From contig NZ_LT559262.1 of assembly GCF_900083545.1 (NCBI RefSeq), positions 372,001 through 436,000 on the forward strand: DNA of 64,000 nucleotides, read 5' to 3'. Shown here in pieces: positions 1-64,000 of this stretch. The position numbers and the translations under genes were made by a program. The stretch is from Alistipes provencensis. Its GTDB lineage: Bacteria; Bacteroidota; Bacteroidia; Bacteroidales; Rikenellaceae. The number at the start of each line of letters is the position of its first letter. Within the stretch, counting starts at the first letter, position 1. The notes under the pieces are model-generated. The model saw only the letters and a program-made list of their open reading frames with translations. It was not told where the DNA came from and ran no database searches.

Positions 1-499
1 GAACGCAATCCGGATTAAAAACGAAGAGGGATATACCGCTCGCGTCATGGCTGGCTTCTGCTGGAAATGGAGCAAAGAATTAGATACGGATCGGACTCTA
101 GCGAAAGATGTAAAAGTGGGAGCCTATGAAAGACCATGGAATGCCCGTCCTGATTTAGACAATTTGCCTGTGGGTATCCCCAAGTCCGATTTCTGGGCCT
201 ATGACAAAGGCGGCATCGATCAGGTCGGTTGCATATACACTGCCCAGGGATTTGAGTTCGATTATGCCGGTGTAATTTTCGGTACAGACCTGCGTTTCAA
301 CCTGGATAGATCAGAATGGGAAGGTCATCCGGAAGATTCGTTCGATGAACCAGTTAAAAGTGCAGATGATTTTCTGCAGTTAGTGAAAAACACTTATCGC
401 GTCTTACTGACTCGAGGCATGAAGGGCTGCTATGTCTATTTTGTGGATAAGGATACGGAAAGATTCTTCCGATCCCGAATAAAGAACAGTACATTATAA
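1..499 (+). CDS. DUF2075 ATPase/helicase-like protein, C-terminal part (5' truncated by window edge)
   Basis: The frame is open from the first bases, so this is the C-terminal end of a longer gene; the ATG at 47 is internal. The end matches the DUF2075 C-terminus: an IDQVGCIYTAQGFEFDYAGVI segment where superfamily 1 helicases carry their late motifs, then a TRGMKGCYVYFVD segment. The neighbouring intact protein (510-2297) has the equivalent segments, so the two are paralogs in tandem, only 10 bp apart and probably co-transcribed. DUF2075 proteins are P-loop NTPases of poorly known role, sometimes found near defence or mobile genes. Whether this copy has its own GIY-YIG domain cannot be seen. 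Family assignment is fairly sure; function is unknown. Confidence 0.75.
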   Translation, partial: NAIRIKNEEGYTARVMAGFCWKWSKELDTDRTLAKDVKVGAYERPWNARPDLDNLPVGIPKSDFWAYDKGGIDQVGCIYTAQGFEFDYAGVIFGTDLRFNLDRSEWEGHPEDSFDEPVKSADDFLQLVKNTYRVLLTRGMKGCYVYFVDKDTERFFRSRIKNSTL

Positions 500-509
500 C
501 TGCTGCATT

Positions 510-2297
510 ATGATTTTTCGCAATCCAACAGAGATCAGACCCGTTCCATTCAATTTCACGTGTCCAATGGAAATAAAAAAACTGCCATTTGGAATCAAAT
601 GGCCAGTTGTTTATATCATTCATGATAATGAATCGGCCTATGTCGGAGAATCTGTAAATATCGCAATAAGAATCAATGATCATTTAAAATCAGCACAGAA
701 AAAATCACTGAACAACATATATATCATCCACAACAAATCTTTCAATAAATCCGCAATATTAGACATAGAAAGATTTCTCATCGAACACATTTGGGCGGAA
801 GGTAAATATATGATGTTGAATGCGAACCATGGATACCTTGCTCATAATTATTATAGATGCGAACAATACCGGAAAGAATTCAAGCATATCTGGCAGTTAC
901 TTAAAGAGCAGGGACTGGCCCAAAACGATACCAAAGAGATACAAAATTCCGACCGTTTCAAATACTCGCCCTATAAGACACCGACGACTGAGCAATATGA
1001 AATCATCAGGCAGATTCTCCGGGACTTGAAAACGGATATGACGATCGGTCTGACGTCCCAGAGCACCGTGGTCAACGGAGGTTCCGGGACAGGAAAATCC
1101 GTTTTAGGCATCTTTTTACTGAAATTATTAGCCGATGCAAAATCGGATCAGATAATACGACTGCAATCCGAAGAATCGGAACCGTCCGAAGGAGACCTGA
1201 ATTATCTTGCGGATCAACTGCCTCGCAAACTGAAGATCGGTTATGTGGTTCCGACCCAAAATTTCCGGTCAACACTTAAAAAAGTTTTCAGGACGATAAC
1301 TCCGAAGGCAACTGACGACAGCAGGGATTCAGCGCCTAAAATACTGAGTCCGCATGATGTAGCAAAATCGGATACAGATTATGATTTACTAATAGTCGAT
1401 GAAGCTCATCGATTGAGAAGACGGTATGCCCTTCCCGGAGGATATACATATAAACAGTTTGATGATAACAACAAGAGATTAGGGTTAAGTCAGCATGGAA
1501 CGGAACTGGACTGGATTGTAAAAAAAAGTAAATATCAGTTGTTCTTCTATGATGCTGGTCAATCAATCAAACCGACTGATGTATCCAAAGAGCGTTTCAA
1601 TCATTTATTACAAGATCAATCCACACGCCAATATCAATTAACATCTCAACTGAGATGCAAAGGAGGTAATGACTATATCCAGTATCTCGAAGATATCTTT
1701 AATGATGCCGATCCCCAAACGCTTTCTTTCAAAGGGTACTCACTCCGTTTGTATGAAGATGTAAACGACATGGTCAAAGCAATTATCCGACTGGATAAAA
1801 AGTATGGACTGTGCCGTAATATAGCTGGATATGCATGGGATTGGAAAACTAAAAAGAAACCAAAAGGAAAAAGGGCGAAAAAAACGGCCAAAGAACTGAT
1901 AAAAAAAGGCTTATACGACATTGAGATTCCAGGCCAAGAGCATACATACAAATATGTTTGGAATATGCAGGATACAGATTGGATCAATGCCTTCGATTCA
2001 GTCAACCAAATAGGTTGTATCCATACAATACAAGGATACGACCTCAATTATGCAGGCGTAATTCTGGGTCCAGACATTGACCTCAGCGATAAAACGGGGA
2101 AAATTATAATCCACCCTGAAAACTATAAAGACACAAAGGGCAAAGAAGGCATTACAGACGACGAATTGTTCATTCTCATTAAAAACATATATAAAACGAA
2201 TCTCGCACGAGGTATTAATGGAACGTTCATATATGTCTATAATAAAAAATTAAGGGATCATTTCAAGAAATACATGAACTTTATTCCCCATAATTAA
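510..2297 (+). CDS. GIY-YIG nuclease-like domain fused to DUF2075 P-loop ATPase
   Basis: This 595-residue protein has two parts. Residues about 30-115 resemble a GIY-YIG endonuclease fold (VVYII, then AYVGES about ten residues later, then an Arg in IRINDHL). From about residue 160 it is a DUF2075 NTPase: Walker A GGSGTGKS near residue 190, Walker B LLIVDEAH near 297, and the C-terminal QGYDLNYAGVI and LARGINGTF segments. The combination suggests an ATP-driven nucleic-acid enzyme, perhaps a nuclease-helicase acting in defence or repair; that role is inference. It lies directly downstream of a paralog, and a decayed copy of its 3' end is found at 2843-2946. It is AT-richer than the PUL genes that follow, consistent with accessory origin. 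Confidence 0.8.
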   Translation: MIFRNPTEIRPVPFNFTCPMEIKKLPFGIKWPVVYIIHDNESAYVGESVNIAIRINDHLKSAQKKSLNNIYIIHNKSFNKSAILDIERFLIEHIWAEGKYMMLNANHGYLAHNYYRCEQYRKEFKHIWQLLKEQGLAQNDTKEIQNSDRFKYSPYKTPTTEQYEIIRQILRDLKTDMTIGLTSQSTVVNGGSGTGKSVLGIFLLKLLADAKSDQIIRLQSEESEPSEGDLNYLADQLPRKLKIGYVVPTQNFRSTLKKVFRTITPKATDDSRDSAPKILSPHDVAKSDTDYDLLIVDEAHRLRRRYALPGGYTYKQFDDNNKRLGLSQHGTELDWIVKKSKYQLFFYDAGQSIKPTDVSKERFNHLLQDQSTRQYQLTSQLRCKGGNDYIQYLEDIFNDADPQTLSFKGYSLRLYEDVNDMVKAIIRLDKKYGLCRNIAGYAWDWKTKKKPKGKRAKKTAKELIKKGLYDIEIPGQEHTYKYVWNMQDTDWINAFDSVNQIGCIHTIQGYDLNYAGVILGPDIDLSDKTGKIIIHPENYKDTKGKEGITDDELFILIKNIYKTNLARGINGTFIYVYNKKLRDHFKKYMNFIPHN

Positions 2298-2350
2298 AGG
2301 TATTCCGAGACTTAAATCATTTCTCTTTGCATCCGTAAACCGATTATATT

Positions 2351-2577
2351 ATGAATGCAATAAAAAGTTCCGTGCGTGATTACATCAAGGCCAATCGCAG
2401 GGCAAGCCGCAAGGCTGAGATTGAAAATCACAGCCACCCGATCAGTTTAGCCGGGTACACAAATCGAAAAAGGTCTATGAGCGTAAACGCCAGAGGGCAG
2501 ATGATAAAAGGCATCTGTCTTCTTTCTTTTTATATAGTTTGGCAATACGGAGAAAACGTAAACATAGGCAAATTTAA
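2351..2577 (+). pseudogene. Small basic Bacteroidales-type protein, frameshifted
   Basis: The ATG at 2351 opens a frame giving MNAIKSSVRDYIKANRRASR and continuing to about 2450. After that the frame starting near 2455 gives a coherent basic continuation (VHKSKKVYERKRQRADDKRH) and ends at a TAA at 2575-2577. Joining the two frames gives a roughly 75-residue Arg/Lys-rich protein of a kind that looks conserved and small in Bacteroidales. The unshifted frame runs on to 2581 but loses this pattern. I read it as a single-base deletion near 2450-2454 that split a real gene, or a sequencing error. Function is unknown. Confidence 0.5.
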
Positions 2578-2598
2578 TTAATTTTTCCGCCTGAAAAT

Positions 2599-2790
2599 TT
2601 TGCCGTCAAAGATTTATTTATACCTTTGTCCTAAGAGGAAACAGGTCTCTTTTGAAATTATAAAACACTGATTATCAGAACAAGCATCTGAAAGACCCGG
2701 CGAGGGCAGGTGCAACGAACTGGGAACAAAGGCATTGTGATTTCAACCTAAAACTGAGGGGCATTCGGCCCCAAATCACCCGATTAAAAC
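2599..2790 (+). ncRNA. Candidate structured RNA behind a consensus promoter
   Basis: A TTTG at 2599-2602 is followed 18 bp later by TACCTTTG at 2621-2628, a good Bacteroidetes promoter. No intact gene begins downstream. The transcript would fold: GTGATTT (2737-2743) pairs with AAATCAC (2773-2779), enclosing a GGGGC/GCCCC hairpin (2758-2772), and a CAGA/TCTG stem lies further upstream. It could be a small RNA, or the old leader of the decayed DUF2075 copy whose 3' end survives at 2843-2946. I matched it to no known RNA family. Confidence 0.35.
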
Positions 2791-2842
2791 ATCCTTTGCG
2801 GACGATGAAAAACATACGGTTTTTGCATCGGCAAATAGAAGC

Positions 2843-2946
2843 CGAAACCTCGCACGCGGCATCAACGAAACATTCGTATATATGTCTGCAACGAAATATT
2901 AAGGGAGCATCTGAAGAAATATTTCGATTTTATTCCACACAATTAA
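2843..2946 (+). pseudogene. 3' remnant of a third DUF2075 gene copy
   Basis: Translated with one frame change, this stretch gives RNLARGINETF, then YVCNEILREHLKKY and FDFIPHN before a TAA stop. By eye 23 of 33 residues match the last 33 residues of the intact gene at 510-2297. The frame breaks near 2880 at a TATATAT run, consistent with a two-base AT insertion. Similarity may begin earlier, around 2803, but is weak there. It is a dead fragment of a paralog and shows that this cluster once held at least three related genes. Confidence 0.7.
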
Positions 2947-2964
2947 TCCAGCGCACACCGGTCG

Positions 2965-3008
2965 AAAAAGCGGGAGGGACATATTGTATATGGCTCCCCT
3001 CCCGCTCT
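2965..3008 (-). terminator. Terminator of the PUL operon
   Basis: Read on the minus strand, GAGCGGGAGGG pairs with CCCTCCCGC and is followed by TTTTT. It starts 14 bp after the stop codon of the GH51 gene, the last gene of the operon. Confidence 0.7.
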
Positions 3009-3021
3009 CAACAGGCCCCAA

Positions 3022-4956
3022 TCAGCGGACCTGCAACCGATAGACTCCGAAAAAGTTAGGATCGAGCGTAAGCGAGACCTCGCGGTCACCGACCGCCACG
3101 GGGCGGATGCGCGGCGCGATCGGTTCGCGGTCCAGCGTATTCACAGCCTGCAGATCGTCGCTCTGCAGATAGGTGCAAGTGCCCGACACGATCCGCCGTT
3201 TCTTTAGCCCCTCGAACCCGATCCGCACTGACTGCGGCACAGCAGAGGCATTGACGATCTTCAGGATCACCTCACCCGTCGCGGCATCCAGAGCTGCCGT
3301 GGCATAAAGCTGTTCCTGTCCGGCAACCGGCTTTCCGTCCATGCGGAGCGGCAGCACATCGTTCCCGGGATTCATGCCGTAAAGCTGCTGCACATAATAG
3401 TTGGGTGTGCGCATCATGCGCAGGTTGTCGAACCAGATCAGGTCGGGATTCCACTGCCATGCATCGACATGGGCCAGCAGCGGCGCATAAGTCGCCAGAG
3501 GGACCACATCGGCATTGCGTTCCAACCCCGTCATAAAGGCTGCCTCAGAGAGCGCCGAAAGGTAGTTGTTGGCCTTGCCCGACGCATGGTCGTGGGAGGC
3601 ATACTCCCCGGCGAACACCTTCGGACCCTGCCGGTCGTAACCGTCATAGCGGGCGGCATTGGCGAAGAACCACTCAGGCGGCATATAGTAATGCTCATCG
3701 ACCAAATCCACACCGAGACGCTTCATCTCCGGCCAGAGGTAGTCGAACTGCTCTCCGGCGGGTCCGGGACCTGCCGATCCGACGATCCGGATGGCGGGAT
3801 ATTTCGTACGGATGGCCTTGACGAACCGCTCCAGCCGCTCGGGATAGACCTCACCCCACTGCTCGTTGCCGACGGCGATCATTTTCAGTCCGAACGGCTC
3901 GGGATGCCCCATCTCGGCGCGCACCCGGCCCCATGCAGTCGAGGGATCGCCGTTGGCGAACTCGATCAGGTCGAGCGCATCCTGCACATAGGCGTCCAGC
4001 TCTTCCAACGGCACGACCTCGCGGCTCTCGAACTGGCACGCAAGGCCGCAGTTGACCACCGGAAGCGGCTCGGCACCGATGTCCTCGCTCAGCAGAAAGA
4101 GCTCATAGAAACCCATTCCGTAACTTTGGAAATAGTCCGGTGCGGCCTTGTGCGCAAAGGTGTAGTTCCAGCGGTTCTCGTTGAGCGGACGGTTCTCCAC
4201 CGGTCCGACGCTCTTTTTCCAGTCGTAACGCGTCGCCAGATCGCTGCCTTCGATGATACAGCCTCCCGGGAAACGGAACACCCCGGGATTGAGGTCGAAG
4301 AGCGCCTGCGCGAGATCCCTGCGCAGTCCGTTTTCGCGGCCTTTCCATGTATCGACGGGGAAGAGCGAAATATGGTCCATTTCGACCGCACCGGGAGTCG
4401 CCAGCACAACGCGCAGCCGCGAACGGGCATCAGTGAAAGGCGATTCCAAAACGGCCGTAACTTTCTGCCATGCGGAACCTGCCACCTCGACCTCCTGCCG
4501 CAGCAGGTTCTCGGCATTACCGTTCACCAGCTCTACCGAGAGTTTCATCGGGGTCGCCTCCGGGGTCCGGACATAGGCCGAGAAGCGATATTTCCTGCCT
4601 TTTTCGAGCCCGATGCCGCGGAAACCCTCGTTGTCGAGCCCCGCCCGCGAACGGCGTCCGTCGTTGACGATGCGGACGTAGTGCGGATTGCGGTCGAAAC
4701 AGGGATCGGCATCCCGCACCGTCACATCACCGAACGGGATCCAACCCACCAGCGCCTGCGGGAACTCGAACGAACGGTTCTTCACCAGTTCGGCGTAAAG
4801 CCCGCCGTCGGCACCGAAGTTGATGTCCTCGAAAAAGATGCCGTACATCGTCGGCTCGATCCGGACGGTCGGTCCGGCCATGTCGACCGTCATCGTGTGC
4901 TGCGCCTGCACCGCGAACGAGGCGGCCAGCGCCAGCAAAAAGAGGAGTCGTTTCAT
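3022..4956 (-). CDS. GH51 alpha-L-arabinofuranosidase
   Basis: A 644-residue secreted enzyme starting at the ATG at 4956 (the upstream in-frame TTG is not needed), with a signal peptide ending near AVQAQ. It has the GH51 layout: an N-terminal segment with a carbohydrate-binding-like beta-sandwich insert (about 65-200), a TIM barrel, and a C-terminal beta domain. Acid/base Glu lies in AVGNEQWG (about residue 363) and the nucleophile Glu in FAGEYAS (about 450). GH51 enzymes release terminal alpha-L-arabinofuranose from arabinoxylan and arabinan by a retaining mechanism, probably in the periplasm. It is the last gene of the PUL operon, 12 bp after the epimerase gene, and is followed by a terminator. 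Confidence 0.93.
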   Translation of the reverse strand: MKRLLFLLALAASFAVQAQHTMTVDMAGPTVRIEPTMYGIFFEDINFGADGGLYAELVKNRSFEFPQALVGWIPFGDVTVRDADPCFDRNPHYVRIVNDGRRSRAGLDNEGFRGIGLEKGRKYRFSAYVRTPEATPMKLSVELVNGNAENLLRQEVEVAGSAWQKVTAVLESPFTDARSRLRVVLATPGAVEMDHISLFPVDTWKGRENGLRRDLAQALFDLNPGVFRFPGGCIIEGSDLATRYDWKKSVGPVENRPLNENRWNYTFAHKAAPDYFQSYGMGFYELFLLSEDIGAEPLPVVNCGLACQFESREVVPLEELDAYVQDALDLIEFANGDPSTAWGRVRAEMGHPEPFGLKMIAVGNEQWGEVYPERLERFVKAIRTKYPAIRIVGSAGPGPAGEQFDYLWPEMKRLGVDLVDEHYYMPPEWFFANAARYDGYDRQGPKVFAGEYASHDHASGKANNYLSALSEAAFMTGLERNADVVPLATYAPLLAHVDAWQWNPDLIWFDNLRMMRTPNYYVQQLYGMNPGNDVLPLRMDGKPVAGQEQLYATAALDAATGEVILKIVNASAVPQSVRIGFEGLKKRRIVSGTCTYLQSDDLQAVNTLDREPIAPRIRPVAVGDREVSLTLDPNFFGVYRLQVR

Positions 4957-4968
4957 CGGCAACCGAAA

Positions 4969-6099
4969 TTACTCGTCGACCGAGAATTTATAGATACAGC
5001 GGCTCTCGTACTTTTCGCCGGGGCGCAGTACGGCCGAGGGCCATTCGGGCTTGTTGGGCGTATCGGGGTATTTCTGGGTCTCGAGGCAGACGGCCGCACG
5101 AAACCCGTAAGCGACCCCGTTCTTTCCCTTGACAGTCCCGTCGAGGAAATTGCCGCAGTAGACCTGAATGCCGGGCTCGGTCGTGTAGACATCCAGCCGG
5201 ATGCCCGTGGCGGGCGATTCCAATGAAGCGCACGGCTCGGCAATGTTCCCACGGGTGTTCAGCACCCAGTTGTGGTCGATGCCGTTGCCGTTTTTCAGTT
5301 GCTCGAAATCCTGACCGATGCGCTCGCCGATGGGCGTCGGAGCCCGGAAATCCATCGGGGTGTCCGCCACCAGAGCAATCTCCCCGGTGGTCATGAAGGT
5401 CGAATCGACCGGCGTATAACTGTCGGCGTTCACCGTCAGCAACCATTCCGAGTTATCCTTCGAGGGATCTCCGTCGAGGTTGAAATAGGAGTGGTTGGTC
5501 ATGTTCACGACCGTGGTCTTGTCCGTTTCGGCGGCATAGCGGATGTCGATGGCATTATCGTCGGTCAGCGTCATAGTCACCCGGCAGTCGAAATTCCCCG
5601 GAAAACCCTCCTCGCCGTCCTTCGCCGTGTAGGTCAGCTCCACCTCGCGGTCACTTTTCTGTACGGCGTCGAAAACCCGGTACTGGAATCCCCGGGGACC
5701 TCCGTGCAGGCAGTGGCCGTAGTTGTTCTGCGGCAACTGGTATTCGGTGCCGTCGAGCGTAATCCGACCCTGACCGATGCGGTTGGCATAGCGGCCGATC
5801 GTGGCCCCGAAATCACTCGGAATCGTCTCATAATCGGCGATCCTGTCGAATCCCAGCACGACGTCGCGCATGATGCCGTCACGGTCGGGAACCATCACCG
5901 ACACGATGCGCCCGCCGAGGTTGGTGACGCACACCTCCATGCCGTTATCGTTCTTCAAGATGAACAGGTCGGTCTTCTTCCCGTCCACCTCGCTCTGGAA
6001 ATCGCTTTGTTTCAGCCCGGAGAGCGTCAGCCCGTCCTGCTGTCCACCTGCGCATGCGGCCGTCAGGGCTGCACACAGCAAAATAATCATCCGGTTCAT
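4969..6099 (-). CDS. galM: Aldose 1-epimerase (galactose mutarotase), lipoprotein
   Basis: A 376-residue aldose 1-epimerase with a lipoprotein signal (ILLCAALTAAC). Family motifs are clear: RYANRIGQGRITLDG near residue 105, the GHCLHGG catalytic His region, NMTNHSYFNLDG near 200 with the second active His, and an EPGIQVYCGNFLDG segment carrying the catalytic Glu near 310. It interconverts alpha and beta anomers of free sugars, here probably galactose, arabinose or xylose released by the PUL enzymes. It sits 14 bp after the GH43 gene and 12 bp before the GH51 gene, well inside the operon. Lipidation suggests action in the periplasm before import. Confidence 0.93.
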   Translation of the reverse strand: MNRMIILLCAALTAACAGGQQDGLTLSGLKQSDFQSEVDGKKTDLFILKNDNGMEVCVTNLGGRIVSVMVPDRDGIMRDVVLGFDRIADYETIPSDFGATIGRYANRIGQGRITLDGTEYQLPQNNYGHCLHGGPRGFQYRVFDAVQKSDREVELTYTAKDGEEGFPGNFDCRVTMTLTDDNAIDIRYAAETDKTTVVNMTNHSYFNLDGDPSKDNSEWLLTVNADSYTPVDSTFMTTGEIALVADTPMDFRAPTPIGERIGQDFEQLKNGNGIDHNWVLNTRGNIAEPCASLESPATGIRLDVYTTEPGIQVYCGNFLDGTVKGKNGVAYGFRAAVCLETQKYPDTPNKPEWPSAVLRPGEKYESRCIYKFSVDE

Positions 6100-6113
6100 A
6101 GTAGTATATCGGT

Positions 6114-7679
6114 TTATTCGTTATATCGGAAGAAATCCACGTCGACACACCCGCCGGCTGTCTTGGTCGCATAATAAAACAGCGCAAACTTGTTACCCGT
6201 GAAGTGCGTCATGCTGAAGATCATGTGGAACTTGTCGCCCAACTGCTTCCAGTTCTTGTCGTCGAGGCTGTACCAGAAACGGGCGTCGTCGGTCGTAAAG
6301 TCGCAGTCCATACGCAGGAAGAACTTGTCGCCGTTCAGCTCCGCCCGGGCCTTCTCGACGTTGCGATCGGTCATCACCAGATACTTACGGTCTTTTTCAC
6401 AGACGACGGCAATGGCTCCCGGGTCCGAACAGAAAGCCGCCAGTCCCGTCCAGTCGCCCTCCTTCATCTGCGAGACGTCGAGCGACACGACGCCGCTGCA
6501 TTTGGGTCCTTCGGTGCGCTGGGTCAGCGTATTGCGGGCCTCGAAGATATTGCCGACGACCTTTCCGGTCTTCAGCCGGAGGTAACCCGGACGCTCGGTC
6601 AGCGACCAGAGCGCATTGTCCGGATTGTGGTTCCACTGCCACGTCAGCCCCAGCGCCGGCCCCTTGTCGAAATCGTCGCTCACAACCAGTTGCGTCGGCT
6701 CGTCATACCCCTGCACCGGTTTCTCCATCGTCACGGCGACCTTGCCGTTGGCATCGCCCAGCATCGGCCAGCCGTTCTGCCAGCGGCACTGCGTCAGCAC
6801 GGGAACCCGGCCTACAGCCCCGTGGTCCTGAAACAGCATGGAGAACCAGCGACCGTCCTCGGTGTCGATGAAACACCCCTGAGCCACGCCGTGGTTGGCA
6901 TAACCCATGTCGTCGGAGAGGATCGTCTTGCGCTCGTAAGGTCCCCCAACCTTGTCCGAGCGGAAGCAGAGCTGGGTGCGGATACCCCCGTCGGGCCACC
7001 AGATCAGCGTCAGGTAGTATTTCCCGTCGAACTTGTAGAAATGAGCACCCTCCAGCAACCCCGGGGGATCGGCAGGGATCACCTCCACGTTCAGCCCGGC
7101 AGGGTCGATACCCGTCAGGTCCTTGTTGAACTCCACGATACGAATATGGCGCGCGCCGTAGACGAGGTACACGCGCCCGTCGTCGTCGAAAAGCATCGAG
7201 GCGTCGTGCAGGTATTCGTCGATGACAGCCTGCCGCTTCCACTTCCCGGCGGGATCCTCCGCCGTGTAGAGGTAGGATTTGTTGCCCGTACCGAAGAAGA
7301 CGTAGAACAGTCCGTCGTGGTAGCGCAGGCAGGCAGCCCACTGACCGCGGCTGTAGATATTCCCGCCTTCGAGGTCGTTCTTGGGACTTTCGTCCAGCGT
7401 GTCGAACACATAGCTGACAATCTTCCAGTTGACCATATCCTTCGAGTGCATGATGGGTGCGCCCGGAGACATGTGGGCCGTCGTGCTGACCATGTAGTAG
7501 TCGCTCCCGACGCGGATCACGTCCACGTCCGGCACGTCGGAGTAGATCACGGGATTGGTGAAGGTCTTGTCCTGCGGCCGGACGACCGTGTTCTTCTTCG
7601 CATCGGCCGTCGTGCAGCCCACCGCGAGCAGCGCCGTCAGGCAGCCTGCCCAAAAACCGAGTTTATTCATTGTTTTCAT
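6114..7679 (-). CDS. GH43 beta-xylosidase/alpha-L-arabinofuranosidase, lipoprotein
   Basis: A 521-residue lipoprotein (signal ending LLAVGC). Residues about 40-320 form the GH43 five-bladed propeller, with the catalytic base Asp in DVPDVDVIRV, the pKa-modulating Asp in HDASMLFDDDG and the general acid Glu in LLEGAHFYK. Residues about 345-520 form a concanavalin-like beta-sandwich typical of the beta-xylosidase type (long GH43 with C-terminal domain). GH43 enzymes invert and remove xylose or arabinose from the non-reducing end of xylo-oligosaccharides. The start codon overlaps the stop of the upstream GH2-GH43 gene (ATGA), so translation is coupled. Exact specificity cannot be told from sequence. 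Confidence 0.9.
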   Translation of the reverse strand: MKTMNKLGFWAGCLTALLAVGCTTADAKKNTVVRPQDKTFTNPVIYSDVPDVDVIRVGSDYYMVSTTAHMSPGAPIMHSKDMVNWKIVSYVFDTLDESPKNDLEGGNIYSRGQWAACLRYHDGLFYVFFGTGNKSYLYTAEDPAGKWKRQAVIDEYLHDASMLFDDDGRVYLVYGARHIRIVEFNKDLTGIDPAGLNVEVIPADPPGLLEGAHFYKFDGKYYLTLIWWPDGGIRTQLCFRSDKVGGPYERKTILSDDMGYANHGVAQGCFIDTEDGRWFSMLFQDHGAVGRVPVLTQCRWQNGWPMLGDANGKVAVTMEKPVQGYDEPTQLVVSDDFDKGPALGLTWQWNHNPDNALWSLTERPGYLRLKTGKVVGNIFEARNTLTQRTEGPKCSGVVSLDVSQMKEGDWTGLAAFCSDPGAIAVVCEKDRKYLVMTDRNVEKARAELNGDKFFLRMDCDFTTDDARFWYSLDDKNWKQLGDKFHMIFSMTHFTGNKFALFYYATKTAGGCVDVDFFRYNE

Positions 7680-10570
7680 TCCGATTTAGCGTTAGCAATC
7701 TGTTTTGCCGGCGTTCCCGACGGTTTTTTTAGCCGGTGATACTTCGGGGCCGGAGTTCCCAGCACCGGGTAGTCGTCGGCTCCCCATTCGATCTTCTGTG
7801 CCCGGGGTTTCCGGGTATCTCCCATCCCCGGAGGGTCCACCTGCGTGTCCCGTGCATGGTAGAGGATGTAATCCTCCTTGCCGTCGGGCGACTTGAAGAT
7901 GCTGTTGTGTCCCGTGCCGTAGACCCCGTTTTCGGGTGACTGACGGAAGACCGGCTGTGGGGATTTCTTCCAAGAGGCCGGGTCCAGCAGGTCGGCGTCA
8001 GTCGCGGCCGTCAACATGCCCAGCGCGTAATGGGGCGTCCAGACACCGCTGGCCGAGTAGAGGATGTGGATATACTTGCCGCGGGGGCTCTTCACCGGTT
8101 GGGGGCCCTCATTGACGAAGACTTTGTGAGCCGGATTCCAGCCCGACTCGTTGCGGTAATGGCGTTCCCAGTCCAACTCCGGCTTGGAGATCAGCACCCG
8201 CTCGGAATCCAGCGTCCAAGGGTTCTTCATCCGGGCGATGTAGATGCACTGCGTCTCGGTGTCGACACGGCGCGTCTGCCAGCCGGACCACACCATATAA
8301 AGAACGCCTTTGTGCTCGAAGACCGAGCCGTCGATAGCCCAGTTATTATCCTTGTCGGTGCTGATGCGCCCCTTCATCACGAACTCCCCGTCGAACGGAT
8401 CCGCATTGGGATTCTCCAGCACATACATCTGGTGGTTGTCCGAATTACCATCGTCAGCCGCATAGTAGACATACCATTTGCCGCCGATGTTGTGTATCTC
8501 CGGTGCCCAGAGGTTGTACTTGTTCGAGGGATCGGTCGGTATCCAGATCGTCTTTTGCCCGGCATTGCGGATGTCGGTCACGTCGCGGGTCTTCCACAGC
8601 ACCAGCCGGTCGACCATCGTGTGCATGTAATAATACCAGCCTCCGTGCTGCAAGGCCCAAGGATCAGGACCGTAATCGCACAGCGGATTGGCATAAGTCC
8701 CCTCCAAATCCTCGGGATTGCGGCTGAAGATGGCATGAATCAGTTTCGTATCGAATTTCGGCGTGCGGTCGTAATAGTAGACGCCGTTCTGCTCCTGCTC
8801 GACATCGGTGAGCTGGGTATAGCAATAGCCCCAGACCTGATCTTTCAGCTCCAGCAGGCCGTTGATCTGCCCCTCGAGTCGCTGCAGGAACTCCGCTTCG
8901 CTCTTCGGCGGCGTACCGTAACCCCACGACTCGGTCTGCGACTCCGCACCCTGATCCTTCGCCCACTTGATGCCGCCGACCTCGTCGATGAAGTAGGGCA
9001 TCTTCCCGTCGTATGCCGGAAACTCATAGCGGTCGTTCTGGCGCAGACCGTTGAAGCCGATGTTGGCCGGAGCGACCCCGGCGGGGTGCAGCGGCGTGCG
9101 GAAGAACTCACCGTCCTTATAGACGATATCCTTCAACTTGGCCGGGTCCTGCTCGTAGTTATGCACGGTCCAGATGTCGGTTTTGATGTGGGTGCCGCCG
9201 CTGGCATCGTTCACCGGACGGGTCGGGTCCAGCGCCTTGGTCAGGTCGTAGAGGTCCGCCGTGAAACGGGGATACTGCACCCGGTCGGGCCACCACTCCT
9301 CGTTCATCGGCGTCCAGATCAGCAGCGAGGGGTGGTTCCGGTCGCGGAGGACCAGCTCCGACCATTCGGTCAGGAAGTTGCGGGCCGCCTCGATGCCGTT
9401 GGCGTCCATGCCCCAACTGGGAGCCTCGCCCCAAGTGATGTAACCCAGACGGTCGGCCCAGTAGTAGAAACGCTCCTCGAAAGCCTTCTGGTGGAGGCGT
9501 GCGCCGTTGAACCCGGCGGCCATCGAGAGTTCGATATCACGCTTCAGCGCCTCGTCGGACGGGGCCGTCCAGATACCGTCGGGGTAAAATCCCTGATCGA
9601 GCACCAGCCGCTGATAGTAGGGCTTGTTGTTCAGGCAGATTTTGTTGCCCTCGATGTGGACCTTGCGCATGCCCGCATAGGAGTTCACCTCGTCCAACAC
9701 CTCCCCTTTCGCGTTCACGAGCCGGTAGGTGATGTCATAAAGGAACGGCGACTCCGGCGACCAGAGCTTCGGCCGCTTGATCGGAAGCACGGCGACCGAG
9801 CTGTTCGAAGCCTTCACCGCCGCGGACGCCACTATCTTACCGCCGTCCTTCACCGCAATCTGCAACGAATTGCCGCTCTCCGACCGGAACCGGGGCGTGA
9901 TGACCATCTGTCCTTGGTCGATGTCCGTCACGACCTGTGCAAAGAGCAGTCCGGCGGGGTCCACGGCCTCCATCCACACCGTCTGCCAGATACCCGTGGT
10001 GCGGGTGTAGTTGCAACCGTAGGAAGCATATTGAAGGTTCTGCTTCCCGGCGCCCTGCGTCGTCGAACGTACGTCGCTCGTGGCCCTAACGACCAGATGG
10101 TGACTTCTGCCGGGCGTAACCAGCCGCGTCAGGTCGACGCTGAACGACGAACTGCCCCCGAAATGGCGGGCGGCGAAAACCCCGTCGACATAAACCTCCG
10201 CATTGTAATAGACAGCCCCGAAGTTCAGCAGGATGTCTTTTCCGCTCCATGCCTCGGGAACCGCCACCTCGCGGTGGTACCAGATGCAGTTGATGAAATC
10301 GGTGTACCCGACGCCCGAAAGGGAACTCTCGGGACAGAACGGAACCGTGATCTTGCCCTCGAAAGAGGTCGCCTTCTCCAGTCCCCGTTCCAGCCCCGAC
10401 GCCGAGAAGTCGAACGTATAGTCCCACACTCCGTTCAAGTTCATCCACGCCGTCCGTTCGAACTGAGGGCGGGGATACTCCCCGCGGGGAATATCCGAGG
10501 CATTTGCCTGAAATGCCGTTCCGGCGGCAAACAGCGCCGCGATCAAAAGTTTCTTTATTTCCATAATCAT
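7676..10570 (-). CDS. GH2-GH43 bifunctional glycoside hydrolase
   Basis: A 964-residue secreted fusion. Residues about 30-610 are GH2: sugar-binding jelly roll, Ig-like domain and TIM barrel, with acid/base Glu in TPMNEEWWPD (about 423) and nucleophile Glu in YFIDEVGG (about 527). Residues about 622-955 are a complete GH43 propeller, with Asp in DYGPDPWA, Asp in WAIDGSVFEH and Glu in FVNEGPQPVK. Signal peptide ends near FQANA. GH2 would remove a beta-linked galactosyl, glucuronyl or similar cap and GH43 an arabinosyl or xylosyl unit, so one protein may strip a two-sugar side chain. Starts overlap with the neighbours on both sides (ATGA), showing tight coupling with GH115 and GH43. Specificity of either half is not determined. 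Confidence 0.9.
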   Translation of the reverse strand: MIMEIKKLLIAALFAAGTAFQANASDIPRGEYPRPQFERTAWMNLNGVWDYTFDFSASGLERGLEKATSFEGKITVPFCPESSLSGVGYTDFINCIWYHREVAVPEAWSGKDILLNFGAVYYNAEVYVDGVFAARHFGGSSSFSVDLTRLVTPGRSHHLVVRATSDVRSTTQGAGKQNLQYASYGCNYTRTTGIWQTVWMEAVDPAGLLFAQVVTDIDQGQMVITPRFRSESGNSLQIAVKDGGKIVASAAVKASNSSVAVLPIKRPKLWSPESPFLYDITYRLVNAKGEVLDEVNSYAGMRKVHIEGNKICLNNKPYYQRLVLDQGFYPDGIWTAPSDEALKRDIELSMAAGFNGARLHQKAFEERFYYWADRLGYITWGEAPSWGMDANGIEAARNFLTEWSELVLRDRNHPSLLIWTPMNEEWWPDRVQYPRFTADLYDLTKALDPTRPVNDASGGTHIKTDIWTVHNYEQDPAKLKDIVYKDGEFFRTPLHPAGVAPANIGFNGLRQNDRYEFPAYDGKMPYFIDEVGGIKWAKDQGAESQTESWGYGTPPKSEAEFLQRLEGQINGLLELKDQVWGYCYTQLTDVEQEQNGVYYYDRTPKFDTKLIHAIFSRNPEDLEGTYANPLCDYGPDPWALQHGGWYYYMHTMVDRLVLWKTRDVTDIRNAGQKTIWIPTDPSNKYNLWAPEIHNIGGKWYVYYAADDGNSDNHQMYVLENPNADPFDGEFVMKGRISTDKDNNWAIDGSVFEHKGVLYMVWSGWQTRRVDTETQCIYIARMKNPWTLDSERVLISKPELDWERHYRNESGWNPAHKVFVNEGPQPVKSPRGKYIHILYSASGVWTPHYALGMLTAATDADLLDPASWKKSPQPVFRQSPENGVYGTGHNSIFKSPDGKEDYILYHARDTQVDPPGMGDTRKPRAQKIEWGADDYPVLGTPAPKYHRLKKPSGTPAKQIANAKSE

Positions 10571-13467
10571 TTCACATAAGTCACATCAGGTCCCAAGTAG
10601 GAGCGCTTCATGCCGCCGAAATCGATCACCACCTTCTGGACAATCACACCCGGATCGGCGCAGATCAGCCGGAGCGTATGCCGGCCCGGTTTGTCGATAT
10701 TGAAACTGAACGCACTGACGGCGCTGTTCCGGAAGACGTTCAGCCGCCACTGGCTGGAATACTCTTTGGCGTCGGTGGTCATCCACTGCACCATGCCGTC
10801 GTCGATCATCACCCCGTAGCGGGTGTCGCGCTTCGAATCGACGGGGAACAGCGGCAGGGCATAGGCATAGACCGTCACCCGTCCGGCGTTGAACGTGTAG
10901 AAATCGTATTCCGCTGCGGGAGCGCGGTCGGTGAACCACATGTTCTGCGTCGGCGCAACGGCCTCACCCAACTGCACGCAGTCGTTCTCATAGCCCAGCC
11001 CCTTTACCGTGCGGATACGGATATCGTCGTTCTCCCTTTTGCGGTGGAAGCGTCCGGCGTTGATCGACACGCAGCCGTTCTCCTCGACATAGAGTCCGCG
11101 CAGTTCCTCCACAGCAGGCGATGCGGGATTGAATACCGGCACGAAGACCGTCTCCCGCCGGTTGCCCGACACGATCTCGACCTCACCCACGAGGTCCCCG
11201 ACAGGCACCTTCGTCCAGTCTATAGCAACGGCGATCCGCTCCTGCAGGGCTGTCCGTCCGGCGGTGCGGTCCAACCGTATCCACTCGTCCGACGGCATCG
11301 CCGTCCACTCGAACTCCCCGCCGCCGCGGTTGTAAAGTTCGATGAAATTCCCGCGCTTCGTATAGGGATTCACGCAGGGCAGCACCTTCACCGACGACAC
11401 CCCGTAGGTGCAGTCGTCGCCCGGCACGAAGATCTGCATGTCGGCCCCGGCCGGGACCTCCAGCCGCTCCACGGGCGGCATCTCCTGATAGGTCGCAGTC
11501 CAGCCCGGAGAAACGGACATCATGTGGTTCCATTTCCCGTCCAGCAGGGAGTTGTATTTCTCGGTATAGCAGGCGAGACTGTCGTGGTAAGCCTGCGCCC
11601 TTTGGGCCAGCAGGTTGGTAGCGGCACGTCCCTGTCGGGCGTACCAGCGGTTCTGCTGCGCCGTCAGCATCTTCCCGTTCATCAGCGCCGATCCTTTCAC
11701 CGGATAGTGGACCAATTCGAAATAGGCCGCCCGGAAAGCCTCCGGCAATGCATTCAACAACCGTTCGCTCTTCGCAGCGATGCGGTCGTAGGCCGCCATG
11801 CGGCGCTCCGCCTCGTTGTAGTTGACAAAAGAAAAATCGGTGTCGACGACCCGTTCGCGGTCGTGGTGGTTGTTCCACTCGTAGCCCCACCCCATCGCTT
11901 CGGGCTTATGCTGAAAACCCAGCAGATAATAGTTGTCCATGATGTCGGCCAGCTCGGCGCGATAACGGGCTCCGAAGACCGAAGCGAGATACTCCGCCGG
12001 GAAAGCATGGGCGCTGTCGAAATCGAAGCGGTCGATATCCCACGCCATGTCGAGGAAGAACTTCATGCCCAGCTCCCCGGGCTTGATATCGCCGACGTTA
12101 AGCAGCCAATAGCGGCCGGCACCCGTGTCGTAGGCCTTGCGCATCTCCTCATAGATCAGCGTCGGCGGCGTGGTGTTGAGCCACAGGTAGTCGTGCGGCT
12201 CCCCGCAGTAGGAGATGTGGTAATAGACGCCCGAACCGCCGTGACGCAACTGCTCTTCTTTGTTGCTCAGGCGTTTCAGGTAGCCGAAATTATCGTCGGG
12301 CCAGACCAGCGTGACGTGGTCGGGAACCCGCAGTCCCCGCTCGTAAATGTCCATCACCTCCTTGTAGGGGACGAAGAGTTGGGGAATGGAGTCGATGTTA
12401 CGGTCGATATGTTTGCTCAGGATGGCCCGCTGGTCGCTGAGGACCTCTTCCATCAGGCTCACTTCGCGCTCTTTGGTGACCCCGACCAGCCCCGCATCGT
12501 GGATGCCGCGCATGGCCAGCGTGTAGAAATTCTCGTAACGGCCGTTTTCGGAGATGCGCTTGTCCAGCACGCGGTTGATCCCCTCCTTGTTGGTGATGTA
12601 GTTCCACTCGCCCATCGTCTCCCGGTCCCATTCGGTCACGTTGTTGAACAGCAGAGGCTCGCAGTGCGAGGAGGTCATGACGATCCCGTAACGGTCGGCC
12701 ACCTCCTTGTTCTCCGGGTATTTGTTGAACGCCCCCGAGCCCGGATGCATGGCCGGGGCCAGCATGTTGCCCTTCATCCGCAGGATCAGTTCGCAAACCC
12801 GGGCATAGGTCTTGGGACCGATATCACCCAACTCCGGATCGGAGGTCTTCGCCGCCCAAGGGGTGATTCCCCACCCCTCGTCGTTGATAAAGATGCCCCG
12901 GTATTTCACCGAAGGGGCTTTCGAAACATATTCACGGGTGGTCAGCCAAAGGGCCGTGCGCCGCTCCACAGGTACGTCCGCCCACCAGTAGAGCGGCGAG
13001 ACACCCATGGCCTCGGAGAGCGCGAAAGCGCCGTAGGCCGCACCCCGGCGGTCGCATCCGGCGATGACGAGCGCCCGGCGGACTCCCCGCACGGGATTGT
13101 CCACGACCTTCAATACATATTGCTCCCAGCCGCCGCGGATGGCCGAAACGTCCAGCCGTCCCTGCCGCACGAGTTCGTCGATGAAGCGGTTGCGCCCCAG
13201 CGTACCGATCACGACGACGTTCCGCCCCGCGGGTTCCGACACGGAGACGGCGGCGGCCGTGCCCGTCACCCGTCCGATGTCCCCGGCGAAGAGCTCCGCA
13301 ACGGTCTTCACAGCCTCGTGATCGGCCGCATCGACGAACACACCGCAGGCACGGCCGTCGGCGAACAACGCGAAGTCCGAAGCGCCCTGCGGCCGGGAGG
13401 TTATCTCCGGCTGCGCCGAGGCGGCGATGCCGCAAAGCGATAAGAGCAATATCAGTAGTTTCTTCAT
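10567..13467 (-). CDS. GH115 xylan alpha-1,2-glucuronidase
   Basis: A 966-residue secreted protein (signal ending AASAQ) with the GH115 layout: an N-terminal alpha/beta domain (VVIGTLGRN, YGAFALSEAMGVSPLYWWAD), a central barrel with KYRGIFINDEGWGITPWA, AMHPGSGAFNKYP, SSHCEPLLFNNVTEWD and LVWPDDNFGY, then helical and C-terminal beta domains. GH115 enzymes remove glucuronic acid and 4-O-methyl-glucuronic acid from both internal and terminal xylose units of glucuronoxylan. This enzyme therefore defines the PUL target as a glucuronoxylan and predicts release of a methylated uronic acid. A 158-bp gap before it holds repeats like those near the regulator, so a secondary promoter is possible. Confidence 0.95.
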   Translation of the reverse strand: MKKLLILLLSLCGIAASAQPEITSRPQGASDFALFADGRACGVFVDAADHEAVKTVAELFAGDIGRVTGTAAAVSVSEPAGRNVVVIGTLGRNRFIDELVRQGRLDVSAIRGGWEQYVLKVVDNPVRGVRRALVIAGCDRRGAAYGAFALSEAMGVSPLYWWADVPVERRTALWLTTREYVSKAPSVKYRGIFINDEGWGITPWAAKTSDPELGDIGPKTYARVCELILRMKGNMLAPAMHPGSGAFNKYPENKEVADRYGIVMTSSHCEPLLFNNVTEWDRETMGEWNYITNKEGINRVLDKRISENGRYENFYTLAMRGIHDAGLVGVTKEREVSLMEEVLSDQRAILSKHIDRNIDSIPQLFVPYKEVMDIYERGLRVPDHVTLVWPDDNFGYLKRLSNKEEQLRHGGSGVYYHISYCGEPHDYLWLNTTPPTLIYEEMRKAYDTGAGRYWLLNVGDIKPGELGMKFFLDMAWDIDRFDFDSAHAFPAEYLASVFGARYRAELADIMDNYYLLGFQHKPEAMGWGYEWNNHHDRERVVDTDFSFVNYNEAERRMAAYDRIAAKSERLLNALPEAFRAAYFELVHYPVKGSALMNGKMLTAQQNRWYARQGRAATNLLAQRAQAYHDSLACYTEKYNSLLDGKWNHMMSVSPGWTATYQEMPPVERLEVPAGADMQIFVPGDDCTYGVSSVKVLPCVNPYTKRGNFIELYNRGGGEFEWTAMPSDEWIRLDRTAGRTALQERIAVAIDWTKVPVGDLVGEVEIVSGNRRETVFVPVFNPASPAVEELRGLYVEENGCVSINAGRFHRKRENDDIRIRTVKGLGYENDCVQLGEAVAPTQNMWFTDRAPAAEYDFYTFNAGRVTVYAYALPLFPVDSKRDTRYGVMIDDGMVQWMTTDAKEYSSQWRLNVFRNSAVSAFSFNIDKPGRHTLRLICADPGVIVQKVVIDFGGMKRSYLGPDVTYVK

Positions 13468-13625
13468 TCCGGTTGTAAAATTAAAAGGTTTACCGTTTTA
13501 TGCCCGCCATTATTCGGTCAAAAAATAACACTATTTGCCCAACCGATAATACGTTTTGCCAAATCAGTACCGACAGGGGCCGAATAGCCCGAATCTGCCG
13601 CATTTTTGCGTTCTTCTGCCAGCGG
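13468..13625 (-). promoter_or_regulatory. Intergenic gap with possible internal PUL promoter and regulator-type repeats
   Basis: This is the longest gap inside the operon. TTTGCC occurs at 13534-13539 and again at 13555-13560 (21 bp apart), within TATTTGCCCA and GTTTTGCCAAA. The same word is repeated 20 bp apart upstream of the operon (29643 and 29663). A TATTTTTTG read on the minus strand (13519-13527) resembles the -7 element with one extra base. Together these suggest an internal, regulator-responsive promoter for GH115 and the downstream enzymes. This is inferred by eye only. Confidence 0.4.
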
Positions 13626-14876
13626 TTACCGTCTCCGGATCGCCGAAAGCCGGACCGCGAAAAGAATGATGTAGAGGTAGAACAACAGCAGGCAGCACAG
13701 TGCGGCCGAGGTTCCGACGGTCAGGGCCCGTTCACCGAAGCTCTGCTGCAGGGCGCCCATCAGCGGAGGCAGCACTGCGCCGCCGATGGCGAAGGTGCAG
13801 ATGATGCCCGAAGCCCGTTTGGTATGTTCGCCCAAATCCTCCGATGCAAGGTTGAAGATGCTTCCCCACATGATCGAGTTGAAGAATCCGCAAAGCAGCA
13901 TCAGCACGATCGACAGCGCCCCGCCGATCGAGAGCGACACACCCAGCAGCGTCATGGCCATCAACGAACAAAAGACCATCGCCGTACGGACCTTCACCCG
14001 GCGCAGGATCACGGCGCCGAACAGGCGTCCGACCATCAATCCGCCCCAATAGATCGCCAGCACGCCCGCCCCGCGCCACTCGGTTCCCAGAAAGGAGATC
14101 GAGTCGATGCCCAAGGCCCGCATTCTGTCGGGCAGGAAACTCGGGATGCCGACCTCAACGCCCATGTAGACGAAGATCGCCACGGCGCCGTAGAGCAGGT
14201 GGGGACATTTGTAGGGACTTCCCGTAACCGGTCCGTCGCCCGCCTGCTCCCGGATCTCCGGCAGGCGAAGGAAATAAAGCACAAAGCTAAGCGCCAACGC
14301 AATCGCCGCGATGACCAGAAACGGAATCTGCACATTGGTCGGGTCGGCCCGAAGCTCGGCCGGAGCATCCCCGCCAACCGCCTCTGCGGAGATCAGCACG
14401 GCGACGAACAGCGGAGCCACCACCGTGGCCGCGGAGTTGAAGAAGCCCACCAGATTGAGCCGGCTGGCCGCCCCGGCGGGATCGCCCAACGCCAGCACAT
14501 AGGGGTTCAGCACGATCTGCAGCAGGGCGACGCCCAGCGCCACGACGAACATCGAGGCCAGAAACGCCGGGTAACCCAGCATGACAGCGGGATAGACGAG
14601 CACGAAGCCCGCGCCCACGACGACCAGCGACAGCACGGCGGAAGCCTTGTAGCCCAGCCGGTTCAGCAGGCAGGACAGCGGCACGGAAAACAGATAGGCC
14701 CCGAAAAAGGCAGTGTTCACCAGTTGTTTCTCCGAAAAGGAGAGCATCCACTTACTCGAAGCGAGGAAGTCGATGAGCGAATTATTCATCGTCGTGATGA
14801 ATCCCACCATGAAGAACAGGATGGACATCACGATCATCGGGAAAAGGTAGCGGTTTCTTTCGGTTTTGAGGTTCAT
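13626..14876 (-). CDS. MFS sugar:H+ symporter (FucP/glucose-galactose type)
   Basis: A 416-residue integral inner-membrane protein with about 12 hydrophobic segments. The N-terminus (SILFFMVGFITTMNNSLI) and the LQIVLNPYVLALGDP and SRLNLVGFFNSAATVVAP segments are typical of the FucP/GluP branch of the major facilitator superfamily. It should import a monosaccharide or small glycoside from the periplasm in symport with protons. In this operon, between GH127/146 and GH115, the likely cargo is arabinose, xylose, galactose or a uronic acid; sequence does not decide. It starts 28 bp after the stop of the GH127/146 gene. Confidence 0.88.
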   Translation of the reverse strand: MNLKTERNRYLFPMIVMSILFFMVGFITTMNNSLIDFLASSKWMLSFSEKQLVNTAFFGAYLFSVPLSCLLNRLGYKASAVLSLVVVGAGFVLVYPAVMLGYPAFLASMFVVALGVALLQIVLNPYVLALGDPAGAASRLNLVGFFNSAATVVAPLFVAVLISAEAVGGDAPAELRADPTNVQIPFLVIAAIALALSFVLYFLRLPEIREQAGDGPVTGSPYKCPHLLYGAVAIFVYMGVEVGIPSFLPDRMRALGIDSISFLGTEWRGAGVLAIYWGGLMVGRLFGAVILRRVKVRTAMVFCSLMAMTLLGVSLSIGGALSIVLMLLCGFFNSIMWGSIFNLASEDLGEHTKRASGIICTFAIGGAVLPPLMGALQQSFGERALTVGTSAALCCLLLFYLYIILFAVRLSAIRRR

Positions 14877-14903
14877 GACGTGTAGTTGTTTCAGAAAAAG
14901 CGG

Positions 14904-17237
14904 TTACTCTTTGCGCACCATCCGGACGCCGAACAGGCCGCCGGCATAGTTGCCGGGGTGCGAACGGAAGCAGACCGTGATCCGCTCCCGACCTTGGGTC
15001 AGGACACTCGGGAGGTCGTAAACGGCCTCGAAAAAGCGGGGTCCGTGTTCGCCCGTGAGGGATACGGTCCTCAGCAGCGTGCCGTCGATCAGGATGTCGA
15101 AATTCCGCTTGTCGCGGTCGGCGCCCCAGAACTCGCAGATCATCTGCATCGGCTGCCGGGGATCGACTTTCACCTCGAAAGAGAACCAGCCGTCGAAGGC
15201 GTGGCGGAACGCACGGCCGTTGGCATTGCCGGCATCGGAGCGCTCCGATTTCAGGTTGTGATCCCGTTCGGGCTGCATCTCGCCGATGCGAAAAAGGTCG
15301 GTGGTCCGGGCTTCCAGCGCCTGCTGAGCCGCGATGATCGTGCGGTATTCCTGCTCGCGAACCACCCATTCCTGCGGGGTGAAGAGGTCGAAATAGACGG
15401 CGTGCTTGCGGCCGTGGAGCCCGTAGAACGGCACCAGCGGAAGCTGCGGATCGACAGTCGTACGGGCCGTGAAATGCAGCGGTTCTCCGGGAACGGGCTG
15501 CACGGCATCCGTCGCGGAACCGTTCTCCGACACGAAGCAGGGAATGTCATAGACCTGCACCTCCCCCTCACCCAGTGGCGCCGCCAACAATACGGGACCG
15601 TAAAAGAAGGCTGCGCGGCGGGGATTGTCGGGCATGGCGACAGTATGGACGCTCATCGGGAATTCGACGGTGAGGGTCGTGCGGTCGGACCACTTTTCAT
15701 TCAGCGTGACATAGGAACCGGGAACTCCGTCGACGGCCTTTTCCCGGCCGTTCAGCCTGACCTTCATCCCCTGCGCCGCCCATTCGGGCCAGCGGATATG
15801 CAGCGGGAAGCGCTGCGCCTTTCCTTTGAAGGAGATCGTAATTTTCGGCTCGGCCGGGAAACGGGTCTCCATCCGCACCTCCATCCCCCGCTCTTTCCAG
15901 TCGAGGAGGGTCGGGATGAAGAGGTTCACAAAAAGGCCCTTATCCTTCACCGACTCGAAAAAGACACTCTCGGCATATTTCACATGATTCTCCAGCCCGG
16001 TCCCCACGCAGCACCAGAAAGCGTCGAACGGAGTGCTGAAAATCTTCTCGGTCCCCGATCCCAGCGGCAGGCAGTAGCAGACCATGCCGTCGTCGGGATT
16101 CTGCGACGCCAGAATGTGGTTGTAGAGCGCCCGCTCGTAATAGTCCATGTAGGCGGCCTTGGCCTCCCAGCCGAACAAGTGCCGGGTGAGCTTCAGCATG
16201 TTGTAGGTGTTGCAGGTCTCGGTAGTGAAGGCCCCCAGACGGTCGTTCAGCCGGTCGGGAAACCCGAAAAGCTCATGGTTGCTGTTGCCGCCGTTGGCAT
16301 AACTGTGGTGGTTGACCACCCTGTCCCAGAAGAACCCGGCGATGCGCCGCTCTTCGGCATCGCCCGTCAACTCGTAGATACGGGCCTCGCCGACGATCTT
16401 GGGAATCTGCGTGTTCGCGTGCTTTCCGTTCAGTTCATCGCGCCCCTGCTTCATCGGGTCGAGCACAGCCCGGTGGTGGAATTTGCGGGCCAGAGCCAGA
16501 TAAGCCCCGTTGCCCGTCAGGGCATACATCTCGGCCAGCGACTCGTTCATCCCGCCGAACTCGCTCCGGAGCATCACCTGAAACTGCTCGTCGGAGAGGT
16601 GGCTGAAACTGGCGACGGCCCAGTCCGTCAGGCCGACAGCCACGGTTTTCGCCTGCTCGTTACCCGCATAGCGGTAAGCGTCGATAAGCCCGGCCCACAG
16701 CTTATGCAGCGTGTACCAAGGAACCCAGCTCCCGTTCAGGTCGAAACCCTCAGTGCGAATGTCCCCTGCGGAGACCTCTTTCCAGATGCGGTCCTCGTTC
16801 GGCATCGCACCGACATACCCTGTTCCCCGCGCCTGCTGGCACACGGCCAACTCGCCGACGGTATAAGCGACGCGCTCACGGAACCGCTCGTCGCCGCTGG
16901 CCGCATACATCCGCGAACAGGCCGAAAGATAGTGCCCCAGCGTATGCCCGGAGATGTCCATCGTCTCCCAGCCGCCGTAGATGGCGCCTTTCGGCAGCAG
17001 TCCGGCGTTCTTGTGAAAGCGGTTCAGCAGGCGGTCCGGCTCCAGTGAGAGCAGCCACGCGCCGTCCTTGTCCATGGCGTGTTTGAACGGACTCCCCTCC
17101 AACAGCCTCAGGTCGGAGAGCGGGAACGCCCGCGCCTCGGGTACGACGGCATCGGGGACCACCGTCTTCGACGCATCCTGCGCCGCCGCGACAAAGACCG
17201 TCAGCGACAGGAAAAGCGATAACAGGGTATGTTTCAT
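14904..17237 (-). CDS. GH127/GH146-type beta-L-arabinofuranosidase (DUF1680)
   Basis: A 777-residue secreted protein (signal ending VFVAAAQ) of the former DUF1680 family. The alpha/alpha barrel begins with LRLLEGSPFKHAMD and GGWETMDISGHTLGHYLSA. The zinc/cysteine centre is visible: a Glu and Cys near residue 386 (GMVCYCLPLGSG) and the FWCCVGTGLENH pair near residue 408. In this family one Cys acts as the nucleophile and zinc holds it in place. A C-terminal beta domain (about 620-777) follows. Characterised members remove beta-L-arabinofuranose, a rarer linkage than the alpha form cut by GH51 and GH43. It follows the methyltransferase gene by only 9 bp, so it is co-transcribed with the corrinoid module. 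Confidence 0.88.
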   Translation of the reverse strand: MKHTLLSLFLSLTVFVAAAQDASKTVVPDAVVPEARAFPLSDLRLLEGSPFKHAMDKDGAWLLSLEPDRLLNRFHKNAGLLPKGAIYGGWETMDISGHTLGHYLSACSRMYAASGDERFRERVAYTVGELAVCQQARGTGYVGAMPNEDRIWKEVSAGDIRTEGFDLNGSWVPWYTLHKLWAGLIDAYRYAGNEQAKTVAVGLTDWAVASFSHLSDEQFQVMLRSEFGGMNESLAEMYALTGNGAYLALARKFHHRAVLDPMKQGRDELNGKHANTQIPKIVGEARIYELTGDAEERRIAGFFWDRVVNHHSYANGGNSNHELFGFPDRLNDRLGAFTTETCNTYNMLKLTRHLFGWEAKAAYMDYYERALYNHILASQNPDDGMVCYCLPLGSGTEKIFSTPFDAFWCCVGTGLENHVKYAESVFFESVKDKGLFVNLFIPTLLDWKERGMEVRMETRFPAEPKITISFKGKAQRFPLHIRWPEWAAQGMKVRLNGREKAVDGVPGSYVTLNEKWSDRTTLTVEFPMSVHTVAMPDNPRRAAFFYGPVLLAAPLGEGEVQVYDIPCFVSENGSATDAVQPVPGEPLHFTARTTVDPQLPLVPFYGLHGRKHAVYFDLFTPQEWVVREQEYRTIIAAQQALEARTTDLFRIGEMQPERDHNLKSERSDAGNANGRAFRHAFDGWFSFEVKVDPRQPMQMICEFWGADRDKRNFDILIDGTLLRTVSLTGEHGPRFFEAVYDLPSVLTQGRERITVCFRSHPGNYAGGLFGVRMVRKE

Positions 17238-17246
17238 CGGCCGGGA

Positions 17247-18251
17247 TTATTGTCGGTTATACTCGTTCAGCGCCTCGTAGAAAGCCCGAATATTCTCCAT
17301 CGGCACCTCGGGCGGAACGTCGCAGCCCGTGGAGAGCACATAATTCGGCCATTCGGCCGTATTGCGCAGCAGCGCCAGCGTCTCCTCGCGGACCTTCTCC
17401 GCCGAAGCCATCTTGAAGACTCCGACCGGATCGAGGTTTCCCATGACCAGCGCCTCCGCGGGACACTCCTTCAGCGCAGCGACCATGTCGATCTTGTTGC
17501 CGAAATGGAGCCCGGCGGCATTCGTCTCGGCCATCGCGGCCGTGCAATGCCCGGTATTCCCGCAGTTGTGCAGCACCACCATGAACCGGTCGTCCTGCAA
17601 TTCCTCGACGATCTTTTTGATGTAGGCCGACGAGAAGGCCGAACAATCCTCGTTCGAAACCAGCCCGGCGGCCGGCTCGGCGATGATGACACCATTCACC
17701 CCCGTCGCCTTCATCGCCCGGAGGTATTCCATAATAAACTCGCTGCACTTGTCCAGCAGCAGCCGGATCGTATCGGGCTCCGTGTAGAGCGCCATCATCA
17801 TCTCCGACATGTCGAACAGCCGGCCCGCCAGCGAGAAGGGACCGATACACCCGCCGAAGATCGGCTTGTCGGTGATGCGTCCGGCAGCCAGCCGGTTGGC
17901 TTTCAGGTACTCGGGCACCCGCCCGGCCTCCAGCGAGGGGATTTGAAGCGCCTCGACCGAAGCCCGGTCGGAAACCAGTCGCCCCACGATGTTGGGAACC
18001 TCGTTCTCGGCAAAGACCACCTCCGCGCCGAAGGCCTCGGCTTCGACCGTCAGGTCCATGATGACGGTACAAGCCGCCGCGGGGAACGCCTCGTTCAGTT
18101 TGCAGATGGCCTCGGCGTGTATCCGCCCGTCGGTCACGGCCTGCCGCACGGTGTAACCGCACAATTCGATTCCGGGATGCGTCATGATGGGAACGGCCAC
18201 CCGCCGGGGGTCGGCCATCACCTCACGGCTCCACGCTTTCATATCTGTCAT
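17247..18251 (-). CDS. URO-D-fold corrinoid methyltransferase, MtaA-like (probable MT2)
   Basis: About 334 residues, start chosen at 18251 because its ATG overlaps the upstream stop codon (ATGA); a longer frame to 18293 exists. It belongs to the uroporphyrinogen decarboxylase fold but lies beside a corrinoid protein, as in methyltransferase systems. The zinc signature H-x-C-(n)-C of MtaA/MtbA methylcorrinoid methyltransferases is complete: H228 and C230 in VVLHNCGNTG and C310 in STGCDVPPEVP. It should move a methyl group between the B12 protein (18919-19557) and a thiol or other acceptor such as homocysteine, or possibly act on tetrahydrofolate. Acceptor identity is unknown. Its place inside a xylan PUL suggests it completes demethylation of a methylated sugar. 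Confidence 0.82.
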   Translation of the reverse strand: MTDMKAWSREVMADPRRVAVPIMTHPGIELCGYTVRQAVTDGRIHAEAICKLNEAFPAAACTVIMDLTVEAEAFGAEVVFAENEVPNIVGRLVSDRASVEALQIPSLEAGRVPEYLKANRLAAGRITDKPIFGGCIGPFSLAGRLFDMSEMMMALYTEPDTIRLLLDKCSEFIMEYLRAMKATGVNGVIIAEPAAGLVSNEDCSAFSSAYIKKIVEELQDDRFMVVLHNCGNTGHCTAAMAETNAAGLHFGNKIDMVAALKECPAEALVMGNLDPVGVFKMASAEKVREETLALLRNTAEWPNYVLSTGCDVPPEVPMENIRAFYEALNEYNRQ

Positions 18252-18925
18252 AGGTTTGTCTCTTTTCGTTTGTAACAATGTTGGTTCGTGCATATTTCAC
18301 AGTGGTAAGGCTGCGGACGCAGCTCCCGGCCGAGGCCGAAGAACCCGCTGACGGATTTCACGGGCGACATCAGGAACGAATCCGAGAGCACGATGCCGCA
18401 CGGTTCGTCCGGAAAGAGCGAGAAGAGTTTCTGCTGCTCGCAGATGTTCCATCCGCAGTAGCCCGGGCTGTAAGGCAGGCTGCGGCGCAGGTCGCACTCC
18501 GCATCCAGCCGCCGTCCGACGAGGGTCACGCAGGCTTCGGCAACGACGCTCCCGACGGAATCGGCGACGAACTCCTTGAGGATATCGCCTTCGGCCTTCA
18601 GCCGGTGCAGATAGGCGTCGTACTCGCGTCCCGCCGTCGCCACGAACAGGCAGACGTGCGACATGCCGGGCAGGTAGGAGCCGATGATGCCCCCGGGTGC
18701 GAACTCCACGCCTCCGGCGCGGACGTGCCGCCGCGGCAGCAGCTCGGCCTCCAGCACCTGAAACATATACCGGGGAACGCACAGCGCGGCGATCTCGGCC
18801 CGGACCTCGCGGACGACCTCCCGGACGGCGGCATCGGGGAGACTCCCCCGATAGCCCATTGTCCGGTAGATTTCGTCGTCGGAGACATCCAGCGAATCCA
18901 GCGCCGCCTCACCCCGCTCTAACAT
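18248..18925 (-). CDS. Stand-alone MetH activation-domain-like protein (corrinoid reactivation)
   Basis: A 225-residue protein resembling the AdoMet-binding activation domain of B12-dependent methionine synthase, without the rest of MetH. The strongest segment is RRSLPYSPGYCGW near residues 168-180, matching the R-x-x-x-G-Y region that binds AdoMet, with PVKSVSGFFGLG downstream. The C-terminus has a Cys cluster (HCEICTNQHC) not expected in MetH, which could bind metal or an Fe-S centre. It would reductively remethylate the inactive Co(II) form of the neighbouring corrinoid protein. It overlaps both neighbours (corrinoid protein stop at 18919, methyltransferase start at 18251), so the three are translated together. 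Confidence 0.8.
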   Translation of the reverse strand: MLERGEAALDSLDVSDDEIYRTMGYRGSLPDAAVREVVREVRAEIAALCVPRYMFQVLEAELLPRRHVRAGGVEFAPGGIIGSYLPGMSHVCLFVATAGREYDAYLHRLKAEGDILKEFVADSVGSVVAEACVTLVGRRLDAECDLRRSLPYSPGYCGWNICEQQKLFSLFPDEPCGIVLSDSFLMSPVKSVSGFFGLGRELRPQPYHCEICTNQHCYKRKETNL

Positions 18926-19557
18926 GCCTGCAACACCCGTTTCGCCAGCACGACGGCGCCGTTGGCATTGGCACTGTAACCGTCGGCGCCGATCTGGAGG
19001 GCGAACTCCTCGTTGACGGGAGCCCCGCCGATAATCACCTTCACCTGCTGGCGCAGCCCTTCGGCAGCCAGCGTGTCGATGACATTCTTCATGTAGTTCA
19101 TCGTCGTGGTCAGCAGCGCCGACAGGCAGACGATCTGTGGGTTGTACTTCTTCACCGCCTCGACGAACTGCCGGTCAGAGATATCCACACCGAGGTTGAT
19201 GACCTCGAATCCGCATCCCTCCAGCATCGAAGCCACGAGGTTCTTGCCGATGTCGTGCAAATCGCCCTTGACCGTGCCGATCACCAGCGTCCCGAGTGTC
19301 GCACCCGTTCCCGCCTTGAGCAGGGGTTTCAGGATCTCGAGGCACCCCTTCATGGCGCGTGCGGCCAGCAGGAGGTTGGGAACGAACGCCGAGCCGTTCT
19401 CGAAGCGCAGGCCTATCTCCTCCATGCCTTTAATCAGACCGTTGTTAATGATGTCCTGCGCGTCAGCCCCCGAGGCGATCGCGTCGTTGACCAGCGCCGT
19501 GGCTTCGTTGAGCTTGCCGGCGACGATCATATCTTTCAAATCCGTGTATTCTGCCAT
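18919..19557 (-). CDS. Corrinoid (B12-binding) methyltransferase subunit, MtaC/MtbC-like
   Basis: A 212-residue protein with a helical cap domain (about 1-88) and a Rossmann-like B12 domain (about 90-212). The base-off/His-on cobalamin signature is complete: GDLHDIGKN with lower axial ligand H101, then a SALLTT segment and IGGAPV. Such proteins carry the methyl group on cobalt between two methyltransferases. The flanking genes supply exactly those partners: a URO-D-fold methyltransferase upstream (19571-20578), a reactivase overlapping its end, and a second methyltransferase. The Met start at 19557 follows the upstream stop by 13 bp. Assignment as a methyl carrier is strong; the methyl donor is unknown. 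Confidence 0.92.
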   Translation of the reverse strand: MAEYTDLKDMIVAGKLNEATALVNDAIASGADAQDIINNGLIKGMEEIGLRFENGSAFVPNLLLAARAMKGCLEILKPLLKAGTGATLGTLVIGTVKGDLHDIGKNLVASMLEGCGFEVINLGVDISDRQFVEAVKKYNPQIVCLSALLTTTMNYMKNVIDTLAAEGLRQQVKVIIGGAPVNEEFALQIGADGYSANANGAVVLAKRVLQAC

Positions 19558-19570
19558 AATACTGATTTTT

Positions 19571-20578
19571 TTATTTAAGTTGTTTTTGTGCCACCTCGAT
19601 AAATGCGAGGATGTTCTCGAAAGGGGTATCCCCCTCGACCGAGTGCGAGGGCGAGAAAATGTAACCGCCCTCGCGGCCCAGTTCCAGCAGGCGTTCCGAC
19701 TCGGCGACGACCTCTTCGCGCGTTCCGAACGGGAGAACCTTCTGCATGGAGAGCCCGCCGTGGAAAGCCAGTCGCCCGCGGTAACGGGGCAGGATGTCGT
19801 AGACGTCCATCACCTCCGGCTGGAACGGGTTGAAGCAGTTCAGCCCGGCGTCGACCAAATCGTCGAACAGCTCGTCCACGTCGCCGCAGCTATGGATCAT
19901 CACATATTTCCCGGCGGCGCGAACCCGACCGTACATCCGCTGCAAGCGGGGATAGATGAACTCTTTCCAGAGGTCGTACCCCATGATGAGTCCCTTCTGC
20001 TGCCCCCAGTCGTCGCCGAAATAGACGGCGTCGATGTCGTATTCGAGGGCCTTTTCCACCTGCGCGAGATTATAGTCGCAGATGGCGTCCAACAACTCGT
20101 TCACGAAATCGGGATTGATGATGAAGTCCATCAGCAGGTTCTCAATGCCTCGCAGGGTCCAAGCCCGCTCGTAGAGCGAGAACCCGATCTGGAAACAGCG
20201 GAACATCCCGGGCTTGGCCGCGATCTCCGGCTCGATGTTGGCGAAGAACCGGGGATCGAGCGGGTCGGGGAAGGTATACCCCTCCAGCGTGGGCTCGGGC
20301 AACACGACGCCCTTCACGTCGCCGATGTCCTTGTCGATACTGCGGTCCCAGACCACCTTGAAAACATCCTGATAGAGATCGCCCCCGAGGTGTTCGAAAA
20401 ACCCGATATCGCTGCCCAACTGCAGGATATGGTTGCCCAGCACCGGATCGAGGTCCTCCACGCCGTAGTATTTCCGGAGCTGCTCCAGCGGCTCCACCGT
20501 AAATTTGAACGACCAAGGCACATAGGGCGGTTTCTTACCGTCCAGCACCGTCTTTATGACTTCCCGTTGTGTCATCAT
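19571..20578 (-). CDS. URO-D-fold methyltransferase, candidate substrate demethylase (MT1)
   Basis: A 335-residue URO-D-fold protein. It has the first two zinc ligands (H229 and C231 in VMIHSCGDVDE) but lacks the third Cys of MtaA-type proteins; the equivalent C-terminal segment reads GYIFSPSHSVEGDTP. That pattern differs from the second methyltransferase at 17247 and suggests the two have different jobs. This one is the better candidate for taking the methyl group from the substrate. It is not heme-pathway HemE, being in an operon with a corrinoid protein and glycoside hydrolases. It starts 13 bp after the DUF3823 lipoprotein gene, so the module is in the PUL transcript. A 4-O-methyl-glucuronic acid derivative is the obvious but unproven substrate. 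Confidence 0.82.
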   Translation of the reverse strand: MMTQREVIKTVLDGKKPPYVPWSFKFTVEPLEQLRKYYGVEDLDPVLGNHILQLGSDIGFFEHLGGDLYQDVFKVVWDRSIDKDIGDVKGVVLPEPTLEGYTFPDPLDPRFFANIEPEIAAKPGMFRCFQIGFSLYERAWTLRGIENLLMDFIINPDFVNELLDAICDYNLAQVEKALEYDIDAVYFGDDWGQQKGLIMGYDLWKEFIYPRLQRMYGRVRAAGKYVMIHSCGDVDELFDDLVDAGLNCFNPFQPEVMDVYDILPRYRGRLAFHGGLSMQKVLPFGTREEVVAESERLLELGREGGYIFSPSHSVEGDTPFENILAFIEVAQKQLK

Positions 20579-20591
20579 GATTTCAGTCCTT

Positions 20592-21368
20592 TTAGTTGTT
20601 CCACTCCTTTACCGGAAGCCCCTCCACCTTGACCACCGGCGTAAACAGGTAGTAATCGGGGATGTTGCCCAACTCGATGGCCATGCGGCAGTAGGCATAG
20701 CTGCGGTAATTGTTCGTATAGCCGGTCTGGTAATCCTTCACCGGAATATCCATCGTCGACTCGCCCTGATAGTTGGGCAGCCAGCCGCTCCAAGTCTTCG
20801 TGCAGGTCGTGGCGCTGTTCACAATCCGCGAGGTGCTCACATAACCGCGGACCTTGGCAAGGGCCGGCCGGTTGGCGTCGGTCACCAGTCCGCCCTCGTC
20901 GTTGACCGTAGCGATCTGGCAGCTCATCTTGATCTGCCCGTCCTCGTACCACGCCTTGAACTCGCTGAGTACATAGTAGGGAATAACCTCGATATCCATT
21001 CTGAGATTGGTCTGCAGATCTATATCGGTCGTGGGATAACCCTCGCTCTCCCCCATGTAGGGGTAATCCGGGAAGACGAAAGGATAGGGGTTGTTGTAAG
21101 GCGTCAGCGAATACTTGCCGCCGAACAACAACTGGGTGAAAGAGCCGTCGGCTGCGACCTGGATGGCCGTTCCGGCATCAACCTTGCCGAAACCCGACTG
21201 CACGACGCGGAGCACGGTGCGGGCGGGATTGCCGTCGAACGGCAGGTTCTCGCCTTCGTAAACCATGTTTCCGCTGATGACGAGCGAAGGAGCCTCGTAG
21301 TTGTCATACTCGCAGGAAGTAAAACCGAAGGCGGCCAACGCCAAACCGATGATTAATATCTTTTTCAT
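20592..21368 (-). CDS. DUF3823 outer-membrane lipoprotein (SusE/F-position glycan-binding protein)
   Basis: About 258 residues, starting at the ATG at 21368, with a lipoprotein signal ending FGFTSCEYD. The SLVISGNMVYEGENLPFDG segment and following beta-rich region match DUF3823, a two-domain family found directly after SusD in many PULs. Such proteins are thought to be surface glycan-binding partners of the SusC/SusD complex. It starts 12 bp after the SusD stop and is followed closely by the methyltransferase module. Ligand cannot be read from the sequence. Confidence 0.85.
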   Translation of the reverse strand: MKKILIIGLALAAFGFTSCEYDNYEAPSLVISGNMVYEGENLPFDGNPARTVLRVVQSGFGKVDAGTAIQVAADGSFTQLLFGGKYSLTPYNNPYPFVFPDYPYMGESEGYPTTDIDLQTNLRMDIEVIPYYVLSEFKAWYEDGQIKMSCQIATVNDEGGLVTDANRPALAKVRGYVSTSRIVNSATTCTKTWSGWLPNYQGESTMDIPVKDYQTGYTNNYRSYAYCRMAIELGNIPDYYLFTPVVKVEGLPVKEWNN

Positions 21369-21380
21369 TGTCAATACCGA

Positions 21381-23321
21381 TTATTGGTTAGGATTCTGTT
21401 CGATATAGGGATTGCCCTCCGACTTCGGATAGTAGGAATAGTACATCGAACGGCTGAAATTCAGCGGCTGGCCGTAATAGGAGGTCGATCCGCGATGTTC
21501 GAGCTTCACTTTGCGGAAGATCCACTTGCCGTCGTCCGAGGTCCCCGGAGCGTAGATTCTGTAAGGCCACAGCCCCTTCATGATCGAGCTCTCGTTGGTC
21601 TCGTCGTAAGCCCAGACCTCGTCGGCGATGCGCCAGCGTTTCAGGTCGTAGTAGCGGTGGTCCTCATAGGCCAGTTCAACGCGGCGCTCGTTCATGATAC
21701 GGTCCATCGTCAGTTCGTTGTCCCGCAGCGTGAAGGACAAACCTCCGGCGCGCTCGCGGACCGCGTTGATCAGTTCCAGAGCCAGCGATCTCATGTTATA
21801 CTCCTTATAGGTCGCTACACCGTTCTCCGAGAGGCAGTAAGCGGCCTCAGCGGCATTCAGCAGCACCTCGCCGTAACGGAAGATGATCTTGGGAACGGTA
21901 CTGCCGCCCTCAGCCTCGGAACCCGACTTGGTGTCCACGCACTTGCGCATCAGGAATCCCGTGTGCGAAATGTAGCCGCTGACGCGGTGCGGGCCCTCGA
22001 GCCCCGTGATTTTCACGTTGTTGTAGTAGTTGCCGTCGGTCTGGTAGTTCTCCATGCCGTCGATGGTCTTGAACGTGTAGCTTCCGTCCGAGTTGCGGAT
22101 GGCCAGACCCGCCTGCAGGTCGATCGCCGTGTTGCGGAACACGGAGCCCGGCGTGAGGATCGAACCGGCCAGACGCGGATCGCGGTCCTCGAAAATCTGC
22201 GACGCGCTGTCGTAAATGCGATACTTCAGCCGCGAAGTTCCGTCCAGCATCGTCTCCACCTCCACGGCACCGTCATAGGGGTTGAACGGCTCGACGCTCC
22301 GGGTCGAAAGACGCTCGTAGGCGTCCACCTGATTCAGCGTGGGGTTCAGCTCGCAGCCCGTCTTCAGACCGGCGTGCAGGGCGGCGCAGATGGTCTTCTG
22401 GGTGAAGTAGTTCTTGAAGGTCGTCCCGTCGTAATCGCGGCTGAAGATTACCTCGGGATTGCCCGAACTCTTGAGGAAAAGACCGGCATAGTTGGCAGCC
22501 AGATCGGCATCCGCCTTATAGAGCGAATAGCCCAGATCCCGGAGGCCCAGATAGGCATCGATGCACTTCTGGAAATAGTCGTTGGCAAGCTCGGCCGGGA
22601 TACCGACCGCCCCGCTCGACAGCACCAGACCCTTGTCGGCATTCTTCTGGGAACGGTAGGCGATGCTTCCGGCATAGAGCATGGCACGGCATTTCAGCGC
22701 CAGAGCCGATCCCTGCGTGGCACGGGTCTTCAGACCTGCGGCGGCTGCCGCCAAATCGCCGACGATGGCATCCATTTCCGAGGCGATGTAGTCGTAAACC
22801 TCGGTTTCCTTGTTGCGTGGACGCGCCAACTCGATGGGGTTCTCCGTGTAGTCGAAAGACTCCTCGATGATGGGTACGCCGCCCAAGATGGTCACAAGGT
22901 CGAAATAGACCATGGCACGCAGGAAACGGGCTTCGGCGAGGAAATAGTTGCGCTGCTCGTCGGAGATGCCCGTCGCATGCTCCTTCAGTTCGCCGATGTG
23001 GATGTTGATCTCGCGGATCAGCGTGTATTTACCCGCATAGTCGCCCACCCGGTAGTTGTGGTCGACATTCCCGGCCTGTTCCCAATAACTGCTGCCTTGT
23101 GAACACTCGTCCCAGCGGGCGATGTCCATCAGGCCGCCGTTGAAATCTTGGTTGATCGTCAACCGCGCATAGAAGTTCGCAGCCACACTGCTGATGCTCT
23201 CGACCGAGGAGTAGACCTGATCCCCGGAGAGCGCCGTGGAGTCCTCCTGCGTCAGCCAGTCGTTGCAGGACGAGCAGATCAGCGCACAACCGGCCAATAT
23301 TGCATATACTTTGTTTTTCAT
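21381..23321 (-). CDS. SusD-like glycan-binding lipoprotein
   Basis: A 646-residue RagB/SusD family protein with a lipoprotein signal (ILAGCALICSSC). Visible family hallmarks are the TPR-like helical N-terminal half (YFLAEARFLRAMVYFDLVTILGGVPII near 130-155) and the C-terminal EVLLNAAEAAY, AVRERAG and RRVELAYEDHRYYDLKRW segments. It caps the SusC transporter at the cell surface and binds the oligosaccharide before import. It lies 11 bp after the SusC stop, the usual pairing. At 646 residues it is longer than the common 500-600, which may reflect a large branched ligand. Confidence 0.95.
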   Translation of the reverse strand: MKNKVYAILAGCALICSSCNDWLTQEDSTALSGDQVYSSVESISSVAANFYARLTINQDFNGGLMDIARWDECSQGSSYWEQAGNVDHNYRVGDYAGKYTLIREINIHIGELKEHATGISDEQRNYFLAEARFLRAMVYFDLVTILGGVPIIEESFDYTENPIELARPRNKETEVYDYIASEMDAIVGDLAAAAAGLKTRATQGSALALKCRAMLYAGSIAYRSQKNADKGLVLSSGAVGIPAELANDYFQKCIDAYLGLRDLGYSLYKADADLAANYAGLFLKSSGNPEVIFSRDYDGTTFKNYFTQKTICAALHAGLKTGCELNPTLNQVDAYERLSTRSVEPFNPYDGAVEVETMLDGTSRLKYRIYDSASQIFEDRDPRLAGSILTPGSVFRNTAIDLQAGLAIRNSDGSYTFKTIDGMENYQTDGNYYNNVKITGLEGPHRVSGYISHTGFLMRKCVDTKSGSEAEGGSTVPKIIFRYGEVLLNAAEAAYCLSENGVATYKEYNMRSLALELINAVRERAGGLSFTLRDNELTMDRIMNERRVELAYEDHRYYDLKRWRIADEVWAYDETNESSIMKGLWPYRIYAPGTSDDGKWIFRKVKLEHRGSTSYYGQPLNFSRSMYYSYYPKSEGNPYIEQNPNQ

Positions 23322-23332
23322 CGCTAATTCTG

Positions 23333-26300
23333 TTAAAAGGTTATGTTAACGCCCACCGTGTACACCCGGTGCTGGGGGTAATCGGCGCCCTGAACACCCG
23401 AAACCTCCGGGTCGACACCGTAATCCTTCAGGTTGTCGAACGAGAAGAGGTTCGTTCCCTCGACGTAGAAGCGGCACTTCTGGATCAAGGCCTTCTTCGT
23501 CCACTTCGTCGGAAGCGTATAGCCCAGCACGAGGTTGCGCAGACGCAGATAGCGCACATTCTTGTTGTAGAAGTTGTTCGTACGCCACGTCGACGGGTTG
23601 TCCGGACCGCGGAACGCGGGGAACTTGCCGGGAACCCATGGCGACGTAGGGTCGAGGATGTTCTCGTGGTGCCACACGTCCAGCGTGTTGTACTTGAAGC
23701 CGTTGGCCACATGCTGTACGCCGCTGCCCCAGATGGTGAACCACTCGGGGCACCATGTATTCATGAAGCCTCCGGCGAAATCGGCCGCGAAGTCGATGCC
23801 CTTCCAGTCCAGTCCGAACGAGAAGCCCAGCGACAGCAGGGGATTCTTGTTGCCCTGACCGTCGTTGTAGGGGTAGTCGGAACCGGCATAGCCCAGCGGA
23901 CGGCGGTCGTAGTCGTTGATGACGCCGTCACCGTTGTAGTCGCGGAAGATCAGGTCGCCCGGCAGCAGCGTCGTGTTGTTGCGCCCGTCGATGTTGACCG
24001 GATAGTTGTCGATCTCCTCCTGAGTCTGGAACACGCCGACCACGTCGTACATCCAAGCATTGCCGTTCACCACGTTGGCCCAACGGTCGCTCTGTCCGAA
24101 CCAGTATTTGTCATAGGCGTTAAAGAACTTTTCGCCGTAAATCTTGCCGTTCTTGCGGCGGGCCAGCGTCATGTTACCACCCACGAAATAGCTGATGTCA
24201 CCGGCTTTGTCGGCCCACTTCAGCGAAACGTCGAGACCCTCATTCATATCGGAATTGAGGTTCTGCGGCAGGGCGCTCAGACCGCTCTCGTAGGGGAAGT
24301 TGACGTCGTCGGGATAAGCCGCGATGCCGTCGCGCTTGCGCTTGAAGAGGTCGAACTCGAAATTCAGCCGGTTGTTCAGGAAGCCCAGTTCGACGCCGAG
24401 GTCCATGATGACGCTCGTCATCCACGTCAGCGTGGTGATGGGAGTTCCCTTGACCTTCGTACCCACGATCGCCGAGTTGTCGGTCGACGAGAAGGGGTCG
24501 GACGGAATGTAGGAGCTGCCCTGTTTGTAGTTGTAGCCCGTCATGAAGGCATAGTCGGGATAGAGGCTGCCCAACCCGTCGTCGCCGACCTCACCGTAGG
24601 AGAAGCGCAGTTTGACGTTGGTGAGCCACTCGGCAACGCGCGAATCCTTGAAGAACGACTCCTCGGAGATGCGCCAAGCGGCGGAAACCGACGGAAAGAA
24701 GGCCCAGCGCTTGCCCTTCGGGAAACGCCACGAACCGTCGTAACGCCCCGAAAAGTCGATGATGTACTTCTGGTCGTAGTTGTAACCGGCACGGAAGATC
24801 ATACTGGCCGTGGAATTCTGTATCTTCCGCTCGTCGACGGTGTTGTTCTCGCTTGTGGAAACCAAGTCGACAAAAGGATTATCAACCGGTGACTGCTTGA
24901 CATAGAGGTAGTTTTGCTGACGCTGAAAGAACTCGAAACCGGCCGTGGCCGTCACGTTGTGCTTGCCGGCGAACGTGCGGTCGAAATTCAGCAGGAACTG
25001 GCCGTTGACGTCGTAGTAGTTGTCGCGCGTGCGGCTGCGGTTGGCGCCTCCGGCCGCAGCCTTGTCGTACATCACCACATAGCTGTCCGTCGCCCGGTTA
25101 TAGGTATACTCCTTGTAGCCCTTCTCGTTGCGGTTCTGGTTGTTGTTGGCGAAAAAGTAGGAGAACAACGCCTTGGCGCTCAGACCTTCGAGCGGCGTTT
25201 CGTAATCCGCCGTGAGGGTGTTGCGGATGGTCCGCCACTTGTTGTCGTATTCGCCGGCGTGCGCCTTATCCATGGCGGCCATATTGCGCGAGTCGTGCGC
25301 CACGAGGTAGTTCAGGTAATTCGGATTGTCGTTGGCATAGGGACGGTAGGTCGGCAGCAGGCCGAACAGCGAGTTGCGAACCAACTGGTAACCGCCCGCC
25401 GCAGCGTCGATCGGGGTCAGGGCCGGACCGTTGTTGTCCTCGATCTTGGCCGACATCTGATAGCCTATCTTCAGCCTTTTGGTCATCTGCATGCTGAAAT
25501 TACCCTGCAGGTTGACACGGTTGAAATTGTAGTCCTTGAAGACGGCGTCCTGATCGATGTACGAAGCCGACACATAGTAGGAGGTCTTCTCGCCGCCGCC
25601 CGAAATACTGGCGTTCACATAGTACTGCGGGGCAGCATTGTCGATGTAGTTATCATACCAGTCGAAACTGCGGTAGTCCTCGCCCGTGGCGGGATTGTAA
25701 CGCCCCTCTTTCCACTTCTCCAGCTCCACACGCAGGTAAGCCAGCTCCGAAGGATCGGTCATGACACCACGGTTGACCTTCTGCATGGCCTGCGCGTAGT
25801 TGTACTCGTAGGCGTTCATCAGTTCGGGATAGGTGGTCCACTGCTGCCAGCCCATGTAGGCGTTGAGCGAAACGGTGGGCGCCGTATTCTTGCCGCCCGA
25901 CTTCGTCGTCACAAGGATGACGCCGTTGGCAGCCTTCATACCGTAGATGGCAGCGGCTCCGTCCTTCAGGACCGAAATATTTTCGATATCGTTGATGTCG
26001 AGGTTGTTGAACGACCCCGCATCGGTCATGATACCGTCGATGACGTACAGCGGCGCACCCATGTTGCGGATCTGAAGGTTCGCACTGGCTCCCGGCTCGC
26101 CGGATTTTTGGCGGGCGGTGATACCGGCGATCTTGCCGACGATGGCGCCGGCGGTCGTCGAAGAGGTCGAACGCACGATATCGTCGCTGTTGATGCTGCT
26201 CACGGCAGCACTCACACCACCCTTGCGCTTGGTTCCGTAACCCACGACGACGATCTCGTCCACCAGTTTCGAATCGTCCTGCAGGGTGATGCGCATGAAA

Positions 26301-26587
26301 CTCTCGCCCGCCAGTACCTTCCGCTCGACGGTCGCATAGCCGACGTAGGAGAAGACCAGCGTCGCGTTGTCCGCCACGTTCAGGCGGAACCTGCCCTCGG
26401 AGCTGGTTATCGTACCAACCGCGCTGTTCTCTTTGACAATGACGGTAACACCGGTCAGAGGTACGCCGGCAGCATCGCAAACCACACCGTCGACAGCCCG
26501 TTCCTGTGCCGAAGCCGGAACGGCGGCGAGCAGCAGAAGCGTCAGCAACGCCCACCAGCGACGTATATATGAATTAAAATTTTCCAT
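23333..26587 (-). CDS. SusC-like TonB-dependent outer-membrane transporter
   Basis: A 1084-residue SusC/RagA family transporter. After the signal peptide (ending PASAQ) comes a carboxypeptidase-D regulatory-like domain (about 30-110), then the plug with DEIVVVGYGTKRKGGVSAAV near residue 120 and the MGAPLYVIDGI segment, and a 22-strand barrel ending in YTVGVNITF. It imports oligosaccharides across the outer membrane with energy from TonB. It is followed by its SusD partner. The gene ahead of it (26630-28384) is a surface lipoprotein, so the transporter is third in the operon, not first as in many PULs. Confidence 0.96.
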   Translation of the reverse strand: MENFNSYIRRWWALLTLLLLAAVPASAQERAVDGVVCDAAGVPLTGVTVIVKENSAVGTITSSEGRFRLNVADNATLVFSYVGYATVERKVLAGESFMRITLQDDSKLVDEIVVVGYGTKRKGGVSAAVSSINSDDIVRSTSSTTAGAIVGKIAGITARQKSGEPGASANLQIRNMGAPLYVIDGIMTDAGSFNNLDINDIENISVLKDGAAAIYGMKAANGVILVTTKSGGKNTAPTVSLNAYMGWQQWTTYPELMNAYEYNYAQAMQKVNRGVMTDPSELAYLRVELEKWKEGRYNPATGEDYRSFDWYDNYIDNAAPQYYVNASISGGGEKTSYYVSASYIDQDAVFKDYNFNRVNLQGNFSMQMTKRLKIGYQMSAKIEDNNGPALTPIDAAAGGYQLVRNSLFGLLPTYRPYANDNPNYLNYLVAHDSRNMAAMDKAHAGEYDNKWRTIRNTLTADYETPLEGLSAKALFSYFFANNNQNRNEKGYKEYTYNRATDSYVVMYDKAAAGGANRSRTRDNYYDVNGQFLLNFDRTFAGKHNVTATAGFEFFQRQQNYLYVKQSPVDNPFVDLVSTSENNTVDERKIQNSTASMIFRAGYNYDQKYIIDFSGRYDGSWRFPKGKRWAFFPSVSAAWRISEESFFKDSRVAEWLTNVKLRFSYGEVGDDGLGSLYPDYAFMTGYNYKQGSSYIPSDPFSSTDNSAIVGTKVKGTPITTLTWMTSVIMDLGVELGFLNNRLNFEFDLFKRKRDGIAAYPDDVNFPYESGLSALPQNLNSDMNEGLDVSLKWADKAGDISYFVGGNMTLARRKNGKIYGEKFFNAYDKYWFGQSDRWANVVNGNAWMYDVVGVFQTQEEIDNYPVNIDGRNNTTLLPGDLIFRDYNGDGVINDYDRRPLGYAGSDYPYNDGQGNKNPLLSLGFSFGLDWKGIDFAADFAGGFMNTWCPEWFTIWGSGVQHVANGFKYNTLDVWHHENILDPTSPWVPGKFPAFRGPDNPSTWRTNNFYNKNVRYLRLRNLVLGYTLPTKWTKKALIQKCRFYVEGTNLFSFDNLKDYGVDPEVSGVQGADYPQHRVYTVGVNITF

Positions 26588-26629
26588 CTGTAAAAGTTTA
26601 AGGTTAACTATTCTGTTGGCTTCGGTCGC

Positions 26630-28384
26630 CTATTGGGCTTCATTCCGCTCTTTTTCCCAACGGAGCACGGGCCGCTCGCCCGAGAAATCCCAGATAGCCG
26701 GACTCCACTTCAGCACGTCGCGGGCCGTCGTAACGAGGTTCGAAGCATTCCGTCCCTCATAAATCCGGGGTCCGCCCGAGGTGATGAGGTCAGCCTGCTC
26801 GGTTTTCTGGACTACCTGTCCGTTGAGCGTCACCACCATGTCGGCCCGGGCATAGCAATTCGCACCCCAAGCGGAATTGGTCTGCATGAAACCGCAGACG
26901 CGTCCGCTGTTGGGATCGTCACCGAGGGTCGTCACCGAAGGATTCCAAGCGATACAACTCATAATGTAGTTGTTCCAACTGTCGAAGAAAGTGCTGCCGC
27001 CGGCAATGCCGCCGCCGTTCACGCGCGCCGTCACCACGGAGGTCGTATAACAGTTGATCACCTCGTCGGCATACTGGTGGACCGCTCCCACCAGACCGCC
27101 GGCCATGCCGCGGTCCGGGTCGGTGTTGACTACCTCGCCCGTCGAGTAGCAGTTCGACACGGGGGTTTTGTAAACCAGCCCGATCAGACCTCCTGCATAA
27201 CCCCACTTGCCGTTGAAATTATGATGCGAAGGATCGAGGAAGCCGTTCAGGATGTTCCCGGGAGCTGTCGTGGCGAGGGTCGCCGCGCAGGAGACCTTCC
27301 CGGTGGCAAAACTCTTCTCGACACCCATGGCGTTGTTGACCTGACCGACCAGACCGCCGGCCGCATAGTTGCTCGACACGTCGACGTTGGCCGAGCATTC
27401 CGTAATCAGACTGCCCGGGTAAACCAGTTCGCCGCACAATCCGCCTGCCTGCCCGGTCCATCCGATCCAGTCTTGCTGGGCTGTATGGGTCACCGTACCC
27501 GACAGCACATGTACGTTGCGCAGGACACCTGCATGGGCGGTAGTGTGTCCCCATCCGACAAGTCCGACCGCTGCGGCCACGACGCCGGCCTTCTCGTTCA
27601 CAGCCTCGATCGTAGCGTTCTCAAACTTGAGGTTCTCGACCGTCCCCCACAGGCAGCCGAAAAAACTTGGTCCGCCGGCCCGCTTGATGCAGGAAAAATT
27701 CTTAATCGTATGGTTACCTCCGTCGAAATGGATCGGGCGGGTCCCGTTGTCGTCCAGCGGACTCCAGTCTACTCCGGACATGTCGATGTCATTGGCCATC
27801 CGGAAATAAGCGGTCGCCGGATTGCGGTTCTCGGCGGAGTAGACGTTGCACTTCTCCTTCATGGCGAGGAGGTCCTCTTTCGTCGAGAGCACGAACGGAT
27901 TGCCCAGCGTACCCTCCGGGCCCAGCTTGATAGCCACGATGATCGAACTCCGGGCCTTGTTGACCTCGACTTTCTTGGAGCCGGACTCCAGTTTCAGACC
28001 AAGGGCATAGGTCAGGTCGGGATCGAGACTCGTCACGTTCTTGAACGAAACCGTCACCTCATGTTCTCGCTCCGAGTCGGCGATGTCCACCTGCGGGCTC
28101 GCAATCTCGTACTGGTCCTCGGCCAGCGGCGTGAAGTTTTCGCCCAACTCGTCCGCGGTCATCACGATCAGGTTCGCCGTCGTCGCATAGATCGGATAAT
28201 TCTTCTCGACATTGAACGAATAGGAAGGCGTATCATCCACCAGATCGACATATTGTTCTCCGGTCTGCGACAGGGCCAGCTTGACCACCATCGGCTCCAG
28301 TCCGGAGGTCAGGTCCTTTTCCTCCTCACAGGACGTGGCGACCATTCCCGCAAACAGAAGAAGCACGGATAAAACTTTTCTCAT
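26630..28384 (-). CDS. GLUG-repeat surface lipoprotein of the PUL
   Basis: A 584-residue lipoprotein (signal ending MVATSCEEE). Residues about 30-150 resemble the DUF1735-type domain found in Bacteroidales surface proteins. The rest (about 165-540) contains repeated short beta units with the GLUG pattern: GVVAAAVGLVGWG, GGLCGELVY, AAGGLVGQVN, YAGGLIGLVY, MAGGLVGAVH, GGGIAGG. These usually form a right-handed beta-helix or solenoid. Being between the leading GH43 gene and SusC, it probably works at the surface in polysaccharide binding. No catalytic site was seen. Confidence 0.75.
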   Translation of the reverse strand: MRKVLSVLLLFAGMVATSCEEEKDLTSGLEPMVVKLALSQTGEQYVDLVDDTPSYSFNVEKNYPIYATTANLIVMTADELGENFTPLAEDQYEIASPQVDIADSEREHEVTVSFKNVTSLDPDLTYALGLKLESGSKKVEVNKARSSIIVAIKLGPEGTLGNPFVLSTKEDLLAMKEKCNVYSAENRNPATAYFRMANDIDMSGVDWSPLDDNGTRPIHFDGGNHTIKNFSCIKRAGGPSFFGCLWGTVENLKFENATIEAVNEKAGVVAAAVGLVGWGHTTAHAGVLRNVHVLSGTVTHTAQQDWIGWTGQAGGLCGELVYPGSLITECSANVDVSSNYAAGGLVGQVNNAMGVEKSFATGKVSCAATLATTAPGNILNGFLDPSHHNFNGKWGYAGGLIGLVYKTPVSNCYSTGEVVNTDPDRGMAGGLVGAVHQYADEVINCYTTSVVTARVNGGGIAGGSTFFDSWNNYIMSCIAWNPSVTTLGDDPNSGRVCGFMQTNSAWGANCYARADMVVTLNGQVVQKTEQADLITSGGPRIYEGRNASNLVTTARDVLKWSPAIWDFSGERPVLRWEKERNEAQ

Positions 28385-28410
28385 AATATATTAGGTGTTT
28401 TAGGTTAGCA

Positions 28411-29502
28411 CTATTTGATAATCACCGGAGCCTCGGCCGATGTCGAAGCATGCCCGCCCTTCACATAGGGCCAGCCATCCTCGTCCCAATAGACGCGGTC
28501 GAGGAAGATACAGCGCCCCAAGCCCGTATTGGCAATCTGGTAACCGTGGTAAATAATCCAGACATTGCCTGCGTCATCCTCAAGCAACTGCGAGTTGTGT
28601 CCGGTATCCGAGAAGCGGACGCCGTCACCTGAAATCATCACCTCATAGGCATTATCCGTCATCCGGCGGCCATCACGAGTCATATAGGGACCGCGCAGAC
28701 TCGTCGAGCGCGCCATGACGGTCGTGTAACCGCTGCCGAAAGAGAAACCGCCGATCGAAGCTATATAATAGTAGTAGCCGTCGTGCTTGTAGATGGACGA
28801 AGCCTCGAACCAGCCCCAAGAGCCGCCGCCCGCCACATGCTTCTTGGTGGAGAGGATGGGGGTCATCGAACTCAAGTCGTCGGCAACATCCAGTTCATAC
28901 ATCTTTATCTGGCTGAAGCTGCCCGTAAGGAAATACCAGACACCGTTCTCTTCGAAGAGGAACGGGTCAATCGCATCGCGTACATCCAGCGAAGCGCTGT
29001 TGCCGATGATGCCCGTGTGCACAAAGCCGCCATCCGGACGGTCCGACACGGCGTAACCGATAGTACTGAACGCCGGTTCATTCATGCGGGCCATCGAGTA
29101 GAAAACGACATACTTACCGTTCATGTAACGGGCCTCGGGTGCCCAGAGCTGCGCACCGGCAGGTTCCTGCGGATAGGTTTCAGAGTTGAACACCGCACCT
29201 ACAAGATCCCAGTTCACCAAGTCTGCCGAACGGTAAATCGGGATCGATCCGGCACTGCTGTTCGTGCTGTAGAGATAGAACATGCCGTCCTGTGCCCGGA
29301 GAACGGTCGGGTCGGGAGCATCCCGGCGGATGACAGGATTGAAGTAGTACGACTTCGCCGGCCCCGGATCGGGGTCCGGATCCTCATCGTCGCCCGAAAC
29401 CGGGTCGTCACCCGAACAGGCCGCAAAAAACAAAACGCCGGCCAGCAGAAAAACCCATGCGGCCAACGATTCCAATTTTTTGAATGTTTCAGTCATAAGC
29501 AT
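28411..29502 (-). CDS. GH43 arabinanase/arabinofuranosidase-like lipoprotein, first gene of the PUL operon
   Basis: A 363-residue lipoprotein; the Cys follows VLFFAAC and a Pro/Asp-rich linker, consistent with a surface-tethered enzyme. The ATG at 29502 or at 29496 could be used. The single GH43 propeller has Asp in RRDAPDPTVL, Asp in VRDAIDPFLFEENG, Glu in GWFEASSIYKHDG and a late IIYHGYQ His seen in calcium-bearing arabinanase-like members. It likely makes the first cuts in arabinose side chains outside the cell. It is followed 26 bp later by the GLUG protein. Specificity between arabinan and arabinoxylan is open. Confidence 0.85.
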   Translation of the reverse strand: MLMTETFKKLESLAAWVFLLAGVLFFAACSGDDPVSGDDEDPDPDPGPAKSYYFNPVIRRDAPDPTVLRAQDGMFYLYSTNSSAGSIPIYRSADLVNWDLVGAVFNSETYPQEPAGAQLWAPEARYMNGKYVVFYSMARMNEPAFSTIGYAVSDRPDGGFVHTGIIGNSASLDVRDAIDPFLFEENGVWYFLTGSFSQIKMYELDVADDLSSMTPILSTKKHVAGGGSWGWFEASSIYKHDGYYYYIASIGGFSFGSGYTTVMARSTSLRGPYMTRDGRRMTDNAYEVMISGDGVRFSDTGHNSQLLEDDAGNVWIIYHGYQIANTGLGRCIFLDRVYWDEDGWPYVKGGHASTSAEAPVIIK

Positions 29503-29757
29503 ATTGATTAGGTTAGTCTTTTTACAATAACAAAATTAACTGTCAACGCGTCCGGATGGTGCCCCAACTCAACCCAAAAATAGCTCGGTTCTGCCATTAT
29601 CTTCTTTTACCCCCGAATACACCCTTTATAAAAGAACACGATTTTGCCAGTTTTAGCACCATTTTGCCAAAATGTCCCTCTGGGGGCTTTTTTCGGGACT
29701 CGAACGGAGTATCCTTGTCAAAATTTACCTATATTTATCTGACCCAAAGCTATTCCT
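29503..29757. promoter_or_regulatory. Divergent control region between the PUL operon and its regulator
   Basis: ATTTTGCCA occurs at 29641-29649 and 29661-29669, exactly 20 bp apart, i.e. two helical turns, as expected for an AraC-type dimer site. A related TTCTGCCAT is at 29589-29597. On the minus strand, TATTTTTG (29575-29582) and TAATTTTG (29531-29538) are possible -7 elements for the operon, neither with a good TTTG -33 partner, which fits an activator-dependent promoter. On the plus strand TATCCTTG (29710-29717) is a weak -7 element for the regulator gene. Confidence 0.5.
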
Positions 29758-32700
29758 ATGAAAAGATTTCTCGCCCTTGTCCTGTTTTTCCTGTTCGCCG
29801 GCGGACAGGCATTCGCACAGGCAACGCCTTATTATTTCAAGCACTACGACATCAATTCGCGGCTTTCGCACAATACGGTCACGAGCATTTTCCAAGACAG
29901 CAGGGGCTTCATCTGGATCGGCACCAAGAACGGCCTCAACCGCTTCGACGGCCATGATTTCAAGATTTTCCAGCGCGGCGATTCGCCCTGCGACCTGAAG
30001 AACAGCATGATTTACGACCTCGCCGAGGACCTGAACCACAACCTCTGGATCGCGACCGACAAGGGCGTCAACCTCTACGATCCCTTCACCGAGCGGTTCT
30101 CGTTTTTCGACGCCCGGACAGAGGAGGGATTCGGCATCAGGATCGCAGTCAACAAGATCGCGATCGACGGACAAAACCGGGCATGGATACTGGCTGGCCC
30201 GAACCTGCTCCTCTACGAACCGAAAACGGAACGGCTGGAGCTCCTGAACGAGAAATTCAGGGAACACGCTCTGTCCAATCCCTCCGCATTCTATGTGGAC
30301 ACCACCAACGGCCTGACTTACGTCGGATTTCCGGGCAGCGGTCTGTTCAGCTACAACCCCGAGACCGGTCGGGTCGCCTTCGTCGGACCGGTCGGACCCA
30401 CGCCAACGGATATCTGCGGCGGCCGCGACAACAGTCTGCTGGTGGGGACTATCAACAAAGGGCTCTACCGGTTGAACCGGCAGACGGGTGAGTCAAAAAA
30501 ACTCTCCCTCGACGAATCTTCGGACGTCTATGTCCGGGTCGTCGAGCCTATCTCGAAATCGGAATACTGGGTCGGGACCGAGAGCGGCATCTACATTCTG
30601 AAGGACGATCGGGTGCAGCAGCACCTCACGCACGAAGAGTTCAACGACCAGTCGCTTTCCGACAACGCCATCTATGCCATTTTCAGGGACCGCGAGGGCG
30701 GCGTATGGATCGGAAGCTACTTCGGGGGTGTGGACTACATCCCCCGGCAGCACGCGTTCTTCAAGTCGTTCTATCCCATCGCCTACAAGAACTCGGTCAA
30801 CGGCTGCCGCATTCGGACTTTCGTGGCCGACGAGCGGGGCAACCTGTGGATCGCCACCGAGGACAACGGGCTCAACTACTACGACGTCGCCAAGGACAGC
30901 TTCACACATGTCTCGCCCCACAGCGCCCCGCTGAACATCTCGTACAGCAACATCCAGTGCCTGAATCTCTCCCGCGACAAACTGTGGGTCGGGACATTCA
31001 GCAAGGGCATCGACGTGCTGGACCTGAAAACCCGGCAGCGGCGTCACTACGAAAAAAGCGACCGGCCGAACTCGCTCGTGAACAACGATATCTTCGCCAT
31101 CTACACCGACCGCCGCAACACAACGTGGATCGGCTCCTCGAGCGGCGTCTCGGTCTATGTGCCCGAGATCGACGGATTCCGCATCTTCGACCGCATCAGC
31201 GCCTCGTTCATCAGCGACATCCTCGAGGACAGCAACGGCTACATCTGGTTCACGACCTTCAATAAGGGGGTCATTCGTTACGATCCCGGGAGCGATGCAA
31301 TCCGGGACTTCCGTCACGACCCGAACAACCCCACCTCGCTCTGCTACGACCGCATCACCTGCGCCTTCGAGGACAGCAAACGGCGGCTCTGGTTCGCCTC
31401 CGAGGACGGCGGGTTCTGCCTTTACAACGAGGTCAACGAGACCTTTACGCGCGTCACCACCGGCCAGGGGCTGCCGAGCAACGTCATTTACAAGATACTG
31501 GAGGACAACAGCGGCCACCTCTGGATGAGCACCAACAACGGGCTGGTCGACTTCGACCCCGAGACGATGGCCGTCAAGGCGCTGTACAACCTCTCCGACG
31601 GGCTCCAGTGCCGGCAGTTCAACTACAATTCGGGTATCCGGACCCGGGACGGACGGCTCTGGTTCGGGAGCATCGACGGCTTCGTCGCCTTCAATCCCGG
31701 GAGTTTCCGCCACGACCGAAACACCTACCGGGTCGTACCGACCGAATTCTACATCCTCAACCGCGAAGTGCGGGCCGGCGGTGACATTCTGGACAAGGCC
31801 ATTCCCTACGCCAAGTCAATCAACCTGAGCTACCGACAGGCCACCTTCACCCTCGGATTCTCGGCCCTGAACTATTCGAGTGCCGGAAATCAGCGGGGGG
31901 GGGAGACCTACGCCTACCTGCTGGAGGGCGTCGACCAGCAATGGAACTACACGGACAATGCCACCCGGATCTCCTACAACAGCATCCCCCCGGGCAACTA
32001 TGCGTTCCGCATCCGCTACTCCCGGGACGGGCGCGAATGGAGCGACGAGGAGACCCGTATCCAGATCAACGTCATTCCACCCCTGTGGCGAACCGCATGG
32101 GCTTATGCGCTCTATACGGCGCTGCTGCTGAGCGGCATCTTCATCGCCGTCCGCCTGTACCTGAAGAAAAAACAGCGGCAGCTCGAAAAAGAACGCGCGC
32201 AGCAGGAACAGCAGAAAAAAGAGGAAATTTACACAGCCAAGATCGACTTCTTCACCGATATCGCGCACGAAATCCGCACGCCGCTCACCTTAATCAAGGT
32301 ACCGCTCAATTATATCCTGAACGCCCAGCTCGACGAACAGGAGCTGAAAGCGAACCTCACGACAATGGAACGGAACGCCGACCGGCTGCTGGAGCTGGTC
32401 AACCAACTGCTCGACTTCCGGAAGATCGAATCGGAAGCCTTCACCCTCTCGCTGAAGGAAAAGGACATAAACACTCTGGTCACGGACATCTACAACCGGT
32501 TCGTACCCACGGCGCGGCAGAGGCGGCTGGAAATAAGCCTCGAATGTCCTCCTACCATCGTCCGGGCCTTCGTCGACGAAGAGGCGCTGACCAAGGTATG
32601 CAGCAACCTCTTTTCCAACGCCATCAAATACGCTTCGACCTACATCCGGGCGACACTCTCGGAGGACCCCGAAAAGCAGTTGTTCCGGATCACAGTGAGC

Positions 32701-33795
32701 AACGACGGCGTGCCCATCCCGGCCGACATGCGGCAGCATATCTTCGAAGCCTTCTTCCAGATTCGTAAACCCGGACAGCCCGCACAGCCGGGCTCGGGCA
32801 TCGGACTCACGCTGGCCATGTCGCTCACGCAGCTACACAACGGCCGCCTCTACCTCGACGAACAGGCCAAGGACACGACTTTCGTCGTGCAAATCCCGAC
32901 GAACATCCCCACGGATATCCAGCCCGCCGGGATCGGCACCCAGCCCGCAGAGGAGTTGTACGAAGAGACCGGAGCGGCGGAAGAGGCTGCCGGACCCGCT
33001 GCCGAAGAACCGTCAGCTTCGCGGGAAACCGTGCTGGTCGTCGAGGACAACGAAGAACTGCGGACGTTCCTGACCACGCAACTGAACAAACAATACCGGG
33101 TGGTGACGGCCGGCAACGGCACGGAGGCGCTGACAGTGCTCGACGAAGAGCTCGTCAGCCTGATCGTCTCGGACGTGATGATGCCGGTGATGGACGGCCT
33201 CGAACTGTGCCGCTCGATCAAGTCGAACCTCGAGACGTGCCACATCCCCATCATCCTGCTGACGGCCAAGGCCACACTCAACAACAAGATCGAAGGGCTG
33301 AAGAGTGGCGCCGACGCCTACATCGAGAAGCCCTTCTCGATGGCCCACCTGCTGGTGCAAATCAACAACCTGCTGGAGGGGCGCATGAAACTGCGCCAGA
33401 ACTTCTCCAACAGCCCCTACATCGCCACCAACACGATGGCCCAGAACAAAGCCGACGAGGAGTTCCTCAACCGGCTGACCGAGATCATCCGACGCAACCT
33501 CGAGGACAACGCCTTCAACGTCGACGATCTGGCCAGCGAGATGAACATGAGCCGTACGAGCCTGCACCGCAAGATCAAGGGCGTCACCTCGATGACGCCC
33601 GGCGATTTCATCCGCATCATCCGCCTCAAACGGGCCGCCGAGCTGCTGCGCGAAGGCGAATACCGGATCAACGAGATCTGCATACTCGTCGGGATCAACT
33701 CGCTCTCCTACTTCTCGAAATGCTTCCAGAAGCAGTTCGGCATCCTGCCCAAGGATTTCGCCAAGAGTCAGGGCAAGGGACCCGCACCCCGGTAG
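29758..33795 (+). CDS. Hybrid two-component system regulator (HTCS) of the PUL
   Basis: A 1345-residue one-protein signalling system. After a signal peptide (ending QAFAQ) come two reg_prop beta-propellers (about 25-690) with repeated W-I-G-T/S motifs, a Y_Y_Y domain (about 700-770), one membrane helix (about 778-800), a coiled linker, HisKA with phospho-acceptor H837 in DIAHEIRTPLTLI, HATPase, a receiver (about 1088-1205) with D1139 in SDVMMPVMDG, and an AraC-type HTH (about 1240-1340). The periplasmic part senses an oligosaccharide and the HTH activates PUL transcription. It is divergent from the operon and shares the 255-bp control region with it. Confidence 0.96.
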   Translation: MKRFLALVLFFLFAGGQAFAQATPYYFKHYDINSRLSHNTVTSIFQDSRGFIWIGTKNGLNRFDGHDFKIFQRGDSPCDLKNSMIYDLAEDLNHNLWIATDKGVNLYDPFTERFSFFDARTEEGFGIRIAVNKIAIDGQNRAWILAGPNLLLYEPKTERLELLNEKFREHALSNPSAFYVDTTNGLTYVGFPGSGLFSYNPETGRVAFVGPVGPTPTDICGGRDNSLLVGTINKGLYRLNRQTGESKKLSLDESSDVYVRVVEPISKSEYWVGTESGIYILKDDRVQQHLTHEEFNDQSLSDNAIYAIFRDREGGVWIGSYFGGVDYIPRQHAFFKSFYPIAYKNSVNGCRIRTFVADERGNLWIATEDNGLNYYDVAKDSFTHVSPHSAPLNISYSNIQCLNLSRDKLWVGTFSKGIDVLDLKTRQRRHYEKSDRPNSLVNNDIFAIYTDRRNTTWIGSSSGVSVYVPEIDGFRIFDRISASFISDILEDSNGYIWFTTFNKGVIRYDPGSDAIRDFRHDPNNPTSLCYDRITCAFEDSKRRLWFASEDGGFCLYNEVNETFTRVTTGQGLPSNVIYKILEDNSGHLWMSTNNGLVDFDPETMAVKALYNLSDGLQCRQFNYNSGIRTRDGRLWFGSIDGFVAFNPGSFRHDRNTYRVVPTEFYILNREVRAGGDILDKAIPYAKSINLSYRQATFTLGFSALNYSSAGNQRGGETYAYLLEGVDQQWNYTDNATRISYNSIPPGNYAFRIRYSRDGREWSDEETRIQINVIPPLWRTAWAYALYTALLLSGIFIAVRLYLKKKQRQLEKERAQQEQQKKEEIYTAKIDFFTDIAHEIRTPLTLIKVPLNYILNAQLDEQELKANLTTMERNADRLLELVNQLLDFRKIESEAFTLSLKEKDINTLVTDIYNRFVPTARQRRLEISLECPPTIVRAFVDEEALTKVCSNLFSNAIKYASTYIRATLSEDPEKQLFRITVSNDGVPIPADMRQHIFEAFFQIRKPGQPAQPGSGIGLTLAMSLTQLHNGRLYLDEQAKDTTFVVQIPTNIPTDIQPAGIGTQPAEELYEETGAAEEAAGPAAEEPSASRETVLVVEDNEELRTFLTTQLNKQYRVVTAGNGTEALTVLDEELVSLIVSDVMMPVMDGLELCRSIKSNLETCHIPIILLTAKATLNNKIEGLKSGADAYIEKPFSMAHLLVQINNLLEGRMKLRQNFSNSPYIATNTMAQNKADEEFLNRLTEIIRRNLEDNAFNVDDLASEMNMSRTSLHRKIKGVTSMTPGDFIRIIRLKRAAELLREGEYRINEICILVGINSLSYFSKCFQKQFGILPKDFAKSQGKGPAPR

Positions 33796-33934
33796 AAAGT
33801 TCCGGGACCGACAAAAATGACCGTATCCGGTCGGAAAACAACGCTGTCGTACCTGCCCCGCGCCTGAAAGCCGGTTTGCACGGATAGCGTTATTTTCTGA
33901 CAGAATCGAAGCGTCCCGACTCCGTAGCTTTGCC

Positions 33935-33942
33935 TATTTTTG
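33935..33942 (+). promoter_or_regulatory. -7 element of the GH5-like gene
   Basis: TATTTTTG matches the Bacteroidetes -7 consensus and lies 22 bp before the ATG at 33965. No clear TTTG -33 element was seen, so an activator may be needed. Confidence 0.45.
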
Positions 33943-33964
33943 TACAAACCCAAAACGAGAACTT

Positions 33965-35029
33965 ATGAAAATAAAACAACTGATCTGCTTATGCCTCTCC
34001 GCCCTGACGGGCCTCTCGGCCGCTTCGGCCCAAGGCAAGGTCTGGAGCGTGGAAAAGGCCAACGCCTGGGGCGAAAAAAATCCGTGGTACTGCGGCGTAA
34101 ACTACATTCCGGCAAACGCCGTCAACTACACAGCCATGTGGGACAAGACGAGCTTCTCGCCCGAGGTCATTGACCGGGAGATGCGGCTGATGAAGGAGAC
34201 GGGCATGAACTGCGCGCGGGTGGTGATGCAGCATGCTGTCTATGAAGACGACCCCGCCTATTTCCTCCGCACCCTCGACACGTTCCTCGGCATCTGCGAC
34301 AAATACGGCGTCAAGGTGATGCCCATTTTCTTCGACGACTGCGCCTTCGGCGTCAACACCGACCCGACGGTCGGCCGGCAGCCCGAACCGCTCGAGGGAT
34401 GGTACGCGTGGGCATGGTCGCCCTCGCCCGGATACTCGATGGTGGTCGACGAACGCACACACGGCCGGCTGGAGAAATATGTCAAGGAGGTGATGACGCA
34501 ATTCAGGGACGACGACCGCATCTTCGTATGGGACCTCTACAACGAGCCGACCAACACCCCGATGCCCGAGCGGAGCTGGCCGCTGCTGCGCAAGGTCTTT
34601 GCATGGGCCCGCGAGGTCGGTCCGTCACAGCCCATTACCTCGGGCATGTGGAACGGCAACAAGGAGCTCAACGATTTCCTGTCGGCCAACTCGGACATCA
34701 TCACGTTCCACATCTACGCCCCCAAAGCAGAAACCGAACGGGTGACGAAGGAATACCTCGCGCTGGGACGCCCCACCATCTGCACGGAGTGGATGAACCG
34801 CGTGGCAAAGTCCAATATTTTGGACATCCTGCCCTTTTTCAAGGAGACCCATACGGGCTGCATGCTGTGGGGGCTGGTCAACGGCAAGACCCAGACGCAC
34901 CTTTGCTGGGGCCACCGTCCCGAACACCTGCCCTACACCCGGGAATGGCAGCACGATATCTACCACGGCGATTACACGCCCTATAAGCCCGAAGAAATCG
35001 CGCTGATCCGGAAAATGACGAAGGAGTAA
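33965..35029 (+). CDS. GH5-like TIM-barrel glycoside hydrolase
   Basis: A 354-residue secreted protein (signal ending AASAQ). It looks like a clan GH-A barrel: Asn-Glu acid/base pair in WDLYNEPTN (Glu near residue 195), a late nucleophile candidate in TICTEWMNR (about 277), plus CGVNYIPANAVNY at the start and a Trp-rich C-terminal loop. Related Bacteroidales proteins are often labelled cellulase-family or 1,4-beta-xylanase, but substrate is uncertain. It is downstream of the regulator and has its own -7 element. It is the only candidate in the locus for backbone cleavage, so an endo-xylanase role is possible but unproven. Confidence 0.75.
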   Translation: MKIKQLICLCLSALTGLSAASAQGKVWSVEKANAWGEKNPWYCGVNYIPANAVNYTAMWDKTSFSPEVIDREMRLMKETGMNCARVVMQHAVYEDDPAYFLRTLDTFLGICDKYGVKVMPIFFDDCAFGVNTDPTVGRQPEPLEGWYAWAWSPSPGYSMVVDERTHGRLEKYVKEVMTQFRDDDRIFVWDLYNEPTNTPMPERSWPLLRKVFAWAREVGPSQPITSGMWNGNKELNDFLSANSDIITFHIYAPKAETERVTKEYLALGRPTICTEWMNRVAKSNILDILPFFKETHTGCMLWGLVNGKTQTHLCWGHRPEHLPYTREWQHDIYHGDYTPYKPEEIALIRKMTKE

Positions 35030-35044
35030 CCTCGGATGCCGCAC

Positions 35045-35085
35045 AAGGCCGGAACCCCCGCGAACGGGATTCCGGCCTTTTTGTT
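35045..35085 (+). terminator. Intrinsic terminator after the GH5-like gene
   Basis: AAGGCCGGAA pairs with TTCCGGCC followed by TTTTTG, starting 16 bp after the stop codon. Confidence 0.85.
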
Positions 35086-35136
35086 TGCCCGATCGGGGAA
35101 AAATGCGCATCTTTGTGCTCCGAAAAAATCTGCAAA

Positions 35137-36177
35137 ATGCTCTACTCCGAAGATACCCGTATCGAAACGCTCGCCGTGCATGTCGTCGGCAACAAGTCGA
35201 AGGACGAACCGCTCATGGTCTCGCCCGATCTCTCGCCGCAGGTCGCCGACGAGGGGCTCATGCGCACGCTGACAACCTATTTCCTCGGCGGGTTCAAGTC
35301 CGAGGAGTGCTACAACCTCTACCACGAAACCGACCTGACATGCAACGAGGTCTGGAACTTCGCGGGGCGGATCTTCGACCATCCGGAGGCGTTCTACGAA
35401 CACTCGGTGAGCCTTGCGAAACACCTCTATGAGAGCGGCATGCATCCCCAGATCAAAAGCGGGGAGTTCTATGCGGTCTACTTCTCCGACTGCCGCTTCG
35501 GAGGCGAACCCACCGATGCGCTGGGGCTCTTCAAGTCCGAAACGCGCGACACGTTCCTCGACGTCGGCCACGAAGCCGAAGGGGTCCGCATCGCGGCCCG
35601 CGAAGGCATCGACATCAAGCGGCTGGACAAAGGGGCCGTTATTTTCAACGTAGAGCGCGAAGCGGGCTTTGCGGTCTGCATCGTCGACAACACCAACCGC
35701 ACCGAAGCCCGTTACTGGATCGACGACTTCCTGCGCGTGCGTCCGCGTCAGGACGACTACCACAATACGCACAACGCGCTGGCGATGTGCAAAAAATACG
35801 TTACGAAACATCTTTCGAAGGAGTTCGACGTCTCGAAGGCCGACCAAGCGGAGATGCTCAACGACACGATCAACTACTTTCAGGAGCAGGACAACTTCTC
35901 GCTCGACGAGTTCTCGGAAAAGGTGATCCGCCAGCCGGAGGTCGCCGAGAGTTTCGCGCGGTTCAAACAGGAGTACGAACAGGACCGCGACATCCGCATC
36001 GAGGACGAGTTCGGCATCTCGGACTCGGCCGTGAAGAAGCAGGCGCGGTCGTACAAGAGCGTCATCAAGCTCGACCGCAATTTCCACATCTATGTCCACG
36101 GCAACCGCAGCCTGCTGGAGCAGGGCGAGGACGAGAAGGGCAAGTTCTACAAGGTCTACTACGAGGAGGAGCAGTAG
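35137..36177 (+). CDS. Nucleoid-associated protein (NdpA/YejK family)
   Basis: About 346 residues from the ATG at 35137, which fits the family start (MLYSEDTRIETLAVH). The family is recognised by LAVHVVGNK, the SGEFYAVYFSDCRF and FLDVGHEAEGVRI segments and the C-terminal FGISDSAVKKQARSYKSVIKLDRNFHIYVHG. These proteins bind nucleoid DNA; their detailed role is unclear. A TTTG about 20 bp ahead of CATCTTTG (35109-35116) makes a plausible promoter giving a short leader. It has no link to the PUL and is isolated by the terminator at 35045-35085. Confidence 0.9.
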   Translation: MLYSEDTRIETLAVHVVGNKSKDEPLMVSPDLSPQVADEGLMRTLTTYFLGGFKSEECYNLYHETDLTCNEVWNFAGRIFDHPEAFYEHSVSLAKHLYESGMHPQIKSGEFYAVYFSDCRFGGEPTDALGLFKSETRDTFLDVGHEAEGVRIAAREGIDIKRLDKGAVIFNVEREAGFAVCIVDNTNRTEARYWIDDFLRVRPRQDDYHNTHNALAMCKKYVTKHLSKEFDVSKADQAEMLNDTINYFQEQDNFSLDEFSEKVIRQPEVAESFARFKQEYEQDRDIRIEDEFGISDSAVKKQARSYKSVIKLDRNFHIYVHGNRSLLEQGEDEKGKFYKVYYEEEQ

Positions 36178-36180
36178 CGG

Positions 36181-36576
36181 CTACCCGAGCAGGCCGCCCA
36201 GCACCAGCCCGAACAGCACGAAGAACAGCACCCAGTGGCACAGCCGGAGGTAATAATGCCCTCCGGCTTTTTCACAGGCCAGCGACACCAGCCAGAAGAT
36301 CCCCCAGCCGCCGAAGACCGACAGCAGGAACACCTCGAGCCAGAAATTGCGGGGCAGGAGTCCCGTTCCCAGCAGGAGCAGGAATGCCGCGGCCAAAAAG
36401 AGGTCCACGGAGATCATCTGCACCCCGCAGCGGCCCATCAGCCACGCCTCATAAGCCCCGGGACGGGCGTCCGGACGATCGGGACGGGCCGCCGAATAGA
36501 AGCGGTTGCCCGAAAATACATGGACGAAAAAGGCGGCGGCGAGCAGGGCCCCTGCCGCGAGAAACCATCCGTTCAT
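36181..36576 (-). CDS. Small four-helix membrane protein of unknown function
   Basis: A 131-residue protein with four hydrophobic segments (about 4-22, 56-74, 79-100, 110-130) and a short basic loop after the first. No known family was recognised. It starts 2 bp after the stop codon of the SDR gene on the same strand, so the two are probably translated together. Its stop lies 4 bp from the convergent NdpA stop. Membrane location is the only safe prediction. Confidence 0.7.
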   Translation of the reverse strand: MNGWFLAAGALLAAAFFVHVFSGNRFYSAARPDRPDARPGAYEAWLMGRCGVQMISVDLFLAAAFLLLLGTGLLPRNFWLEVFLLSVFGGWGIFWLVSLACEKAGGHYYLRLCHWVLFFVLFGLVLGGLLG

Positions 36577-36578
36577 CG

Positions 36579-37298
36579 CTATCCCATTTTACGGTAAATC
36601 CGATCGGGCATGTGTCGGAGCAGCCATGCGACGATCCGCCAGCGGCGCGTGACGACCGCCACACGACGGCGCCGCCGCACGGCACGCAACAACTGGTCCG
36701 CCACCTTATCGACGGGCATCACCCAGAACAGCCCTTCGCCCTTGGCCATCTCCGTCGCCGCGAATCCCGGACGGATGTCGGTCACGAAGATCGGCAGCGG
36801 GGATTTGGCGGCCTTCTGCCGGAGCCCCTCGGCATAGTTGATCTGGTAGGCTTTCGAAGCGTTGTAGGCCGGGGCCCCGCCGCCCCCGCGCAGTCCGCCG
36901 ACCGAGGTGACGACGACCAGATGGCCGCCGCCCTGCCGTTCGAAAAGGCGGTAAGCCCAATCGACCGCGGCCGTCCAGCCCACGACGTTGGTGCGGATGG
37001 CCGGCTCTTCCAGCGCATAATCCAGTCCGGGATTTAGTTCGCCCGCCCCGGCGCTCACCACACACAAATCCACACCGCCCAACTCCCCGGCGAGGGTGTC
37101 CAATGCGGCGCACGAAGCCGCCGGATCGGTGACGTCGGCCACGGCGCGGCAAAAGGCGCCGGGATTCGCGGCGGCCAGTTCATCCAGCAGCGCCCCGCGC
37201 CGCCCGGTCACGCCGACCCGGTATCCGTCGGCCGCAAGACGTTCGGCTACCGCGCGGCCGATACCGGAGGTAGCTCCTATGACAATAGCCCGTTTCAT
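36579..37298 (-). CDS. Short-chain dehydrogenase/reductase (SDR)
   Basis: A 239-residue classical SDR. The nucleotide-binding motif is IGATSGIGRAV at residues 8-17, the structural VSAGAG motif is near 81, and the catalytic Ser132 (VTSVGG), Tyr145 and Lys149 (PAYNASKAY) are all present. Arg34-35 after the second strand suggests NADP(H) preference. The C-terminal tail is very basic (RRRRRVAVVTRRW), unusual for a soluble SDR and possibly a membrane or nucleic-acid contact. The overlapping gene order with the small membrane protein downstream suggests a linked role. Substrate is unknown. Confidence 0.9.
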   Translation of the reverse strand: MKRAIVIGATSGIGRAVAERLAADGYRVGVTGRRGALLDELAAANPGAFCRAVADVTDPAASCAALDTLAGELGGVDLCVVSAGAGELNPGLDYALEEPAIRTNVVGWTAAVDWAYRLFERQGGGHLVVVTSVGGLRGGGGAPAYNASKAYQINYAEGLRQKAAKSPLPIFVTDIRPGFAATEMAKGEGLFWVMPVDKVADQLLRAVRRRRRVAVVTRRWRIVAWLLRHMPDRIYRKMG

Positions 37299-37351
37299 AC
37301 GGGCAAATGTAACGAACGGAAACGGAAAAAAGATTGACCGAAATCAAGAAA

Positions 37352-37912
37352 TCAGCGAATCCGACCGCGGATGCGGCTCAGGGTCTCGGGGCGCACGTCC
37401 AGATAGGAGGCCAGTTCGCGCAGGGAGACCAGTTGCAGCAGGTCGGGACACCGTTCCAACAGGGTTTCGTAACGCTGCTGCGGCGACGCGGCATAACGGT
37501 CCAGCAGCCGTTCGTAGACCTCGGCCAGCATGTGCTCGGCCAGCGTGCGGCCCAGCCGTTCGTGGGCGGCATCGGTACGATAGAAGGTTTCGAGCCGTTC
37601 GCCCGTGATGACCAGCGCCGCGGCGTCGCACATCGCCCCGATCGTCACCTGCGAAGGGGTGTCGACCCGCATCGAAATGTAGTCGCCGACGAACTCCCCC
37701 GCAAAGGCATATCCGACGACATGCTCCCCGCCCGCGGCATCGGCATGCACATAGCGGAACGCGCCCCGCACGACCAGTCCCGCCCGATGAGAGCGAAGGC
37801 CCTGCTCCGCAAGGCACTCACCGCGGAAGAAACTCCGTTCGGTCCCCTCCGCACGGAGGAACTCCGCCAAACGGGAAAACTCCGCCTGCGTGATATGCCG
37901 GTTGAAATTCAT
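37352..37912 (-). CDS. Crp/Fnr-family transcriptional regulator
   Basis: About 186 residues from the ATG at 37912. The N-terminal half is a cyclic-nucleotide-binding-like beta barrel (FFRGECLAEQG, GAFRYVH, HVVGYAFAGEFVGDY) and the C-terminal part an HTH ending LASYLDVRPETLSRIRGRI. The effector is not predictable; key cAMP contacts are not obvious. It is divergent from the DoxX gene 80 bp away, a common arrangement in Bacteroidetes where the regulator may control the DoxX-like membrane protein. Confidence 0.88.
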   Translation of the reverse strand: MNFNRHITQAEFSRLAEFLRAEGTERSFFRGECLAEQGLRSHRAGLVVRGAFRYVHADAAGGEHVVGYAFAGEFVGDYISMRVDTPSQVTIGAMCDAAALVITGERLETFYRTDAAHERLGRTLAEHMLAEVYERLLDRYAASPQQRYETLLERCPDLLQLVSLRELASYLDVRPETLSRIRGRIR

Positions 37913-37992
37913 GCCGTAAAGATAGCCTGCCGATTTGGGAGAACCAAACGAAGGTATTAAATTTGCGGTATCCATCAAGAACAGAAAAGACC

Positions 37993-38430
37993 ATGAACGC
38001 AATTCTCCGGTTTCTTTTCCCCGCTGCGCCCTCCAGCGCCGGGGCCTCGTGGCTGCTGCTGGCGGCCCGCATCGTCTTCGGCGTATTGCTGATGACCCAC
38101 GGCATCGCCAAATGGCAGAATTTCGAGAGTCTTTCGGCGACGTTCCCCGACCCGCTGGGCGTAGGCAGCCCGACATCGCTCGTGCTGGCAATCTTCGGCG
38201 AGGTTGTCTGCTCGCTGGGCTTCATCACCGGGACGCTCTACCGGCTGGCACTCCTGCCGATGATCTTCACCATGTGCATCGCATTTTTCTCGGTCCACAG
38301 CGGCGACCCGTTCGCCGTCCGCGAAATGGCGATGCTCTACCTCGCGGCTTTCGTCCTGCTCTGGATCGCCGGACCGGGCCGCTACGCCGTCGACAGCCTG
38401 ATCGCCTGCAAACTCATCCCGAAGCGATGA
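37993..38430 (+). CDS. DoxX-family membrane protein
   Basis: About 145 residues from the ATG at 37993, with four hydrophobic segments. ARIVFGVLLMTHGIAKWQNF and the LAIFGEVVCSLGFITGTLYRLA segment are typical of DoxX/YphA proteins. Members are linked to redox stress or quinone-related functions, but this one is not characterised. Its stop overlaps the start of the YjbQ gene (ATGA at 38427), so the two are translated together. The divergent Crp/Fnr gene is the likely regulator. Confidence 0.88.
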   Translation: MNAILRFLFPAAPSSAGASWLLLAARIVFGVLLMTHGIAKWQNFESLSATFPDPLGVGSPTSLVLAIFGEVVCSLGFITGTLYRLALLPMIFTMCIAFFSVHSGDPFAVREMAMLYLAAFVLLWIAGPGRYAVDSLIACKLIPKR

Positions 38431-38837
38431 CCCTCCAGACACAGTTCACACTCCGCCCGCGCAGCCGGGGTTTTCACCTCATCACCGACGAGGTGGTGCG
38501 CAACCTGCCGCCGCTCCCCGACGCAGGGCTCCTGCACCTCTTCATCCAGCACACCTCGGCGGGACTTTCGATCAACGAGAACGCCGACCCCGACGTGCAG
38601 CAGGACCTCGCGGCGATCTTCGACCGGCTGGTCCGCGAACGCGAAAGCTACTACGCCCACACGCTCGAGGGTGACGACGACATGCCGGCACACGCCAAAT
38701 CGACCCTCACGGGCGTCAGCCTCACCCTCCCGATCGTCGGCGGACGCCTCGGGCTGGGCATCTGGCAGGGCATCTACCTCTGCGAATTCCGCAACCGGGC
38801 TTCGGGACGCAGGATCGTGGCGACCGTCATCGGATAA
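38427..38837 (+). CDS. YjbQ/UPF0047 family protein
   Basis: A 136-residue YjbQ-type protein with the signature set: LHLFIQHTSAGLSINENADP near 40-60, DDDMPAHAKSTLTG near 90 and GTWQGIYLCEFR-like GIWQGIYLCEFR at the end. Members have weak thiamine-phosphate synthase activity; the true role is unclear. The conserved His residues are present. Translationally coupled to the DoxX gene upstream and followed by a strong terminator. Confidence 0.92.
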   Translation: MTLQTQFTLRPRSRGFHLITDEVVRNLPPLPDAGLLHLFIQHTSAGLSINENADPDVQQDLAAIFDRLVRERESYYAHTLEGDDDMPAHAKSTLTGVSLTLPIVGGRLGLGIWQGIYLCEFRNRASGRRIVATVIG

Positions 38838-38854
38838 CCGCCGTCCCCGGACAC

Positions 38855-38890
38855 AGAAAAGGCCTGCACCGAACGGTGCAGGCCTTTTCT
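38855..38890. terminator. Bidirectional terminator between convergent genes
   Basis: AGAAAAGGCCTGCACCG pairs perfectly with its complement across a two-base AA loop. A-runs and T-runs flank both sides, so it can end the YjbQ transcript and the LruC transcript. Confidence 0.9.
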
Positions 38891-38906
38891 GTTTTGCAAT
38901 CCGCCG

Positions 38907-40217
38907 CTACCAGTAACGGGGAACCAAGTTGTGGTCGTAATTCTTATACCAGTCGCGCTTCTGCGTGCCGTTGCTCTCGATCCACTCCTTGAGATCGGGA
39001 TAGGCCGAGAAGATGCTGACCCGGTCGTAGACGTGGGGCGTTCCGACGGGAAGACGCAGCACCCAAACGTCGTTGTTCCTGCTGCAATAGGGTACAGATG
39101 ACATCAGGTCCTTCGAATCGGCCGCGTAGTTCCTGTAATGAGAGGTCGGCTCGAAACCCTTCTGGTGAATCTCCACGCCGCTCTTGAGCACCATGAAAAA
39201 GTCGTGGTTCTGCGGGTAGGAGGTCACGTCGCGGAAGGCCTGCGCCTGTTTGCGGCTGGCCTCGCCGGTCAGTTCCGAACGGTTGGGGGCTCCCGAAATC
39301 TTGATATAGGCCCGGATCATCGGCTTGCCGACCTCGATCTTGCCCTCGGTGGTCTGGTAATGTTCGCCGTCGACCAGTTTGTCCACGCCGTCGAAGAGGA
39401 TGATTACCTTATCCGGCTGGCTCTTGTCCACGTCGATCGAGAAGTCGCCGCCCTTGATCTCGGTGATGACACCCTGACCCTCCTTCTTGTAGACGATGGT
39501 CTCGACGCTCTCGATCAGCGAGGTGTCGAAATCGAGCTGAAGACCCGCTTTCCGCGTCAGGCCGCTGCCGACACCGCGGATGTCGAGCGTGACGACAAGT
39601 CCCTCCTTGTAGCCGTGTCCGGCCCGCAGGCCCGGCGTGGTGCATTCGACCGTCTTGAGGTCGTACTCCACCACGAGGTCGTTGAAATCGGCGTCCGAAG
39701 CCGCGAAATCGGGCCACATGTCCTCGACCATGATGACGCCCGAGTTGTAGTAATACTGGAAATCGGGCACCTTCTCATAGACCGAACGCACGATGTCGGT
39801 CGGGAATTTGTAATCCACATCCTCTCCGTTCACCGCCAGCGCAACGACGCCGTCGGCACCCGACGCGGCAGGATATTTCACATAGAGTTTTTCAGCCCCG
39901 GCGGGAACCGACAGGTTGAAAGAGCTGACCACGCCCGACTCGAGCAGCGCGTCCTCGACGAGCAGCGAATTGCCTTTGCAGTCCTCCTCCGAATAGACCG
40001 ACACGACGGTCTGCACGTCCGATTCGAGCGTCAGCGCTACGGCGGCCTCGGCGGACCATCCGAAATCCGACGGCACGACGGGCGCCTCGGGGGTTACAAC
40101 GGGTTCTTCCGGCGTTCCGGGACCTTTGGTGTCGTCCCCGACGGGATCGACATTGGTACAAGCCCCGAACAGCATCGCAGAAGACAAAACAAAAATCGGG
40201 AAGATTTTTTTCATCAT
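38907..40217 (-). CDS. LruC-domain lipoprotein
   Basis: A 436-residue lipoprotein (signal ending MLFGACTN) with a Pro/Glu/Val linker. The second half carries the LruC-domain pattern: MVEDMWPDFAASDADFNDLVVEYD near residue 165-185 (a DxDxND calcium-like loop), then a beta-rich domain ending in KDYDHN-like KNYDHNLVPRYW. LruC proteins are Bacteroidetes surface proteins of unknown ligand. A TTTG/N21/TATATTTG promoter on the minus strand at 40334-40366 would give a leader of about 110 bases. Confidence 0.85.
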   Translation of the reverse strand: MMKKIFPIFVLSSAMLFGACTNVDPVGDDTKGPGTPEEPVVTPEAPVVPSDFGWSAEAAVALTLESDVQTVVSVYSEEDCKGNSLLVEDALLESGVVSSFNLSVPAGAEKLYVKYPAASGADGVVALAVNGEDVDYKFPTDIVRSVYEKVPDFQYYYNSGVIMVEDMWPDFAASDADFNDLVVEYDLKTVECTTPGLRAGHGYKEGLVVTLDIRGVGSGLTRKAGLQLDFDTSLIESVETIVYKKEGQGVITEIKGGDFSIDVDKSQPDKVIILFDGVDKLVDGEHYQTTEGKIEVGKPMIRAYIKISGAPNRSELTGEASRKQAQAFRDVTSYPQNHDFFMVLKSGVEIHQKGFEPTSHYRNYAADSKDLMSSVPYCSRNNDVWVLRLPVGTPHVYDRVSIFSAYPDLKEWIESNGTQKRDWYKNYDHNLVPRYW

Positions 40218-40333
40218 GCGTACTATTTGACATTAATAATTCACCCAGAAAGCCGGTTTTGTTCCATTTCGCTCAGCCAAACCCGACCCAAGACTATCAG
40301 TTTTCGCCCAAAACAAAAACTATTCCGCCCGCA

Positions 40334-40366
40334 CAAATATACGCAAATATTCCACGACAGCCCAAA
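40334..40366 (-). promoter_or_regulatory. Promoter of the LruC lipoprotein gene
   Basis: On the minus strand, TTTG (40363-40366) is followed after 21 bp by TATATTTG (40334-40341). The rest of the gap 40218-40521 shows no gene. Confidence 0.6.
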
Positions 40367-40521
40367 GAATCCGGCACTTTTTTCCAATTATCTCTCAAAA
40401 TATCTGCACAATGCGTCCGGAGGCCCCTCCCGCGGGGATACCATCCGAAGCACCCGATCGGTGGTCGGACGCCCCGGAACTTGGCGTGGAATTTGTCGCC
40501 CGGATTGAAAAAGCTCCTGCC

Positions 40522-40779
40522 ATGACCACAGCCACCAAAACTCCCGACCGGCTCACCGCCGACGAACGCCGCAAACTCCCCGCCTCGGCGTTCGGAATCC
40601 CCGAAACCCGCGAATTCCCGCTCGTCGACGCGGCACACGTCCGCGCCGCCGAGGCCTATTTCCGCTATGCCCCCGACGACCGGAAAGCGGCCCTCGCGCG
40701 GCGCATCCTCGCCCGGGCCCGCGAACTGGGCGTCGACGTGCGGAGCCGCACCGTCCGCGGCTGGGGCGGGGAGATGTAG
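40522..40779 (+). CDS. Small DUF6582-like hypothetical protein
   Basis: An 85-residue protein from the ATG at 40522; the longer in-frame start at 40411 gives an implausible Pro-rich N-terminus. It contains KLPASAFGIPETREFPLVDAAHV, a pattern seen in short proteins and phage-related tails (DUF6582-like), followed by a helical Ala/Arg-rich end. Function is unknown. It is followed 60 bp later by the DedA-like gene on the same strand. Confidence 0.65.
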   Translation: MTTATKTPDRLTADERRKLPASAFGIPETREFPLVDAAHVRAAEAYFRYAPDDRKAALARRILARARELGVDVRSRTVRGWGGEM

Positions 40780-40839
40780 CAACCGAAAAAAATCGTTATC
40801 ATTGTCCGGAGGGTCTCCGAAAAGGCCCCGCGGACACGC

Positions 40840-41298
40840 ATGGAAGCAATCACGCAATTTCTCATCGACTGGGGCTACTGGGGCCTCTTCCTCTCGGCGC
40901 TCATCGCCGGGAGCATCCTGCCGTTCAGCTCCGAAGCGGTGATGGTGGTACTCGTCGGCATGGGTCTCGATCCCGTGTGGTGCGTTGTCGCGGCCGCGCT
41001 GGGCAATACGCTCGGCGGCATGACCTGCTATTGGATCGGGACGCTGGGCAAGACCGAGTGGATCACCCGGCTGGGGGTCTCGACGCGCCAGTTGGCCCGG
41101 GCCCGGAAATTCCTCTCCGGACGCGGGGCGCTGATGGCCTTCTTCTCGTTCCTGCCCACCATCGGCGAAGCCATCGCCATCGTGCTGGGGCTGATGCGCA
41201 GCAACGTGTGGCTGACCGGCGGTTCGATGCTTGCGGGCAAGACTGTGCGTTACATTGTCGTACTGGCGACCTTCCAAGGCGCCCTATCCCTTTTCTGA
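40840..41298 (+). CDS. DedA/VTT-domain membrane protein (YqaA-like)
   Basis: A 152-residue inner-membrane protein with an SNARE-associated/VTT domain: WGYWGLFLSALIAGSILPFSSE at the start, ALGNTLGGMTCYWIG near 55 and a LPTIGEAIAIVLGLMR segment. It is short, as in YqaA proteins. DedA relatives move lipids or support membrane homeostasis. The next gene starts 1 bp after its stop, so the two form an operon. Confidence 0.88.
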   Translation: MEAITQFLIDWGYWGLFLSALIAGSILPFSSEAVMVVLVGMGLDPVWCVVAAALGNTLGGMTCYWIGTLGKTEWITRLGVSTRQLARARKFLSGRGALMAFFSFLPTIGEAIAIVLGLMRSNVWLTGGSMLAGKTVRYIVVLATFQGALSLF

Positions 41299-41299
41299 T

Positions 41300-41746
41300 A
41301 TGGAAATCCGCAAAACGGAAACCCCTTCGCGGGAACTGCTGCTGCTGGCCGATGAGGTGGAAGCCTCGGTAGCCGACTACATCGGCCGCGGAACGTGCTA
41401 CGCCGCTTACGACGGCGAACGGATCATCGGACAATATGTGCTGATCCACACGCGTCCCTTCACGGCCGAGGTCGTGAACATCGCCGTCGTGCCCGACCGC
41501 CAGCGGCAGGGCATCGCCACCGCCCTGCTCGCCCACGCCGTCGACACGGCCCGCCGGGCGGGATTCCACCGCCTCGAAATCGGCACGGGCGATTCGGGAT
41601 TCGGACAAATCGCCCTCTACGAACGCTGCGGCTTCGTCCGCTGCGGCATCGACGAAGACTATTTTCGGAAATTCAGCCCCGAGCCGATTTTCGAAAACGG
41701 CGTCGAATGCCGCCACATGGTGCGCCTGCGCATGGAACTCGTCTGA
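41300..41746 (+). CDS. GNAT-family N-acetyltransferase
   Basis: About 148 residues from the ATG at 41300, directly after the DedA-like gene. The acetyl-CoA-binding motif A is clear: VVNIAVVPDRQRQGIATALL with the Q/R-x-x-G-x-A/G core, followed by motif B in YERCGFVRCGIDEDYF. The acceptor (protein, antibiotic or small molecule) is not predictable. Confidence 0.9.
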   Translation: MEIRKTETPSRELLLLADEVEASVADYIGRGTCYAAYDGERIIGQYVLIHTRPFTAEVVNIAVVPDRQRQGIATALLAHAVDTARRAGFHRLEIGTGDSGFGQIALYERCGFVRCGIDEDYFRKFSPEPIFENGVECRHMVRLRMELV

Positions 41747-41783
41747 CCGGATTCCTGCCGGCAGGGACAAAAAACGTGCGGAA

Positions 41784-41911
41784 GGTACCCGGCCCGCTCT
41801 CACGGCGGCCCCGCAGGGCGATCTTCCTATAAAAAGCAAGGGCGCAGGTACAACCTGCCAACGGTCGGCCTCGCGAGCCTTACACGGTGAGTTGCCCTTA
41901 CGCCCAAGCCT
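41784..41911 (-). repeat. Structured repeat unit, copy 1
   Basis: About 128 bp closely similar to 42074-42203. Read on the minus strand it folds: GTAAGGGC pairs with GCCCTTGC, closed by a TTTTT run at 41831-41835, with GCAGGT/ACCTGC and a TCGCGA-centred hairpin inside. A CGCCC/GGGGCG-type hairpin follows. A third, partial copy of its end (GTGCGGAAGGAACCCGGCCC) lies at 41956-41975. This fits a small structured RNA more than a protein gene. Confidence 0.6.
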
Positions 41912-42073
41912 ATATTCCGTCCAAAACCGAAGCCGCCGGACGGGACTATAAAAACGTGCGGAAGGAACCCGGCCCGGCGAACAAACAGTGACGCCTCATT
42001 TTCGCTTTATCCGGAAATTCCATGAAGAATCTCCAAAAAACCGGACCGAGTTACATTCCTTCCGCACAAGTCA

Positions 42074-42203
42074 TGTACCCGGTCCGTTCTCACGGCGCCG
42101 CCCCGCAGGGCGATCCTCCTATAAAAAGCAAGGACGCAGGTACAACCCCTATTGGTCGGCCTCGCGAGCCTTAACACGGTGAGTTGCCCTTACGCCCAAG
42201 CCT
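42074..42203 (-). ncRNA. Structured repeat unit, copy 2, likely transcribed from 42347-42377 promoter
   Basis: Second copy of the unit at 41784-41911. The stem GTAAGGGC/GTCCTTGC is kept by a wobble pair where copy 1 has GCCC, a small sign that pairing is under selection. A consensus promoter lies about 145 bp upstream on the minus strand. A GGACCG/CGGTCC stem followed by TTTTTT (42033-42085) could end a transcript of roughly 300 bases. Upstream of the unit the RNA would also form CTGCTAC/GTAGCAG (42270-42288) and CCTGCCCG/CGGGCAGG hairpins. No known family was recognised. Confidence 0.5.
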
Positions 42204-42346
42204 GTCCCCTGCCCGAACGGGCAGGGACAAGACTCAGGTTTCAGACAAATTTCACACCATGTTATAAACCTGCTACTAAATGTAGCAGTCGCGAGTTTAC
42301 CAATAGATGTAAGGTTTGTCTTAACCTTTAATCGTATATTCTATTG

Positions 42347-42377
42347 CAAAGATAGCCAAATATTCGAACTATACAAA
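42347..42377 (-). promoter_or_regulatory. Consensus promoter reading into the duplicated RNA units
   Basis: On the minus strand TTTG (42374-42377) is followed after exactly 19 bp by TATCTTTG (42347-42354). No protein gene follows for more than 600 bp in that direction, so it probably makes a non-coding RNA. Confidence 0.6.
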
Positions 42378-42403
42378 AAATCCGGCCTCCTCACGGAGGC
42401 CGG
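42374..42403 (-). terminator. Ferritin gene terminator
   Basis: Minus-strand CCGGCCTCC/GGAGGCCGG hairpin followed by a run of six Ts, 35 bp after the ferritin stop. It overlaps the -33 element of the next promoter. Confidence 0.8.
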
Positions 42404-42437
42404 ACGCACTAAAAATAACTATGACAAAAACTTTCGT

Positions 42438-42962
42438 TTAAGCGTTGGCGGTCGCCAGCGGCGAAGCCTGCGTGTAAGTGCGGGCTGCCAGCTCCTTGTC
42501 GAGCATGTAGAGACCGAACTTGTTGCCCTCGACGGCCTCGCAGGCGGTGATCATGTCGCGTGCCGACTCCTCCTCCTCGACCTGCTCGTCGACGAACCAG
42601 ACGAGCATGTTCGACGAAGCGTAATCCTTGTCCTCGGCGGCGATGGCCGCCAGATTGCCGATCATGGCCGTAACCTCTTTCTCGTGCTTGAGCGTATCCT
42701 GAAACATCTCCAGCGGAGAAGCCCACTTGGTGCGTACCTCTTCGATCGGAAGCAGTTTCACCTCGGCGTCACGCGAGAGGATGTAGTTCATGAAGATGCG
42801 CGCGTGGTCCTGCTCCTCTTGGAACTGAACGAAGAACCAGTTGGCAACGCCCTTCAGCCCCTTGGCCTCGGCGTCCATCGACATCGAAAGATAAAGATAG
42901 GCCGACCAGAGCTCGGCATTGATCTGAGCGTTCATCGCTTCGTGTAATTTCTTGCTTAACAT
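42438..42962 (-). CDS. ftnA: Ferritin (non-heme iron storage)
   Basis: A 174-residue ferritin-like four-helix protein. Ferroxidase ligands appear in NAELWSAYLYLSM (Glu near 17), EEQDHARIFMNYI (Glu and His near 50-53), the HEKEVTAMI Glu near 94 and VDEQVEEEESARD near 125-135. It oxidises and stores iron as a 24-mer, protecting against iron-driven oxidative damage. A perfect 10-bp inverted repeat flanks the promoter (43001-43038), suggesting control by an iron or peroxide regulator. Followed by a good terminator. Confidence 0.95.
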   Translation of the reverse strand: MLSKKLHEAMNAQINAELWSAYLYLSMSMDAEAKGLKGVANWFFVQFQEEQDHARIFMNYILSRDAEVKLLPIEEVRTKWASPLEMFQDTLKHEKEVTAMIGNLAAIAAEDKDYASSNMLVWFVDEQVEEEESARDMITACEAVEGNKFGLYMLDKELAARTYTQASPLATANA

Positions 42963-43000
42963 AACTGTATTGTTTTAAGTTTGCGGTTTATCATCGTTTG

Positions 43001-43038
43001 TGATACAAATATACAATAGTTTTTTGTGATTTGTATCA
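43001..43038 (-). promoter_or_regulatory. Ferritin promoter with a palindromic operator
   Basis: TGATACAAAT (43001-43010) and ATTTGTATCA (43029-43038) are perfect inverted repeats. Between and overlapping them on the minus strand is TATATTTG (43006-43013), an exact -7 element. A dimeric regulator such as OxyR, PerR or Fur could bind; OxyR control of ferritin is known in Bacteroides. Confidence 0.6.
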
Positions 43039-43095
43039 AAATACCCATCAAATTATTTTATACATCAATAACCGGATATTATAAATATGAATAAA

Positions 43096-43123
43096 CGGCG
43101 CCCGGGGTCGTATCCGGGCGCCG
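43096..43123 (-). terminator. Terminator of the PepSY-like gene
   Basis: CGGCGCCCGG/CCGGGCGCCG perfect 10-bp stem with an 8-base loop, followed on the minus strand by TTTATT. It starts 25 bp after the stop codon. Confidence 0.75.
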
Positions 43124-43148
43124 TCGATGGTTTTCAATTGGATGCAAA

Positions 43149-43592
43149 TCAGTCGTCGACTTCGATCAGGCGGAACTTCAGGTCGAATTTCAGTTCGAGG
43201 CCGTTGTCGAGCTTCACCTCGTAGCCGCGCTTGTCGCGGTCGATCGAGACGATCTTGCGACCGGCGAAATGCTGGGCCACATGGTCGCGGATCTGCTGCG
43301 GAACAATAGCTGCGGGAACCTCGCCGTACTTGCAGTCGACATCCGTCCACTGTCCGTTCTTGGCGAACTCGACCTTCGAGCCGTTGACGAAGACCACCTT
43401 GTAGTCCTTGTCGAACATCTCCTCGTCGACCTTGGCGTAGGAGACCTCGACGCCCGCGAAGTGGGCCTTGATGAACTGCTGCGAAACGGCCGGGAGTTCG
43501 GCGACGGTGATGATGCGGTCGTTGCCGGCGAAAGCGGTAAGCGTGGAGGCCATGAGGGCCAGAGAAGCGAGGATAATCGTGAACTTTTTCAT
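43149..43592 (-). CDS. Periplasmic PepSY-like (DUF2874) protein
   Basis: A 147-residue exported protein (signal ending LTAFA). It has two PepSY-like repeats: residues about 27-85 (ITVAELPAVSQQFIKAHFAG, then YKVVFVNGSKVEFAKNG and WTDVDC) and 90-145 (VPQQIRDHVAQHFAGRKIVSID, then YEVKLDNGLELKFD). DUF2874 proteins are small Bacteroidetes periplasmic proteins often next to two-component systems. Here a sensor kinase and response regulator follow upstream on the same strand, so it may be a target or modulator of them. Function is not established. Confidence 0.88.
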   Translation of the reverse strand: MKKFTIILASLALMASTLTAFAGNDRIITVAELPAVSQQFIKAHFAGVEVSYAKVDEEMFDKDYKVVFVNGSKVEFAKNGQWTDVDCKYGEVPAAIVPQQIRDHVAQHFAGRKIVSIDRDKRGYEVKLDNGLELKFDLKFRLIEVDD

Positions 43593-43684
43593 AATCGTAG
43601 TGTTTTTAATTAAGTTTCATAGTGCAAAGTTGCGGCCTGAAACTGAAACGAATCTGAAAAAAGCGGATTTTTTTCTATTTTTTC

Positions 43685-44959
43685 CTAAAAATCGACCGTG
43701 AAGCAATGCCGCCCGTTTATATAGGAGTAGGCGATCTTCGCCCCGTAGAGACGGCACACGGCATCGACCACGGCGAGCCCCAGCCCCGTCGAACCCTCCT
43801 TCTTCGCACCCTGATAGAAGCGGTCGAAGATATGCCCGGCGTCGAGCGGACCGCCCGCGCCACTGTTCGAGACCGTGAACCTGCGCGGCGCCACCGTGAC
43901 CGCGATCTCTCCGCCGGCGTCACCGTGCACGAAGGCGTTCTTCACGAGGTTGGCGACCACGCTTCCGGCCAGCGAGGGGTTCATGCGCACCGTCAGCGGC
44001 CCTTCGTCCGTGAGTGTGAAGCGCATGCCGCGGTAGGCGTAAATCTCCTCCATGTCTTCAGCCGTGCGGCGCACCAGTGCATTCAGGTCGACCTCCTCGG
44101 CTTCGGGAAACTGCCCGTTGTCGATCTTCGACAGCAACAGCAGCGAACGGTTGAGCCGCACGAGGTAATCCAGCGTCCGCTGTACCTTGGCGATCTCGCC
44201 CAACTGCTCCTCCGAAAGCGTCTGCGCATCGTCGACCAGCATTTCGAGCCGGTTGCGGCAGACCGCCAGCGGGGTCTGCATCTCGTGCGAAGCGTTGCCG
44301 ATGAACTGCTTCTGCCGTTCGAACACCGACTCGGCCCGCTCGGCATAGCGGCGTGCGGCATCGTTCAACTTCCGGAACTCCTTCACAGAGGTCTCGACAG
44401 CCAGCGGCGGATTCTGCGCCCCCACGGTATAGCCGTCCAGCCACCGCAGCAGGGCGTAAAGGGGCCGCATCGTGCGATACAGCACTACGACCGTAATGAG
44501 CAGGATCAGCAGCAGCAGGAACAGGTAGAGGCAGACGATCCAGCCGAGAATCGCCTCACGGAGATCGTCCTTCTCGATCGTGGGCGTCATCACCGTCAAC
44601 TCGTACCACTTCCCGTCGCGGTCGTGGAACACCTTGCGCAGCACACGCGCCGGCTCCTCGTCATCCCGCTCGGGAATGAAGATCTCCTCGTCGGAATAAC
44701 GCTCACGCGGCTGTGTGGCGGCATATTCGGCCGACACCTCGTTGAGAAAATAGGCGTTGTTGCCCTCGGAAGCCGGAACCGGAAGCTCCCGGCCCGCCAA
44801 TACCCGCGTGAGGATCACCTCGGCGCGCGATTCGAGGGCGTCATCCATCTCGTCGTTGATCTCGTCGATCATCGTGACGTAAAACAGCACGGCCCACGCC
44901 GCCAGCAGCAGCGACAAGGCCCACGACAGGTGCAGCAGAATACGGTAGACGAGTTTCAT
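43685..44959 (-). CDS. Sensor histidine kinase
   Basis: A 424-residue inner-membrane sensor kinase. Transmembrane helices at about 8-28 and 139-161 enclose a periplasmic domain of about 110 residues. HisKA follows with phospho-acceptor H225 in FIGNASHEMQTPLAV, and the HATPase shows the N box (VVANLVKNAFVHGD), G1 (DAGHIFDRFYQG) and G2 (GLGLAVV) motifs. Its start overlaps the stop of the response regulator gene, so the two are co-translated. The DUF2874 protein just downstream is a likely functional neighbour. Signal unknown. Confidence 0.93.
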   Translation of the reverse strand: MKLVYRILLHLSWALSLLLAAWAVLFYVTMIDEINDEMDDALESRAEVILTRVLAGRELPVPASEGNNAYFLNEVSAEYAATQPRERYSDEEIFIPERDDEEPARVLRKVFHDRDGKWYELTVMTPTIEKDDLREAILGWIVCLYLFLLLLILLITVVVLYRTMRPLYALLRWLDGYTVGAQNPPLAVETSVKEFRKLNDAARRYAERAESVFERQKQFIGNASHEMQTPLAVCRNRLEMLVDDAQTLSEEQLGEIAKVQRTLDYLVRLNRSLLLLSKIDNGQFPEAEEVDLNALVRRTAEDMEEIYAYRGMRFTLTDEGPLTVRMNPSLAGSVVANLVKNAFVHGDAGGEIAVTVAPRRFTVSNSGAGGPLDAGHIFDRFYQGAKKEGSTGLGLAVVDAVCRLYGAKIAYSYINGRHCFTVDF

Positions 44960-45633
44960 GGCTGTACGAGTTTATAGCCGAAGCCGTAGACGGCGCGTAT
45001 CTCGATGTCGGCGCCTGCATCGTGGAGCTTGCGGCGGAGGTTCTTCATCTGCGCATAGACGAAATCGAAATTGTCGGCCTGATCGATATGGTCGCCCCAG
45101 ACCCCCTCGGCCAGCGCAGTCTTGTCGACCGTGTGGTTAGGGCGGGACATGAAGTAGTGGAGGATATCGTACTCCTTGCGCAGCAGTTCCATCTCGCGGC
45201 CTGCCACCTCGACGCGGCGGCTGTCGGGCCACAGACGCACGTTCCCGGCATCGAGGCTCTCGTGCCCGTCGCGCTGGTGGCGCCGCAGGACACTGCGGAT
45301 GCGAGCGCTGAGCTCGGCCAGATGGAACGGCTTGGGCAGGTAGTCGTCGGCCCCGAGTTCCAGTCCCTCGATCTTGTCGTCCAGCGAATCGCGGGCCGAA
45401 ATGATGATGACTCCGGCACGGCTGCGACGCTGCTTCAGCGCTTCGAGCAGCCGCAGGCCGCTGCCCCCGGGCAGCATGATATCCAGCAGGATGCAGTCAT
45501 AGTCGTATGCGGCGATCTTGTCGAGTGCCGCGGCATAATCGGCGGCCTGCTCGACGACGTATTGCTCGCGGACCAGCGTCCGGGCCATGATCTCCCGCAG
45601 GGAGGGTTCGTCTTCAACAATCAATATTTTCAT
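44956..45633 (-). CDS. OmpR/PhoB-family response regulator
   Basis: A 225-residue response regulator: receiver (1-118) with acidic pair in IVEDEP, phospho-acceptor D51 in LLDIMLPGG and the Lys in LPKPF, and a winged-helix DNA-binding domain (about 128-223) ending VYGFGYKL. It overlaps the sensor kinase gene by 4 bp. Promoter TTTG/N20/TATATTTG on the minus strand (45843-45874) leaves a leader of about 200 bases that contains a dispersed hairpin repeat. Confidence 0.95.
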   Translation of the reverse strand: MKILIVEDEPSLREIMARTLVREQYVVEQAADYAAALDKIAAYDYDCILLDIMLPGGSGLRLLEALKQRRSRAGVIIISARDSLDDKIEGLELGADDYLPKPFHLAELSARIRSVLRRHQRDGHESLDAGNVRLWPDSRRVEVAGREMELLRKEYDILHYFMSRPNHTVDKTALAEGVWGDHIDQADNFDFVYAQMKNLRRKLHDAGADIEIRAVYGFGYKLVQP

Positions 45634-45690
45634 AATCTATCTCTTTTTTCCGGGCGGGGCGCAAATCCGGGTCTGAAACCCACCGGCCTG

Positions 45691-45790
45691 CCATCGCCCT
45701 CTAAAACCCGCATCTTAAGCAGGCGCAGAACCGGATGGATCGTGTTCCGACAGACCATCGCCCCCCCTAAAACCCGGCTCTTAGCCGGGG
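45691..45790. repeat. Dispersed GC-rich hairpin repeat, two copies
   Basis: CCATCGCCC(n)TAAAACCCG units at 45691-45720 and 45755-45790. The second contains a perfect CCCGGCT-CTT-AGCCGGG hairpin. The same element occurs at 56655-56688 next to another gene. CGCAGAACCGG also recurs beside them. They look like a small mobile or regulatory intergenic repeat; they lie in the leader of the response regulator transcript. Confidence 0.6.
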
Positions 45791-45842
45791 GAAAGGTAGC
45801 ATCCGAATCCGAAAGGAAACTGAAACGGCGCTCCTACCCCAC

Positions 45843-45874
45843 CAAATATAGCCATTTTCCGGCCGGACTGCAAA
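45843..45874 (-). promoter_or_regulatory. Promoter of the two-component operon
   Basis: Minus-strand TTTG (45871-45874) and TATATTTG (45843-45850) with 20 bp between them. The -33 element overlaps the T-run of the fabH terminator. Confidence 0.55.
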
Positions 45875-45898
45875 AAAAACGGCGCCCCGAAGGACGCC
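45872..45898 (-). terminator. fabH operon terminator
   Basis: Minus-strand GCGTCCTTCGGGGCGCC hairpin followed by eight Ts, 25 bp after the fabH stop. Confidence 0.75.
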
Positions 45899-45922
45899 GC
45901 ACAATTATTTACAGGCCGAAAG

Positions 45923-46927
45923 CTATGCTTTCTCGCCGTCGTAAGCCCACTTCACATAGGTTGCGCCCCAAGTGTAACCGCCGCCGAAAGCTGCGAGGAT
46001 CAGGTTGTCGCCCTTGCGAAGCTCCTTCTCGTAGTCGAAAAGGCACGTCGGGATCGTGGCGGCCGTAGTGTTGCCGTTGCGGTCGATGTTAATCATGCAC
46101 TTGTCCTGCGTGATGCCCATGCGGCGCGCCGTGGCGTCGATGATGCGCAGGTTGGCCTGATGGGGCACCAAGAAACGAACGTCCTCGCCCTTGAGGTTGT
46201 GACGCTCCATCATCTCCACCGAAACGTCGGACATCTTCGACACGGCGGCCTTGAATACGGCGTGTCCGTCCCACATGATGGTGTGCCAGTTGTTCTGCAC
46301 GGTCTCGACCGAAGCCGGGTAGCGCGAACCGCCCGCCTTCATGTAGAGCTGCATCTCGCCCGAGCCGTCGGAACGCAGGATCGAATCGATCACACCGTAG
46401 CCCTCGGTATTGGCCTCCAGCAGCACGGCAGCCGCCGCGTCACCGAAGAGCGGGCAGGTCGAACGGTCGGTATAGTCGACGATCGACGACATCTTGTCGG
46501 CGCCCACGACGATGACCCGCTTGCTCGTGCCGGCCTCGATGAACTTGGAACCCGTCGTCAGGGCGAACAGAAATCCGCTGCAGGCGGCCGAAACGTCGAA
46601 TGCGAAGGCATTCTTGCAGCCGGCCTGATCGGCGATCAGGTTACCCGTCGAAGGGAAGAACATATCGGGAGTCACGGTGGCGCAGATCACCACATCGATC
46701 GACATCGGATCGACGCCCGTCTTGTCGAGCAGGTTGATGACGGCGCGGGCTCCCATGTAGGAACTGCCGACGCCTTCGCCCTTGAGGATGTGGCGCGTCT
46801 TGATACCGGTGTGCGACATGATCCACTCATCGTTGGTGTCGACCATCTGGCTCAACTCGTCGTTGGTGAGGATATACTCCGGAAGGTACTGTCCCACTCC
46901 CGTTATCGCTGCTGTAATCTTACCCAT
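45923..46927 (-). CDS. fabH: 3-oxoacyl-ACP synthase III
   Basis: A 334-residue KAS III with the complete Cys-His-Asn triad: C116 in [12 protein letters not shown]256 in LVPHQANLR and N286 in [10 protein letters not shown]. It condenses acetyl-CoA (or a branched primer) with malonyl-ACP to start fatty-acid synthesis in the cytoplasm. It is the last gene of the DUF177-rpmF-plsX-fabH cluster, a very common bacterial order that joins lipid synthesis with ribosome protein supply. It follows plsX by 30 bp. Confidence 0.97.
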
Positions 46928-46957
46928 TAACTTAACTTTTGCTATTCGTAATTCGGA

Positions 46958-47905
46958 TTAATTTTTGAACGCACGCTGCAACTTCTCCGTGAGGCCGGCC
47001 CGGATGACCTGCCCCGTCGAAAGGATCATGCTCTTGATGGCCTCGGGCGAAGAGCATCCGTGGCCGATGATGACAGGCGCGTTGACACCCAGAACGGGGG
47101 TGCCGCCGACGTTTTCGTAATTCATGGCGTCCCAGAAAGCATTGCTGCATCCCAGCGCCTTGTTGATGCGGTAGAGCCCCTCGGCCATCTTCAGCACCGT
47201 GTTGCCGACGAATCCGTCGCAGACAACCACGTCGGCGACCTTCGCCGAGAAGATGTACGAAGCTTCGACGTTACCCACGAAATTGATGCGGCCGTCGGCC
47301 TTCAGCAGTTCGTAAGCGGCCTTGGTCTGGACATTGCCCTTGGTCTCCTCCTCGCCGATGTTGAGCACCGCGACACGCGGTTTCTCGATGCCCAGCACCG
47401 CCTCGGCGTAAATCGAGCCGATCAGTCCGTACTGCTCCAGCACCTCGGGCTTGCAGTCCACGTTCAGGCCCACATCCAGCAGCAGCGCGGGACGCCCCGT
47501 GACCGTGGGAATGAGGGATGAGATCGTAGGCCGGATGACCCCTTCAATGGGTTTGACGGCATACATCGAGCCGACCATCATGGCCCCGGTGGACCCGGCG
47601 CTCGCAAATCCGTCGATGGCGCCCTTGGCCAGATAGCCGAAGCCTACCGTAATGCTCGAATCGGCCTTGGCTTGAAATGCCTTGGCCGGATGGTCGCCCA
47701 TCTCGATCACCTCGGTAGTGGCAACGATGTCGAACCTGTCGGCCGGACACCCTTCCGAAGAGAGCACGGAGTTAATTTTCCGCTCGTCGCCGAACAGCAC
47801 GATACGGCTGTCCGACCCGACCGTCTCGAGTGCCATGATAGCACCTTTCACAGTGGCTTCGGGAGCGTAATCGCCGCCCATGGCGTCTACACCAATCTTT
47901 ATCAT
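46958..47905 (-). CDS. plsX: Phosphate acyltransferase PlsX
   Basis: A 315-residue PlsX with MIKIGVDAMGGDYAPEATVKG at the start, FASAGSTGAMMVGSMY near 110, ALLLDVGLNVDCKPE near 140 and VVVCDGFVGNTVLKMAEG near 215. It converts acyl-ACP to acyl-phosphate, the donor for PlsY in phospholipid synthesis. It lies between rpmF and fabH. The 150-bp gap before it contains a CCGG(n)CCGG hairpin and T-run that might regulate read-through from rpmF. Confidence 0.97.
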   Translation of the reverse strand: MIKIGVDAMGGDYAPEATVKGAIMALETVGSDSRIVLFGDERKINSVLSSEGCPADRFDIVATTEVIEMGDHPAKAFQAKADSSITVGFGYLAKGAIDGFASAGSTGAMMVGSMYAVKPIEGVIRPTISSLIPTVTGRPALLLDVGLNVDCKPEVLEQYGLIGSIYAEAVLGIEKPRVAVLNIGEEETKGNVQTKAAYELLKADGRINFVGNVEASYIFSAKVADVVVCDGFVGNTVLKMAEGLYRINKALGCSNAFWDAMNYENVGGTPVLGVNAPVIIGHGCSSPEAIKSMILSTGQVIRAGLTEKLQRAFKN

Positions 47906-48055
47906 ACTCGTGCGATTTGGTTGTTATCTCGCTCCCCGCCCACCCACACTTGTGGCAACGACCATGTGACGCCCGGCCTTATCCGGGTGAAACGGGAGTT
48001 TATTCCATAAAAAAAGAGGCAAACCCGGCGGGATGCACTCTTCAGAGCGCCGAAT

Positions 48056-48241
48056 TTATTCGGCAGCCTTTTTCTCGATAGCCAGCTTTCCGCGATAGAA
48101 GCCGCACTCGGGGCATACGCGGTGGTACAGGACGGCTGCACCGCAGTTCGAGCAGGTAACCACCGTCGGAACGGTAGCCTTGTAGTTGGTTCTGCGCTTA
48201 TCGCGTCGCGTCGACGAGACTTTGTGTTTAGGATGTGCCAT
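48056..48241 (-). CDS. rpmF: 50S ribosomal protein L32
   Basis: A 61-residue L32 with the typical start AHPKHKVSSTRRDKRRTNYK and a zinc ribbon of two CxxC motifs (CSNC and CPEC). It is part of the large ribosomal subunit. It follows the DUF177 gene by 42 bp, as in most bacteria. Confidence 0.97.
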   Translation of the reverse strand: MAHPKHKVSSTRRDKRRTNYKATVPTVVTCSNCGAAVLYHRVCPECGFYRGKLAIEKKAAE

Positions 48242-48283
48242 TTTACAGTATAAATTATAAGTTTAACGTATTTTTCGCATTCA

Positions 48284-48880
48284 TTATTTCGTGCCGCGGG
48301 GCTTTTTCGCTTTTTCCGGCTCCTCCCCCTCGGCTTCCATCTGCTCGCGCAGCGCCGCCAGTTTGGCCCACTCGCCCTCGTTGTGTTCCTTTCCGCCTTC
48401 GGCCCGGGCCTCGATCGACGCGAACTCCTGATCCGAGACGATGCGGAAACGCTCGAGCATTTCGGGGTTGCACGCTCCGTCGGGATGCACCCGCTGGTAA
48501 GGCAGCGACAGCACGATGCTCTCGTAGATGTACTGCGTGAGGTCCACCCGGTCCTCGCCCGGCAGCATCCACATCACCTCGCCGTCGTATTCGTGCACCT
48601 CCTCGGAGAACTTCACCACCAACTGCCCCTCGAAGTCGATGGGCACCCGGCAATCTTCCAGACAGCGGTCGCACTCCACGACGACGTATCCCGTGATCGT
48701 CACATCGAGCACGATCCGGTTCTCCGTGCGGTCGGCATCGACCGTCACCTCACACCTGCCGTCCTTGATCTCCGTGCTCTGGTACTCCTCGAACAACGAT
48801 CCGTCCACCTCGAACCGAAATTCGTGACAGCCAGTCTTCAACCCGCTATAAGGGATTGCATATCGTTGAGTTTCCCCCAT
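48284..48880 (-). CDS. YceD/DUF177 family protein
   Basis: A 198-residue DUF177 protein with IVLDVTITGYVVVECDRCLEDCRVPI, holding the conserved CxxC centre, and VDLTQYIYESIVLSLPYQRVHP. The C-terminal tail is charged and Glu-rich. Members are linked to 23S rRNA or large-subunit maturation. It leads the rpmF-plsX-fabH cluster and has a perfect TTTG/N19/TAACTTTG promoter (48899-48929) with a very short leader. Confidence 0.93.
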   Translation of the reverse strand: MGETQRYAIPYSGLKTGCHEFRFEVDGSLFEEYQSTEIKDGRCEVTVDADRTENRIVLDVTITGYVVVECDRCLEDCRVPIDFEGQLVVKFSEEVHEYDGEVMWMLPGEDRVDLTQYIYESIVLSLPYQRVHPDGACNPEMLERFRIVSDQEFASIEARAEGGKEHNEGEWAKLAALREQMEAEGEEPEKAKKPRGTK

Positions 48881-48898
48881 TTATGCACATTTAGTGCG

Positions 48899-48929
48899 CA
48901 AAGTTACGAAAAAATAAGACATTTGCAAA
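48899..48929 (-). promoter_or_regulatory. Promoter of the DUF177-rpmF-plsX-fabH operon
   Basis: Minus-strand TTTG (48926-48929), exactly 19 bp, then TAACTTTG (48899-48906). The ATG at 48880 is about 18 bp downstream of the -7 element. Confidence 0.85.
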
Positions 48930-48987
48930 GAAAACTGCGAGATTTAGCGCGTCCGCACGCTTTGCGCCGAACCGGGCGCAATTCGGT

Positions 48988-49019
48988 TTTGCATCCGTCA
49001 GCCTTTTTTCCTACCTTTG
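48988..49019 (+). promoter_or_regulatory. Promoter placed so close to the ATG that the mRNA may be leaderless
   Basis: TTTG (48988-48991), 20 bp, TACCTTTG (49012-49019). The ATG at 49026 begins six bases after the -7 element, about where transcription should start. Confidence 0.65.
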
Positions 49020-49025
49020 TCGAAT

Positions 49026-49430
49026 ATGGACAAAAAAGGATTCACCATCGAAGTCACGAGCCGCTACGACGGGTGGTGGCGGTATAACGTGGCGCTGATG
49101 TGCGGCTGTTTCGATGCTGCGGACCAGCGCATCGGGTTCGCCACGGCGGAATCGGCCGTCGCCGGCGTGGGGGCCAACCTCACCGAACGCCCGGCCGACA
49201 TCCCGGCCGACCGCAGCGCCGTGCTGGAAACCATGGCCTGCGACCACCTGCTGCTCTACCTCTATATCATCCCCCACACGCTGCCCGCAGGCAACGACAT
49301 CGACGCCACACGGCCTTTCGAGATCGAACTGCGCATCTCCTACGCCGGACGCCTGCTGCGCACCGAGAAGCGGACGATCAACCAGTGGTCGGGCGCCTCG
49401 GTCGAAATGCGCGTGGACACGAAAAAATAG
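49026..49430 (+). CDS. Small beta-rich hypothetical protein
   Basis: About 134 residues from the ATG at 49026. It begins MDKKGFTIEVTSRYDGWWRYNVAL and has several alternating hydrophobic strands (LLLYLYIIPHTLP, FEIELRISYAGRLLRTEKRTI). No signal peptide, no recognised family. The promoter almost touches the start codon, so the message may be leaderless. It ends before a bidirectional terminator shared with gapA. Confidence 0.7.
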   Translation: MDKKGFTIEVTSRYDGWWRYNVALMCGCFDAADQRIGFATAESAVAGVGANLTERPADIPADRSAVLETMACDHLLLYLYIIPHTLPAGNDIDATRPFEIELRISYAGRLLRTEKRTINQWSGASVEMRVDTKK

Positions 49431-49468
49431 GCCGCAGCCCGACGCAGTTCATCCTGCCCGAAAACAAG

Positions 49469-49493
49469 AAAGGGACCCATCGGGGTCCCTTTT
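49469..49493. terminator. Bidirectional terminator between convergent genes
   Basis: AAAGGGACCC/GGGTCCCTTT perfect stem with a four-base loop, usable from both sides. Confidence 0.85.
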
Positions 49494-49510
49494 CAGTCGA
49501 ATGGCTTCGA

Positions 49511-50545
<1,035 letters not shown>

Positions 50546-50578
50546 TTAATAAAAGATTCCGTTATTTTTTTCACAGCA

Positions 50579-50610
50579 CAAAAGTACATACTTTATACAT
50601 TTTACGCAAA
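50579..50610 (-). promoter_or_regulatory. gapA promoter
   Basis: Minus-strand TTTG (50607-50610), 20 bp, TACTTTTG (50579-50586). Confidence 0.8.
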
Positions 50611-50669
50611 TAAAAAATTAAATTTTTTTACGAACCGCATACACCTTTATGCCACATTCCCTTTGCGGC

Positions 50670-51425
50670 CTATTCCGCGACCTTCTTGGCCCGCTTGGCC
50701 ATGGCCGACGCGAAGACGAAATCGTTGAGTTCGCGGTTGTCGGCGTGGAGGATATCGTCCTTGGTTCCCTCCCACCACTTGCGGCCGCCGTGGATGTATA
50801 CAATTTTCTCGCCGATCTCCATCACCGAGTTCATGTCGTGCGTATTGATGATCGTCGTGATGCCGTATTCCTGCGTGATCTCGTGGATCAGGTTGTCGAT
50901 GACGATCGAGGTCTGGGGATCGAGGCCCGAGTTGGGCTCGTCGCAGAATAAGTAGCGGGGATTCATCACGATGGCGCGGGCGATGGCCACACGCTTGATC
51001 ATGCCGCCCGACAGCTCGGCCGGATAGAGGTGGTTGACGTTTTCGAGGCGCACCCGCTGCAGGCAGAAGTTCACGCGCTCCATCTTCTCCTTCGAGCTCT
51101 GCGAGGTAAAGAGGTCGAGCGGCAGCCGGACATTCTCCTCGACGGTCGACGAGTCGAGCAGCGCCCCGCCCTGAAAGATCATGCCGATATCCTTGCGAAT
51201 GGCCTTGCGGTCGCGGAATCCCAGCTTCGTGAAGTTGACATCATCATACCACACGTCACCCGAGTCGGGCTCGTGGAGTCCCACCAGCGTCTTGAGCAGC
51301 ACGGTCTTACCCGAGCCGCTGCGGCCGATGATGAGGTTGGTCTTCCCGGTCTCGAATTCCACCGAGATGTCGTCGAGCACCACCCGCCCGTCGAACGATT
51401 TGACGATATGTTCGGCGCGTATCAT
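50670..51425 (-). CDS. mlaF: ABC transporter ATPase, MlaF-like
   Basis: About 251 residues from the ATG at 51425, which overlaps the permease stop (ATGA). The ABC ATPase motifs are Walker A GRSGSGKT, Q-loop FQGGALLDSSTV, signature LSGGM and Walker B YLFCDEPNSGLDP, with H-loop NTHDM. The FQGGALLDSSTVEEN region is typical of MlaF/Ttg2A, which drive phospholipid trafficking between inner and outer membranes. The permease (51422-52165) is its partner. No substrate-binding MlaD gene is seen here. Confidence 0.93.
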   Translation of the reverse strand: MIRAEHIVKSFDGRVVLDDISVEFETGKTNLIIGRSGSGKTVLLKTLVGLHEPDSGDVWYDDVNFTKLGFRDRKAIRKDIGMIFQGGALLDSSTVEENVRLPLDLFTSQSSKEKMERVNFCLQRVRLENVNHLYPAELSGGMIKRVAIARAIVMNPRYLFCDEPNSGLDPQTSIVIDNLIHEITQEYGITTIINTHDMNSVMEIGEKIVYIHGGRKWWEGTKDDILHADNRELNDFVFASAMAKRAKKVAE

Positions 51426-52165
51426 ATGAGCAGAACTTGCGTAAGGATGAGGTCGAAAAGCAGGATCACCACACAACTGGCCACCACGGCGCGCGTCGAC
51501 GCGGCGCCGACCTCCATCGAATTGCCCCGGGCGTTGTAGCCGTAGAAGGCCGAGATCGAGGTGATGATGTAGGCGAAGACGACGGTCTTGATGAGCGTGT
51601 AGGTGATCGAATAGGGTTTGAAATCCATCAGCAGGCCGTCGACATAATCGGCCGGAATCATGATGCCCGTGACGGCGGCGATGATCCACCCGCCGAGGAT
51701 GCCGATCAGGATCGAAAGGATCGTGAGGAACGGGAAGAAGAGCATCGCGGCGACGATCTTCGGAAGGATCAGGTACGAGGCCGAATTGACGCCCATGATC
51801 TCCAGAGCGTCGATCTGCTCGGTGATGCGCATCGTACCGATCTCCGAGGCGATCGACGACCCGACCTTGCCGGCGAGAATCAGCGCCACGACCGCCGACG
51901 AGAATTCCAGAATCATCGTCTCGCGCGTGGCGTAGCCCACCAGCGAACGGGGGATGAACGGCGAATCGAGGTTGATGCACATCTGCAGCGTGATGACCGC
52001 GCCGATGAATACCGAGATGATGGCCGTCAGGCCGATCGAGTTGACGCCCAGCGCCTCCATTTCGAAAACGATGCGCCGGCGGTAGATCGCCGCCTTCTCC
52101 GGACGGGAAAAAACCTTTCCCATCAACATGAAATAGCGGCCTATGAGTTCGAATACCTTCAGCAT
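51422..52165 (-). CDS. mlaE: ABC transporter permease, MlaE-like
   Basis: About 247 residues from the ATG at 52165; a longer frame to 52297 overlaps the previous gene and has no membrane pattern. It has the MlaE family core: GVNSIGLTAIISVFIGAVITLQ, then LVGYATRETMILEFSSAVVALILAGKVGSSIASEIGTMRITEQIDALEIMGVN, which is the hallmark coupling region. It has about five to six membrane helices. Works with the ATPase in lipid transport that maintains outer-membrane asymmetry. Confidence 0.93.
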   Translation of the reverse strand: MLKVFELIGRYFMLMGKVFSRPEKAAIYRRRIVFEMEALGVNSIGLTAIISVFIGAVITLQMCINLDSPFIPRSLVGYATRETMILEFSSAVVALILAGKVGSSIASEIGTMRITEQIDALEIMGVNSASYLILPKIVAAMLFFPFLTILSILIGILGGWIIAAVTGIMIPADYVDGLLMDFKPYSITYTLIKTVVFAYIITSISAFYGYNARGNSMEVGAASTRAVVASCVVILLFDLILTQVLLI

Positions 52166-52169
52166 GCGG

Positions 52170-52580
52170 CTACTGTTCCTTTTCCTCCTCGAAATCGACG
52201 TAGTCGCCCACGTCCTTCGATACGCGTTTTTCGGGCGTCCCGGCGGTCTTGTGCACGCGCACCTCGCCTTCGCGGCCCCTGCGTTCCCGTTCCGCAAACG
52301 GCGAGCCGGAATTCCGCTGCCGGAATCCGCCCTGCTCCCCGAAGCCTTCGCCGAACTGCTCCTCCATCTGTCTGCGGACCTTATGGATACGCCAGCGGAA
52401 GACCAGCATCAGCACGATTGCCAATACTACGATTCCCATAAGAAAATACAAGATAAATAGCGCGATGCCTTTCAGCAGCGCGGGGGCGCCGAGCGCCAGT
52501 ATGACGATAAGGAGCGTCGTGAGCGGATTGCGCTGCACGAAACCCACCAGCGAGTCGATTATTGCCGTGAAGAAATTCAT
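52170..52580 (-). CDS. DUF4834 small membrane protein
   Basis: A 136-residue protein with two hydrophobic segments (about 20-60), including LLIVILALGAPALLKGIALFILYF, and a highly charged C-terminal tail with REREGREGE-like repeats and KDVGDYVDFEE. It matches the Bacteroidetes DUF4834 pattern. It precedes mlaE by 4 bp, so all three genes form one operon; a role in the envelope lipid system is inference. Confidence 0.8.
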   Translation of the reverse strand: MNFFTAIIDSLVGFVQRNPLTTLLIVILALGAPALLKGIALFILYFLMGIVVLAIVLMLVFRWRIHKVRRQMEEQFGEGFGEQGGFRQRNSGSPFAERERRGREGEVRVHKTAGTPEKRVSKDVGDYVDFEEEKEQ

Positions 52581-52762
52581 TCCGGTTTCAATTTACATCC
52601 CTGCAAAAACAGCGCGGGCCGAGAGCGGCGGCAAAGCCGACGATGCTGAGGCGCAGCCTGTCCTGACAAAGTTTATCTTTGCAAAGGTAGGGAAAATTAT
52701 GCGTATTTCAATTAAATGTCGTAAATTTGGCGACTGTAAACGAAAACAAATCACAATCCGAT

Positions 52763-54109
52763 ATGTTAACCCCCCTTACAGCCATTTCGCCCGTCGACGG
52801 GCGTTACCGTAATAAAACGGAGAAACTCGCCGATTATTTTTCCGAGCAGGCCCTCATCCGCTACCGCATCCGCGTCGAGGTCGAGTATTTCATCGCCCTC
52901 TGCGAACTGCCCCTGCCGCAGCTTGCCGGGATCGACCGCTCGAAATTCGCCGCCCTGCGCTCGCTGTACACCGATTTTTCGGAGGCCGACGCCCGGCGTG
53001 TCAAGGAGATCGAGTCGGTTACGAACCACGATGTCAAAGCCATCGAGTACATCATTAAGGAGAAAATGGACACTTTGGGGCTCGAAGCCTACAAGGAGTT
53101 CGTACACTTCGGCCTCACGTCGCAGGACATCAACAACACGGCCATCCCGCTCTCGCTCAAGGAGGCCATGACGGGGGTCTACTACCCCGCCGTCGAGGAG
53201 GTCCGCGGCAAGCTGGCGTCGTTCGCCGAGCAGTGGCGCGCCGTGCCGATGCTGGCCCGCACGCACGGACAGCCCGCCTCGCCGACCTCGCTGGGCAAGG
53301 AGTTCATGGTCTTCGTCGAGCGCATCGAGAAACAATTGGCCATGCTCCACGACATCGCCGTGCCGGCCAAGTTCGGCGGCGCCACGGGTAACTTCAACGC
53401 CCACCGCGCAGCCTATCCCGCGATCGACTGGATCGATTTCGCCAACCGCTTCGTGAGTGAGAAGCTAGGGCTCTGCCGTTCGCAGTACACCACGCAGATC
53501 GAGCATTACGACAATCTGGCGGCGATCTTCGACAACATGAAGCGCATCGACACCATCCTCGTCGACCTCTCGCGCGATATGTGGACCTATATTTCGATGG
53601 AGTACTTCAAACAGCAGATCAAAGCCGGGGAGGTCGGTTCGAGCGCCATGCCCCACAAGGTCAACCCCATCGACTTCGAGAACGCCGAGGGCAACTTCGG
53701 CATCGCCAACGCCGTTTTCGAACACCTCGCATCGAAACTCCCCGTTTCGCGCCTGCAGCGCGACCTGACGGATTCGACCGTCCTGCGCAACATCGGTGTG
53801 CCGATGGCCCACGCGGTGATCGCCCTGCAGTCGCTGATGAAGGGGCTCAACAAGGTGATCCTCAACCCCGAGGCTCTGGAACGCGATCTGGAGAACAACT
53901 GGGCCGTCGTGGCCGAGGGCATCCAGACCATCCTGCGCCGCGAAGGTTTCCCGAAGCCCTACGAGGCGCTGAAAGCCCTCACACGCACCAACGCCCACAT
54001 CACCCGCGAATCGATCGCGGCGTTCATCGAGACGCTCGACGTGGCGGAATCGGTCAAAGCGGAGCTGCGGGCCCTCTCGCCCTCGACCTATACGGGTGTA
54101 TTCCGGTAG
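52763..54109 (+). CDS. purB: Adenylosuccinate lyase
   Basis: About 448 residues from the ATG at 52763 (the upstream in-frame TTG is not needed). The fumarase/aspartase-superfamily signature GSSAMPHKVNPIDFENAEGN carries the mobile catalytic Ser loop, and VHFGLTSQDINNTA and TRTHGQPASPTSLG-like ARTHGQPASPT supply active-site His. It makes fumarate plus AICAR or AMP in purine synthesis. A TAAATTTG -7 element lies at 52722-52729. A strong hairpin terminator follows. Confidence 0.97.
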   Translation: MLTPLTAISPVDGRYRNKTEKLADYFSEQALIRYRIRVEVEYFIALCELPLPQLAGIDRSKFAALRSLYTDFSEADARRVKEIESVTNHDVKAIEYIIKEKMDTLGLEAYKEFVHFGLTSQDINNTAIPLSLKEAMTGVYYPAVEEVRGKLASFAEQWRAVPMLARTHGQPASPTSLGKEFMVFVERIEKQLAMLHDIAVPAKFGGATGNFNAHRAAYPAIDWIDFANRFVSEKLGLCRSQYTTQIEHYDNLAAIFDNMKRIDTILVDLSRDMWTYISMEYFKQQIKAGEVGSSAMPHKVNPIDFENAEGNFGIANAVFEHLASKLPVSRLQRDLTDSTVLRNIGVPMAHAVIALQSLMKGLNKVILNPEALERDLENNWAVVAEGIQTILRREGFPKPYEALKALTRTNAHITRESIAAFIETLDVAESVKAELRALSPSTYTGVFR

Positions 54110-54127
54110 GCCGTCCACCCGAAAAAC

Positions 54128-54161
54128 AAAATGCAGGGCCCTTTCGGAGCCCTGCATTTTT
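54128..54161. terminator. purB terminator, bidirectional with the FISUMP gene
   Basis: AAAATGCAGGGC/GCCCTGCATTTTT perfect stem, 19 bp after the purB stop and 16 bp after the convergent gene's stop. Confidence 0.9.
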
Positions 54162-54176
54162 CATTATATCACGTCG

Positions 54177-55829
54177 CTACTCCTTGCAGCAGCGCACCGT
54201 ATAACCGTAGGAGCGATGTGTGTCCAGTTCCGGATTGATCGACCCGGAGGAGGAGCTGAGCTGCTTCTTGATAAACAGATAATAGGACTTGGCCGCCGTA
54301 GCTTTCGACGACCAGTAACCGCCCGAACCGCCACTCGTGGCCCGTTGGCCGACGATGGCCCCGGAACTGTACATGCGGTAGCCCTGCCCCGGATACCAAG
54401 CCGTCTGCCCGTTGTAGGTATAGGTCACGCCATAGTTTTCGACATCCCATGCCGACACGCCGTCGATGTAGTCGCGTCCCGAACTCAGATTCTCCCATGC
54501 GTCTATATCCGGCACCTTGTATCCCGGAGGGCACGGATCATTGAGCAGTTTGGCTTCGCCCCACAACTTCGCGCTGGGCTTCGACAGCCAGTTGTAACCT
54601 GTTCCGACGGTATTGTTATAGAAAGTCATCGGATTGGCCGCGGCAGCTTCCGGCGTCACAGCAGTTTTGGAAAAGCCCCACATCAGGGTCTCATAGGCGG
54701 GATTTACGACGGTAAGCCTTTTGGCTTCGCTGAAAGCCGCCGAACTTGCCGGCACTTCAGTCGTTTCACCCCAGTAGAACGGGTCCTTGCGCCCCCACTG
54801 GTAATACATGCCGTAAGCATCCGTACTGCCGACGGCAGTTCCCACGGCGCCCAAGTTGCGGTCCATAAAGACCACGCCGTTCTCATAAGCCATCGTCTGC
54901 GGGGCGTCGGTCACCCAGATGTGCCAGCTCCACACGATCGCACCCGCCTGCACGAGGGCGACCAGCGCGTTGCCTTTGCCCTCGCCGACCGTGAAGACGA
55001 TCTCCCCGGACTCCGCATCGAGGGCAACGTCCGAAACCAGCCCTTCCCGGTCGGTCCACACCCAGTCGGCCGTCATGCCGTCAGCGATCTCGATCGCCGG
55101 GTCGAAACCCGCCGAAGCCGCTTCGCCCGCGCCGTTACCGCGCACTTTCGCATTGAACGCATAGGTTCCCGGAGCCGAAACCACATAGCAGTTGGCCGTT
55201 CCCGAGGCGCTCAGGTCGTCGACCTTCGCCGCCGAAAGCTCTCCGCCGTCGGTCAGCGTGACTTTCACACGGCCCTCCGCCGTCGTCACCGAACGGAACA
55301 GAACCACCTGCACCTCCTCCGACGCTTCGATCGGCTCCCCGGCGGCATCCATGATCCGCCACGGCGCCGCCTCGCCCGTCGTCACGGTCCAGTAACCCTT
55401 GTCGTCGACATCCGTCACCGGCACGGCGCCCGAAACGGGCATCCGTGCACCCGAAGCGTCTTTCAGCCACGGCGCATCCTTTTCGGCGGCAAGCGTCCAG
55501 TAATAAATATCCTCAGCGGCGGCAATCCCGATCAGCGGGGCTTCGGCAGCCTCCGCATCGCAGGCGACGGTCACCTCCGTACCGTCGCGGAACGCGACGA
55601 GCGTTCCCGTTTCGCCCTCCGTCACGGCACCGACCGCCGAGCGCGACATCGCACCGGTCAGCTCCCGGAGCGCAACGAGTCCGGCATTGAGATCTTTAGC
55701 CTTCTGTTTCAGTTCCGGGGAGACGGGATTGGCGGGGGGGGGTACATCGTCGGGACCGTTGCCCGAATCGCTTTCACATCCGCCGAGGAGCAGCGCCCAG
55801 ACGCAAATTACGAATAACTTTTTCATCAT
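54177..55829 (-). CDS. FISUMP-domain surface lipoprotein under a cobalamin riboswitch
   Basis: About 550 residues from the ATG at 55829 (or 55826), with a lipoprotein signal (CVWALLLGGCESD) then a helical DUF4988-like region (about 35-60). Middle domains (65-330) are beta-rich. The C-terminus (about 340-550) is a FISUMP domain: MDRNLGAVGTAVGSTDAYGMYYQWGRKDPF, DPCPPGYKVPD, GYWSSKA and the final YTVRCCKE. FISUMP proteins are Bacteroidetes surface proteins whose ligands are mostly unknown. The unusual feature is control: a cobalamin riboswitch on the same strand lies 260 bp upstream. I infer a role in B12 capture, by analogy with BtuG and BtuH lipoproteins. Confidence 0.88.
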   Translation of the reverse strand: MMKKLFVICVWALLLGGCESDSGNGPDDVPPPANPVSPELKQKAKDLNAGLVALRELTGAMSRSAVGAVTEGETGTLVAFRDGTEVTVACDAEAAEAPLIGIAAAEDIYYWTLAAEKDAPWLKDASGARMPVSGAVPVTDVDDKGYWTVTTGEAAPWRIMDAAGEPIEASEEVQVVLFRSVTTAEGRVKVTLTDGGELSAAKVDDLSASGTANCYVVSAPGTYAFNAKVRGNGAGEAASAGFDPAIEIADGMTADWVWTDREGLVSDVALDAESGEIVFTVGEGKGNALVALVQAGAIVWSWHIWVTDAPQTMAYENGVVFMDRNLGAVGTAVGSTDAYGMYYQWGRKDPFYWGETTEVPASSAAFSEAKRLTVVNPAYETLMWGFSKTAVTPEAAAANPMTFYNNTVGTGYNWLSKPSAKLWGEAKLLNDPCPPGYKVPDIDAWENLSSGRDYIDGVSAWDVENYGVTYTYNGQTAWYPGQGYRMYSSGAIVGQRATSGGSGGYWSSKATAAKSYYLFIKKQLSSSSGSINPELDTHRSYGYTVRCCKE

Positions 55830-56085
55830 GCTTTGTTTTTTAGTTAAATGGTGTTGTCTGTTCCGTCCGGACCGACTTTCCCGACGGCGGCAGATGCGCA
55901 CAGGCGGGAGCGGGGACAGAAAGTCCCGGCAAAGCATGGCGACAACCTTTTCATCCGACCGTAAAAAGTCTGTCCGAAGAGGTTTGCTGCTGATGAAAAA
56001 AGCGAAAGCTGTTAACAAATTGCGCGCAGGCACAATGCCGGCGGCATGTCAGGCGCTCCCTTTCTCCGCAGGAGCAAACACTCTA

Positions 56086-56262
56086 TCGTGCACGGCAGGT
56101 CTTCTGACTCGTCCCGGATGCGGCGCCTTCCCGGTTTTCACCAGTGGCTCAGATTGTCGCATCCTTTCGTGCCCCCGAGGGGCGGGACTCACAGCAGCGG
56201 GAACTGTTGCCGATTCACACGGCATTCCCTTTTAATTCCCCATGCGGGGAAACCATTGCAGG
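56086..56262 (-). promoter_or_regulatory. Cobalamin riboswitch with promoter
   Basis: The minus strand carries the B12 aptamer pattern: a P-stem with GGGAATGCCGTGTGAATCGG, CCCGCTGCTGTGAGTCCC, GCCACTG, GGGAAGG, and finally GAGTCAGAAGACCTGCC. A promoter TATCTTTG (56265-56272) with a CTTG -33 19 bp ahead precedes it. Downstream, on the same strand, is the FISUMP lipoprotein gene, 257 bp past the aptamer. High AdoCbl or B12 should lower expression. It does not control the TonB receptor gene, which ends upstream of it. Confidence 0.92.
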
Positions 56263-56460
56263 GACAAAGATAGGCTTTTCCCGCCGGGAAGCAAGCGAAT
56301 CCGGCGGAATATTTGCCCAGAGGGCCTCAAAGTCGCGTAAAAAGCCTTTTCAGCCCCGGACGACGGTTTTCAAACAACCGCTCTCCGACTTTGGCACGGG
56401 CTTTGCGATTACTTCAATCAACTGCGGCACAGCAACCGCAGTGAGGTTTCTTCATTTATT

Positions 56461-56537
56461 TAAGTTTGGGTTAGTAGTTTTAGGAGGGCAACCTCCGGGG
56501 GCAGCAGGCAATCGTGACGATTCCCTGCTGTTTTTTT
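56461..56537 (+). ncRNA. Candidate small RNA with intrinsic terminator
   Basis: TAAGTTTG (56461-56468) is a -7 match, with a weak -33. Downstream: GGAGG/CCTCC hairpin (56483-56496) and CAGCAGG/CCTGCTG stem with inner AATCGT/ACGATT (56502-56530) followed by seven Ts. An additional CTGCGG/CCGCAG hairpin lies at 56422-56441. The plus strand has no protein gene here, so a small RNA is likely. Confidence 0.45.
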
Positions 56538-56654
56538 GCGTATCTACCCGTCGCAGCGAGGAGGCGGAGAGGCGCAGAACCGGGCCGAAAACGTGGTAAC
56601 CGTCCATTGCCTTTACCCATGCAGCGCAGAACCGAACCGGAAACGTGACAACCG

Positions 56655-56688
56655 GCCACCGCCCCTAAAACCCGGCTCTTAGCCGGGC
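56655..56688. repeat. Third copy of the dispersed CCCGGCT-CTT-AGCCGGG repeat
   Basis: CCGCCCCTAAAACCCGGCTCTTAGCCGGG. On the minus strand it forms a hairpin followed by TTTTA 4 bp after the TonB receptor stop, so it may act as a terminator. Confidence 0.55.
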
Positions 56689-56691
56689 GGG

Positions 56692-59073
56692 TCAGAACTC
56701 GACCGTGACGCCCAGCGAGGGCAGGAGCGTGCCGCTGACCTGTTCGAGACGTTTCATGCGGTAACGCTGCTCGGCGGCCGGGGCCGAGGGATTCTCGATC
56801 TCACCCGTGGACATCAGCACGTCGGGCTGGCGGAGCTTGCCGCCTGCGACGTTCTGCAGGTCGATGTAAATACCCAGCATGCAGCGGCGGAAATAGAAGA
56901 CCTTGTCGATGCGCACGTCCAACTGGGCGAAGGCATCGAGCCGTCCGGCATTGTATTTCGAATAGTCGTAATAAGGCCGCCCCTGAGCATCCCACGCCTC
57001 GACGAGCGACGATTTATCCTCGTCATAAGGCGTGTAGGGTGCACCGCCCACAGCGCTCAGCTTCGCCCCGACGCTCCAGTGGCGCGGCAGGTCGTAGGTG
57101 CCGCTGACGTTGACCACGAAGCGGTTGTCCCACGCCGAAGCAATCCACGGGGCCGAGCGGTCGTTGCGGTACTCCGAGCGGAAGAGGGTCACCGACCCCA
57201 CGACGCTCACGCGTCCCGGAATCTGCCAGCGGGCCATCGCTTCCACACCGTAGGCGCGTCCCTGCGCCGAGGAGACCAACTCCTCATTGCCCACCACGCC
57301 GTAGTCGTTGCCCTTGCACGAGAGCGGAATCCCGTCCGTGACCGACAGGGGCACGTCCCCGTAGCGTTTGTAAAATCCCTCGACCGAGACGATCAGCCGG
57401 TCGCGCAGCCGCCAGTCGACGCCCGCGCTGAAAATCCCGACCCGCATGTAGTCGAGCGACCTGTTCACCAACTCACCCTCCTCCTTGAATCCCAACGCCG
57501 TATAGGCCGGCAACTGGTAGTAGAGCCCCGCACTGCCGCTGACCGACCACGCCGGAGCCAGCGCATAGGAAACCGAGGCCCGCGGCGAAAGCTGGTTCCA
57601 CGGCCGGGCCATGCGCCCCGAGTAATCGCACCCGTCGGCCCGGAGCCCCGCCGAAGCGGTGAACCGCTTGTCGGCCGAGGCGTATTCGGCCCCGGCGAAA
57701 AGCCCCCAGCCGACGATTCCCAACTGCGTATTGTAGTCCGACAACTGCGTCCGGTCGGTAAAGAGCCGTTGCAGCGTGCGGTTCGTGTAATCGGAATAGT
57801 TCACCTCGACACCCTCGCGGACGGTCCAGCGACCCAGATAGGAGCGGTTCTCGGCCCGCAAGGTGGTCTTCTGCTCCACGGAGCGCAGCCGGAGCGTCAG
57901 GTTGTCCTCCGACGAGGAGTCGTTGCGCAAGTATTTCAGATTGCGGTTGTTCAGGTAGTTGTGGCTCAGCGTCACGGTCTGCACATGGCGGCCGGCATAG
58001 TGGCGCCACGAAGCCCCCACCGTGAAGGTCTCCTGCCGGATGCGGGGCAGGTAGCTCAGCAGGTATTCGGCGTCCTCGCCCTTTTCGTCGACGTTGAGCT
58101 TCATGTTGTCGAAGCCGGCCAGAGCCAGCACCGTCAGTTCGTCGTGCTCCGAAAGGCGCGTCTTGACCTTCACCTGCCCGTCGATGTAGTTGGGCAGGAA
58201 CGGCAGCCCCAGCATCTTGAACAGCAGTTGCAGGTAGGACTGGCGAAGTGAAAACAGATAGGTGGTCTTGTCACCGATGTGGCCGCTGCCGCTCAGCCCC
58301 ACCTCCGAGGCCCCGAGCGTGGCCTTGAAAGTCTGCTTCTCGGCATTGCCGTCGCGGAGGCGGAAATCCAGCACCGAACTCAGCGCCCCGGCCCGGTCGG
58401 CGGGGAAAGCCCCCGTGTAGAAACTGATCTCGCGCACGAGGTCGGCATTGACGATGCTCACCGGGCCGCCCGTGGCGCCCTGCGTGGCGAAATGGTTGAT
58501 GTTGGGAATCTCGATCCCGTCCATGTAAAAACGGTTCTCCGCAGGACCTCCGCCGCGCACGATCAGGTCGTTGCGGTAACCCACGGGCGAAAAGGCCACG
58601 CCGGGATAGGAGCGCACGATGCGCGACACGTCGCGGTTCGAACCGGGACTCTTCTCGATCTCCTGCAGGCCGATCACCCGCAGGCTCACGGGGCTCTCGA
58701 CCGTAGCCCGGAACGGCGACGGACGCACCGTCACGGCCTCCAACTGTTCGGCATCCTCCTCCAGTTCGACCTCGATGAAGGGCGTGGCGGCCGACACCAT
58801 GTACTCGGCCGTCGTGACGCTCTTGTAGCCCACCGACGAGACCGCCAGCCGCCAGATGCCGGGCTTCACCCGCTCGATGCGGAATTTCCCCAGCGAATCG
58901 GTCGAAGCGCCCTTCTGTTCCTGCCCGGCCAGCACCACGGCGGCATAGGCCACGGGGCGACGGCTCAGGCGGTCGATCACCCGTCCGCTGACGGCATAGG
59001 TCTCCTGCTGTCCCCGCACGGCTGACGCCGCCGACAGGCACAGAAACAACATCGCAACTTTCAGGAGTTTCAT
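56692..59073 (-). CDS. TonB-dependent receptor with N-terminal carboxypeptidase-D-like domain
   Basis: About 793 residues from the ATG at 59073. Signal peptide ends near AVRGQ; a carboxypeptidase-D regulatory-like domain (about 25-105) precedes the plug (VRGGGPAENRFYMDGIEIPNINHFATQGATGG near 170-200), then a beta-barrel ending GVTVEF. It has no SusD partner, so it is not a glycan SusC; it may carry a peptide, metal complex or cofactor. It lies between the bile-acid-symporter-type gene and the B12 riboswitch. TATATTTG (59078-59085) sits five bases before the ATG, so a leaderless message is possible. Confidence 0.88.
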   Translation of the reverse strand: MKLLKVAMLFLCLSAASAVRGQQETYAVSGRVIDRLSRRPVAYAAVVLAGQEQKGASTDSLGKFRIERVKPGIWRLAVSSVGYKSVTTAEYMVSAATPFIEVELEEDAEQLEAVTVRPSPFRATVESPVSLRVIGLQEIEKSPGSNRDVSRIVRSYPGVAFSPVGYRNDLIVRGGGPAENRFYMDGIEIPNINHFATQGATGGPVSIVNADLVREISFYTGAFPADRAGALSSVLDFRLRDGNAEKQTFKATLGASEVGLSGSGHIGDKTTYLFSLRQSYLQLLFKMLGLPFLPNYIDGQVKVKTRLSEHDELTVLALAGFDNMKLNVDEKGEDAEYLLSYLPRIRQETFTVGASWRHYAGRHVQTVTLSHNYLNNRNLKYLRNDSSSEDNLTLRLRSVEQKTTLRAENRSYLGRWTVREGVEVNYSDYTNRTLQRLFTDRTQLSDYNTQLGIVGWGLFAGAEYASADKRFTASAGLRADGCDYSGRMARPWNQLSPRASVSYALAPAWSVSGSAGLYYQLPAYTALGFKEEGELVNRSLDYMRVGIFSAGVDWRLRDRLIVSVEGFYKRYGDVPLSVTDGIPLSCKGNDYGVVGNEELVSSAQGRAYGVEAMARWQIPGRVSVVGSVTLFRSEYRNDRSAPWIASAWDNRFVVNVSGTYDLPRHWSVGAKLSAVGGAPYTPYDEDKSSLVEAWDAQGRPYYDYSKYNAGRLDAFAQLDVRIDKVFYFRRCMLGIYIDLQNVAGGKLRQPDVLMSTGEIENPSAPAAEQRYRMKRLEQVSGTLLPSLGVTVEF

Positions 59074-59077
59074 GGTA

Positions 59078-59085
59078 CAAATATA
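59078..59085 (-). promoter_or_regulatory. -7 element almost touching the TonB receptor start
   Basis: TATATTTG on the minus strand ends four bases before the ATG. No TTTG -33 partner was found. It lies in the 23-bp gap after the transporter stop. Confidence 0.45.
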
Positions 59086-59096
59086 GCCGATCGGAG

Positions 59097-59969
59097 CTAA
59101 TCCGACACCGCTTCGCCGGAATATTTCGGCAGCAATTTCAGATAGACGAGCAGGATGACGTTCATCAGCAGGGCATAAACGATGGCCGGAACGGCCATTT
59201 CCCCGTTGTCGAAGATCAGCGGCGAGGCGGCGATAGCGATGGCTTGGGCGGCATTCTGCATTCCGACCTCGATGATGATGGTCCTGCGTGCAGCCCGCCC
59301 GAGACGGAACGCCCGGGCCAGCAACGCCCCGGCACCCATAGCCAGCAGGATGAGCACCCCGGCGGCCAGCCCCAGCGTCCCGAGGTTTTCGAGGATCGTC
59401 GAGGCATACTGCACGAAGAAGACCGCAGCCAGCAGCATCAGCGCCGGAAAGGCCACATGCCCCAGCAGGGCGTGTACACGCTGCGCGGCGGCAGGCCGCC
59501 ATTGTCTGAAAAGCGCCCCGAACAGCATCGGCAGGAACAACAGAACGATATTCTGCACCAGCAGTTTCCCCGCCGGAAGGTCGATCGCCGCATCCGCATG
59601 CATGGAGACGAACCGCGCCGCGAATCCCATTACCAACGGAATCGTGAAGAGCGTGATGACGCTGCTCAGCGCCGTGAGCGTCACCGACAGGGCCACGTCG
59701 CCTTTGGCCAGCATCGAAAAGACATTCGACGAACTGCCGCCCGGACAGCAGGCGATCAGCATCAGCCCCATGAACCACACCGGCGGCAGGCGGAACGCCA
59801 GCGCCACGCCGAAAGCGATGAGCGGCAGGGCCACGAGCTGGCCCGCCAATCCTGCGACGACGGCCGCGGGACGGCGGAACACCCCGGCGAAAGCCGGACG
59901 GTCGAGTTCGATGCCGAGCTGAAACATCAGCACGATCAGGACAGGAAGTACGATCCAAATGGTATTCAT
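59097..59969 (-). CDS. Bile acid:sodium symporter-family (SBF) transporter
   Basis: About 290 residues from the ATG at 59969 (the longer frame starts with TTG). It has about ten hydrophobic segments and the SBF-family core: LMLIACCPGGSSSNVFSMLAKGDVALSVTLTALSS near residue 75-110 and GMQNAAQAIAIAASPL near 245, the two crossover motifs. Members move bile acids or other organic anions with sodium. Substrate cannot be read. The TonB receptor gene follows 23 bp later; transport across both membranes of one compound is a reasonable guess. Confidence 0.9.
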   Translation of the reverse strand: MNTIWIVLPVLIVLMFQLGIELDRPAFAGVFRRPAAVVAGLAGQLVALPLIAFGVALAFRLPPVWFMGLMLIACCPGGSSSNVFSMLAKGDVALSVTLTALSSVITLFTIPLVMGFAARFVSMHADAAIDLPAGKLLVQNIVLLFLPMLFGALFRQWRPAAAQRVHALLGHVAFPALMLLAAVFFVQYASTILENLGTLGLAAGVLILLAMGAGALLARAFRLGRAARRTIIIEVGMQNAAQAIAIAASPLIFDNGEMAVPAIVYALLMNVILLVYLKLLPKYSGEAVSD

Positions 59970-59985
59970 AGCGGTTTCAAACACC

Positions 59986-60021
59986 AAAAAGCCTTTCAGG
60001 GTAATCCTGAAAGGCTTTTTT
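59986..60021 (-). terminator. Terminator of the tRNA-Val transcript
   Basis: AAGCCTTTCAGG/CCTGAAAGGCTT perfect stem with T-runs, 7 bp past the 3' end of the second tRNA in transcription order. Confidence 0.8.
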
Positions 60022-60027
60022 CGGTTG

Positions 60028-60102
60028 TGGGAACATGCGGATTTGAACCGCAGACCTCCTGCTTGTCGAGCAGGCGCTCTAAACCAACTGAGCTATGCTC
60101 CC
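60028..60102 (-). tRNA. tRNA-Val(GAC), with C at position 33
   Basis: Complete cloverleaf: acceptor GGGAGCA/TGTTCCC, D arm GCTC/GAGC, anticodon stem CCTGC/GCAGG with loop TCGACAA, T arm TGCGG/CCGCA with TTCAAAT. The anticodon is GAC. The normally invariant U33 is C, which is unusual. No CCA is encoded. A second tRNA-Val is 44 bp away on the same strand. Confidence 0.92.
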
Positions 60103-60146
60103 TTGTATAAAAAAAGCCATCCTGCAAGATGGTTTCGTCTGTTTCG

Positions 60147-60221
60147 TGGGAGCTGAGGGATTCGAACCCCCGACCCTCTGCTTGTAAGGCAGACGCTCTG
60201 AACCAACTGAGCTAAGCTCCC
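60147..60221 (-). tRNA. tRNA-Val(TAC)
   Basis: Cloverleaf with acceptor GGGAGCT, anticodon loop CTTACAA (anticodon TAC, normal T33) and T loop TTCGAAT. It is the first of two tandem valine tRNAs and shares the acceptor-stem start with the other, suggesting duplication. No CCA encoded. Confidence 0.95.
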
Positions 60222-60585
60222 CTTTCGCTGAATTGCGAGTGCAAATGTATGATAAATAAATCATTCCTGCAAGTCTTCAATTCTTTTTAGGGAATCTTTT
60301 TTCGCTGGCTGTTCGTTCGGTTGACACATTGGTTGACACATTTACATAAACTCAATGCTGGTTAAACAATAGTGAATTAGTTGATAATCTTACATTTGAA
60401 TAAGCGAGGACAAACTTTGCAAAGGGGCCTATAAATATACCCCTTTCGCAAAGTCTGTCCTTGCTCTGCTAACAGAAAATCGGCGAAAAATTTTCCCCTC
60501 TCGCCGTTCGTCTGTTTTCAGCAATTTTCAGTAGCTTTGATTTCTATAAATAAAAAATCCCCGACCGTATGGCCGAGGATTATCT
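60222..60585. other. AT-rich gap with tandem GGTTGACACATT and a long hairpin
   Basis: No gene. GGTTGACACATT is repeated directly around 60319-60342. At 60402-60465 a long imperfect hairpin runs from AGCGAGGACAAACTTTGC to its complement, about 28 bp each arm. A related hairpin is at 61110-61162. Minus-strand terminator for the next gene lies at 60551-60582. Confidence 0.6.
60551..60582 (-). terminator. Terminator after the TGA-interrupted gene
   Basis: Minus-strand ATCCTCGGCC/GGTCGGGGAT stem with one wobble, then TTTTTTA; starts 4 bp after the stop at 60586. Confidence 0.65.
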
Positions 60586-60966
60586 TTATATAAATTGTTC
60601 CAAATATTTCTCCTTAAACCCAGCTAACGGGAATTTGAAATCTCTTTGCCCGCCCTCTGTTGTCGTGTAGTTGACAATAACCGTATCGTTTTTTATATGT
60701 AATTCGAATAGGTTTACTTGGTCATTTCTTCATTCAAGGATATTAGGCATTAGAAGCAATATTTCTGCACTGGAATCTGTCAATGCGCATTTTATTTGTG
60801 CCGTTATATGTCCCCGTTTCTGAAAGGTTAGGGTTACGGGTGCATTTTTGTCCGTATCGTCAGGCATGATATACATAAAATCGCTGGGTGTAAATTCATC
60901 GGGATTGCGTGATACGGCCAAGCACATCCCGTAAAAGCTATCATAGGCAACGATTTTTCAAATCAT
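60586..60966 (-). pseudogene. Gene with two in-frame TGA codons at likely Trp positions
   Basis: The frame from the ATG at 60966 (or 60969) to the TAA at 60586 is 127 codons long and coherent apart from TGA at codon 3 (60958-60960) and codon 79 (60730-60732). On both sides the sequence looks protein-like (KIVAYDSFYGMCLAVSRNPDEF; then RNDQVNLFELHIKNDTVIVNY and DFKFPLAGFKEKYLEQFI). Replacing TGA by Trp gives I-W-K and E-W-R, normal contexts. A terminator follows 4 bp after the TAA, so this was a working gene recently. Either two G-to-A mutations killed it, or TGA is read as Trp. No family recognised. Confidence 0.6.
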
Positions 60967-61109
60967 CATGCGTTGTTCATCGCCGCCCTGTTTTCATTCT
61001 GTTTTTGGTGTTTTTCTTTTCATTTTAGCTAAAATTTATATTGTTAAATAAATCTCTGATTATGATATAAATATACGAAAATTTATGACTTATGCAAGTA
61101 AAAAAGAAA

Positions 61110-61162
61110 GGACAAACTTGTGCAGAGGGTCTATAAGTTAACCCTTTTGCACAAGTCTGTCC
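61110..61162 (-). terminator. Long hairpin after the lipoprotein gene
   Basis: Minus-strand GGACAGACTTGTGCAAAAGGGTT pairs imperfectly with its complement and is followed by TTTCTTTTTT. Arms are over 20 bp and share GGACAAACTT and AAGTCTGTCC with the hairpin at 60402-60465. It may be a terminator or a mobile palindromic repeat. Confidence 0.55.
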
Positions 61163-61182
61163 CGTTAATTTTGGAATATAAA

Positions 61183-61662
61183 TCAGATTCTTTTGAAAGT
61201 CGTAGTTATTTCTGCTTTATAACCGTCATTATCATCAATTTTCTCAAAAAGTACGAGTTTATTTTTTGTCAATTCTTTAATATCGTACACAGATGTCGGA
61301 TTACCTTCTTCTGGTTCTTCATATATCAATAATTGATTATTAGAAATCGTGTATTCAATAGACCAATTACTATCCAAATTATTATTGTCATAATAATAGT
61401 AGCTTTTATATCTTCCCGTTCCATCTTCATTGAACGTGTAGGTAAAATAAAAGCCATAATCGTCATTTACATCGGCAATCGGATATGTAATATCCTTTTC
61501 CACTTTACCCTCTCCTTGTACAATCTCATAGCCGACTTCATGTGTAATCTGCCATGTTCCTGTAATTTGATTGGGGTCAATCTTTTTGTCATCATCATCG
61601 GAGCAAGCCGAGAAAGAAACAGCCACGAACATAGCGGCCACGATAAGAAACAACTTTTTCAT
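61183..61662 (-). CDS. Lipocalin-like lipoprotein
   Basis: A 159-residue lipoprotein (signal VSFSACSDDDD) with a single beta-barrel-like domain: ITGTWQITHEVGYE near 33-45, FTYTFNEDGTGRYKSYYY near 73, YTISNNQLLIYEEP near 105. This matches the lipocalin-like family in Bacteroidetes. It probably binds a small hydrophobic or polysaccharide ligand at the outer membrane; ligand unknown. AT-rich compared with genes to the left. Confidence 0.8.
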   Translation of the reverse strand: MKKLFLIVAAMFVAVSFSACSDDDDKKIDPNQITGTWQITHEVGYEIVQGEGKVEKDITYPIADVNDDYGFYFTYTFNEDGTGRYKSYYYYDNNNLDSNWSIEYTISNNQLLIYEEPEEGNPTSVYDIKELTKNKLVLFEKIDDNDGYKAEITTTFKRI

Positions 61663-61722
61663 AGTTGAATAAGTTTAGGTTGTCGCTCCAGCACCAACAC
61701 GACGGTTAATTTTTTGATTTAA

Positions 61723-61925
61723 ATAAACAGAAAGCGTGGTGCCGAAAACTTATCTTATTAGAGTAGGTCGTAGGAAACCTTGAAGATAAAATAAGCAACA
61801 GCCCCACGCCTATATCCACGAATGGATATGACGCGAGAAGATGTCGGCTTACTCCTTCTTCAGATTGAATTTCCTACGTTCACTCTAAAGGAATAAACTT
61901 ACACTTTCCGTGTTTGTCGTATGTG
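61723..61925 (-). ncRNA. Rod-shaped structured RNA with own promoter, possibly 6S-like
   Basis: About 200 bases that pair with themselves along the length: AAACACGGAAAG (61904-61915) with CTTTCTGTTT (61725-61734), CGTAGGAAA (61870-61878 on the minus strand) with TTTCCTACG (61769-61777), TTAGAGT/ACTCTAA, TGAAGA/TCTTCA, and a terminal TATCCA-TTCG-TGGATA tetraloop (61813-61828). The length and single-rod shape recall 6S RNA, but no large central bubble is clear. A perfect promoter (TTTG 61956-61959, N19, TATCTTTG 61929-61936) sits just upstream. It could also be the leader of the lipocalin-like gene. Confidence 0.55.
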
Positions 61926-61928
61926 CCA

Positions 61929-61959
61929 CAAAGATAGACAAGACAAACTAAAAAGCAAA
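61929..61959 (-). promoter_or_regulatory. Promoter of the rod-shaped RNA
   Basis: Minus-strand TTTG (61956-61959), 19 bp, TATCTTTG (61929-61936). Confidence 0.75.
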
Positions 61960-62104
61960 ACATCTTTCCGATTTCTCGGAACTGTTGCAGCGTTAAATAG
62001 CCTTACACCCTTAAATTATTTGTAGGGATAAAGAATTTGATTTTTTGTAAAAAAAAGTTTATAAAAATAATTTATTGTTACTTTTATTGTAAAATTAATT
62101 CATT

Positions 62105-62845
62105 ATGAAAAAGTGCTGGAATTATTATCGTATTTATATTACGACTCTTCGGAAAGATTTATTAGGTATTCTAATTATTGCTATTAGTTCTATATTTCTC
62201 ATGGATATGTGGTTTAAGAATATTCCTGCACCATGTAATTTTTTTATTGTATTTGGAAACTTTTGGTATACATTGGCCTTTTCATATATTGCATCATTTA
62301 TATTTTATTTTATTGTTGTTCATATTCCTCGACAGAAAGAGAAAAAGGCTATTTATAGTTACATTGAGTCATTTGTAAAGAATATAATTGAAACTGGGCT
62401 GGAAATTTATACTCATATGGCACAATCTGTTTCTATGGATATTGATGTAATGAATATTACCAATGAACAGATTATACAACTTTGTAAAGTTGTCAACCCA
62501 CAAAATGACTCACCTGTATTATATGAAATATCGGTTTCTTCACGTCATCTTAATTGGATAGAATATTTGCAATATAAGTATAATCGCATTAAAGATTTTG
62601 CATCTACAATATTATTACAAACACCTTTTTTAGATTCAGATTTAATTTCCTATATTATCAAAATAGAGTCTCATAACATTTATGAACCTAAACATATTAA
62701 TCTCCAATTAATTTTGATTAATAGTGGACGGTTTGGAAACAAGGATTTTACAAATGGTTATGAGAACTCTTTTATTTCTTTTTATAAACTGCTTTGCGAA
62801 ACACAAGAGTATTTCCACAATGAGATCCTGAAATATAAAGACTAA
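62105..62845 (+). CDS. Two-helix membrane protein of unknown function, AT-rich
   Basis: A 246-residue protein with two hydrophobic segments at about 20-37 and 52-72, a basic cytoplasmic stretch (RQKEKK), and a soluble C-terminal domain of about 165 residues. No known family was recognised. Base composition is strongly AT-rich, as in the following ATPase, suggesting horizontal transfer. The gene is followed by a long hairpin at 62928-62974. A defence effector role is possible because of the neighbour but there is no direct evidence. Confidence 0.65.
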   Translation: MKKCWNYYRIYITTLRKDLLGILIIAISSIFLMDMWFKNIPAPCNFFIVFGNFWYTLAFSYIASFIFYFIVVHIPRQKEKKAIYSYIESFVKNIIETGLEIYTHMAQSVSMDIDVMNITNEQIIQLCKVVNPQNDSPVLYEISVSSRHLNWIEYLQYKYNRIKDFASTILLQTPFLDSDLISYIIKIESHNIYEPKHINLQLILINSGRFGNKDFTNGYENSFISFYKLLCETQEYFHNEILKYKD

Positions 62846-62927
62846 AAAAGTCTGCATATTCAAGTTAAAAATATATTGCAAATAGTTCAAGTTCATAATT
62901 ATCGACCTTACGCCAGCACGAAAACAA

Positions 62928-62974
62928 AAATTAGGGGTAGTAAAATCTTGTCGAGATTACAATACCCCTAATTT
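62928..62974 (+). terminator. Hairpin after the membrane protein gene
   Basis: AAATTAGGGGTA/TACCCCTAATTT, a perfect 12-bp outer stem, with AATCT/AGATT inside. The T-run after it is short. The rest of the gap 62846-63166 shows no gene. Confidence 0.5.
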
Positions 62975-63104
62975 CTGTAATTTATGCGTTCCAATAAAAT
63001 AGGAATATGGATGCGATTCTACTCTCCTACAATTTTTCCGAATAACGCTATTCATATAGTTCGGCACCGTGTTTGATTTAATCATCGAGGAAGTATTTTT
63101 CTTA

Positions 63105-63149
63105 TTCCGTAAAAAAATTACGGAAATCTCTAAAAATGTATTATATTTG
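63105..63149 (+). promoter_or_regulatory. Promoter of the AAA ATPase with palindromic operator
   Basis: TTCCGTAA (63105-63112) and TTACGGAA (63118-63125) are perfect inverted repeats with a 5-base spacer, lying where the -33 element would be. The -7 element TATATTTG is at 63142-63149, 17 bp before the ATG at 63167. A repressor bound here would block the promoter. Confidence 0.55.
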
Positions 63150-63166
63150 CAAAAAACATTGCGATT

Positions 63167-64000
63167 ATGATGTTAATTAAGTTTTCTGTTAAGAATTATA
63201 GAGGATTTTCGGATCGTATCGAGTGGGATTTATCAACGCCCAATAATTATGAGTTCAGTACATATGCCATTAAAGATGGGATTATAAAAAATGGAATTAT
63301 TTATGGTCCGAATGGTTCGGGAAAAACAAACTTTGGATTAGCTATATTTGATATAGAAAACCATCTTTCCCAAAAATGGAAAAAAGCCGATTACTATACT
63401 AATTTTGTATATGCAGGAAATCAAAATGCTCCTGTTGAATTTGAATATATATTTAAAGATGATATTCAAATTATTAAATATATATATTCTAAAAATGATG
63501 GTGGAATTTTATTATCTGAAATTTTGCTTGTGAATGATACCCTTGTGTTCTCTCGAAACGCCGATTCGTTCGAGATAGATGAGGACTCATTTTTAATGGA
63601 AAAATCTACTAAAGAGAATCTTAAAAATAATGCAAATAATGTTTCTATAGTCAATTTCTTATTAACATCCTATCCTTTGACAAAAGATCATTATTTAATA
63701 TCATTACAAAATTTTGTAAACTCAATGCTTTGGTTTAGGTGTCTTGAAACAAGAGAGTTTATAGGGTTAGATACATCTGTAACTAATTTAAACGAGTTTA
63801 TTATTCAAAATAATCTTATTGATGATTTTGCTGAATTTTTAAATCGAGTTAGTGATCAAGCATTCAAATTTATAAAACCAACTAATGATAAACTTCTTTT
63901 ATGTGATATTGGAGGAACTGCAGTTGTATTTAATCAAATTGCATCAACAGGAACACAATCATTAATGCTTTTGTATTTTTGGATAAAGAAAATGAATGAA
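63167..64000 (+). CDS. AAA-family (AAA_15/AAA_21) ATPase, 3' truncated by window edge
   Basis: About 278 residues are visible, start at 63167 (or the next ATG, 63170). The protein begins MLIKFSVKNYRGFSDRIEWD, typical of OLD/RloA-type ATPases (N-terminal F-x-x-x-N-Y-R). Walker A GPNGSGKT is at about residue 48-55. Near the visible end, STGTQSLMLLYFW resembles the signature region of these SMC-like ATPases. Such genes often pair with a nuclease or toxin in phage-defence systems (AbiL, Septu, retron and OLD types); the partner would lie beyond the window. AT-rich, with an operator at its promoter. Confidence 0.85.
   Translation, partial: MMLIKFSVKNYRGFSDRIEWDLSTPNNYEFSTYAIKDGIIKNGIIYGPNGSGKTNFGLAIFDIENHLSQKWKKADYYTNFVYAGNQNAPVEFEYIFKDDIQIIKYIYSKNDGGILLSEILLVNDTLVFSRNADSFEIDEDSFLMEKSTKENLKNNANNVSIVNFLLTSYPLTKDHYLISLQNFVNSMLWFRCLETREFIGLDTSVTNLNEFIIQNNLIDDFAEFLNRVSDQAFKFIKPTNDKLLLCDIGGTAVVFNQIASTGTQSLMLLYFWIKKMNE

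Follow-up and report, generated by a model that had tools for sequence, protein, structure and literature searches.

A probable corrinoid-dependent module for oxygen-independent sugar demethylation in a polysaccharide utilization operon of Alistipes provencensis

What would genes for corrinoid-dependent methyl transfer do inside an operon for polysaccharide use? The question is raised by a 64,000-nucleotide stretch of the Alistipes provencensis genome (hereafter the window), in which four minus-strand open reading frames, here called MT1, CP, ACT and MT2, are present at 17247-20578. Many sugars of plants and algae are capped by methyl ethers, which have to be removed before glycolysis, and, to our knowledge, the known route of sugar demethylation requires O2. 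The four genes almost certainly form a corrinoid methyltransferase module, and gene content, folds, conservation and context predict, with a probability of roughly three in four, that their products use cobalamin to demethylate an O-methylated monosaccharide without oxygen.

The module belongs to an operon of 16 genes on one strand, running from GH43 to GH51 with gaps of -46 to +158 bp (Table 1), in which a SusCD pair is found together with GH115, GH127, GH43, GH2-GH43 and GH51. The sequence-only reading had placed overlapping or near-touching genes inside one operon, and both the reading frames and the operon stand as described. However, an internal Met15 is the likelier start of MT2, so the 46-bp overlap between MT2 and ACT may be an artefact of gene calling. 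The locus had also been called a xylan polysaccharide utilization locus (PUL). The SusCD pair and the xylan-directed exo-enzymes (GH115, GH43) agree with this label, but no endoxylanase family was found by Pfam among the 16 operon proteins scanned, so that the label rests on GH115 with GH43, GH51 and GH127. The sugar-catabolism setting is supported. The permease of the operon scores 195.8 bits against the gluP-type profile (curated cut-off 202.55); at E <= 1e-120 it is found in 1 of 252 genomes of the order, namely its own, and a permease adjoins the module in four of five window-type loci.

Table 1. Genes of the operon and the divergent regulator, with positions in the window.
Feature	Position	Strand	Basis
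GH43, first gene of the operon	28411..29502	-	Pfam
Putative surface glycan-binding protein (BT_3987-like N, GLUG)	26630..28384	-	Pfam
SusC-type TonB-dependent receptor	23333..26587	-	Pfam
SusD	21381..23321	-	Pfam
DUF3823 lipoprotein-type PUL protein	20592..21374	-	Pfam
MT1, URO-D-fold, predicted (sugar methyl ether):corrinoid methyltransferase	19571..20578	-	Pfam URO-D, predicted fold, conserved residues
CP, cobalamin (corrinoid) carrier protein, GDLHDIG	18919..19557	-	Pfam, alignment, genome search
ACT, stand-alone MetH-type activation domain, predicted SAM-dependent Co(II) reactivator	18248..18925	-	Pfam Met_synt_B12, fold search, alignments
MT2, URO-D-fold, predicted methyl-corrinoid:thiol methyltransferase	17247..18293	-	Pfam, profile score, residues aligned to MtaA
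GH127 beta-L-arabinofuranosidase-family protein	14904..17237	-	Pfam
MFS sugar permease, closest to gluP glucose/galactose transporters	13626..14876	-	Curated profile score, gene context
GH115 alpha-glucuronidase-family protein, possible 4-O-methyl-glucuronate source	10567..13467	-	Pfam
GH2-GH43 fusion	7676..10570	-	Pfam
GH43 with C-terminal beta-xylosidase-type domain	6114..7679	-	Pfam
Aldose 1-epimerase	4969..6099	-	Pfam
Alpha-L-arabinofuranosidase (GH51-type domains) with CBM_4_9	3022..4962	-	Pfam
Hybrid two-component regulator, divergent from the operon	29758..33795	+	64% identical one adjoins MT1 in L058

The substrate half of the module would be MT1. Pfam URO-D matches residues 143-332 only (1.4e-22), and the modelled structure (mean pLDDT 95.5) comes closest in fold to MtaA (4ay7; Z 28.3, rmsd 3.2 over 309). 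Chains of uroporphyrinogen decarboxylase (UROD) tie with MtaA within 1 Z, so fold alone cannot decide whether MT1 is a plain HemE; this identity was set aside because the hemE profile gives only 21 bits, with the cut-off at 303, and because MT1 is associated with a carrier. Where MtaA has His-Cys-Cys, the alignment places His229, Cys231 and His312 in MT1, the first two conserved in 81/81 rows each and the third in all 80 rows that bear a letter there. The acetogen zinc motif, which we take to be E-x14-E-x20-H, is absent from MT1 in the alignment. The fold lists for MT1 hold no O-demethylase such as MtvB, an absence that carries no weight.

The other three proteins complete a corrinoid system, and Pfam and folds agree with the sequence-only description of two URO-D proteins, a B12 carrier with DLHDIG and a MetH-type activator. 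CP matches B12-binding (2.6e-29) and B12-binding_2 (6.2e-22) and has a GDLHDIG motif in the alignment, in keeping with the DxHxxG pattern of corrinoid proteins; it is the only stand-alone protein among three B12-binding matches in the window genome, which also encodes a B12 protein of MetH length next to MTHFR. ACT matches Met_synt_B12 (1e-8; 35.4 against a cut-off of 25) over 48 of 273 profile positions, and its modelled structure (mean pLDDT 87.5) shows the fold of the MetH activation domain, with 1j6r as best match (Z 20.9, rmsd 2.1 over 193 residues), other MetH chains at Z 15.9-17.4 and the next row at Z 5.2. An invariant C-terminal CxxCxxxxC and Cys157, found in alignments of the ACT family, possibly form a metal or Fe-S site. 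MT2 matches URO-D at 1.9e-60, and its His242, Cys244 and Cys324 line up with the HxC and C of MtaA.

From these parts a sequence of steps can be proposed. The SusCD pair and the glycosidases would free a methylated sugar, and the gluP-like permease would import it. MT1 would then take the methyl off the sugar ether and load it onto Co(I) of CP, as suggested by its family, fold, invariant ligands and context, and MT2, to judge from its His-Cys-Cys site, would pass it from CP to a zinc-bound thiol. ACT may reactivate oxidised cobalamin with SAM, as the fold shared with MetH suggests. The substrate is likely a methylated sugar, and a thiol is a reasonably likely acceptor; the simplest would be homocysteine, giving methionine.

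MT1 is conserved well beyond the window. All counts out of 80 given here refer to the best 80 loci listed (L057-L136), which are 64-92% identical; some contigs carry two handles (L045 = L060, L042 = L094, L046 = L070, L047 = L077, L048 = L109, L049 = L113). The order MT1-CP-ACT-MT2 recurs in 4/80 (L057, L058, L059, L060), which indicates that the arrangement in the window is more than chance. Within the flanks fetched, CP lies in cis in 16/80; the other 64 have no CP in the flank, although the flank is short for some contigs. Carriers are enriched in genomes with MT1 (11/13 against 40/380, Fisher p 4e-9), also after removal of the cis cases (6/8 against 40/380, p 5e-5). The threshold was chosen after inspection of the list, with 11/13 against 51/380 (p 4e-8) at 1e-60, and these tests on genome samples ignore relatedness. 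Among genomes with a lone MT1, CP adjoins at least one module partner elsewhere in 14 of 19 examined. Against the demethylase reading, 2 of the 13 MT1 genomes of the order sample have no carrier, and two of 31 genomes (G475, G478) have only long B12-binding ORFs.

A link to sugar demethylation comes from a cytochrome P450 found near MT1 in 7/80 loci (L063, L071, L079, L082, L084, L089, L091), six of which carry the B12 module in cis. The P450 of L079 matches 6g5o, presumably the Zobellia 6-O-methyl-D-galactose P450, at 1.7e-193 (next PDB match 4.1e-42), and that of L063 does so at 8.4e-109 (next 1.9e-37). Each of the two P450-linked genomes tested, L079 and L084, has one P450 only, at a distance from MT1 of 4.0 and 6.0 kb respectively. 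In six of the seven loci, the ones with the B12 module in cis, the P450 is accompanied by genes for ferredoxin, its reductase and an alcohol dehydrogenase, and an esterase is present in three, an arrangement that matches the description in PMC10033563. Against this link, 27 of the 29 genomes with a P450 in the sample of the L079 family have no MT1, and the P450-linked loci carry a different MT2 (URO-D plus a thioredoxin domain) and a CobW-type GTPase, without the window-type MT2. Neither P450 nor COX1 (heme-copper oxidase), the two families searched, was found in the window genome (G000) or in G454, G455 and G483. The suggestion that cobalamin offers an oxygen-free alternative to P450 is thus strengthened, by relatives sharing the P450 gene cluster and by a window genome with neither protein.

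For the sugar itself there are two main candidates. The sequence-only reading had named 4-O-methyl-D-glucuronate, the methyl sugar that predominates in land-plant xylan, which GH115 would free and a dedicated demethylase would strip of its methyl. GH115 lies within the window operon, and in L059 the sole GH115 match of the genome is found 42 bp upstream of MT1. However, GH115 adjoins the module only in the window and, among the best 80 loci listed, in L059, which refutes the linkage as a general rule, and the two loci are related and so not independent cases. Also against the proposal, the genomes of L057 (a MAG-type record) and L060 have the full four genes without a GH115 match. A gene beside some MT1 genes that at first looked like a GH67 alpha-glucuronidase belongs to GH3 according to Pfam. 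MT1 of L057 is 91% identical to that of the window, differing in 30 alignment columns of which none is a putative ligand, and lies with sulfatases, GH16 and a GH2 beta-galactosidase relative in a galactan-like locus, the targets of these enzymes being suggested by PDB molecule names; this argues against glucuronate specificity, as does a permease that is gluP-like and not of a known uronate type. The substrate is therefore not supported as originally stated, and 4-O-methyl-glucuronate is kept as a tentative candidate at a little under even odds. The same galactan-type locus favours the idea that the window module acts on methylated galactose or another neutral hexose from the same PUL, GH115 being there for other reasons. 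This is consistent with the P450 links of MT1 relatives, a galactokinase near MT1 in five loci, the gluP-like permease accompanying the module, an L057 transporter (70% identical to the window permease) that scores as a glucose/galactose type, and the position of L063 and L083 in the 13-row MT1 set of the window (SH-aLRT 95). Methyl-galactose is not known as a usual component of seed-plant xylan, however, and GH115, GH43, GH51 and GH127 point to an arabino-glucurono-polysaccharide, so that a hexose is a possible substrate at clearly less than even odds.

Substrates other than sugars fit less well. Arabinoxylan bears ferulate, and a methoxy-aromatic demethylase could act on this or a similar esterified acid; PMC12915777 describes O-demethylases of four-part design (MT-I, corrinoid protein, MT-II, activating enzyme) that act on aromatics. 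This is improbable given that no esterase family was found among the 16 operon proteins scanned and that relatives of MT1 lie among P450, sulfatase, galactokinase and sugar-transporter genes, settings at odds with an aromatic substrate. The His-Cys-Cys site of MT2 and the MetH-type activator would also suit the metabolism of methyl-sulfur or methyl-selenium compounds, or the making of methionine, roles that have been suggested for type 1 mlp clusters, but MT1 has His at the third position instead of His-Cys-Cys, the RACo/Ram-type C-terminal domain (PF14574) has no match in the window genome, a MetH-length protein with MTHFR is already present and the context is a PUL, which together make this role decidedly improbable. 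Methanol from methyl esters has the slightest chance: URO-D-fold methyltransferases with an MtgC/MtaC-like carrier serve methylotrophy elsewhere, but no pectin-type esterase family was found among the operon proteins scanned, and the P450 and galactokinase links of the MT1 family speak against it.

Demethylation of a sugar ether, the preferred reading, can be placed among known systems. The four-component O-demethylases of acetogens for vanillate and veratrol (OdmB, VdmB) follow the same scheme of MT-I, corrinoid protein, MT-II and activator, and their MT-I, like MT1, belongs to the URO-D superfamily (PMC10418091). The window module is set apart from them, going by the descriptions of OdmB and VdmB, by its PUL and sugar context, by a URO-D His-Cys-Cys MT2 where theirs is pterin-binding (tetrahydrofolate), a family Pfam did not find among the operon proteins, and by a MetH-type ACT where theirs is a RACE/RACo-type ATP-dependent activator. 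As in the window, type 1 mlp clusters combine a stand-alone corrinoid protein with several URO-D methyltransferases in organisms other than methanogens; according to Kountz and Balskus (PMC10418091), they require His-Cys-Cys Mlps and an activase of the Ram/RACE type and are linked to sulfur and selenium genes. Compared by description, MT2 fits this pattern, whereas MT1 is His-Cys-His and the window genome has no RACo; RACo does lie near MT1 in the relatives L052, L053, L057 and L075. The same text reports related clusters in over 100 genera, so that the view of corrinoid methyl transfer as normally a matter of acetogens and methanogens was too narrow. MetH and split MetH (TM0269 activator) are alike in the fold of ACT and the type of CP, but the window proteins are separate and the operon is without pterin-binding or homocysteine-binding MetH modules. 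MT2 resembles the methylcobamide:CoM methyltransferases MtaA, MtbA and CmuA in sequence and ligand positions, at 157.9 bits against the TIGR01463 (MtaA/CmuA) cut-off of 235.4. The 6-O-methyl-D-galactose P450 system (Reisky 2018, cited in PMC10033563) probably brings about a comparable conversion of sugar-OCH3 to sugar-OH and shares a gene cluster with MT1 relatives in six of the best 80 loci listed; it uses O2 and yields formaldehyde, whereas the window genome has no P450.

A search of open-access full text, with subscription papers and preprints largely outside it, found no description of corrinoid demethylation of sugars. At slightly better than even odds, the module represents a widespread, horizontally scattered B12-dependent sugar O-demethylase, in which MT1, conserved and built into many PULs, would handle the substrate and would be served by a hub of carrier, MT2 and activator in cis or in trans. 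It would be the oxygen-free counterpart of the P450 system, beside which it lies in some marine bacteria, and would turn the methyl groups of plant and algal sugars into a supply of methyl-thiol (methionine). The MT1 family is a concrete, testable candidate for oxygen-free sugar demethylation. If this holds, vitamin B12 would be tied to polysaccharide use, and corrinoid O-demethylation would be widened from aromatics to carbohydrates.

The locus of Alistipes provencensis that holds the corrinoid module is a one-strand operon of 16 genes with intergenic gaps of -46 to +158 bp, facing a divergent regulator (table). Its upper part encodes SusC, SusD and a DUF3823 protein, then a URO-D-fold methyltransferase (MT1), a B12 carrier (CP), a MetH-type activator (ACT) and a second URO-D-fold methyltransferase (MT2); 3' of MT2 come GH127, an MFS permease, GH115, GH2-GH43, GH43, an aldose epimerase and arabinofuranosidase. 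Pfam scanning and a gene-gap check bore out the coordinates and gene identities that the sequence-only reading had given for the four-gene module. Its assignment to a xylan PUL stands in part: no endoxylanase family was found among the 16 operon proteins scanned, so glucurono-arabino-polysaccharide is the better name for the target, with xylan the probable polysaccharide. The window also encodes a TIM-barrel protein whose GH2_C match is below threshold; in L058, another MT1 locus, a protein of similar length with such a match lies beside the same regulator type. A protein with a Schlafen group 3 helicase domain adjoins the PUL and matches GIY-YIG weakly.

Coordinates of features in the window and in other sequences
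Feature	Position	Strand
GH43, first gene of operon	28411-29502	-
GH51-type arabinofuranosidase, last gene of operon	3022-4962	-
Hybrid two-component regulator, divergent from operon	29758-33795	+
Four-gene module	17247-20578	-
ACT	18248-18925	
TIM-barrel protein	33965-35026	+
Schlafen group 3 helicase-domain protein	510-2294	+
Broken second MT1 copy, own genome	G000:C5:995646-996235 (L041:9644-10251)	
Distant URO-D-like protein	L131:5055-6299	

CP has both B12-binding domains and the GDLHDIG motif (Pfam, alignment). The Pfam match of ACT is partial only, and its predicted structure is that of the MetH activation domain (Z 20.9 for 1j6r, 15.9-17.4 for other MetH chains, 5.2 for the next row). 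ACT adds to the MetH-like fold an invariant C-terminal cluster, C209, C212 and C217, together with C157; in this MetH-type activator the four Cys may hold an Fe-S cluster or a metal. MT2 aligns over its full length to MtaA (4ay7, 1e-21). HxC and the more distant Cys are retained as H242, C244 and C324, at the positions of the MtaA zinc ligands; such a His-Cys-Cys set would fit a thiol methyltransferase. Three B12-binding matches occur in the genome: CP and two ORFs of 720 and 1204 aa, labelled from their lengths as mutase-sized and MetH-sized, respectively. MTHFR adjoins the MetH-sized ORF. MT2 would then most simply methylate a thiol, for which homocysteine is a candidate. The genome gave no RACo-type activator, so ACT is the sole activator seen there.

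MT1 is divergent, and its profile gives just a weak match to 4ay7 (E 0.00073), in which HSC pairs with HIC and His312 stands opposite a Cys of MtaA. H229 and C231 are kept in 81/81 MT1 relatives, and H312 in all 80 rows bearing a letter there. In one paper, His-Cys-Cys marks the S/Se methyltransferases of this superfamily, and O-methyltransferases have carboxylates or non-coordinating residues in place of one or both Cys (PMC10418091); the MT1 His would fit this replaced class only loosely. The module may work like a four-component O-demethylase, but it has neither pterin MT-II nor RACE activase, two of that system's defining features, and it falls outside the type 1 mlp definition on MT1 ligands and Ram. 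Searches of open-access full text turned up no paper describing demethylation of sugars by a corrinoid system, and one paper calls the anaerobic mechanism undiscovered (PMC12316285).

The best 80 loci (L057-L136) obtained by scanning 84,980 species genomes hold MT1 proteins 64-92% identical to the window's, under deposited titles, in which MAG binning may be wrong, of Bacteroidota, Kiritimatiellota, Planctomycetota, Verrucomicrobiota, Chloroflexota, Acidobacteriota and others. Within the window's order, MT1 occurs in 13 of 393 sampled genomes (E <= 1e-60). CP lies in the fetched flank of MT1 at 16 of the 80 loci. Window-type hardware, MT1-CP-ACT-MT2, was found at L057, L058, L059 and L060. A second type combines CP with a CobW-type GTPase and a URO-D protein bearing a C-terminal thioredoxin domain; ACT is usually present as well, and the GTPase and the URO-D protein lie between CP and ACT. 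This type was found at ten (L071, L076, L077, L079, L082, L084, L089, L090, L091, L131) and also at L052 and L053; its MT2-like protein has V-x-C, not H-x-C (three rows aligned). The CobW-type module of L131 is headed by another URO-D-like protein, a distant one (28% to MT1), so that such a hub may serve two substrate methyltransferases. L057, labelled Clostridia, has a Bacteroides-like module with an MT1 nearest those of the window and L058, in a sulfatase/GH16 locus with RACo; the contig is probably mis-binned or transferred. The A. provencensis genome has a second, broken MT1 copy (~70% identical pieces, internal stop codons) adjoining an alpha-L-rhamnosidase-family gene, as if it were the lost MT1 of another PUL.

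The majority of MT1 genes at the best 80 loci stand alone. A stand-alone carrier was found in 11/13 MT1 genomes of the order sample versus 40/380 others (Fisher p 4e-9, kinship ignored), or 6/8 versus 40/380 without the five cases with a carrier in the MT1 flank (p 5e-5, kinship ignored); the cut-off was chosen after the list had been seen, and at 1e-60 the counts are 11/13 and 51/380 (p 4e-8). Carrier neighbourhoods were examined in 19 lone-MT1 genomes, chosen out of 31 searched on account of a listed carrier-sized ORF. In 14 of the 19, a tblastn match (E <= 1e-8) to one or more partners lies near the carrier, the partners being MT2 or URO-D-Trx, CobW, ACT and RACo; some of these matches are just 24-28% identical. 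In two genomes (G464, G467) the MT2 near the carrier is 59-60% identical to a window-type MT2. Counter-cases to a carrier in trans are two genomes with long B12-binding ORFs only (G475, G478) and two of the 13 MT1 genomes of the order, which have no carrier.

P450 genes lie near MT1 at 7 of the 80 best loci. Those of L079 and L063 match 6g5o, presumably the Zobellia 6-O-methyl-D-galactose P450, at 1.7e-193 and 8.4e-109, versus 4.1e-42 and 1.9e-37 for the next solved P450. Ferredoxin, reductase and alcohol dehydrogenase are also present at six of the seven, and an esterase at three. The same arrangement is given in PMC10033563 for oxidative demethylation of 6-O-methyl-D-galactose. L079 reads MT1-CP-URO-D/Trx-CobW-ACT-P450-Fdx-FdR-ADH-GH2 on a single strand, and the sole P450 found in the L079 and L084 genomes is the one 4.0 and 6.0 kb from MT1, respectively. 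Among 397 genomes of the L079 family, this P450 occurs in 29, 27 of them without MT1, and MT1 in two, both with the P450. The linkage recurs on separate MT1 branches (L063, L071 and a Lutibacter/Mariniflexile clade). Galactokinase genes lie near MT1 at L083, L094, L096, L052 and L053; the three scanned all exceed the TIGR00131 cut-off, and each of the other two shares 71-82% identity with one of these three. The 103 same-strand neighbours of 45 lone-MT1 loci include MFS_1 (8), Sugar_tr (6), SSF (6), sulfatase (3) and FGGY kinase (3), in overlapping rows from the top 25 of 116 families. The window's, L058, L059 and L060 genomes gave no P450 match, and neither these four nor the L057 genome gave a match to heme-copper oxidase; the oxidase is present in all six P450-plus-module genomes (L071, L079, L082, L084, L089, L091).

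4-O-methyl-glucuronate released by GH115, the substrate originally proposed, is a candidate whose link to GH115 holds at some loci and is not exclusive. GH115 is in the window's operon, and at L059 the sole GH115 match of that genome lies 42 bp before MT1; however, the L057 and L060 genomes have no GH115 match. The L057 locus carries sulfatases, a GH2 close to 5t9a and a GH16 close to 8ep4, the next matches of the GH16 being porphyranases and carrageenases; yet its MT1 and the window's differ at 30 alignment columns, and no putative ligand is among them. L057, L058 and L059 encode the MFS permease at 70-77% identity. It scores as gluP, just below the cut-off of 202.55 in the window (195.8) and above it in L057 (228.6); among 252 order genomes its sole match at E <= 1e-120 lies in the genome of the window itself. 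Because the same permease and the same MT1 occur in both settings, the sequences suggest that MT1 acts on one substrate class, methylated hexose, or that the enzyme is lax.
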